A stretch of 32,959 nt of DNA from an uncultured Bacteroidales bacterium (lineage in GTDB: Bacteria > Bacteroidota > Bacteroidia > Bacteroidales > FEN-979). Position numbers and translations under genes: made by a program. The stretch covers positions 1 to 32,959 of the forward strand of contig CAIYES010000477.1 of the NCBI GenBank assembly GCA_903925275.1, in the 5' to 3' direction. Positions 1 through 32,959 of the stretch are shown here, in pieces. Position 1 is the stretch's first letter. Each line of letters begins with the position of its first letter. A model generated the notes under the pieces. The model was not told the DNA's origin and ran no database searches. It worked only from the letters and a program-made list of their open reading frames with translations.

Positions 1-26
1 TATTTTTTTATATCAGATTATATAAC

Positions 27-650
27 ATGAGCACTATACAACCATTGGAATACGATTCATACTTTCATATATACAATCGTGGTATAAATGGTGAAAACTT
101 GTTTCGCGAAGACACTAACTATGAACACTTTTTGAGACTTTATTATAAATATATTGAACCCGTCGCTGAAACATACGCATGGTGTTTGATGAAGAATCAC
201 TTTCACATACTTGTTCGTATATTACCGGAAAATGAGATTGAATATATGAGAACAATTGATGGTGTTCATCGTATTGTTCAACACCCGAAACGATACGACC
301 CATCTCGGCAATTTGCACACCTCTTCAATGCCTATGCAAAAGCATTTAACAAAAAGTATGGGAGAACCGGAGGTTTGTTTGAAACCCCTTTCCGGAGAAA
401 GAAGGTTACCGATGAAAGGTATTTAAAAAAACTGGTATTTTATATCCACAACAACCCTGTAAAACATGGATTTGCTTTAGGTTTAACAGATTATCCATGG
501 TCTTCATACCTGTCGATTATTTCACTCATGCCAACAAAAACCAAGCGGGATAAAGTGGTGGGCTGGTTCAATTCGAAATCGGAATTTATTGAATATCATG
601 CTCGAAAGCAGGAAACTGGAAATTTTATACCATTTGAACCGGAGGATTAA
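27..650 (+). CDS. REP-associated tyrosine (Y1/HUH) transposase, RAYT type
   Basis: Predicted single-strand DNA transposase/endonuclease of the IS200-related Y1 superfamily. These enzymes nick hairpin-forming single strands through a tyrosine-DNA intermediate. Seen directly: the HUH metal-binding motif as HFH at residues 58-60 in the context KNHFHILVR, and the probable catalytic Tyr139 in FYIHNNPVK, which matches the YIHxNPV signature of the RAYT branch. At 207 aa it is the usual full length. RAYTs are normally single-copy and domesticated, associated with palindromic REP sequences rather than with insertion-sequence ends. No flanking IS ends are visible, but REP-like palindromes occur at 9871-10004. 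The gene converges on the HD-domain gene, with only 43 bases between the two stop codons. Confidence 0.9.
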   Translation: MSTIQPLEYDSYFHIYNRGINGENLFREDTNYEHFLRLYYKYIEPVAETYAWCLMKNHFHILVRILPENEIEYMRTIDGVHRIVQHPKRYDPSRQFAHLFNAYAKAFNKKYGRTGGLFETPFRRKKVTDERYLKKLVFYIHNNPVKHGFALGLTDYPWSSYLSIISLMPTKTKRDKVVGWFNSKSEFIEYHARKQETGNFIPFEPED

Positions 651-693
651 AATAAAATATTTAACCACTGACGGGTCTGAAAGGCTCCCCCCC

Positions 694-1308
694 CTACAAA
701 AACTCGGGATACTTAATAAAATTCATCCGCTTCCTCCGCTTTTCAATCAAATCCTTCAGCTCGATGGCCATGTTCTTGTTTACCTCGAGGGCCATCGGGA
801 GGACATACATTTCTGTCTCTTTCAACATGGTTGTCATTTTCTTTTTTGTATAGTCGTCACGGTGCAGGTCGGTCAGGTTGCTGATCCGGTCGGCTACTTT
901 CAGGATTTTTGCATTGCGGGAGCCATGTTCCAGGATTTTCTTCAAATAATCGGCTTTTACTACGCCTTTGAGCCTCGTCACCTCCAGCACCAGATTCACC
1001 ACTTCGTTGGCCTGGTCATCGATTCGCCTGAGTTCATCCTGATTGGTATCGGGGATGTCCTCAATAAGATCGTGAATAACCGCAGCTTTCAGCAATACAT
1101 AATCGTCAAACAGCTTATAATCAAGCAGAATGGCCATGGTAGCCAAGGCATGGCGAAATGCGTTCCCTCCAACATTCCTCGGATTGCCGATAAGCGCAGT
1201 GGCTTTAATGATATAAGGCGCCAATACAAGATTCCTTAATTTTTCGATATCTTCCATTTTTTTAATTTTTATAGGTAAATTCACTAATTTGCATAGCTGC
1301 TGAATCAT
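694..1308 (-). CDS. HD-domain phosphohydrolase, RelA/SpoT (MESH1-like) hydrolase type
   Basis: Small stand-alone HD hydrolase resembling the (p)ppGpp hydrolase half of RelA/SpoT enzymes. Visible motifs are His53 (FRHALA), His79-Asp80 followed by Glu83-Asp84 (HDLIEDIPDT, the HDxxxED pattern of SpoT/MESH1), and Asp140 in KVADRISNL. Together these form the metal site and the ADRxxNL element of the family. There is no synthetase or regulatory domain, so the 204-aa protein would only degrade its substrate. Probable activity on alarmones or related nucleotides is inference from the family. The longest start (ATG at 1308) lies 18 bases after the 53-aa gene; an internal ATG at 1257 (MEDIEKL) is also plausible because family similarity begins near there. 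It is the probable last gene of the sigma-54-driven train. Confidence 0.8.
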   Translation of the reverse strand: MIQQLCKLVNLPIKIKKMEDIEKLRNLVLAPYIIKATALIGNPRNVGGNAFRHALATMAILLDYKLFDDYVLLKAAVIHDLIEDIPDTNQDELRRIDDQANEVVNLVLEVTRLKGVVKADYLKKILEHGSRNAKILKVADRISNLTDLHRDDYTKKKMTTMLKETEMYVLPMALEVNKNMAIELKDLIEKRRKRMNFIKYPEFL

Positions 1309-1311
1309 TTT

Positions 1312-1326
1312 CAGCGATAATCGCTG
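1312..1326. repeat. Perfect 7-bp dyad between the 53-aa gene and the HD gene
   Basis: CAGCGAT-A-ATCGCTG reads the same on both strands apart from the central base. It sits exactly in the 18-base gap between the two minus-strand genes. The loop is too small for a classical terminator and no T-run follows, so an operator-like dyad or RNA-processing signal is possible. Function is unknown. Confidence 0.4.
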
Positions 1327-1488
1327 TTATTCCCATAGATAGTTTGGCCACCCGAAAAAATCCGCCGGAGATGGTTCTATCCTCTCCTCCATCCGGTAAA
1401 TCAGATATTCCACAGGCTGGTCATCGAAAACAAGCTCCGGATTCGATTCCGGGGGTTCCACCCGGAATAATGATATTTGCCAGTTCAT
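1327..1488 (-). CDS. Small hypothetical protein, 53 aa, in the MoxR/propeller gene train
   Basis: A short open frame that begins with ATG (1486-1488) 10 bases after the stop of the 778-aa gene and ends in TAA 18 bases before the HD gene. The peptide starts MNWQISLFRVEPPESN, contains an acidic/aromatic stretch (VFDDQPVEYLIYRMEE) and ends FFGWPNYLWE. It has no signal peptide or membrane segment and is rich in Pro, Glu and aromatic residues, unlike a random reading of non-coding sequence. I do not recognise the family. Tight spacing on both sides suggests it is co-transcribed and may be a small adaptor or inhibitor of the neighbouring proteins, which is inference from position only. Confidence 0.6.
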   Translation of the reverse strand: MNWQISLFRVEPPESNPELVFDDQPVEYLIYRMEERIEPSPADFFGWPNYLWE

Positions 1489-1498
1489 ACTTTTTATT

Positions 1499-3835
1499 TT
1501 AATCCTTTTTGATTAATTGATTTTGCATGTAAACAGGAAGCAAATCCCTGTAATGATCGGCTTGCTGGCCAATGGCAATCTCGGTTTCACGAGGGAATAT
1601 GATCCCATCCGGATCCGTGCTCCGGGCAGAGAGCCGTTTACGCATCTCAGCAATCTTTACCACCGGAAACCGGGTCAATGGCAGTAAAGCCAGACTGATC
1701 TTTCTTCTTTTAGCTTCTGCATGAAGTTTTCGCGATAACCGATATTTTGTTGGCGCAACCACGACTACCCGCTCCTTTGCAAAGGGAATGGCAAACTGGA
1801 TCAAGGATGTTTGCCAGTCGTCTTCATCAATATCCATCTGGTAAAGCCGCTGGTAGTCTTTGATCAGGCGACTTACACTGCTGTGATTGGTGACCGGGCA
1901 ACACCGGTAATCGTTGTCTTCTATCCAACAAGCTGATTGTCTGGCGTTTATACAAGGGTTTCCAAAAAGCGTAATTCCTTCGAGCATGTTCATTTCATCC
2001 ACATGTGGTTTTAAAGTCTGCGGCACCTTTATTGAATGATCCAGTGCAATGCTTGAGAAAAAAGTTGATCCATGTTTTTTGGTCACCTCCTCAAAACGCG
2101 ATTTATTTTTCACAAAACTGCCGATGTTGAGCCCCCCAACCAGAATTGACCATGATGATTGAAGGCCTTCCTCGTGGGAACAAAAGAGAAATACCGTAGG
2201 ATCAGGACTTTTGCCATTGGGGATGATGGTCGTTTTCGAAAAGGAGGGTTTCCTGATATAAATCCTGTTCTCCCCGCGTATGACCGAACGCATGGATGCC
2301 CTGGTGTCGAGTCCCTCGTAAAGCGATCCTTCAAACTGCGCGGAAATCGTTTCATTCGTATGAGCGGTTGCCATTTTTGCCGCTTCGTTTGCCGTACCAT
2401 ACAATAGCGCTTCGCACGGGGGCCACATCCATGCGGGTGTGTACGTATAACCGCCCTTTTCTTTTGGTTCGTCATCCCATTCCCAATGACGGAACACGTC
2501 ATGCCCGATCCGGTTCCCATGGCGGTAATGAACAGTAAAAGGATCCGATTTCTTTTTACAAACAGCACCCTTGTCATCACCACCCTGTTCTACTTCATTT
2601 AACTGACATTGCTGGTCAATCACCGGTGACTTTAAAACGCTGATTCCGACCGGTGCATTTGAAATCAGCGGTAACCCCGGAAACTGAGCCGGAGTAGCCC
2701 ATGGCCGCCCGATATCCATCAGTTGTGCAAAAAGTATTTTCGAAAAGTCAGTTGACATTATTGACGCTGCCACCGCACCCAATGTTGCCATCGAGGGTAC
2801 GCCCTGATGCGCAATCAACCTGGTGGAGGAGAGCAGCCTCTCAAATTCAGGAATTTTTCCATAATCAGGCACCAGGGAACCTCCCAATACATTTTGATGT
2901 GTTTCATCGTAGAACTTCAAGTATGTTTTATCGAGGATTTTGCGAATCAGCTGGCCGGCATCTGCCAATGGGGCAGATTCGCTGCAATGAACCGATGGAT
3001 GATGACGGCAGTTTTCGTACAATGTTGAGAGCGCCGGGTAAACATCCATAAACCTCAGGGCAATGAAGGGGTGCAGCAGCACACGGGATATTTTTGGCTG
3101 TTGCTCAGGCACCAGGATGTCAGCCTGTCTGATCTCCGGTGAGGTCAGCAGTTGCCTTATCTTTTCCCAATGCGCAAGTCCACAGGTGAAAAGAACCTGT
3201 TTATGCATTGACAATATGGTTTTCAATCGGGCGGCCATCACGGTTTCCCGCCTGTCGTCGACATAGGGATCGCGTGCCCTGGCGGCAATTTTTTCATTTT
3301 GCATCACATATTGCTCAAGATCAAATGCCGGGGTGGATGGATCCTCCAACAGGAGTTGTTCTTCTTCTCCCATCGAACATTCATCCATATCAATCCCGTA
3401 AACCGGAATGCCGAGTTCAATCGCACAGCGAATCGCTTCAATGATTGAATCGGTGGATGAAAGCCCAACAACATGCTTTGCGGAAAAGTGAAGAAAATGC
3501 TTCAATATTACCGGATCGATATTCCGGAGGGGTTCCTTGTAACGCTGCTGCAGAAAGAAAACGGTATTCCGGAAATCAGGATGGATTAACCGGTTTTCCG
3601 CAATCAGTCCGATCATGCAGGGTAAAATAATCCTGCCACTGGGACCGAAGCCCATTTCCTCCATCCATATAACAATTTCTTTTACCAGGTGAACGCCAAG
3701 TTCCACGGCAATGGCATCAGGTCGTGTGGCCTCATGAGCACAAAGGCGATTGACCTCCTTTGCAAAAACAGCCCTGTAGTGCATGGCCGGAACGGCCCGC
3801 AGAGTACTTCCGTTGATCGCTATTGTTGGTTCCAT
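1499..3835 (-). CDS. Large protein with N-terminal TraB/GumN/Tiki-like domain and unknown C-terminal two thirds
   Basis: The first ~235 residues look like the TraB/PrgY/GumN/Tiki superfamily, whose Tiki members are metal-dependent proteases. A PAMH motif (16-19) stands where the family has GxxH, and is followed by the PDAIAVEL strand with Glu45. A late Arg-rich helix (DDRRETVMAARL, 193-204) and a second GLAH motif (219-222) on the strand VLFTCGLAH complete the pattern. Residues ~240-778 show no domain I recognise. They include a Trp/Pro-rich patch (WMWPPCEALLYGT) and a C-terminal segment with an alternating strand/helix look (RVVVVAPTKYRL). No signal peptide or membrane helix is seen, so it is probably cytosolic. 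It starts 3 bases after the MoxR stop, consistent with translational coupling. The TraB assignment is by motif inspection. A von Willebrand A domain, which often accompanies MoxR, is not visible. Confidence 0.6.
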   Translation of the reverse strand: MEPTIAINGSTLRAVPAMHYRAVFAKEVNRLCAHEATRPDAIAVELGVHLVKEIVIWMEEMGFGPSGRIILPCMIGLIAENRLIHPDFRNTVFFLQQRYKEPLRNIDPVILKHFLHFSAKHVVGLSSTDSIIEAIRCAIELGIPVYGIDMDECSMGEEEQLLLEDPSTPAFDLEQYVMQNEKIAARARDPYVDDRRETVMAARLKTILSMHKQVLFTCGLAHWEKIRQLLTSPEIRQADILVPEQQPKISRVLLHPFIALRFMDVYPALSTLYENCRHHPSVHCSESAPLADAGQLIRKILDKTYLKFYDETHQNVLGGSLVPDYGKIPEFERLLSSTRLIAHQGVPSMATLGAVAASIMSTDFSKILFAQLMDIGRPWATPAQFPGLPLISNAPVGISVLKSPVIDQQCQLNEVEQGGDDKGAVCKKKSDPFTVHYRHGNRIGHDVFRHWEWDDEPKEKGGYTYTPAWMWPPCEALLYGTANEAAKMATAHTNETISAQFEGSLYEGLDTRASMRSVIRGENRIYIRKPSFSKTTIIPNGKSPDPTVFLFCSHEEGLQSSWSILVGGLNIGSFVKNKSRFEEVTKKHGSTFFSSIALDHSIKVPQTLKPHVDEMNMLEGITLFGNPCINARQSACWIEDNDYRCCPVTNHSSVSRLIKDYQRLYQMDIDEDDWQTSLIQFAIPFAKERVVVVAPTKYRLSRKLHAEAKRRKISLALLPLTRFPVVKIAEMRKRLSARSTDPDGIIFPRETEIAIGQQADHYRDLLPVYMQNQLIKKD

Positions 3836-3838
3836 GGC

Positions 3839-4762
3839 TTATCCGGTTTTGGTTGCACGATCGGTAAATAACTTGTGAAAAGCGCTTTCAAGATGAGCAG
3901 GCCTGATGCCGGTATGGGATAACTCCTTCGGGATTTGATACGAATTGTATGCCTTTGCAGCCATATAGGCACCGTCTCCTCCTGCTGTATCATAGGCGCT
4001 CAGTTTTGAAGCAAGCCCGAAAAGATAGATTGCATCGCGGGGCGCAATATTGCCAAATGTATTCGTATGTTCTTCCCACAGCGCCCAAAAGAGGTCTATC
4101 AGATGATCCACCTCTTTTTTCATTCCGGTGCATTGGTTGCGGATGATGTTGTCTATCTCCGATTTGGCCGGATAACCAATGTCGATCTGCGGACGCATCC
4201 GGGAAAGGATAAACTCAGGCAGCAGATTGATATCATTGGTATTGGTGGCCGCCACAAACCGGAACCCCGGATGGGCATGGATCCGCTCGCCTAATAGCGT
4301 GGAATCAATGTAGCGACGCTCATCAAGCACACTCACCAGCAGCGCCAGCGCCCTTGGACGGATCTTGCCGATCTCGTCAATAAAACAGATCCCCCCATTG
4401 TACATGGCCGTCACCAGTGGCGAGAGCATGTAATCCATTACATTGGCACTCTGATCGCTGAACCTCACTGAACAAGCAAGATCCTCGGCTGTGACATCTT
4501 CATGCCCCTGGAAAATATACAGCTGACTTCCCGTCTTTTGTGCACGTTCATAAATCAACCTGTTCTTTCCTACTCCCGGTTCCCCGATCAGCAATGGGCT
4601 CATCGGCAGCGAATAATCACCCGAGATCCAGGCTGCAATGATCATTCTGAGTTCGGATTCCCTTCCAACAAACCCGCTGAAGAAATTTGAAGCAGGTTCA
4701 AAAGGCTCACTTTGAAACACATTCTTGTTTCCGATTGAAATTTTTCGTTCTGTTGTTTTCAT
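3839..4762 (-). CDS. MoxR-like AAA+ ATPase with non-canonical Walker A
   Basis: MoxR/RavA-type AAA+ ATPase, a chaperone-like remodeller that usually acts with partner proteins encoded beside it. Features in order: an N-terminal FVGRESEL segment (31-38), Walker A GEPGVGKN (60-67), Walker B CFIDEI (126-131) followed by a long insertion-type helix, sensor 1 ATNTND (172-177) and a probable arginine finger near Arg188 (ILSRMRP). The residue after the Walker A lysine is Asn67, where nearly all AAA+ proteins have Thr or Ser to coordinate Mg2+. The codon is AAC, read directly. This could weaken hydrolysis and favour nucleotide-dependent switching. At 307 aa the length is normal for MoxR. The gene lies 39 bases downstream of the WD40 gene and 3 bases upstream of the TraB-like gene, in one train. 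Confidence 0.85.
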   Translation of the reverse strand: MKTTERKISIGNKNVFQSEPFEPASNFFSGFVGRESELRMIIAAWISGDYSLPMSPLLIGEPGVGKNRLIYERAQKTGSQLYIFQGHEDVTAEDLACSVRFSDQSANVMDYMLSPLVTAMYNGGICFIDEIGKIRPRALALLVSVLDERRYIDSTLLGERIHAHPGFRFVAATNTNDINLLPEFILSRMRPQIDIGYPAKSEIDNIIRNQCTGMKKEVDHLIDLFWALWEEHTNTFGNIAPRDAIYLFGLASKLSAYDTAGGDGAYMAAKAYNSYQIPKELSHTGIRPAHLESAFHKLFTDRATKTG

Positions 4763-4801
4763 TTGTTACAGTGTTAGTGGTTGGTTCATTTTTATGACTT
4801 A

Positions 4802-6082
4802 TCAGGTTGTTTTATTAAAAGATTCAGGAATTTGGAACATCTCCCGGTTTGAATAGGCTGACGACTTGATTTCGGGATCTTTCAAACCAAATAAATCCCT
4901 GATCACATTCAAGTTGTTGCGCGAGTTCGCAAGGTATTGCCCGAACTGCAATTCAGCCTGCTCGTTTGTATCCGCTTTAACCACCTTGATCAGATTGAGA
5001 TCACTGGTGTAAAAGGATGAGCGGTTTTCAGAAATATAGGCGTAGGATTGATCCATCACATGGATTTTCCCCTTTGGAATGACATTCCGGGGATCACTGA
5101 TATCATAGACCCAAAGGGCTCCATTCACCCCTCCGGTGATCATCATGTTGCCAATCGTGGTGATACTCCATAAGCAACTCTGCTCCACTTCGGTGGAAGA
5201 AAGTATTTCCAAATCTGGCAATTGCAATATTTTTAAATTTCCATCGTACCCTGAAGTCAGCAATATCCTCTGATTTTCAGGATGACCCATGATGTGCATG
5301 ATTTTGTTCTGATATGCTTTAACGATGCGGATCAATTTTAGCTTTGATGCATCAAACTGATAAATATTGCCGCTGTTTCCGGTTACCAGGATTATATGCA
5401 TCAGGGGAATCACGCACAATGATTGCAACTCCTCGCTGCAGCGATATTCGTGCACTATTTTCCCCGTCGCACAATCAATCACATGAAAATAACCACTGTT
5501 GGATACCGCATAGAATTTACCCTGGAAAATCAAACAGGAACCGCACCGGTAGCTGCGAAGATGTTCGCCCGGCAACCTGATGATCCTGTTCAGTGAACCA
5601 TCGCTCATCGACCACTCTCTCACCGTATTAGAAGTGCAGGCAGGATCTTTATCAGAATCGTATGAATACGAATACACAGTCCTGAAATCAGATGAAACGA
5701 TTGCTTGCGGACAACGCCCCATTGTCTTTTCAGTCAGCACCATCTCCAGCACCAGGGAATTAAAGTCTGTTATACAAACGGTTCCATCCCAGCTGGCCGT
5801 AATAATTTTATGGTTGACAACCACTACACTCCTTACAGTGGTTGAATGGTGATCAAACCAACGGATTTTTCCCGTCATAAGATTGATCACATGAACCTTG
5901 CTGCTATCGGTATGGGATACCAGAAGGGAATTTTCTTCCTGATAATAAAATATTGACCTGGTACCGGAAGATATTTCCCTGGTATTCAAATTAAAACGGT
6001 AATCATTACAAAGATGATCCGAAAAAGTTTTCCGGTAGATTGTTATCGCCTTATGTTCCTTGTTTTGCAGTATGGGTAGCAT
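4802..6082 (-). CDS. WD40-type beta-propeller protein
   Basis: A 426-aa protein made mostly of WD40-like repeats. Recurrent blade signatures include HSTTVRSVVVVNHKIITASW (TASWDGTV), SNTVREWSMSDGS, AVSNSGYFHVIDCATGK, VTGNSGNIYQFD, LTSGYDGNLKILQLPD and ITGGVNGALWVYDI. This suggests a six- to seven-bladed propeller over about residues 50-335, with a non-repetitive tail that ends in FQIPESF. No signal peptide is seen. Propellers of this kind act as protein-binding scaffolds or sensors. Next to a MoxR ATPase it recalls the general MoxR plus beta-propeller combinations described in predicted conflict systems, but I cannot assign it to a named family. It starts 19 bases downstream of the first gene of the train. 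Confidence 0.85.
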   Translation of the reverse strand: MLPILQNKEHKAITIYRKTFSDHLCNDYRFNLNTREISSGTRSIFYYQEENSLLVSHTDSSKVHVINLMTGKIRWFDHHSTTVRSVVVVNHKIITASWDGTVCITDFNSLVLEMVLTEKTMGRCPQAIVSSDFRTVYSYSYDSDKDPACTSNTVREWSMSDGSLNRIIRLPGEHLRSYRCGSCLIFQGKFYAVSNSGYFHVIDCATGKIVHEYRCSEELQSLCVIPLMHIILVTGNSGNIYQFDASKLKLIRIVKAYQNKIMHIMGHPENQRILLTSGYDGNLKILQLPDLEILSSTEVEQSCLWSITTIGNMMITGGVNGALWVYDISDPRNVIPKGKIHVMDQSYAYISENRSSFYTSDLNLIKVVKADTNEQAELQFGQYLANSRNNLNVIRDLFGLKDPEIKSSAYSNREMFQIPESFNKTT

Positions 6083-6101
6083 AGGATTATTTTTTTACGG
6101 A

Positions 6102-7514
6102 TTATTGCCCTGGATCAGGCGTTTTAATTCCTTCCCCTGATTTCATTTTCATTATATCCTTGATCTCCTGCTGAATTTTAATAATCTGTTCGTCAATAAA
6201 ATCCAACTCCTTATCAAGACAGCTTTGATGAATGCCGGCCATATCATCAGCCAGGATGTTATTCAGTTTAAAATCTGTATATCCATGTGCCCTCATTGTT
6301 GCTGCCATCTCATCAAATTCTCTGCTACAATCTTTCAAAATCTCAGGAGTAAAGAAAACCAGTCGGGTTCCCATATCCAGTGCCCAATTACCGCTTGTAA
6401 CGTCATCCAGACCATGTGTTTTCCTGTAAACAGTGATTTCAGCGAAAAGGTGCACCATGCGCATGTATTTGATCAGCGTTTCATGAACCTCAAAGACAGC
6501 ATCATTGTATATTGAATTTGCCGACATAAACATCCTGTTTAACTCGTGAAACGAAGGTTCATTGACCATAGAATTATGAATTTCACAACAGTTTTTCGAA
6601 ACGGCCCTGTAAAGAAATCTGATCCTGTTGTTCAGCCATGTTTTTACACTTGCCGAACCCGGACGGTCAGTTTCTTCCGTTCGCTGTTGTTTCAAACCCT
6701 GGGAATGATTGTTTTTTACCCGGTATTTCACAAAGCATTCATACACGAATGCATCCAGTTCTTCCTCTGTTTTTATATTGGGGTTGTATGACATTTCCCT
6801 CTTTCTTTCATAATGGGATAATATCCCCTCCTTTAAATGTAATTTTTTCAAACTCGCACTAAATTTTTCCTTGTAAAGGGAATCGATCCGTTCGATAAAA
6901 AGGAGCTCACCAAGCGCATGTTCGCCCAACTTCATCAATTCAAACCGCTGGCGCAGCGATTCCATCTCTTTTTGGCTGATCCCCTTGAATTGCATGACAT
7001 CAATTGATTCGCTATTTTTCACGGAAATCCGGATCAACTGGTTTATGAGGATCGTGTAAACCAATGATTCGAAAGATACATCATCCAACCCGGTATGTTT
7101 TTTCTTCAGTTGATCCCAGGCATGATTGAGTCCGATCAGGTAATGATCCAGTTTTTCGTAAAAACCGGAAACAAGTGAGCCATTTTTGTTTTGAAGAAGA
7201 ATGGTTCCTGTTTCAAACAACTGGTGAGGCCTGAGATGACTGGTCATAAACATATGACCCTCAAAAGCATTTTTCACCAGCAGGACGGCGGTTTGGAAAA
7301 CCGTGAAACCTTTGTAGAAAGATTCTTCGATCACCTCCGTTGCATTGAACATCAAATGAAAAGTTGGAATAGCTGGTAGTTGAACCGGTGTGTCCGGTGA
7401 ATCTGACGATTCCTGAATGCATTGATCCAATCTTTCCTGTAACATATTGGAACGATCGTCTGAAAGATCTTGAAAAACTGGAAAATAATCAGGGGTAAGG
7501 TTTCTGGTATCCAT
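6102..7514 (-). CDS. Unrecognised, mostly helical protein; first gene of the sigma-54-controlled train
   Basis: I do not recognise this protein. From the ATG at 7514 (MDTRNLTPDYF) it is 470 aa. It is rich in long amphipathic helices, with no transmembrane segment or signal peptide, and ends in a Lys/Glu-rich coiled-coil-like stretch (DEQIIKIQQEIKDIMKM). A low-complexity linker (QQRTEETDRPGSAS) divides it into two halves. The open frame extends back to 7643, but the sigma-54 element at 7600-7615 would put the transcription start near 7589. The upstream ATGs at 7643 and 7616 therefore lie before or within the promoter, and the ATG at 7587-7589 falls at the transcript end. The 7514 start leaves a leader of about 75 bases. 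It may be an adaptor or effector for the MoxR/propeller proteins; this is inference from position. Confidence 0.65.
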   Translation of the reverse strand: MDTRNLTPDYFPVFQDLSDDRSNMLQERLDQCIQESSDSPDTPVQLPAIPTFHLMFNATEVIEESFYKGFTVFQTAVLLVKNAFEGHMFMTSHLRPHQLFETGTILLQNKNGSLVSGFYEKLDHYLIGLNHAWDQLKKKHTGLDDVSFESLVYTILINQLIRISVKNSESIDVMQFKGISQKEMESLRQRFELMKLGEHALGELLFIERIDSLYKEKFSASLKKLHLKEGILSHYERKREMSYNPNIKTEEELDAFVYECFVKYRVKNNHSQGLKQQRTEETDRPGSASVKTWLNNRIRFLYRAVSKNCCEIHNSMVNEPSFHELNRMFMSANSIYNDAVFEVHETLIKYMRMVHLFAEITVYRKTHGLDDVTSGNWALDMGTRLVFFTPEILKDCSREFDEMAATMRAHGYTDFKLNNILADDMAGIHQSCLDKELDFIDEQIIKIQQEIKDIMKMKSGEGIKTPDPGQ

Positions 7515-7599
7515 GTTTTCAGAGGTATTTAAATAATTATTACTTTTATTGAACGGAATTGCTGCAAGCGCATATTTCCAAGGGATCATACATATAGAA

Positions 7600-7615
7600 T
7601 GCAAATTTAATGCCA
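7600..7615 (-). promoter_or_regulatory. Sigma-54 (RpoN) -24/-12 promoter driving the MoxR/propeller train
   Basis: On the minus strand the sequence reads TGGCATTAAATTTGCA. The sigma-54 consensus is TGGCAC-N5-TTGCW, and the spacing between the invariant GG and GC is exactly 10 bases here. It lies in front of the six-gene minus-strand train. The divergent gene at 7739 encodes a sigma-54 activator-type AAA+ protein, which makes a chance match unlikely. The predicted start site is near 7589. Confidence 0.8.
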
Positions 7616-7738
7616 TGTTTTTAATGATTTGTATATCAATCATTTAAATCATTTCGTGGTTGAGTTAAAAGGGTTGACTTATTCAAATTTCAAAGGATTT
7701 ACTGTTGATTTGGTTCTGTTTTATAACACTTACGCACG

Positions 7739-9412
7739 ATGAAATTTTTACTGTATTCTAAAAAATCTGATAAACCGGATAAGCCTTCTCTGGTAGAATT
7801 TGAACCAGGCCAAAACAAACAGCTTACGGAGTTTTGTTCTCAATATGGCACGTTGTGCCTTATTTCGCCAGCAACATTTGATTCAATTCAAAAGTCAATT
7901 GTCGATGCCGGATTTATTGATTGCCGTGAAAAGGGGAAAAAAATCAATCTTTACCGTGCATTGCGATTTGACGAGAAACGGGAGCGCAGCCATCCCAGGT
8001 ATCTAATATTTGACACTGACAATAAAGGAGCGTTTAAACGAGGATTCGATGCTTTTTATACCCGGCACTTTAATCATCACGATCCACCATGCATCATCAT
8101 CATTCAGGATGCGATCCTGGAAGCCCTGATCAGGGATGAAAACAAAAAAACAAATTCCCCTCCTAAAAAAGCCACTGCCGCTAAAGATGATTCACTTTTC
8201 CTGCTGATTGACGTCCCTGAGTCAACTGATGTCATTAAAAAACTCGAGGGAGTGTATATTGGCGATTCAATCCAGGCAAAACATACCCGCGCACTTATTT
8301 ACCGTGCCGCTCAAACAGATTCTCCCGTGCTGATCCTGGGGGAATCGGGAACAGGAAAAGACGTAATCGCTCATCATATCTACAAGTATTCCCGAAATTA
8401 TCAAAAAGGATTTTTCCGGGTCAACTGCTCGGCATTGCCCGAGACACTGATCGAAAGTGAACTCTTCGGATATCTCAAAGGCAGTTTTACCGGAGCCGGT
8501 GCAAATAAAAAAGGGTTGTTTGCAGTGGCCGAAGGAGGAACAATTTTCCTTGATGAGATCGGGGATCTTTCGCTTGCAAACCAGGCCAAAATCCTTCATG
8601 CGGTGGAAAAACAGGGGATCCGCCAGATCGGCTCCAGTCATAACACGCCTGTTGATATCAGGATTATCGCTGCTACCAACAGGAATCTTGATGCCATGAT
8701 GATGAGTCAGACTTTCAGGGACGATCTGTACTACCGCATCAGTACATTCCGCATCACTTCATCGCCCTTGCGCGAACATCCCGAAGATATTCCATTGCTT
8801 GCACAAGCATACTGGAAACGCAAACCGCACGATGGAATCCTTTCACAAACATTTCTGAATTACCTGAAAAGTTACCATTGGCCGGGCAATGTGCGCGAAC
8901 TATATTCCCTGCTCAACAGCCTGAGAGATTATTTCGGTGATATCTCACCAACAGTGGCGCATGTGGATGCCATCAGAAAATCACGGCAGGAGGTTCTCAC
9001 CGAGTCTAAAATTCTCAATCAGGATGATCCTACTCAACTCCTGAACATCAGGAGCAAGAATATTCTCATCAGCGTTCAAAACATTCTCCGTTCTATCAAG
9101 ATCGGGATGAGGCCCATCATCAACAGGCAGGCAGGGGAATTAACCGCAATGAATGATCTGAAAAACCTGAAACAATTTATTGGTCAGCAGGTAGACACCC
9201 TGAATGAATTATGCCTCGAACCTACCTATTTTAAAAGTTGGGTTCTTTTCAAGGAAATTACCCGTTACCGGTATGTCCTGGATAAAGCCTTCAAAAACTG
9301 GCCTGATGGTACGGAACAACTCAGGGATATCTGGATCTCTGATCTTCAGCAACTCGATGATGACATCAACAAGGGAATCCTGGAAATCATCTGGGGGAAG
9401 ATTGATATGTAA
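7739..9412 (+). CDS. Sigma-54 activator-type AAA+ protein (bEBP-like) lacking a recognisable HTH
   Basis: Bacterial enhancer-binding-protein-like ATPase that should remodel the RNA polymerase-sigma-54 closed complex. The central AAA+ domain (~170-400) has Walker A GESGTGKD (201-208), ELFG plus the sigma-54 contact loop GSFTGA (248-253; GAFTGA is canonical), Walker B GGTIFLDEIGDL (266-277), FRDDLYYRI (327-335) and WPGNVREL (381-388). The N-terminal ~150 residues match no receiver, GAF, PAS or CARF pattern that I can see and are the likely sensor. The C-terminal ~150 residues are helical but lack the usual Fis-type helix-turn-helix, so it may act without specific enhancer binding or use another DNA-binding fold. 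It is divergent from the train whose promoter is sigma-54 type, so it is the probable activator. The gene starts with ATG at 7739; its own promoter was not clear. Confidence 0.88.
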   Translation: MKFLLYSKKSDKPDKPSLVEFEPGQNKQLTEFCSQYGTLCLISPATFDSIQKSIVDAGFIDCREKGKKINLYRALRFDEKRERSHPRYLIFDTDNKGAFKRGFDAFYTRHFNHHDPPCIIIIQDAILEALIRDENKKTNSPPKKATAAKDDSLFLLIDVPESTDVIKKLEGVYIGDSIQAKHTRALIYRAAQTDSPVLILGESGTGKDVIAHHIYKYSRNYQKGFFRVNCSALPETLIESELFGYLKGSFTGAGANKKGLFAVAEGGTIFLDEIGDLSLANQAKILHAVEKQGIRQIGSSHNTPVDIRIIAATNRNLDAMMMSQTFRDDLYYRISTFRITSSPLREHPEDIPLLAQAYWKRKPHDGILSQTFLNYLKSYHWPGNVRELYSLLNSLRDYFGDISPTVAHVDAIRKSRQEVLTESKILNQDDPTQLLNIRSKNILISVQNILRSIKIGMRPIINRQAGELTAMNDLKNLKQFIGQQVDTLNELCLEPTYFKSWVLFKEITRYRYVLDKAFKNWPDGTEQLRDIWISDLQQLDDDINKGILEIIWGKIDM

Positions 9413-9584
9413 CATGAACAGAAGTTCCCCTTCCCCGGCAAATGGTCTTCCTGATCCCATCCCTGAATGCGATAGTTAAACGGTCAGGAACATTCCGGCG
9501 ATACTGGAGTCGACTGGGAACAGGATTATCAGGAGCATCAAAATCAAGCATTGTAAACGATAGACATAACAAAATTATGGCTTT

Positions 9585-9740
9585 ATGATGTTAATTTTAA
9601 TTTCCTTTCTCACATCCATCACCTTCTGGCTCTGGATCATCCTGAAATATGACAGGTTTGAGCGCGAACCGTTAAAATCCATCCTTTTTGTCTTCATCGT
9701 AGGTGGTTTAATGAGTTCGATGCAAACAGCCGTGTTTTAA
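9585..9740 (+). pseudogene. PrsW-family membrane protease, N-terminal stub
   Basis: A 51-codon open frame with one N-terminal hydrophobic helix (LISFLTSITFWLWIIL), followed by KYDRFEREPLKSIL and a second hydrophobic start (FVFIVGGLMSS). The motif DRxEREP after the first helix is typical of PrsW-type intramembrane proteases, which are several times longer. The frame then ends in TAA and no continuation is seen in the following 400 bases. I read it as a truncated remnant. Confidence 0.5.
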
Positions 9741-9870
9741 AACCCGATGCACCTGCACTCAAAGAATATGTCCCCATGGAAAGTGATATTACTAATTCAA
9801 AAAAAGATAACCATGGAACTCCCCTGCCGGTTTTGCGTAAGTTTCTCCTCCCGCGACCAGCGGTCACTCA

Positions 9871-10004
9871 GACCCTGTCAGGGTCAGCAAGACCTGACAG
9901 GTCTGAAAATGAAGGATTCTAATCACTAACAGGTCTTGCAGACACTGTCAGGTTTAGCGGCTACTCAGACCCTGTCAGGGTCTTTTCGACCTGACAAGTC
10001 TGAA
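9871..10004. repeat. Cluster of REP-like palindromes
   Basis: Two identical 15-base palindromes, GACCCTGTCAGGGTC, occur at 9871-9885 and 9968-9982. Each is followed within a few bases by a related dyad: AGACCTGACAGGTCT at 9890-9904, and a degenerate copy near 9987-10004. A further broken copy lies around 9930-9953. The paired-hairpin layout resembles bacterial interspersed mosaic elements, which RAYT transposases such as the one at 27-650 are thought to spread. The flanks (9413-9584 and 9741-9870) and the following bases to 10157 show no gene that I can support. Confidence 0.7.
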
Positions 10005-10157
10005 TCAAAGGTCTAAATCTCTATTAGCAAGGTTACATATTGAAATATACCATTTGGCTATTATAATTAACCGTTTGTAGATTTGTCAATGCTTCTTGCC
10101 TGAAGAGAGAATAGATTTGCCATTCATAAAGGCATTTTTATGACACCTCGAAACCCT

Positions 10158-10708
10158 ATGAAGAAGTCCCTTTCCAGCATCCTGTTTTTGTTGTTCATCC
10201 TTCATGTCCAAACCATTTCGGCACAATGGACATGGCAAAACCCGCTGCCAAACGCCCATCCCCTTTGGTCGGTCACTTTTGTTAATGAAAATACCGGGTA
10301 TACCACCAGCGACCTTGGAACAATAAAACGCACTGATGACGGAGGTCAGACCTGGACGATTCAAAACAGCGGAACGACCAATACCCTCAGGGATGTGTCA
10401 TTTGCCGACACTGATCAAGTATTAACCAGCAAACGATGAATTTCCAGACAATTAATTTATCACAAAATTTTTAAAATCCGTTTCCAATGAGCACTACCAT
10501 CGAATATTCCATAAAACAGAAAGAGCAGATCAGGATTTCACTGTTTGACATGTATGGCAGGGAAATCAAATTATTTCTTGATGAGATCAAAAGTTCAGGG
10601 AATTACTCGCTGAGCATTGATCCTGGGGAGATAAAACCCGGTGTGTATTTTTATCGCGTGAAGGCCGATGAAGGAATTATTTATAAGAAGCTGATTTTAG
10701 GTCGATAA
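10158..10708 (+). pseudogene. Gutted T9SS-secreted YCF48/BNR-repeat protein (both ends, no middle)
   Basis: Two pieces of what looks like one secreted protein. From 10158 an ATG opens a signal peptide (MKKSLSSILFLLFILHVQTI, cleavage after SAQ) followed by one YCF48/BNR-type repeat (LWSVTFVNENTGYTTSDLGT, then KRTDDGGQTW), and the frame stops at 10439. From about 10478, in a different frame, NPFPMSTTIEYSI begins a type IX secretion C-terminal sorting domain with LFDMYGREI and GVYFYRVKADEG, ending KKLILGR at 10708. Intact relatives carry many repeats between these ends. The shift in frame, a stop just before NPF, and the missing middle point to internal deletion. The sorting domain indicates a Bacteroidota host. 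Confidence 0.75.
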
Positions 10709-11289
10709 AATCTTTTCATCAGATTTTCCAGATATCTGAAATAATATAATTTGATTGAGCGCCATCATGCCAGTGATGGATTTGGTCAGCAATCAGCCAC
10801 GAAAGCGCTGGTTCTTTTTTAACCGGTCTTTTAGTAATTTTAGCCTTTTACTGGTATGATTGTACCCAATCAGTTAATATAAAATCGTAAAATCAAAAAA
10901 AATGAAGGTAATCAAATTAATACTACCTCAGGTTTCGGGATAAACCACAATTCATAATAATTACTATCTATGCGGCTTTCCGGGCTTTTTCTGTTTGAAG
11001 ACAATCAGCGGTAAAAGGAATAAATGGGTTCTTAAATCGATGGATATTATTGATTGAAAATAATTTTGCCGCCAGGAAGCCAAAATTCGAACAACTCTAA
11101 TCCTATTACAATTATTTTTGCATCTTAGCAAATTAGCTGTGATCAGTTGTTTGATAAGCAGGCAGATGTTTGACAATTACATATGCTTTACGGATTTTTG
11201 ATATTACTTTTGAGGGCTTTTAGCATCATGGTCTACTGATGCAAGAAACACTGCGAAAATGTTTAGCACCCTGATGATTGAATAATCTT
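10709..11289. other. Gene-poor spacer, possibly with a decayed gene start
   Basis: No complete gene is visible. At 10902-10943 an ATG preceded by an A-rich leader opens a frame of only 13 codons (MKVIKLILPQVSG) and then stops, which may be the start of a lost gene. The rest is AT-rich, with scattered TAnnTTTG-like boxes, including a better one at 11182-11212. Confidence 0.4.
11182..11212 (+). promoter_or_regulatory. Candidate Bacteroidota promoter for the first phosphoesterase gene
   Basis: A perfect -7 box TACTTTTG at 11205-11212 is preceded after 19 bases by TATG (11182-11185), one mismatch from the -33 TTTG element. It lies about 78 bases before the ATG at 11290. Confidence 0.4.
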
Positions 11290-11967
11290 ATGGCCAGAAA
11301 ATTTGTTATCGGTGATATCCATGGTCACTATTCCGAAATGATGGAGCTTTTTGAAGCCGTCAGATTCAATTATAGTGAGGATTTGCTTATCAGTCTTGGT
11401 GATGTGGTTGACCATGGACCGCAGCCGGTTGAGGTGATCGAGAAGTTGCGGACAATCCGGAATTTCAGACATGTTCTCGGAAATCATGATGAGTGGTGCT
11501 ATCAGTACCTTAAATATGGCCGGAAGCCTGAAATCTGGACGCTTCAGGGAGGTCAGTCAACTGTTAAAGCTTACATTGATTGTCAGGTGTTTAAAACAAC
11601 CCACCTGCATTTTTTTGAAAAGGCCAGCTTATATTACGTGGATCCGGAATCGAGGCTTTTCGTACATGCAGGATTTGACTGGAAAATGCCATTTGAGAAT
11701 CAAAAGGAGGACAAGGAGATCCTCCTCTGGAACAGAACCTTGTTTGCGGCAGCTTCCGTTTATCAACGTAACGGTTTAACTTTTGACGAATTTGCAGAGA
11801 TCTTCATCGGCCATACCCCGACTCAGCTTTTAGGCGAAACGTTGCCAATTCACAATTCGAATGTCTGGATGATGGATACCGGGATTAGCTGTGGAGGGAG
11901 ACTGACCATCATGGATATTGAAACAAAAGAATACTGGCAAAGTGGATGTGAGTCTGATATTGATTGA
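11290..11967 (+). CDS. Calcineurin-like metallophosphoesterase, PPP (PrpA/ApaH-like) type
   Basis: Cytosolic metal-dependent phosphatase of the PPP superfamily, which contains bacterial Ser/Thr phosphatases and ApaH-like diadenosine polyphosphatases. From the ATG at 11290 the motifs are GDIHG (8-12), GDVVDHG (37-43) and GNHDEW (64-69), then HAGFDW and GHTP near the C-terminus, covering all metal-site residues expected. At 225 aa the length is normal. An in-frame TTG at 11278 would add four residues, but the ATG directly before the conserved first strand (KFVIGDIHG) is preferred. The substrate cannot be told from sequence. A second, only distantly similar phosphoesterase follows 170 bases downstream on the same strand. 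Confidence 0.88.
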   Translation: MARKFVIGDIHGHYSEMMELFEAVRFNYSEDLLISLGDVVDHGPQPVEVIEKLRTIRNFRHVLGNHDEWCYQYLKYGRKPEIWTLQGGQSTVKAYIDCQVFKTTHLHFFEKASLYYVDPESRLFVHAGFDWKMPFENQKEDKEILLWNRTLFAAASVYQRNGLTFDEFAEIFIGHTPTQLLGETLPIHNSNVWMMDTGISCGGRLTIMDIETKEYWQSGCESDID

Positions 11968-12100
11968 TACAGATACCTGTTTTCACCAATAAGAACCAAA
12001 TCTGCGGCTTCCAGTGGTGGCAGATCAAAGGAGGCTACTTTAAAGAATCATTTAATTCGAATCTGTTTTGCAATTTTTCCGGATTCATCTAAATATCAAG

Positions 12101-12108
12101 TATTTTTG
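12101..12108 (+). promoter_or_regulatory. Candidate -7 promoter box for the second phosphoesterase gene
   Basis: TATTTTTG is a perfect match to the Bacteroidota TAnnTTTG box, 29 bases before the ATG at 12138. No good -33 TTTG is found at the right distance, so support is moderate. Confidence 0.35.
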
Positions 12109-12137
12109 TAACATCAGTAACGGTTTTTCAAAATTTC

Positions 12138-12827
12138 ATGAAAATTATTACCATCGGAGATCTGCATGGTTCACCGGTCTGGAAAAACATCCAACCTGGT
12201 GATTGGGACCACATGATTTTCATCGGCGATTATGTTGATTCTGCTGATTATACTGATAAGGAGATCAGGCAAAACCTGAAGGAGATTATTGATCTGAAGA
12301 AGATGTACCCGGGAAAGGTAATCCTGCTGTGGGGGAACCATGATCTTTCTTATTTATACAGAGGACATGAACCTCATAATACATCAGGATTCCGCAAAAA
12401 GGTATTGCCAGCCTATTTCTCACTGTACACGGCCAACCGTAATTTATTTCAGGCTGCATTCGGCATCAATAAATATCTTTGGACTCATGCCGGAGTTGTT
12501 CAAAAGTGGTTTAATGATTACATTACCGGAGAAGTAATACCTTCTGATCAAGGTTTGGCAGACACGTTCAACCGGTTATTCGATGCTTATTATCAACCTC
12601 TCTTTCATATTGGGAAACTCAGGAATGGACAGCATGAGGAAGGTGGAATTTTTTGGGCACACAAATATGAAACAGAAGATGACCCCTTGATGGGGTATCA
12701 CCAGATCGTCGGGCATACCAGGACCAGAACAGGAGTGCTTGTTTCAAATCATTATGGGGCTGATACTTCGTTAACCTGGGTGGATTGCTTGGAGACTGAA
12801 ACTGAATTTTTTAAACTTGGTCTTTAA
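12138..12827 (+). CDS. Calcineurin-like metallophosphoesterase
   Basis: Second PPP-superfamily phosphoesterase. Motifs are GDLHG (7-11), GDYVDS (30-35), GNHD (66-69), THAGV in the middle of the protein and GHTRTRTG towards the end, so the dinuclear metal site looks complete. It has 229 residues with no signal peptide or membrane helix. Similarity to the upstream phosphatase is limited to the motifs, so this is not a recent tandem duplication. A -7 box sits at 12101-12108, so it may be transcribed separately. The gene is convergent with the MFS gene that ends at 13018. Protein phosphatase or dinucleotide hydrolase activity are both possible; sequence alone does not decide. Confidence 0.85.
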   Translation: MKIITIGDLHGSPVWKNIQPGDWDHMIFIGDYVDSADYTDKEIRQNLKEIIDLKKMYPGKVILLWGNHDLSYLYRGHEPHNTSGFRKKVLPAYFSLYTANRNLFQAAFGINKYLWTHAGVVQKWFNDYITGEVIPSDQGLADTFNRLFDAYYQPLFHIGKLRNGQHEEGGIFWAHKYETEDDPLMGYHQIVGHTRTRTGVLVSNHYGADTSLTWVDCLETETEFFKLGL

Positions 12828-12844
12828 TAACCTGGTCCACGCCG

Positions 12845-12872
12845 AAAACTCTTTTTCGCTGCTAAGGCGCCA
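12845..12872. repeat. Dispersed repeat fragment, copy 1
   Basis: The stretch begins AAAACTCTTTTT and continues with a GCTAAGGCGCCA-like core. A second, longer copy with the same opening is at 31743-31831. It lies in the spacer between the convergent phosphoesterase and MFS genes, where nothing else is seen. Confidence 0.45.
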
Positions 12873-13017
12873 CTGTATTCACCACCCAATATCAATGTGA
12901 CTTAAAAGGAGTATCCGAATTGGCTTTCCTGAATATCATGGTCGGCCTGATCGGAGTCCCGCAAAGCTACTGCAGTATGTTTCATTCATAGTGCAATAGG
13001 CAATTTTGCGAATGACA

Positions 13018-14496
13018 TCAAGCTTTTACAGGGGATGAGGTCATCAAAGAAGACATGCTTTTTTTTGGTGTTATCACTGAAAACAGAAGCGCCAATCCAT
13101 AAAGTACAGCAGCAAAAATGATAACATAATACAAGCCGGTGACAATGCTCCCGGGGGAAAAATTGGAGAGTGTTTTTGCTGGATTTGTTATCGTAGAATT
13201 TTTTTCGACAAAGAAGAAACTAAAAATGATTTCAAAAATTACTACTCCAATGACCGAACCAAGATTTGTCAAAGTTCGCAGTATTCCTGAAGCCACGCCA
13301 GGAGAATCTTTAGGAGCTGAGCTCATGATTTGATTATTGTTGGGAGGCAGGAAGAGTCCAATCGAAAACCCGGTAATGAGCAAAAAAGTAATTGCCGGTA
13401 AGGTTCCTGAAAGGTGCATTGTAAAAGGAAAAATTATCGTGGCTGCCAGGCTTATGGATGCTCCGATTATGCATAATAACCGGGGGGACATCCTATCCGA
13501 AGCTTTACCAGCAATGGGTCCTGTTATCATATTGGTTACCGGGAAAGCCATTAGAACCAATCCTGCTTTTTCGGGCGATACTTCAAGCGCATAGATTAAA
13601 TAAAAGGGCAATACGAAGTTTGTGCCATTTGCTGCCATAAAAACAAAGAAGTTCGCAAGATTAGGATAGGTAAAACCCTTAATCCTGAACAACCTCAAGT
13701 CGAGCAGGGGAAATTTGAAGATATGCTCCTGCCTGATAAAAAGAAATAAGAAAAGTACAGACATGATAAAAGAAAAAACAATTAGCGGAGATGTCCAACC
13801 AAACTTTCTTCCCATATTTAATGAGAACATCAATGTAAGGAGCCAGAAAAAACAATAGAATATTCCGGGGATATCGAATTTCTCGCGAACCAAAGCAAGC
13901 TCTTTTTCATGGGGAAATTTTCTTAAAACAATGATGATGGCAACAATGCCGATGGGAATATTTATCAGAAATACCCATGGCCAGCCAAAATTAGCCGTAA
14001 TCAGTCCTCCGAGTGGCGATCCCATGGCAAACCCGACAGCAGCAGCAGTAGCTAAAATGCCAAAAGAATATCCCCGTTTTTCCGGTGGAAGAAACCTTGT
14101 TATGATAGCCGAAGGCACAGTATAAAGAACAGCGCCTCCTATGGCCTGCATAAATCGGGAGAATATCAGCATGTATAATGAGGGGGATATCCCGCAGAGA
14201 AGTGAACCTGAAATAAAAACGATATAGCCTGCAATAAAGAGTTTTATCAATCCTACCCTATCTCCTAATTTTCCGAAAAATGGAATGGCGCTGGTCAATA
14301 TGAGCAAATACACAATAACAATCCAGGAAACACCATCAATGCCCACGTTAAATGATTTGGAGATTGATGGTAGTGAGATATTTACAATATAGTTATCCAG
14401 CATACACATGAAGGTTGCTAACGCGATACTATATATTATCCACCGCTGTTTTCTGGGATCGTTGACAATGATCTGATTGGAATCTGTATTTATCAT
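13018..14496 (-). CDS. MFS multidrug-type exporter, DHA2 (EmrB/QacA, 14-TM) family
   Basis: Inner-membrane proton-driven exporter. The 492 residues contain about 14 hydrophobic segments. The family motifs are clear: LDNYIVNISLP in helix 1 (the DHA2 version of LDxTIVNVALP, with the acidic residue), GKLGDRVGLIK (motif A) after helix 2, and AVGFAMGSPLGGLI (motif C, typical of antiporters) in helix 5. It is the last gene of the NRPS operon, 45 bases after the oxidoreductase stop, and probably exports the peptide product or gives self-resistance. The substrate is inferred from context. No partner membrane-fusion or outer-membrane gene is in the window. Confidence 0.9.
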   Translation of the reverse strand: MINTDSNQIIVNDPRKQRWIIYSIALATFMCMLDNYIVNISLPSISKSFNVGIDGVSWIVIVYLLILTSAIPFFGKLGDRVGLIKLFIAGYIVFISGSLLCGISPSLYMLIFSRFMQAIGGAVLYTVPSAIITRFLPPEKRGYSFGILATAAAVGFAMGSPLGGLITANFGWPWVFLINIPIGIVAIIIVLRKFPHEKELALVREKFDIPGIFYCFFWLLTLMFSLNMGRKFGWTSPLIVFSFIMSVLFLFLFIRQEHIFKFPLLDLRLFRIKGFTYPNLANFFVFMAANGTNFVLPFYLIYALEVSPEKAGLVLMAFPVTNMITGPIAGKASDRMSPRLLCIIGASISLAATIIFPFTMHLSGTLPAITFLLITGFSIGLFLPPNNNQIMSSAPKDSPGVASGILRTLTNLGSVIGVVIFEIIFSFFFVEKNSTITNPAKTLSNFSPGSIVTGLYYVIIFAAVLYGLALLFSVITPKKSMSSLMTSSPVKA

Positions 14497-14541
14497 AAGT
14501 AACTCCTATTCCGGAATGCGGATTTTTATACTGCCATTCTA

Positions 14542-15777
14542 TCAAAATTTTTTAGCAAACCACTTTGAAATAGCCATAATTGTAAGGATAGGCGGAAGGC
14601 CGGGTGATTCGGGCAAAACGCTTCCATCACATACGAAAAGATTATCGATTTTTGTTTGCAGGTTTGTGTCTACTACATCACCTATGGCTGCTGAGGCTCC
14701 ATTATGTCCGCCATATAAACCTTCCCGTTTTTGAATTGTCTCGGGCTTGGCTCCGGCAGCCATTAAAAGGACTCTTGCTGCCTCCCCTCCCTTATCAAGA
14801 CGTTTTCTATCTTGAATGGTGGCTGTTTTGGTAAAGGTACCATCAGGAAAGATTTTTCCAATTGACTCATCTTTGATTTTGACAATTACGGCAAACAAAT
14901 TATTGTTCATATAGGCATCTACATTGTCCCTAAGATAATAATGCAGTTTACTTTTATCCTTTATAGAACCTGTAGAGTGAATAAATCCTTCTTTCTCCAA
15001 AAACTCTGTGTTTACCAGTTGCATTGGTGGCTCATGAGATAAATCTATATCAGGAGTTATACCATAAAAAAGCTCGCAAATATCAATAAATAACTTCTGC
15101 CCGGCATTTTTAATACCGGAGTTCTGCAGAATAACCGGAGATTTAATCCCACCTGCTGACAGGACTACAGAATTACCATAGTATTTAACGGGTCCGTTTG
15201 CAAAAATGCCTTCTACCCCTATGGCTTTGCCATTTTTCACAATGACTTTTTCCACTTTGGTATTATAGACCACCTCTGCCCCAAGAGATTCAGCTTCCCT
15301 GAGATAACTCAAGGCTGACCATTTTGCACCGGACGGGCAACCCAAACTGCAATTGCCACACCTTATACATTTTGTATGATCAATAAATTTGGGCATTTTT
15401 TGCATTCCAATTCCGGCTTTTTTACATATTTCAAGCAATCTGATTGAACCATCGGGGGAAAGAAGAGAATCATGAATCGGAGCCAGTCCTGTCTCCTTTT
15501 CAAGTTCCGCATATTCTTCATCCAGAAAGATACCGAATTCGGCCAAAGGTTTTTGCAGACTACGCACACCATTTGCATTTGCTAATACAGTCGCACCTCC
15601 GGCTCCATATGCCGTAAAAATATCGGTTCCTTCCACCGATTTTTCAATTACAAAAGGCAGCGGAAAAACATTTTTGCCAGATTCCACCACAAGGACTTTT
15701 TTGCCTTTTTTTGCAAGTTCTTTCGAGAGTGTGTCTCCACCAGCTCCCGATCCTACAATAATAAAATCATAGTTCAT
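14542..15777 (-). CDS. GMC-type FAD-dependent oxidoreductase with CxxCxxCxxxC motif
   Basis: Flavoenzyme of the glucose-methanol-choline family, shorter than usual (411 aa). The N-terminus carries the FAD dinucleotide motif GSGAGG (9-14) after a short strand, and VVES at the second strand. The C-terminus has the GMC signature region (GGHNGASAAIG, VVDTNLQTKIDNLFVCDGS and SPGLPPILT), including the His of the catalytic block. Cysteines 137, 140, 143 and 147 form CIRCGNCSLGCPSGAK, a ferredoxin-like spacing found in part of the GMC family that could bind a 4Fe-4S cluster. The gene begins 10 bases after the NRPS stop, so it is almost certainly co-translated. It would be suited to oxidise the reductively released product, for example an alcohol/aldehyde or dihydropyrazinone step. 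The role is inference. Confidence 0.85.
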   Translation of the reverse strand: MNYDFIIVGSGAGGDTLSKELAKKGKKVLVVESGKNVFPLPFVIEKSVEGTDIFTAYGAGGATVLANANGVRSLQKPLAEFGIFLDEEYAELEKETGLAPIHDSLLSPDGSIRLLEICKKAGIGMQKMPKFIDHTKCIRCGNCSLGCPSGAKWSALSYLREAESLGAEVVYNTKVEKVIVKNGKAIGVEGIFANGPVKYYGNSVVLSAGGIKSPVILQNSGIKNAGQKLFIDICELFYGITPDIDLSHEPPMQLVNTEFLEKEGFIHSTGSIKDKSKLHYYLRDNVDAYMNNNLFAVIVKIKDESIGKIFPDGTFTKTATIQDRKRLDKGGEAARVLLMAAGAKPETIQKREGLYGGHNGASAAIGDVVDTNLQTKIDNLFVCDGSVLPESPGLPPILTIMAISKWFAKKF

Positions 15778-15787
15778 AAACAGAGTT

Positions 15788-18700
15788 TTAATTGGTTAAA
15801 AATGTTATTTTTTTGAGATAATTTAAAATTAACTTCAGGTAGTCATCATATTTTTCCGGAAAATAAAAACCCGATGAATGCAATTTTTCCTTGACTTCTC
15901 CGGAATTCCAATGGGAAAAAGTCTTCCATTCTCTGGTCATGATGTCTTTCCTTTCCCTCAAATAAAATTCCCGGATTGGATACATGGCATTTTTTTCATC
16001 TGCCATTGCAAGGTGTTTGTCCTTCCAGATATTTACAGGAAGAAGTTCTATTTTAAATCCGCAGCTTTCAATTAATTCAATATATTCCCGCCAGGTGATC
16101 TCATATGGATTGTTCATATTGTAGATATGAATCCCATGGGAGTTTTTCGCCAGATGAATAATGGCATCGGCAAGCATATCCACCGGTGTCATTTCTACTG
16201 ATCTCTTCCAATCAGGCGCTGCTTCCATTTGAATACATCCTTTCATGAGTAGTAGCGCATGATTTTTTTCGGGCGCACAGATTCCTTCTTTGCTGTCGCC
16301 GGTGATGTTTCCGGGTCTGAAAACATTAATGTCAATGCCATGGACATTGCTTATTATTTTCTCTGACACCCACTTGCTTAAGATGTACCCGTTCGTTGAC
16401 AAAGGCGAATCTTTAGAATCAACCTCTAACTGAAATCCGTTGGCATCCCTGATACTTGCCACACCCAAAGTCGAAATATAATTGAGGGTTTTCTTTTTAC
16501 CGGTTGCAGCAATTTTAAGAAGCTCCACTGTAGATAAAACATTGGACTTTCTCAACGTATTGTAATCGTACATGTGATGAACCATAGCTCCCGAATGATA
16601 GATGGAATCAATTTTTTCATTCATCATTTCCAGGGTTGCATCATCCATCCCCAATTTTTTTTCTGCTAAATTTCCAATTACAAGTTTTACGCTCGGATGA
16701 TTTTTTAAATATTCTTTTTTATACAAATCAAGTGTTGCTTCATAAAGACGCCGAATATCCTCCTGGTCCTTGCCTCTCACCAGGCAATAAATGTCAGCTT
16801 TAGTTTTCTTAATCAACCCATCAAGAAGATAAACTCCTAAAAATCCGGTGACACCTGTAAGGAGTATGGAAGCTGGCTCTTTTTCTCTTTTTGATATAAT
16901 GTTCTCAGTCGAGACTACTGTTTCAGCGTCCTTAAGCGCTATACTTAAATTGTTTTCGGATGCGCCGGAAGTTATTCCTGTACCGTCAATAAAAGCAGCC
17001 AGGTAGGCGATAGTAGGCTGGGCGAACATTTGAGATATATTCACATCTGCGCTAAGTTTCCGCTTTACACTTGAAAGCATTCTCACTGTGAGAATGGAAT
17101 TACCTCCTATTTCGAAGAAGTTATCGTTGACACTAATTTTGTCGAGTTTTAAAAGTTCTTTCCATATTTCTGCCAGCGTAATTTCTGTGAACGTAACCGG
17201 ATGGTTATATTTTCTTTTAGAAGACATTATATCTTCCAATTTGGGCGTTGGGAGCTTACTTCGGTCAACTTTAAAATTGTTGTTTAGTTTGAATGATGCC
17301 ATCTTTATAAAAGCCGTTGGGATCATGAATTCCGGAAGCTGACGGGCAAGGAAAGTTTTCATATCTACCTGCGCTACAGCGTTTTCCCTGGGAACCCAGT
17401 ATGCAATAAGTTGTTGATTCCAGGGAATTACCACACATTGTTTTACCTCTTCATGTCTGAGAAGGACAGCTTCAATCTCCTCGGGTTCGATTCTGAAACC
17501 GCGTATTTTCACCTGGAAGTCTGTGCGTCCGAGGAACTCTATATTCCCATCCGGCAGCCATCTTACCAAATCACCTGTCCGATACAGGCGGGTATTTATA
17601 TTCTTTTCTTTATGCTCTTTTGAAACAAAGGGATTCTCAATAAACCGCTCTTTTGAAAGTTCGGGTCTGTTCAGATAGCCAATTGCAAGAGAATCTCCGC
17701 CTATATAAAGTTCTCCCGGAACGTCCACAGGCAGAGGGTTTAACTTATTATCCAGCACATAGGCGGTATAATTGTGAAGTGGCTTCCCGATAGGTATCAC
17801 ATCGCTGTCTTTATATTCATCCGTCAAGAGACAGGAAGTACTGAGACAAGTACATTCCGTAGGTCCATAACCGTGAATTACATTAAGTGTGGATGGTTTT
17901 ACCTCAAGTAACTTTTTTACCGTACTAACATTTACGGCCTCTCCCCCAAACAATACCGATTTTAACGAATAGAATATCTCTGCATCACAGTCCACAATTG
18001 CATTAAACAGGGCTGTGGTGAACCAAGCAGTTGTAACCTTATTATCGGATATTTCCTTTTTCAACAAATCGAGATTCTCAATTTTGTTACTGTCAATAAT
18101 GACTAATTTCGCACCTGAAAGTAAGGCGCCCCAGAATTCATAAATGGAAGCGTCGAAGGCATAAGTTGAACATTGGGCAATAACATCATCTTCTGTAACT
18201 ACATCAGTTTTAATGCTGGTAACGAAATTGGTAACCGCACGTTGAGGTATCGTCACTCCCTTGGGGTTACCTGTTGAGCCTGAAGTATAGATGATATAAG
18301 CGATATCGTTGGCACTTATTTTATTGCCGGGGTTTTTATCGGAAAAATCAACTTTATCAGAAGCTTCTGTATCAAGCGGGATGACTATTCTTTCTTCCTC
18401 TGCAAGAAAAGTCAATTCCTCCATCAGCTTGTTTTGCGTCAGGATTACCTTTAACGCAGAATCTTCCATGATAAACCGGAGGCGGTTTTCAGGATAATGA
18501 GGCGGTATCGGAACGTAAGAACAACCAGATTTGAGAATACCCAACAAGCCTATCAGCATATCAGGGCAACGTTCCATGCAGATTCCAATATTATTGTTTG
18601 ATACTCCGTCAAAGGAACCAGGATGGATTTTATTCAACCTATGTGCTAATTTGTTGGCTTCTTCATTTAATTTTTGGTAAGAAAGTGTTTTGCCGTTATG

Positions 18701-21700
18701 AACGATTGCAACTTTGTCTGGATGCAGGTTCACCTGCTCTTCAAACATATCAATCATTGTTTGGCTCCTGTCATAATTCACAGCGTTATCATTGAACCCA
18801 AACAAAATTTGTTCTTTCTCTTTATGCAGTAATATATTTACATCCTCTACATTTTTCTCGGCTGATTCGATTAATTCTTCCAGTAATGTGATGTAATGTT
18901 CAAACATTCCCTGTATAGTGTCTCTCTTAAAAATGTCACTGTTGTATTCCCAAACAATGGTTATATCTTCCATTTCCAAGTGAGCAGCTTCGGTGGCTAC
19001 ATGCTGTTCAGCCCTCGGAATGCAGATGACATTCATATCTAATTTGGCTGTGGCATTGTGTCTCTCAAGCAATTCGCCATGAAGACCGGCAAAATCGAGA
19101 AGAGGAATATCACTGTCATGAAAAGCGAACAATACCTGGAACAAGGGGTTTCGTCCGGGTGTGACACCGGCTTTCAGCCGTTCTACGATGTGCATGAAAG
19201 GTATATCGTAATGAGCGGCATCATAGAGCATGTTCTCCTTTGTTTTATTAATCAGCTCTTTAAAGGTCGGATTCTTTGATAAATCGGAATATAAGAGAAC
19301 AGAATTCACAAACATCCCCATCAGCCCCTCGGTTTCCTTTAAATTGCGGTTGGCGACCCCGGTGCCGAGGAGAAACTGTGTCTGCCTGCTATATTTCGAT
19401 ATCAATACAGCAAAGGCGGAGTACATCGTATTAAAAAGGGTAACCTTATTGTTTCTGCTGAATTCGCGCAGTGAATGATACAGACTTCTTTTTAAATTAA
19501 GCCTTATGGCATCCCCGTTAAAACTCTGTACGGAAGGACGCGGATGGTCAGTAGGCAAATTTAATACCGTAGGATAATCCTTGATCTTATTTATCCAATA
19601 ACTTATTTTTTCTTCAAGACGATCGCCTGAAAGATTGTTGCGCTGCCAAATAGCGTAATCGGCATATTGAATAGGCAATTCCGGCAAAGGGGAGGGTTTC
19701 CCTTCAATGCTGGCAATATAAAACGCTTTCATTTCTCTCAGGAAAATACCGGCTTCCCACCCATCATGAAGAAAATGATGTTCCATGTGAAGAAAAATAT
19801 GTTCTTCTTCACTGATTTTAAAAAGACTCCACGATACAAGCGGAAGTTTGCTAAAGTTGAATGAGTGAGACATCACTTTTCCCATAAGTTTTTCCGCTTC
19901 TCCGGCTTTTTTATCTTCGGGCATATGTGTCAGGTCGGCCTCATTAAGTTTGACCTTCCAGGGTGCATGCACAATCTGAACGGGTCCCTTCGTGCTTTCG
20001 TGGAAAGTGGTTCTCAATATCTCGTGGCGGATAACCATTTCATTGAGAAACTGCACTAAAATGTGCTTGTCGAGTTTTCCTTTCAGCACCAATGAAAACT
20101 GAAAGTTATAAGCCCTGTTGTTTGGAACAAGTTTGCTCAAAAACCAAATCTGTTCCTGCTGGAATGAAAGTGGAATATTTTTCCTGTTCGGTACCCGCGG
20201 TATTGAAATAAGGTCCGCCTTCTCGTTAACTGTTATCTCAGAGATAAATTTTGCAAGGCTTTGAATATTACGATGTTCAAAAATATCTTTGAGTTCAATC
20301 TTTTTAGAAAATTTCTTCCTTATTTCAGAAGCAATCTTTGCGGCCATCAAAGAATGCACACCCATGTCGAAGATATCGCTGTCAACACTGATTTTTTCGA
20401 GATTCATTATAGCACAAAGAATTTCAGAAATCAACACTTCGTATGGACTTTGGGGAGCCACATATTTTACTGGGGTTTTAGCATATAAATGCCCTATTGT
20501 GGGAGGGGGAAGCAGTTTTCGCTCTATTTTACCGCTTGGCGACATAGGCATTTCTGCCAGTTCTATAAATACAGTTGGAATCATATGATCAGGTAAAAAC
20601 TCTGACAGATGAGCTTTTAAGTCAGTGATGGAAGGCGATGCTTTGGGTCTCGGCACAAAATAAGCAGCCAAACGTTTTTCATTACCATCATCATATGGAA
20701 CTACAACACAGTCTTTAATTTCTCCATGAGACATAAGAACGGATTCAATTTCACCCGCTTCAACACGGAACCCTCTTATTTTTACCTGGAAATCCACCCG
20801 CCCCAGAAAGTCAATTGAACCATTTTTGAGCCATCTTACGCGGTCGCCTGACTTGTAAAGCCTGAGATTTTTTCCAGTGACTAGTTCTTCCTGCGTAAAA
20901 AATGGGTTTTTTATAAAACGTTCTTCTGTAAGTTCCGGGCGGTTCAAGTAGCCCCTGCTAACACCCATCCCGCCTATACAAAGTTCACCCGGCACTCCTA
21001 CCGGCATAAGGTTCAGAAATTTGTCGAGAACATAGATTTTAATATTATCGTTCGGACCACCAATCTCAGTACTTAATCTCTCTTCATTATAGATGCATCC
21101 ATTTGAAATAACTGTACACTCTGTAGGCCCGTAAACATTGAATAAAGTTCTTCCCTTACTCCAGAAATCCAATGTTTCTTTGTCGGAGATATCACCGCCG
21201 ACATAAATGGACCTCAGCGATGGGACTTCTTCTTTCGGCATGGCATGTAATACAGCAGAAGTCAAAAATATAATATTGATAGACTGTTCTTTAAGGTAAT
21301 AAAACAATGCTTCCGGGTCCATCCTCAGCTCATTATGGGTAATGTACAATGTTGCCCCGAATAATAATGCAGGAAACATGTCGCCCACCGACATGTCAAA
21401 ATTTATTGAAGAAAACTGAAGTATGTGGTCTCCCGGGGTGATAGAATGCTTTTTCCTGGCAAAAAAAGCATAGTTAATCACACTTCTGTGTTCGATCATT
21501 GCACCTTTGGGCCGGCCTGTGGAACCTGAGGTATAGATGATATATGACAGGTTACGTGAATTGTTGATCAGTTCAGGATTCTTGCCTGAATATTTCGAGA
21601 TGACCTCCCAACCACCATCAAGAGAAATTACGCCATAGTCTGTTTCATTTAAAAAAAGAAGTTTATCAAGATTGACCATTTCGGTTACAACCAAAGGAGC

Positions 21701-22723
21701 AAGAGCATCATCCATCATAAAGCGGAGACGGTCGGCCGGATAAGCCGGATCGATTGGAATATATGCGCACCCTGCTTTGAGAATGCCCAATATAGCCACA
21801 ACCATTCCAACTCCCCTGGTCATACAGATTCCTATAGGGGTATCAGGAAGAATATCTTCCTTGTATATGATCCGGTAGTGACCCCTGATCGCATGACCCA
21901 ACCGATTCGCCTTTTCATTCAATTCCCTGTATGTAATGCTTTCATCCTTGTAAACCACTGCAATGTTATCAGGGGTTCTCTCCACCTGCTCTTCAAAAAG
22001 CTGGTGAAGGGTGACATCCTCATTGAAATTTACTTCTGAGTTATTAAAATCGACAAGTATTCGCTGCTTTTCTTCTATCGCAATGATGGGAAATGAGCAA
22101 AGGCTTGCTTCCGGTTTTGACATGACTCCTTCCAGTAACGCAATAAAATGATCACCCATTTGCCTGATATAGAACTCTTCCAGTCTGTCGGCAAATAGGA
22201 TTCCAAAGGATTCAGGGTTCTCCGTTACATATTCAAACAGAATTTTGAATGGGTTGAGATTCCGAGCGGTAACAGAGAGCGCATTAACTTCACCGATTGC
22301 CACGATGCCATCGTTAATATTTGTTTTGGAACCACTGCTGGATGAGTCAATTAACTGTTCAAAGCTTTCCAGGGGATATCCTTTACCTTCTTCCCTTTGA
22401 CTGGTAATTTGAGTAATCAACTCAGAAATGTTTGTTTCTTTGGTCATGGACACTTTCAGCGGTATTCCAAGATCTGCTAAAAACACTATAATTTCATCCT
22501 GATCGGTATAACGGGAAACCAACGCAACCCATATCGCTGTATAAAGAGTTGATAAATCGTATTTATAAGAAGAGATGTATTGCTTCAGTTTTATCTGCTG
22601 TTCGTCATTCAATTTGAAAAGAACTGAGCTGTTTTTGGTGCCATCTCCATTTCCTGAAAAATAAAATGGGACCTGCAAAGGTGAACCTTGCAGTGAGTTT
22701 TTCCAATATTCTAAGTTTTCCAT
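15788..22723 (-). CDS. Dimodular NRPS: half-C, A, T, C, A, T, reductase
   Basis: Two-module non-ribosomal peptide synthetase with reductive release. Residues 1-225 match only the C-terminal lobe of a condensation domain and lack HHxxxDG. A1 (~240-745) has YTSGSTGRPKG (397-407), NVYGPTE (529-535) and Lys732. T1 has Ser791 in an unusual DMGVHSL. C (~845-1300) has HHFLHDG (982-988). A2 (~1325-1825) has YTSGSTGNPKG (1479-1489), YGPTE and Lys1818. T2 has Ser1876 in GGNSI. The thioester reductase (~1950-2311) has TGVTGFLG (1956-1963) and YxxxK (Tyr2113, Lys2117). Hand alignment to GrsA gives pocket codes D-M-G-F-Y-G-V-V-I for A1, which I do not recognise, and D-A-Y-W-L-G-G-C-L for A2, close to aliphatic (valine-like) codes. 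Architecture and reductive end match pyrazinone synthetases such as AusA. No phosphopantetheinyl transferase or MbtH gene is nearby. It lies 24 bases downstream of the STAS gene. Confidence 0.93.
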   Translation of the reverse strand: MENLEYWKNSLQGSPLQVPFYFSGNGDGTKNSSVLFKLNDEQQIKLKQYISSYKYDLSTLYTAIWVALVSRYTDQDEIIVFLADLGIPLKVSMTKETNISELITQITSQREEGKGYPLESFEQLIDSSSSGSKTNINDGIVAIGEVNALSVTARNLNPFKILFEYVTENPESFGILFADRLEEFYIRQMGDHFIALLEGVMSKPEASLCSFPIIAIEEKQRILVDFNNSEVNFNEDVTLHQLFEEQVERTPDNIAVVYKDESITYRELNEKANRLGHAIRGHYRIIYKEDILPDTPIGICMTRGVGMVVAILGILKAGCAYIPIDPAYPADRLRFMMDDALAPLVVTEMVNLDKLLFLNETDYGVISLDGGWEVISKYSGKNPELINNSRNLSYIIYTSGSTGRPKGAMIEHRSVINYAFFARKKHSITPGDHILQFSSINFDMSVGDMFPALLFGATLYITHNELRMDPEALFYYLKEQSINIIFLTSAVLHAMPKEEVPSLRSIYVGGDISDKETLDFWSKGRTLFNVYGPTECTVISNGCIYNEERLSTEIGGPNDNIKIYVLDKFLNLMPVGVPGELCIGGMGVSRGYLNRPELTEERFIKNPFFTQEELVTGKNLRLYKSGDRVRWLKNGSIDFLGRVDFQVKIRGFRVEAGEIESVLMSHGEIKDCVVVPYDDGNEKRLAAYFVPRPKASPSITDLKAHLSEFLPDHMIPTVFIELAEMPMSPSGKIERKLLPPPTIGHLYAKTPVKYVAPQSPYEVLISEILCAIMNLEKISVDSDIFDMGVHSLMAAKIASEIRKKFSKKIELKDIFEHRNIQSLAKFISEITVNEKADLISIPRVPNRKNIPLSFQQEQIWFLSKLVPNNRAYNFQFSLVLKGKLDKHILVQFLNEMVIRHEILRTTFHESTKGPVQIVHAPWKVKLNEADLTHMPEDKKAGEAEKLMGKVMSHSFNFSKLPLVSWSLFKISEEEHIFLHMEHHFLHDGWEAGIFLREMKAFYIASIEGKPSPLPELPIQYADYAIWQRNNLSGDRLEEKISYWINKIKDYPTVLNLPTDHPRPSVQSFNGDAIRLNLKRSLYHSLREFSRNNKVTLFNTMYSAFAVLISKYSRQTQFLLGTGVANRNLKETEGLMGMFVNSVLLYSDLSKNPTFKELINKTKENMLYDAAHYDIPFMHIVERLKAGVTPGRNPLFQVLFAFHDSDIPLLDFAGLHGELLERHNATAKLDMNVICIPRAEQHVATEAAHLEMEDITIVWEYNSDIFKRDTIQGMFEHYITLLEELIESAEKNVEDVNILLHKEKEQILFGFNDNAVNYDRSQTMIDMFEEQVNLHPDKVAIVHNGKTLSYQKLNEEANKLAHRLNKIHPGSFDGVSNNNIGICMERCPDMLIGLLGILKSGCSYVPIPPHYPENRLRFIMEDSALKVILTQNKLMEELTFLAEEERIVIPLDTEASDKVDFSDKNPGNKISANDIAYIIYTSGSTGNPKGVTIPQRAVTNFVTSIKTDVVTEDDVIAQCSTYAFDASIYEFWGALLSGAKLVIIDSNKIENLDLLKKEISDNKVTTAWFTTALFNAIVDCDAEIFYSLKSVLFGGEAVNVSTVKKLLEVKPSTLNVIHGYGPTECTCLSTSCLLTDEYKDSDVIPIGKPLHNYTAYVLDNKLNPLPVDVPGELYIGGDSLAIGYLNRPELSKERFIENPFVSKEHKEKNINTRLYRTGDLVRWLPDGNIEFLGRTDFQVKIRGFRIEPEEIEAVLLRHEEVKQCVVIPWNQQLIAYWVPRENAVAQVDMKTFLARQLPEFMIPTAFIKMASFKLNNNFKVDRSKLPTPKLEDIMSSKRKYNHPVTFTEITLAEIWKELLKLDKISVNDNFFEIGGNSILTVRMLSSVKRKLSADVNISQMFAQPTIAYLAAFIDGTGITSGASENNLSIALKDAETVVSTENIISKREKEPASILLTGVTGFLGVYLLDGLIKKTKADIYCLVRGKDQEDIRRLYEATLDLYKKEYLKNHPSVKLVIGNLAEKKLGMDDATLEMMNEKIDSIYHSGAMVHHMYDYNTLRKSNVLSTVELLKIAATGKKKTLNYISTLGVASIRDANGFQLEVDSKDSPLSTNGYILSKWVSEKIISNVHGIDINVFRPGNITGDSKEGICAPEKNHALLLMKGCIQMEAAPDWKRSVEMTPVDMLADAIIHLAKNSHGIHIYNMNNPYEITWREYIELIESCGFKIELLPVNIWKDKHLAMADEKNAMYPIREFYLRERKDIMTREWKTFSHWNSGEVKEKLHSSGFYFPEKYDDYLKLILNYLKKITFLTN

Positions 22724-22747
22724 AGCTGTTTTTTCTGTATTGGTTTA

Positions 22748-23080
22748 TTAAAACACGCTGAGCGCTTCTTCTTCACCGGGATAGATCTCGAAAATTTGCG
22801 TAAACCCGGAAATTGCGAAAATTTCATGGAAATTCTCATTCAATCCACAAATAACCATCTTCCCTTTGGCCTGTGTAATCCTTTTCAAGGCAAATAAAAG
22901 GGTTCTCAATCCGGAACTGCTGATAAAATCCATCTGTGAGCAATTGACTATAATCCTGGAAACCTGATTATCCATCAGTTCAGTAAGCCGTTTCTCAAAA
23001 ACAATGCTGCTAATCGTGTCCAGCCTGCCCTGTATGCCGATGATCATGCATTTTTCATTATTTTTCTCTGTTATTTCCAT
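22748..23080 (-). CDS. STAS-domain anti-anti-sigma factor (SpoIIAA/RsbV-like)
   Basis: A 110-aa single STAS domain. Like SpoIIAA and RsbV it would bind an anti-sigma kinase and be switched off by serine phosphorylation. The fold pattern is visible: GIQGRLDTISS (15-25), then IIVNCSQMDFISSSGLRTLL (43-62), in which the Ser54-56 cluster before Gly57-Leu58 holds the probable phosphosite, then KGKMVICGL and ISGFTQIFEIYPGEEEAL. No kinase or sigma factor gene is in the window, so its partner must be elsewhere. It is the first gene of the NRPS operon, with 24 bases to the NRPS start, an uncommon companion for an NRPS. It may couple product formation to a general stress pathway (inference). Confidence 0.88.
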   Translation of the reverse strand: MEITEKNNEKCMIIGIQGRLDTISSIVFEKRLTELMDNQVSRIIVNCSQMDFISSSGLRTLLFALKRITQAKGKMVICGLNENFHEIFAISGFTQIFEIYPGEEEALSVF

Positions 23081-23099
23081 ATTATATAGGGTTTTTGCA

Positions 23100-23339
23100 T
23101 CAAAAGTATCGGGTTAAAAGGAGAACATTTTTATTCCATCTTTGCTTGCGTACTCCCAATGGTTGACCATGAAAAAGAAATTTCCGCCATACATGGGAAT
23201 TGTCTTCCCGGAAGAGGTTAACCTGATCCAGCACAGTTCTCAGGTTTTCCCGATATGTTATGTTTTGGTCAATAATTATAATATCTATTTGCCTTCCCTT
23301 TGCAAATAAGTTATTATCAAATATACAAAGCCCTGGATT
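23100..23339 (-). pseudogene. Receiver-domain remnant in the NRPS operon leader
   Basis: A 79-codon open frame without a usable start codon ends 19 bases before the STAS gene. Its middle reads QIDIIIIDQNITYRENLRTV, followed by LDQV. That matches the first strand, acidic turn and first helix of a LuxR/NarL-type response-regulator receiver, but with DQN where DDN or DDH is expected. The rest (HVWRKFLFHG onwards) is not receiver-like and looks frame-shifted. I read it as a decayed response-regulator fragment; coincidence remains possible. Confidence 0.4.
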
Positions 23340-23347
23340 TTAGCAAA
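23318..23347 (-). promoter_or_regulatory. Candidate promoter of the STAS-NRPS operon
   Basis: On the minus strand, TTTG (23344-23347), an 18-base spacer and TATATTTG (23318-23325) match the Bacteroidota -33/-7 consensus. Transcription would start near 23311, leaving a leader of about 230 bases before the STAS ATG. No other good candidate was seen closer to the gene. Confidence 0.5.
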
Positions 23348-23393
23348 TACGGGGATGCTTGTAATTGGTCTCACGGGAAACAAGTATTTGTAG

Positions 23394-23409
23394 TAAGGGA
23401 AAACCCTTA
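23394..23409. terminator. Weak hairpin downstream of hsdR
   Basis: TAAGGG-AAAA-CCCTTA forms a 6-bp stem with a tetraloop, 65 bases after the hsdR stop. No clear T-run follows, so terminator function is uncertain. Confidence 0.25.
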
Positions 23410-23473
23410 GAAAACAAAGGAAGGGTGAAACTATTCTATCGAAAAGCAGTTGTTCCTAACGGAAGAGCTATTC

Positions 23474-25807
23474 TCACGCCGCCCCAACCGCATACAAATG
23501 CTTCTGAAAAGATAAAAAAGTGGACCTGATCATCTCAACCCCACCTAAATGATTTGTGGCATCAGAAATAGCATGATATTTTAGAAGGAGGAGACTTGGA
23601 AGTTTATCCTGGTCAAGTTGTTCAACGCCTGATTCAATGTATTTGGACAGGACAAAATCCAGAAACTCTTTGTGTTTGTCTTCAAGCCCTTGAAAAATAA
23701 GTTTCTTGGCTCTATCAACCCGATTATGCCGGGTGACGGTGGGCCTGGCAAAAGAGATGTATTCAAGTACATCGAAGAGATCACAGTCCTCTGCATCAAT
23801 CATTCTTTGCATGGCTGATAGTTCTTCCTTACCAAACCCGACACCTGCAATTTTTTCAAGAAAGGCCTTGCGGGTAATGGGATCAGACCAGATGGCCCGT
23901 AGTTCTTCTTCGTTTTTGAAGAAATCAGGCAGAACTCCATATAAATTTTGCAGGAATTCTTCGGCTGAAATGGGTTTACCATCCGAACTCCAGTAGGATG
24001 TCGAGATCATGTGCTGAATCTCCCGCTCTTTACCATCGCGCAGTTTGATCTTTATCTTTTTGTTTGCTTCCGGTGGTTCAGGTGGTTGTGGGTTTGGTTC
24101 CCTGGGAGGCTTTGGCTCATTCGATCCTCCTGTGGGTTCTTCAGGAGCTATCGGTTCACCATCCCATTCAGGATCTGCAAAGTGATGGTAGGCATCCACA
24201 AAATCATAAATGGTGAAGTATTCTTTACCGTCGAATAGTCTCGTTCCGCGACCGATGATCTGTTTAAATTCGATCATGTTGTTAATGGGGCGCATGAGAA
24301 TGATGTTGCGGATGTTCCGGGCATCAACCCCGGTAGAGAGTTTCTGCGATGTAGTGAGGATCGTTGGAATGGTTTTCTCGTTATCCTGAAATTCCCTCAG
24401 GTACTGCTCCCCCAGCGCACCATCATTGGCCGTGACCCGGACACAGTAAAATGGATCGGCAGAGACGCCATGCGTGGCGTCTCTGCTGAAACCACGGCAT
24501 TGGTTCACCAAATCCCTCACCGCTGCTGCATGATCCTGGGTTGCACAGAAAACAATGGCTTTTTCATTCTGATTGATCTCGGCCATGAAAACATTCACTC
24601 TCTTGGCTTCCCGTGCTTTTATCTCAATAATCCGGTTGAAATCCGGCTCCTTATACAATTTACCTTCTTCCACCATCCCTTCTATCACATCATCATCAGA
24701 AGTATAGATGTAGTCATCAAGGGTGGTCTTGATCCGTTTTACTTTAAATGGTGTCAGGAAACCATCATTGATACCTTCTTTCAAAGAATATATATACACT
24801 GGTTCGCCAAAATAGCGGTAAGTATCTACGTTGTCCCTGCGTTTGGGTGTGGCTGTTAAACCAAGCTGTACCGCGGGAGCAAAGTATTCCATGATCGAGC
24901 GCCAGTTGCTCTCGTCATTTGCCCCACCGCGATGGCATTCATCAATGATGATGAAATCGAAAAAGTCTTGCGGATACGCTCCAAAATAGGGTGTATTCTC
25001 CGGTCCGCACATGAAGGTTTGAAAGATGGCAAAGAAGATGCTGCCGTTGGTCGGAACGCTGCCCTTTTTGCTGATCTCTTTCGGACTGATGCGGACAAGG
25101 GCATCTTCGGGAAAGGCAGAAAAGGCATTATATGCCTGGTCGGCCAGGATATTCCGGTCGGCCAGAAACAGGATACGTGGCCGGCGGGATCCGTCGCGCC
25201 GCAGGTTCCATCGTGATTGAAAAAGTTTCCAGGCAATTTGAAAAGCAATGAACGTTTTGCCAGTACCAGTGGCAAGGGTGAGCAATATCCGCTGTTTCTC
25301 TTCGGCGATGGCCGCCATGACATTGTTTGCAGCGATCTCCTGATAGAAACGCACATCCTTCGTTCCGCCAATATTTTCAAATGGAACCTTGCTGAACTTA
25401 TCCCGCCAGAGATTCTGTGTTTCAAAGGTTTTGTTCCAGAGTTCATCGGGAGTCGGGAAACAGGGTATCGTCCCTTCCGTGCCGCTAGTCATACATACCT
25501 GGTAGATTTCCCTGCCATTGGCAGCAAAGGTAGTCTCCAGATGGAGCTTTTCCGCGTAATTCTTGGCTTGTGCAACACCCTCACCAACTCCCCGCTCATT
25601 GCTCTTGGCTTCAATAGCCGCCAGTTTGCGCCCCTGATACACCAGGATATAATCTGCGATCAATGGCTTGCCTCGGCTTCCGCCTGTCTGAATCTTACCC
25701 GCAGTGATATGATACTCCCGTAAGACTCGTGAGCCTTCCACAAGACCCCAGCCACTTTGCCGTAGCTGCGGATCTATCAGTTCTGCACGGGTTTCGGCTT
25801 CGTTCAT
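23474..25807 (-). CDS. hsdR: Type I restriction enzyme, R subunit (EcoEI-like)
   Basis: ATP-dependent translocase and nuclease subunit of a type I restriction-modification complex (R2M2S). The N-terminal nuclease domain has Asp52 (ADYILVY) and Glu66-Ala-Lys68 (AIEAKS), the PD-(D/E)xK core. The helicase motor follows, with ATGTGKT (179-185), DECH (289-292), TATPKR and the motif VI region QIIGRGTRLFDGK. The C-terminal ~200 residues form the helical end that docks on the methylase in EcoEI-type subunits. At 777 aa it matches EcoEI-like (IB) R subunits and not the longer EcoR124 type. A Pro-rich linker (GGSNEPKPPREPNPQPPEPP) separates motor and tail. The gene is on the same strand as hsdM/hsdS but separated from them by repeats, a transposase and a DUF1801 gene, so it may have its own promoter. 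Confidence 0.93.
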   Translation of the reverse strand: MNEAETRAELIDPQLRQSGWGLVEGSRVLREYHITAGKIQTGGSRGKPLIADYILVYQGRKLAAIEAKSNERGVGEGVAQAKNYAEKLHLETTFAANGREIYQVCMTSGTEGTIPCFPTPDELWNKTFETQNLWRDKFSKVPFENIGGTKDVRFYQEIAANNVMAAIAEEKQRILLTLATGTGKTFIAFQIAWKLFQSRWNLRRDGSRRPRILFLADRNILADQAYNAFSAFPEDALVRISPKEISKKGSVPTNGSIFFAIFQTFMCGPENTPYFGAYPQDFFDFIIIDECHRGGANDESNWRSIMEYFAPAVQLGLTATPKRRDNVDTYRYFGEPVYIYSLKEGINDGFLTPFKVKRIKTTLDDYIYTSDDDVIEGMVEEGKLYKEPDFNRIIEIKAREAKRVNVFMAEINQNEKAIVFCATQDHAAAVRDLVNQCRGFSRDATHGVSADPFYCVRVTANDGALGEQYLREFQDNEKTIPTILTTSQKLSTGVDARNIRNIILMRPINNMIEFKQIIGRGTRLFDGKEYFTIYDFVDAYHHFADPEWDGEPIAPEEPTGGSNEPKPPREPNPQPPEPPEANKKIKIKLRDGKEREIQHMISTSYWSSDGKPISAEEFLQNLYGVLPDFFKNEEELRAIWSDPITRKAFLEKIAGVGFGKEELSAMQRMIDAEDCDLFDVLEYISFARPTVTRHNRVDRAKKLIFQGLEDKHKEFLDFVLSKYIESGVEQLDQDKLPSLLLLKYHAISDATNHLGGVEMIRSTFLSFQKHLYAVGAA

Positions 25808-26003
25808 GATTTATATATAATACGAAATATCAACGATTTGATGAAATTTCTATAATTGTTCTTAAATTCTTTATACGTTTTCTGTCATATTTTGTTTCAT
25901 ATGTTAATAATTCCTATTTCAATGGTCATATGGAATACCCATAATTATCATTCACGGTTTGCATGAACTTTATTCTTATGGGTATTTCATAAAAGAAATT
26001 GCC

Positions 26004-26420
26004 TCATTTTCCAAAGAAATCCCGGTTTAATGTTGAATCTATCAACTCCCTCAGCACTTTCATATCGATATCCGCCAGCTTGTTTATGTATAGGCAACCA
26101 ACACCAGTTTTATGCTTGCCTAACTTTTCAAGTGTGGCAGTATGCTGCTTAATGTCTCCGCAAAGGTACAATGACAGATTCGCCTTACGGGGTGAGAAAC
26201 CGATCCGTAACCAATCAACTTCACGCCCGGTTGCAGGGCTTTTAATTCTCACATTGCCAAAGCCGATGAGTGAACTGCCCCACATTTTCGGCTCCTCCCC
26301 TGTTGCTTCCTTCATCATTTCCAAAAGCACGAAACTATCTTTACGCTTTTGTTCTTCCCGAATACCATTGATAAAATCCTCAACACTTGCAGCGTTTGGT
26401 TTTGTTTTTATTTCAACCAT
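26004..26420 (-). CDS. DUF1801 (YdhG-like) domain protein
   Basis: A 138-aa soluble protein of the DUF1801 family. It shows the N-terminal helical part with VEDFIN and KRKDSFVLLEMMKEATGE, the central PKMWGSSLIGFG turn, IGFSPRKANLSLYL, and the LGKHKTGVGCLYINKLADI segment typical of this family. The family has a YdhG/FrataxinCyaY-like fold and no settled biochemical role. It is intact, with an ATG start. It sits between the repeat/transposase block and hsdR and is not a known restriction component. It may simply be a passenger gene. Confidence 0.85.
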   Translation of the reverse strand: MVEIKTKPNAASVEDFINGIREEQKRKDSFVLLEMMKEATGEEPKMWGSSLIGFGNVRIKSPATGREVDWLRIGFSPRKANLSLYLCGDIKQHTATLEKLGKHKTGVGCLYINKLADIDMKVLRELIDSTLNRDFFGK

Positions 26421-26528
26421 TTGAAATTATTGTTTGTTTGATGATTGTTGCGTATAATTTGTATAAAGTTTGATGGATTCATCTATCCTGTTGATCCTTT
26501 TCCCGTTTAATCCAATGTATACCGATTT

Positions 26529-27096
26529 GCCCTGAAAGGGCAACATCAATAACACAGGGCAACGTCCTGTGACCCGCTGCCCTGAAAGGGCGACATCACT
26601 AACACAGGGCAATGTCCTGTGACCCGCTGCCCTGAAAGGGCGACATCACTAACACAGGGCAACGTCCTGTGACCCCCTGCCCTGAAAGGGCAACATCACT
26701 AACACAGGGCAACGTCCTGTGACCCCCTGCCCTGAAAGGGCAACATCAATAACACAGGGCAACGTCCTGTGACCCGCTGCCCTGAAAGGGCAACATCAAT
26801 AACACAGGGCAACGTCGTGTGACCCGCTGCCCTGAAAGGGCGACATCAATAACACAGGGCAACATCCTGTGACCCCCTGCCCTGAAAGGGCGACATCAAT
26901 AACACAGGGCAACGTCCTGTGACCCGCTGCCCTGAAAGGGCGACATCACTAACACAGGGCAACCTCCTGTGACCCGCTGCCCTGAAAGGGCGACATCACT
27001 AACACAGGGCACCGTCCTGTGACCCACTGCCCTGAAAGGGCGACATCAATAACACAGGGCACCGTCCTGTGACCCGCTGCCCTGAAAGGGCGACAT
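26529..27096. repeat. Tandem array of 50-bp units, 11 full copies plus a partial twelfth
   Basis: Units start every 50 bases from 26529 to 27079 with the palindrome GCCCTGAAAGGGC. Each then holds (C/A)GACATCA-like sequence, a second dyad ACAGGGCAACGTCCTGT and the spacer GACCCGCT or a variant. Copies differ by only a few bases. The two hairpins per unit resemble a BIME/REP layout. The array ends five bases before the transposase stop codon. It is not a CRISPR, because there are no unique spacers. Confidence 0.95.
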
Positions 27097-27100
27097 CTTT

Positions 27101-27553
27101 TCAGTCCCAAACATACTTTTCATCAAAATCAATGTTGTATTTCTTAAAAAACGTTCGGCACTCCTCCTCAAAAGATTTTTTCCGGTGGTGGTGCTCCTGA
27201 TTGTCGATGTATGAAGTAACGATTTCAATTTGAGACGGGTTCACTGAGAACGCGCTGTACCCGTTTTGCCAGTAAAATTTTGAGAATGTATTGCTTTTAG
27301 CCTTGATCCATTTAGATGAGCTTCTCTTGACCTCCTCAACAAGTGTAATCAGGGGCAGTTTCTTAGATAATATGCATAAAATATGGATATGGTTGTTGTA
27401 CCCGCCAATCCTGACGGGATAACATTCCAGGTTTTTGCAGATTCCGCCAAGGTAATCGAATAGTTCAGCTTTTATATCGTCGGTAATGTAGGGATGCCGG
27501 TATTTCGTGCTGAAAACGATATGGACATATACCTTTGTAAGGGACTGTGGCAT
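27101..27553 (-). CDS. IS200-like Y1 transposase
   Basis: A 150-aa Y1 (HUH) transposase of the compact IS200/IS605 TnpA type. The HIH motif is at 55-57 in GGYNNHIHILC, and the catalytic Tyr115 is in IVTSYIDNQEHHH. The opening HIVFSTKYRHPYI is characteristic of the family. It appears intact. It is embedded between two sets of palindromic tandem repeats instead of the usual short subterminal hairpins, which recalls RAYT/REP units. No TnpB is present. It is distinct from the RAYT at 27-650 (different motif context, 57 residues shorter). Confidence 0.9.
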   Translation of the reverse strand: MPQSLTKVYVHIVFSTKYRHPYITDDIKAELFDYLGGICKNLECYPVRIGGYNNHIHILCILSKKLPLITLVEEVKRSSSKWIKAKSNTFSKFYWQNGYSAFSVNPSQIEIVTSYIDNQEHHHRKKSFEEECRTFFKKYNIDFDEKYVWD

Positions 27554-27572
27554 GGGGTGTTCTTTTTATCCC

Positions 27573-27786
27573 GCCCTTTCAGGGCTTGGAGGGTTAGACT
27601 TCTGTTTTATTTCCAGGGGCGTTACCCTTGGTCTGGTGACCAGGGGCGTTACCCTTGGTCTGGTGGCCAGGGGCGTTGCCCTTGGTCTGGTGGCCAGGGG
27701 CGTTGTCCTTGGTCTGGTGGCCAGGGGCGTTGCCATTGGTGGCCATGGGCGTTGCCCCTGGTTAGTGATTAATGCCCTTTCAGGGC
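27573..27786. repeat. Inverted copies of the 50-bp unit's palindrome flanking the right array
   Basis: GCCCTTTCAGGGC occurs at 27573-27585 and 27774-27786, the reverse complement of the core GCCCTGAAAGGGC of the left array. The two copies enclose the 27-bp repeats. Confidence 0.8.
27613..27762. repeat. Tandem array of 27-bp units, about 5 copies
   Basis: Units begin at 27613, 27640, 27667, 27694 and 27721 with CCAGGGGCGTT and continue as (A/G)CCCTTGGTCTGGTG(A/G). The last unit degenerates and ends with an inverted variant (GGGCGTTGCCCCTGG). Each unit contains the dyad CCAGGGGCGTTACCCTTGG, so it can form hairpins. Confidence 0.9.
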
Positions 27787-27805
27787 GAACCTGTTGAGTT
27801 GTTGG

Positions 27806-29035
27806 CTATATTTCTCCATTGAATGCTTTTTCCAATATCGATTTCTTCAGTTCGTACAGGCCGGTAAGTTTCTTTTTGTAAATGGCTTCGAGCTTTTGGG
27901 TTTCGGATAAAAGGGTGTCGAGTTTAGTGATAATGTATTGCTGTTCGGATTTTGATTTAGGAAAATTAATCGTAAGGCGCTCCCATTTACTCTTATTTAT
28001 AATCGGTAATGTAGCCTGAGCAGAGCCTTTCATTACCTTATCAAAAAAATCGTGAGTTCTCATCTCGTAAAATAACAGCTTGGCTAGCAACCCATTATTG
28101 ACCGTAAGCGAATTAATCTGTTGATTGCAGGACACATCTCTCTCGGTAAAACCGACTTTTCCGATAGTCGCACCAATACATACCATCAAAATTGACCCAG
28201 ATGACATCTGTCTTCCTCTTTTCATACCAATTTTGCTTAGTCCATTGCCTTCATAATTTATATCACCAATTCCATGCACATCGATGTCTGCTGGTTTAAT
28301 AAATGGAATAAAATTTCCAAAATTTTCTTTATCAGAAGTTGATGGAGTTGTTCCCGTTTGTGTTATACCAATATCCTTCAAACTCTTTTGTTCCCAGCCT
28401 GGACCTCTATTAATAAATACACTTTGCAGGTAAGCTTCAAAAACCTCTCGTGCATTTGCAAGGTTCTTTTCGGCATTCTCTTTTGCCTTGGCAATGGCGG
28501 CAAAGGCTTCATCCAGGATGGTGACGATGCGGTGCTGTTCGGGAAGTGGAGGAATGGGAATAGGCACCTCGGCTAACTTAGAACCTGAGATTTCCTTAAA
28601 AGTTGTTCCACTCCCAAGACTATTCAATAGGTCAACAGAATTTTTAAGGAAATAATAAAGAAATAGTGTGGATACCCCTTTTTTGGGGACAATCCCTTTA
28701 CAGCCTTGATTTGTGGCTATTTTCTTCGTGTTTATTGCTAAATGCCCAATAGGTGCTCTTGATGAAAGAATTACTGAATTGACTGGTAATATTTTTGCTG
28801 ATGAATTTTTCAACCCTTCATCTGTAATTTTTCGTAATGTATCTTCGACATACACGCAGTCAAGCTGACCCATATCTTTTGGGGTTATCCATAAATTGTC
28901 CCCGTCCCAGAATTTTGCAACTTTTGTGTCTGGGGTTCCGCCGTTGACTATTTCACAAACATCACCTATTTTCTTTAAATCCCACCCATTCTTGATCCCA
29001 CCTCCTTGTTTCATGTCATTATTCATTTTCCACAA
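27806..29035 (-). CDS. hsdS: Type I restriction enzyme, specificity subunit
   Basis: DNA-recognition subunit that sets the bipartite target of both methylation and restriction. Two target-recognition halves are visible. The first runs from GWDLKKIGDVCEIVNGGTPD to the conserved end PIPIPPLPEQHRIVTILDE (about residues 17-180). The second runs from GWEQKSLKDIGITQTGTTPS to FPKSKSEQQYIITKLDTLL. Each is followed by a coiled-coil spacer helix (AFAAIAKAKENAEKNL and LYELKKSILEKAF). At 409 aa it is full length. The start overlaps the end of the YhcG-like gene by 17 bases; an internal Met8 is an alternative. The recognition sequence cannot be read from the protein. Confidence 0.93.
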   Translation of the reverse strand: MWKMNNDMKQGGGIKNGWDLKKIGDVCEIVNGGTPDTKVAKFWDGDNLWITPKDMGQLDCVYVEDTLRKITDEGLKNSSAKILPVNSVILSSRAPIGHLAINTKKIATNQGCKGIVPKKGVSTLFLYYFLKNSVDLLNSLGSGTTFKEISGSKLAEVPIPIPPLPEQHRIVTILDEAFAAIAKAKENAEKNLANAREVFEAYLQSVFINRGPGWEQKSLKDIGITQTGTTPSTSDKENFGNFIPFIKPADIDVHGIGDINYEGNGLSKIGMKRGRQMSSGSILMVCIGATIGKVGFTERDVSCNQQINSLTVNNGLLAKLLFYEMRTHDFFDKVMKGSAQATLPIINKSKWERLTINFPKSKSEQQYIITKLDTLLSETQKLEAIYKKKLTGLYELKKSILEKAFNGEI

Positions 29036-30044
29036 TCAACTGTTTTTCTATCAATTGCCTCAACGCCTCTTTGTCGGGCATGTAAAATTGGTACTTGTTA
29101 ACGAATAGCTGAGAGGTAAGGTTGTGCATCGCGTATTGCACCAGCAAGTCATCCTTTTCCTTCGCCAGAACAATGCCAACGGGGGGATTATCCCCTTCTG
29201 TGTTCTCTTCATTTTCAAAATAACCAAGGTACATGTTCATCTGACCAACATCAGCATACCCGGCTTCTTCTTTTTTCAGATCAATCAGTACGAAACATTT
29301 CAGGATGCGATGGTAAAAAACAAGATCAACATAATGATTCCTGTTACCAAGAGTAATACGATATTGTCTGCCGATAAAAGCAAACCCTTTGCCGAGTTCG
29401 AGAAGGAATTGCTGCAGATGGTTTATCAAACGGGTTTCAAGGTCGCTTTCGGTCAGATGATATGGTTCCGGAATCTTTAAAAATTCAAGAACACAAGGTT
29501 CACGAATTAGATCTTCAGGTCGTTGAATCAATTGACCCTGTTTCGCAAGTTGAAGGATTCCTTCCTTATCCTTGGATGCAGCCAGGCGCAAAAACAGAGA
29601 AGATTTTTTCTGACGGATCAGGTCAGTGGTACTCCAGTTCTCAATGATTGACTGGTTTTGATAGAATGAACGTTCCAGGGGATTATCAATCTTCAACAGT
29701 TCAACAAGATGCGTCCATGTCAATTGGTGCGGAACTTCCGCACTAATTGGATAGACTGTATATAACTGTCTCATACGCTTTAAATTACTCAGGCTAAAAC
29801 CCTTCCCATGCAGAAGTGAAAGATCTTTTGAAAGATTTTCAAGAAGCGCCTTGCCATATTTCGCCTTCAGGATGCCACCTTGCTCAAATTCAACAATATA
29901 TTGCCCGATTTCCCAATAGGTTTGAACCATATTGGAATTCACTGCAATAACTAATTTTTGATATCCTTTTACATAAGCATCAGAAAGGGTATTCAACAGT
30001 TGCTGATACCCTGACAGGGCACCCTCCTTCTCCATATTTGTCAT
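29019..30044 (-). CDS. YhcG/DUF1016-family PD-(D/E)xK nuclease-like protein
   Basis: A 341-aa protein with an N-terminal helical DUF1016 region (about 10-150, including the QTYWEIGQYIVEFE and YGKALLENLSKDL signatures) and a C-terminal nuclease-like fold. The fold shows Glu203, Asp240 in NHYVDLVFYHR, and Asp255-Leu-Lys257 in FVLIDLKK, a plausible D...(D/E)xK active site. The family is linked to recombination and is often found inside type I restriction loci, but its role there is not settled. Its ATG overlaps the hsdM stop as ATGA, and its 3' end overlaps hsdS, so the three genes are translationally coupled. Confidence 0.9.
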   Translation of the reverse strand: MTNMEKEGALSGYQQLLNTLSDAYVKGYQKLVIAVNSNMVQTYWEIGQYIVEFEQGGILKAKYGKALLENLSKDLSLLHGKGFSLSNLKRMRQLYTVYPISAEVPHQLTWTHLVELLKIDNPLERSFYQNQSIIENWSTTDLIRQKKSSLFLRLAASKDKEGILQLAKQGQLIQRPEDLIREPCVLEFLKIPEPYHLTESDLETRLINHLQQFLLELGKGFAFIGRQYRITLGNRNHYVDLVFYHRILKCFVLIDLKKEEAGYADVGQMNMYLGYFENEENTEGDNPPVGIVLAKEKDDLLVQYAMHNLTSQLFVNKYQFYMPDKEALRQLIEKQLIVENE

Positions 30045-31488
30045 AGAAGTTTCAGTATTGATGATAAAATCTCCGCACTTTCTTCATCAAGCGCTTTCAT
30101 CTCCGCAATGATTTCGCGGGGCTGCCGCAGCGCTACTTCTTCCTTTTTGTTGGGATTCTTAGCGGAAAGATCATTGGTGCGGGGATCAATGCCAGCCGCA
30201 TCCACCGACCATGAATTCAGCGAATCAGCCCTGGTCTTTTGCAACTCCACAAACTCTGCCAGATCATTTTCGTTAAGCGGATTGATCTTGCCAAGGTTAC
30301 GATCCAGATTAAGCTGATAGAACCAGACCTTCCGGGTGGGCGCACCCTTTTCAAAGAACAGCACCACGGTCTTCACACCAGCCCCCGTAAAAGTGCCACC
30401 CGGCAGGTCAAGTACCGTGTGAAGGTTGCAACTATCGAGCAACAGCTTGCGCAGGCTCACCGAGGCATTGTCCGTATTGGAAAGGAAGGTGTTCTTGATC
30501 ACCACGCCGGCTCTGCCGCCTGCTTTCAGGATTTTAATAAAATGCTGGAGAAAAAGGAATGCGGTCTCACCGGTCTTGATCGGGAAGTTTTGCTGAACCT
30601 CCGCCCGTTCCTTACCTCCGAATGGCGGATTGGCAAGCACAATATCGTAACGATCCCGCTCCTGGATGTCGGCAAGATTCTCTGCCAGCGTATTGGTATG
30701 TACAATGTTCGGCGCTTCGATGCCATGGAGGATCATGTTCATGATTCCGATGATGTAGGCCAGCGACTTCTTCTCCTTGCCGTAAAATGTTCCCTTTTGA
30801 AGTACCTCAATATCATTGGTGGTAAGGCGTTTGCTCTCTTTCATATACTCGAAAGCCTCCACCAGGAATCCGGCCGAACCCACCGCGCCATCATAAACCT
30901 TGTCGCCGATAGCGGGTGCCACCACCTTGACAATTGTTTTAATCAGGGGGCGTGGTGTGTAGTATTCCCCGCCGTTACGGCCGGCATTGCCCATGTTCTG
31001 GATCTTGCCCTCGTAGAGGTGCGACATTTCATGCTTCTCGGCATGCGACCGGAAACGCAACTCATCGATCAGGTTGATGACCTCCCTGAGATTGTATCCG
31101 CTTTGCAACCGGTTTTTCAACTCGCTGAAAATCTCACCGATCTTATATTCAATGGTATCAGCTTTTTCGGCTTTGAATTTTTTCAGATAAGGGAACAACT
31201 TATGATCTACAAAATCTTTCAGGTCATCGCCCGTAAGTGCCTTGTGATGATCCAACTTGCCATTTCCGTTTTTAGGGGATGCCCAGGCTTCCCATTTGAA
31301 ATCAGGGCTGATAATCGGTGTATATGCGTTGCCGGAAAGTTCTGCTGAGGTCTTCCGGTCGTTTTCAAAATCATCAAGGTACTTCAGGAACAGTATCCAG
31401 GAAGTCTGCTCAACGTAATCCAGTTCACTTCCACAACCTGCGTCTTTATGGAGGAGTCATCGATATTCTTAAAAGTTTGTTCAAACAT
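30041..31488 (-). pseudogene. hsdM: Type I restriction methyltransferase subunit, frameshifted near its start
   Basis: Adenine-N6 methyltransferase subunit of the type I system. The catalytic core is intact: YYTPRPLI, DGAVGSAGFLVEAF (AdoMet motif I) and LANPPFGG (motif IV, NPPF). The ATG at 31488 opens MFEQTFKNIDD, the typical HsdM start, but the next residues continue only in another frame (HKDAGCGSELDYVEQTSW, then ILFLKYLDDFE). The break falls at 31451-31458, where one base appears to be missing, and a TGA lies just upstream in the second frame. The downstream frame has no ATG before the conserved domain and only a TTG at 31255, which would remove about 75 N-terminal residues needed in the family. 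Either the methylase is inactive or this is an assembly error. Stop codon overlaps the YhcG start. Confidence 0.8.
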
Positions 31489-31527
31489 TCGTATTGGATT
31501 GGAATAGGCCGTATTTACTTTACTGGT

Positions 31528-31535
31528 CAAATGTA
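31528..31535 (-). promoter_or_regulatory. Candidate -7 promoter box of the hsdM-yhcG-hsdS operon
   Basis: On the minus strand TACATTTG is a perfect TAnnTTTG match, 39 bases before the hsdM ATG at 31488. The -33 element is not evident. Confidence 0.4.
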
Positions 31536-31742
31536 CGCAAAAACGATTAATCATGATCACCCCGATTCTACCGGTTCATCATCTGAATCAATTCGTGATT
31601 TGCCTGTAAAAATTGACCTTCAGTGATCAATGGGCTTATCGAAAAGCTTTTACACGGAGCTATATCCTTCCATTGTGAAAGTGCGCTCCAATTGATGCAG
31701 ATATGGAAATTACAAAGAAACTCAAAGATTGAATCCACTCCC

Positions 31743-31831
31743 AAAACTCTTTTTACCGCCAAGCTACCAAGACGGTAAATTTTATATACTTGAATTTGAA
31801 ATGTTTGCGTCTTTTCGCCTTAGCGGTTTAA
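31743..31831. repeat. Imperfect inverted repeat, dispersed repeat copy 2
   Basis: The left arm (AAAACTCTTTTTACCGCCAA, then a segment ending AAGACGG) and the right arm (TTTGCGTCTTTTCGCCTTAG, then CGGTTTA) are imperfect reverse complements separated by about 25 bases. The opening matches 12845-12872. The surrounding spacer 31536-31864 holds no gene that I can support. Confidence 0.5.
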
Positions 31832-31864
31832 ATATGTTTTTTTCTTTTCGGAGCATGCTCATTG

Positions 31865-31893
31865 TTTGTGTCGAGCCATTTTTCATATCTTTA
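31865..31893 (+). promoter_or_regulatory. Candidate promoter of the PEGA-domain gene
   Basis: TTTG (31865-31868), a 17-base spacer and TATCTTTA (31886-31893; one mismatch to TAnnTTTG) precede the ATG at 31930 by about 37 bases. Confidence 0.35.
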
Positions 31894-31929
31894 ACCTCAA
31901 TTAATCATGAAACTATGCATTATCGCCCT

Positions 31930-32959
31930 ATGATAAAAATGTACGCTGTTTCACTTCTGCTGATGATTGGTTTGACTGTTCATGCCCAGCAAATCGCTGT
32001 AAAATCGTTCCGCCAGCTTGAAAAAGACCTCGATGCCCGCGCCTATTATCCAAAAGAAGATCGAAATGGAGAAAAAGCCGCCATCATCAAAGTAGTCACT
32101 ACCGAAACCGGATTCGAATTTGACGCCGGAAGCATTGGCATTGTGGCTACTGTTCAAAAGACAGGCGAAATATGGCTATATGTACCGCGCGGTTCAAAAG
32201 TACTGACAATCAAACATTCAAAGTTCCCCTTGTTGCGAAACTATGCCTATCCTCAAGCCATCGGAGCCGGTGAAGTGTACGAAATGGTACTTACAACCGG
32301 CAGGGTAGTTACTACCATTGAAGAACCGGTGATTGAAACCCAGTGGCTCCTTATCACCACCGATCCTTCCGCTGCAGATGTGTACATCAACGACCAGCCT
32401 GCCGGCAAAACCCCTTATCAGAACAATCTTCCAACAGGCAAGTACACATGGCGGGTATCGAAAGAGCTTTACCTGCCCGAATCAGGTTTTGCCAATTTAA
32501 TTGCCGGTGGTGAAAAACAGGTTATGAATGTAAAAATGAAGCCAAACTTTGGCACGCTGATCATAAGTTCCTCGCCGGAAAATGGCGCCAATGTAAGCAT
32601 GAACGGGATTGAAACGGGCAAGGTTACACCATGCAATATCGACAGGGTTCCGAGCGGCGATCACACGCTTACACTTAGCCGCGACATGTACGAAACCACT
32701 ACCCAACGCGTTACCCTGGCAGCAGGTGAAACTAAGCAGGTTGCTGTAAACATGAACCCCACCTTTGCTCAGGTAACTGTAACCTCCGAACCGATTTCCG
32801 ATATCTATATCAATGCGCAGATGAAAACCAAAGGAACCTGGCAGGGCCGGCTCAACCCCGGTGTTTACACCTTTGAAGCCAGGCTTGACAAACACCTCAC
32901 AGCTACCGAAATGCGCACGGTAATCGTGGGACAGCCATTGAATGTCACACTCAGCCCCA
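31930..32959 (+). CDS. Secreted PEGA-domain protein, C-terminus beyond the window
   Basis: The open frame starts with ATG at 31930 (MIKMYAVSLLLMIGLTVHAQ) and runs off the window with no stop. The signal peptide is clear, with cleavage expected after VHA-Q. After an N-terminal region (about 20-140) of beta-rich sequence there are three successive PEGA-like repeats: SAADVYINDQPAGKTPY, GANVSMNGIETGKVTPC and SDIYINAQMKTKGTWQG, each followed by a GxYTxx or GxHTLxL strand. PEGA repeats are surface-exposed beta modules, often next to other adhesive or enzymatic domains that may lie outside the window. Export to the periplasm or outer surface is expected. An upstream ATG at 31909 gives only eight codons and was rejected. 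Confidence 0.85.
   Translation, partial: MIKMYAVSLLLMIGLTVHAQQIAVKSFRQLEKDLDARAYYPKEDRNGEKAAIIKVVTTETGFEFDAGSIGIVATVQKTGEIWLYVPRGSKVLTIKHSKFPLLRNYAYPQAIGAGEVYEMVLTTGRVVTTIEEPVIETQWLLITTDPSAADVYINDQPAGKTPYQNNLPTGKYTWRVSKELYLPESGFANLIAGGEKQVMNVKMKPNFGTLIISSSPENGANVSMNGIETGKVTPCNIDRVPSGDHTLTLSRDMYETTTQRVTLAAGETKQVAVNMNPTFAQVTVTSEPISDIYINAQMKTKGTWQGRLNPGVYTFEARLDKHLTATEMRTVIVGQPLNVTLSP

Follow-up and report, generated by a model that had tools for sequence, protein, structure and literature searches.

A rare MoxR ATPase and TraB-like protein pair with changing accessory genes and, in a subset of loci, a putative sigma-54 activator

Introduction

MoxR ATPases are widespread. A vWA co-chaperone has been observed throughout the MoxR sub-clades with the exception of dynein, and the beta-propeller subsystem of the MoxR-vWA ternary systems is named in Bacteroidetes, Planctomycetes, Verrucomicrobia and Proteobacteria (PMC7159879, in the sections considered here). 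A locus in an uncultured Bacteroidales bacterium places a MoxR gene in a compact train with a beta-propeller gene, a large TraB-like gene and an HD gene, opposite a divergent sigma-54 activator. It raises the question of whether these genes form one system, how such a system might be controlled, and whether it belongs to a kind already described.

Results

Gene organization of the cluster

The window, meaning the whole stretch of DNA analysed (32,959 nt), comprises positions 1-32,959 of the forward strand of contig CAIYES010000477.1 in assembly GCA_903925275.1 (GTDB lineage Bacteria; Bacteroidota; Bacteroidia; Bacteroidales; FEN-979). As the initial annotation had described, one divergent activator gene on the plus strand faces six tightly spaced genes on the minus strand between 694 and 9412; all are present, with intergenic gaps of 19, 39, 3, 10 and 18 nt from the helical gene to the HD gene. 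The features are as follows.

7739-9412, plus strand: sigma-54 activator (bEBP), 557 aa; Pfam PF00158, E 1.7e-61
7659-7677, minus strand: candidate activator binding site, a TCAAC pair; pair and spacing repeated in locus L009
7600-7615, minus strand: sigma-54 -24/-12 promoter-like site, TGGCATTAAATTTGCA; rank 1 of 159 sites, equalled in 0/500 shuffles
6102-7514, minus strand: helical protein, 470 aa, accessory; open reading frame
4802-6082, minus strand: WD40-type beta-propeller protein, accessory; Pfam WD40/propeller families
3839-4762, minus strand: MoxR-type AAA+ ATPase, core; AAA_5 PF07728, E 4.8e-21, P-loop GEPGVGKNR
1499-3835, minus strand: TraB-like protein, 778 aa, core; alignment of 15 sequences, DUF5682/TraB relationship
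1327-1488, minus strand: 53-aa protein, FDD motif only; similar to, and aligned with, the third partners found elsewhere
694-1308, minus strand: SpoT-like HD protein; PF01966, E 2.5e-4

The helical protein can be read as 513 aa from 7643 or as 470 aa from the ATG at 7514, and the shorter reading is likelier because the -24/-12 site falls within the longer one. For the HD protein, a start at 1257 (residue 18), the point at which its paralogue in a second cluster begins, is likelier.

A MoxR and TraB-like core across genomes

This second cluster, in the same genome, retains activator, MoxR, TraB-like and HD genes in unchanged order, its TraB-like protein being 45% identical to that of the window. 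Related clusters were found in 13 other genomes. Scanning genome contigs with the 778-aa protein as a single-sequence pattern returned three stretches and no relatives, and a three-row profile then returned 23 loci, of which 13 are close to full length. The TraB-like gene is rare: with this genome itself counted each time, it occurs in 2/295 genomes of the order and in 1/395 genomes of the phylum. Despite this rarity the related clusters span at least six phyla, going by record titles.

The MoxR gene immediately precedes its TraB-like neighbour in 15/15 loci from 14 genomes; it was located by tblastn and reading in L012, L013, L015, L017 and L020, and in L008 only the C-terminal part is present, at a contig end. 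A reverse control gave the same association: MoxR (E<=1e-20) was confined to the same 2/295 genomes of the order, in three copies that each adjoin a TraB-like gene (among at most seven candidates scored per genome). All 14 MoxR P-loops end in GKNR instead of GK[ST]. Among bEBPs, those with GKE are active ATPases. MoxR and TraB-like identities correlate (r 0.71, Mantel p 1e-4, 91 pairs from 14 loci), and correlated divergence is also expected for any linked, jointly inherited gene pair.

Thirteen of the 14 other loci encode a third protein whose N-terminus carries an FDD motif (located by tblastn and reading in L011, L013, L014 and L017); none was found in L020. The window's 53-aa protein, which like the 778-aa protein has no match in Pfam, aligns with the N-terminal motif of these larger partners, and from this alignment we read it as the FDD motif alone rather than as a separate family. 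An extension of the 53-aa match beyond the stop codon proved to be the HD gene in the same frame. On these comparisons, MoxR and the TraB-like protein are neighbours in every examined locus, diverge together and are usually accompanied by the FDD-motif protein.

Accessory genes vary between loci

No homologue of the helical or the WD40 protein was detected in the 14 other loci (tblastn E<=1e-3), the HD gene is present in 3/15 loci (the window copy being 66% identical to that of the paralogous cluster), and an activator gene was seen in 6/15, with upstream DNA cut off in L008 and L012. The view of the six genes as one fixed system therefore had to be given up: the expected co-occurrence holds for MoxR and the TraB-like gene, together with the third partner, and fails for the propeller and helical genes. 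By sequence comparison, the accessory genes change from locus to locus.

The WD40 match is just above the Pfam cut-off, whereas the HD match (21.7 bits) is just below the cut-off of 22 and the HD match to NCBIfam PRK11092 (E 4.2e-8) is far under that model's cut-off. In the 294 other genomes of the order the helical protein had one weak partial match (G066, E 4.3e-4, 25% identity, part of a 784-aa frame); the matched protein looks coiled-coil by eye, and the match was taken as chance. A HEPN assignment for the helical protein was also rejected (E 0.044, below the cut-off, with no clear Rx4-6H motif by eye), and its AF2 model, made without an alignment, was set aside at a mean pLDDT of 35.5.

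A probable TraB-like domain in the large protein

Residues of about 1-280 of the 778-aa protein probably form a TraB-like domain, an assignment of moderate strength that agrees with the resemblance noted at the outset and draws on profile likeness, short bridging relatives and a structural match. H19, E45, D149, R196, E197, G219, H222 and W223 are invariant in 15/15 sequences. Two of the 15 members match PF01963 (TraB; best E 0.0086, below the Pfam cut-off) and one matches the DUF5682 model at E 0.05; an hhalign comparison with DUF5682 covers residues 20-233 at E 0.004 but with a probability of 8%. Short relatives of the protein bridge to DUF5682 and TraB. The AF2 model (pLDDT 77.9, pTM 0.56) found a TraB family protein as its best BFVD match (E 3.5e-4, probability 1.00), yet with a TM score of 0.43 by target and an rmsd of 15.8, and nothing in the PDB at E<=0.001. 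TraB/PrgY/gumN (Tiki) proteins share the N-terminal similarity and the His/Glu signature; the 778-aa protein differs from them in being much longer, in its constant MoxR partner and in scoring below the Pfam cut-off.

A sigma-54 activator and promoter in a subset of loci

The activator has a variable N-terminal region, an AAA+ domain with a GSFTGA loop, and a C-terminal region in which no HTH family was found among Pfam matches at E<=1. GAFTGA or a one-residue variant occurs in four of the five other aligned activators and is lost in that of L015; the activator of the second cluster is 36% identical to the window's. RpoN is encoded in this genome, split in two parts across two contigs.

GG-N10-GC sites were scored as -24/-12 elements with a consensus and weights of our own. 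The site at 7615-7600 on the minus strand has the top score among all those on both strands of the window, and shuffled versions of the intergenic region never equalled it. The background is nine sites scoring >=19.5 per 255,565 bases on both strands, one of which lies inside the window's MoxR gene (19.5 at 4444, plus strand). Across loci, those with an activator (6) have better sites than those without (7; one-sided Mann-Whitney p 0.004, post hoc). L003 and L009 have imperfect -12 elements, with 48/500 and 52/500 shuffles scoring as well, and L011, with no visible activator, has a fair site equalled by 11/500 shuffles.

The window's TCAAC half-sites are 14 nt apart and lie 48 and 62 nt upstream of the -24 element. 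L009 has a pair with the same spacing, at a distance from the -24 element that agrees within 1 nt, and pairs also occur in L003 (12 nt spacing) and L019 (8 nt). The pair is absent from L014, L015 and L011, the first two of which do have an activator. In the window the best site stands upstream of the first gene. Control by RpoN, as originally suggested, is supported for a subset of loci, in which an activator gene and a -24/-12 site accompany the core.

The control of the cluster had further been likened to that of the RtcR-rtcBA operon. In the passages of PMC11090510 considered here, RtcR-rtcBA and the RtcR-linked CoCoNuTs share with our cluster a sigma-54 AAA+ activator adjoining an inducible operon; they differ in the genes controlled and in the lack of any RtcR alignment to our activator outside AAA+. 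As in the window, the rtc activator gene is divergent from its operon. The hhalign comparison with E. coli RtcR aligned profile positions 173-425 alone, and the RtcR models of PADLOC and NCBIfam match only the AAA+ part. The likeness therefore stands only for the ATPase domain, and because nothing beyond that domain aligns there is no support for an RNA-damage signal or for an N-terminal CARF sensor.

Relation to known systems and alternative explanations

The nearest known relative appears, from gene order and motifs, to be E. coli YehL-YehM (MoxR-DUF5682), a distant one. In yehL-yehM-yehP-yehQ (MoxR, DUF5682, VWA, SWIM) the MoxR gene is likewise followed directly by a large TraB-like protein, and the N-terminal motif series of YehM (His, VE/IE, IxxA..PV..ID, REaxM, CGxxH) aligns in register. 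Unlike yehLMPQ, our cluster showed no neighbouring VWA or SWIM gene and instead includes an FDD partner, joined in some loci by a sigma-54 activator. The window's MoxR is only 25% identical to YehL across 127 aa, and the DUF5682 model gave no match over the cut-off across the 14 cluster genomes, with a positive E. coli control. In the open-licence literature we found no functional paper on YehL-YehM, no papers on DUF5682 and, in titles and abstract openings, no description of a MoxR-TraB system; the initial annotation's proposal of an undescribed system is supported for the co-inherited MoxR/TraB-like set.

A housekeeping or stress chaperone, in which the MoxR ring serves complex maturation or cofactor insertion (cf. 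CbbQ, NorQ, RavA) with the TraB-like protein as adaptor, is the strongest alternative, possible but not probable. The solved structures nearest to the MoxR profile are midasin and, after it, NorQ and CbbQ. These three act in assembly or activation. The E. coli yehLMPQ genes are chromosomal, and a search of plasmids and phages gave no match, so that nothing points directly to a mobile defence gene. Against a chaperone stand the patchy distribution and the exchange of accessory genes, as well as the absence of a conserved client gene beside the cluster, since outside the core genes and activator no protein family recurs in more than five compared loci (E 1e-4). Several loci also have immune-type neighbours (TIR, RelA_SpoT-RyR, nSTAND1 and NACHT proteins), which were picked by hand.

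Much less probable is that the cluster belongs to the MoxR-vWA-beta-propeller ternary conflict systems already described, its vWA having been overlooked. A MoxR with a propeller in a Bacteroidota-type genome would fit the range of subsystem 4, and both have MoxR with propeller and TPR-type parts; however, the described systems frequently, if not strictly, carry a GXXXTAKS P-loop (PMC7159879, same sections), as opposed to GKNR here. The bpMoxR model PF20030 gives the window's MoxR 12 bits against a cut-off of 27 (E 0.11), the core is TraB-like, and the propeller is not conserved across loci. No vWA of PF05762 or PF13519 (E<=0.001) was found on the 16 contigs with a full-length copy, some of them short, and PF13519 genes occur elsewhere in 14/14 cluster genomes. 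A vWA domain within the C-terminal part of the TraB-like protein was also considered: the invariant columns of the alignment include no conserved DxSxS, and no vWA structure is among the listed PDB matches, one vWA-named viral protein appearing at E 1.5.

That the train is a chance run of unrelated genes, as the inconstant helical, propeller and HD genes might suggest, is highly improbable and, for the core, refuted by the second cluster, whose core genes keep this order, by linkage in 13 other genomes and by the reverse control with its few candidates per genome.

Discussion

The reading we prefer, at about even odds, is a MoxR/TraB system for conflict or stress, inducible and free of vWA, whose accessories are exchangeable, a function we infer; its role would most likely lie in conflict with phages or other elements, or in a damage response. 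The operon would be silent until the variable N-terminal region of the activator senses a signal, upon which the activator, at TCAAC sites about 50 nt upstream, would open the sigma-54 promoter. The MoxR ring may then remodel the TraB-like protein, either to activate its conserved His/Glu hydrolase site or to load it onto a target. The FDD motif would be a docking peptide joining the two, and the TraB-like protein would take the place that other MoxR systems give to a vWA protein. The helical and propeller proteins of this genome could serve in recognition or as a scaffold, and its SpoT-like HD enzyme may tune alarmone levels or limit the response.

More tentatively, the cluster could represent a MoxR machine of a new class, with a TraB-like metallohydrolase standing in for the vWA co-chaperone. 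In it the ring gates a hydrolase or protease through an FDD docking peptide, in an inducible immune or damage-response device with lineage-specific sensors and effectors (propeller, TIR, SpoT-like HD). If so, the window would be a case in which the docking peptide is enough by itself, without the rest of the third partner. A conserved, vWA-free pairing of MoxR with a TraB-like enzyme would widen the MoxR-vWA rule as set out in the sections of PMC7159879 considered here, and would give a handle on E. coli YehL-YehM. The shared FDD motif, alone in the window, is a candidate docking peptide open to test, and sigma-54 gating would offer a route to the inducing signal.

The MoxR and TraB-like gene pair

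The sigma-54 activator facing a train of six genes, as described in the initial annotation, was found with all ORFs present in the window, the minus-strand train being listed here in its own order:

7739-9412, + strand: sigma-54 activator, divergent to the train
First gene of the train, - strand: 470-aa helical protein
Second gene, - strand: WD40 propeller
3839-4762, - strand: MoxR ATPase (AAA_5 type)
1499-3835, - strand: 778-aa TraB-like protein
1327-1488, - strand: 53-aa ORF
694-1308, - strand: SpoT-like HD protein

Pfam, NCBIfam and PADLOC recognized the activator, the propeller and the AAA_5 ATPase, and the HD part weakly, while the 778-aa and 53-aa proteins had no match in any of the three. 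The HD end of the cluster is adjoined by a REP-associated tyrosine transposase-like gene (27-650, +).

Searching a collection of 84,980 species genomes with a profile built from three TraB-like proteins identified at least 23 loci (the pattern-scan count is a lower bound), 13 covering approximately the whole protein (L008-L020) and 10 only the N-terminal part (short relatives L021-L030). By record title, the near-full-length loci come from Bacteroidota/Bacteroidales, Verrucomicrobia, Hydrogenedentota, Armatimonadetes, Nitrospirae and Acidobacteria, as well as Accumulibacter, Chromatiaceae and Desulfosudis. Whole-genome searches placed the gene in 2 of 295 genomes when the order was covered, and in 1 of 395 for the phylum; the window's genome is counted in both. 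The compared set comprised 15 loci in 14 genomes: the window, its paralogous cluster L003, and L008-L020. Outside this set were one full-length copy in the L015 genome, a partial second copy on the L013 contig, and fragments in the L017 and L020 genomes. The additional full or partial copies noted in genomes already having one are at G692:C90, G690:C141:2-1519, G694:C46 and G697:C67.

MoxR lies directly 5′ of the TraB-like gene in all 15 loci by tblastn, with only the MoxR end present in L008, at a contig end. Because these loci had been found via the TraB-like gene, we also searched from the MoxR side, scoring at most seven candidates per genome: matches to the window MoxR at E<=1e-20 fell in the same 2 of 295 order genomes, and each of the three copies adjoined a TraB-like gene. 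Across 14 loci, the percent identity of MoxR is correlated with that of the TraB-like protein (r 0.71, Mantel p 1e-4), as expected for genes inherited together. The MoxR P-loop ends in GKNR in all 14 available sequences, in contrast to GEPGTAKS in YehL, the MoxR protein of the E. coli yehLMPQ operon, and to the GXXXTAKS form that, according to PMC7159879, propeller and FtsH ternary systems frequently have.

Nature of the TraB-like protein

Family profiles matched the TraB-like protein weakly: TraB/PrgY/gumN in 2 of 15 members (best E 0.0086) and DUF5682 in one (E 0.05). Among the short relatives, L021 matches our family profile at E 1e-20; several of the nine scanned match DUF5682 (E down to 9e-5) or TraB (down to 0.0014) without reaching the cut-off, and two match neither. 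When the family profile was compared with one made from four DUF5682 proteins, YehM of E. coli among them, residues 20-233 aligned and the motif series kept its register, with E 0.004 but only 8% probability. The AF2 model, built from 14 sequences (mean pLDDT 77.9, pTM 0.56), had a TraB family protein as its best viral-library match (E 3.5e-4, prob 1.00, TM 0.43 by target, rmsd 15.8) and nothing in the PDB at E<=0.001, the best being a Tetrahymena complex IV chain (1.6e-3). Twelve residues are invariant in all 15 members: H19, E45, D129, S130, E133, D149, R196, E197, M200, G219, H222 and W223. Taken together, with none alone decisive, these tests suggest that the N-terminal 280 residues are TraB-like with an intact predicted His/Glu site, whose residues we presume to be catalytic from work on TraB/Tiki proteins.

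A MoxR gene also lies directly upstream in 3 of the 10 short relatives, whose TraB-like proteins are 614-627 aa:

L028, 9164-11848: Helarchaeota
L029, 8869-11884: a bacterium
L030, 9039-11830: Planctomycetota

These form a second, shorter MoxR-TraB family. Since E. coli YehM likewise has a MoxR gene directly upstream, the pairing is broader than the full-length family.

Variable partners and neighbors

In L003, the second cluster of the window's genome, on contig C386, an activator (10424-12097, +) is followed on the minus strand by MoxR, TraB-like, 355-aa and HD (5102-5680) genes. Identities to the window are 45% for the TraB-like protein, 63% for MoxR, 66% for HD and 36% for the activator; the higher value for HD than for the TraB-like protein may reflect tighter constraint on HD or its later exchange. 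Activator and HD thus accompany the core in this genome, and the absence of the helical and propeller genes from L003 indicates that the core tolerates a swap of accessories. Nearby (L003 21-3169) are an AAA ATPase and then small proteins, two resembling metal-dependent peptidases by eye.

Of the 14 other loci, 13 have a third partner, L020 being the exception. It is mostly downstream, but L018 has it on the opposite strand and L019 has it upstream of MoxR; in L008 it is just 155 aa; of the two searched against Pfam, that of L014 has clear TPR matches and that of L003 none. The sole common feature is an N-terminal motif, approximately [LI]xFDDxP[LV]xxLLYG...PTPA, whose DD is invariant across all 14 sequences, that of the window among them. 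The window's 53-aa protein is this motif and little else.

The genes proposed to co-occur fared unequally. MoxR accompanies the TraB-like gene throughout. An activator was seen in six of the 15 loci; in five it is divergent and next to the core, and in L019 it lies 8 kb downstream, while L008 and L012 have truncated upstream DNA. For the helical and WD40 genes, no homologue turned up in the 14 other loci (E 1e-3). Mutually related short propeller proteins lie downstream of the third partner in L009 and L011. HD occurs in three loci (window, L003, L008). Three others have a RelA_SpoT-RyR protein at a distance of no more than about 10 kb from the cluster:

L009, 7351-10059
L011, 16790-19408
L014, 1201-3726

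Two of these, in L011 and L014, have a further match to the SLOG-type LSDAT domain, which in L014 is below cut-off. Together, HD and RelA_SpoT hint at an alarmone link. The 26 hand-chosen neighbor proteins of other loci put through Pfam also included TIR (L011, L014), nSTAND1-FGE (L018), NACHT-TPR (L019) and protein kinases (L010, L015), alongside ordinary or family-less proteins. Such immune-type neighbors, being hand-picked, are suggestive only of a conflict context.

Elsewhere in the window, a type I restriction system (23474-31255, -), 14 kb from the cluster, comprises HsdR-like, HsdS (two specificity stretches), YhcG/DUF1016 PD-(D/E)XK nuclease and N6 methylase genes, with DUF1801 and Y1-transposase genes interspersed. 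A 2311-aa NRPS-like protein (15788-22723, -; two AMP-binding, one condensation and a terminal reductase-type domain) adjoins GMC oxidoreductase and MFS genes. Related metallophosphoesterases lie near the cluster in the window (12138-12827, +) and L009 (5897-6592, directly after the third partner).

Promoter and activator

If the first gene were read as 513 aa, the best -24/-12 site in the window (7615-7600, -) would fall within its coding sequence; the gene therefore probably starts at the ATG at 7514. Counts of shuffles (of 500) that matched the best promoter-like site were 0 for the window, 0 for L019, 4 for L015, 16 for L014, 48 for L003 and 52 for L009, all with an activator, versus 11 (L011), 107 (L020), 109 (L018), 162 (L013), 207 (L010), 299 (L016) and 489 (L017) for loci lacking one; L008 and L012 were not usable. 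Sites are better in activator loci (one-sided Mann-Whitney p 0.004, post hoc, with the sites already seen). The background is nine sites of score >= 19.5 in 255,565 bases, counting both strands. In both the window and L009, the intergenic region has a pair of TCAAC half-sites separated by 14 nt, at 48 nt (window) and 49 nt (L009) from a TGGCAT element; among 20,000 shuffled pairs of regions, 0 produced a pair with shared spacing. Pairs occur at 12 nt in L003 and 8 nt in L019, and none was found in the intergenic regions of L014 and L015 (activator present) or L011 (activator absent). One GC-rich string recurs at 18-nt steps in L003 (4251 and 12571-12607, -), giving repeated promoter-scan matches.

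Pfam recognized no HTH in the activator, its N-terminal region gave no alignment with RtcR, and the activator of L015 has no GAFTGA-type loop. The window's genome carries RpoN split between two contigs, neither part reaching the family cut-off by itself. The proposed sigma-54 control is supported for a subset of loci.

Relation to known MoxR systems

The cluster tests negative for both vWA and bpMoxR, unlike the MoxR-vWA propeller systems (PMC7159879), and likewise differs from their frequent P-loop form. PF13519 matches in 14 of 14 genomes and PF05762 in 8 of 14, yet by eye no gene matching either shares a contig with a full-length TraB-like copy (16 contigs); several of these contigs are short and might miss a distant vWA gene. 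The core has the same pair logic as YehL-YehM. By the Pfam test, however, it is no DUF5682 member: this model, to which YehM belongs, matched nothing in the 14 genomes, with E. coli as positive control. We found no description of a MoxR/TraB-like system in the open-licence literature.

Linkage in both directions, co-divergence, a conserved active-site-like pattern, and promoter-like and repeat elements are established by sequence. The cluster may work like a MoxR-adaptor system. In the proposed mechanism, the operon would be induced, MoxR would remodel the TraB-like protein, the FDD motif would serve as a docking element, and the role of the cluster would be in conflict.
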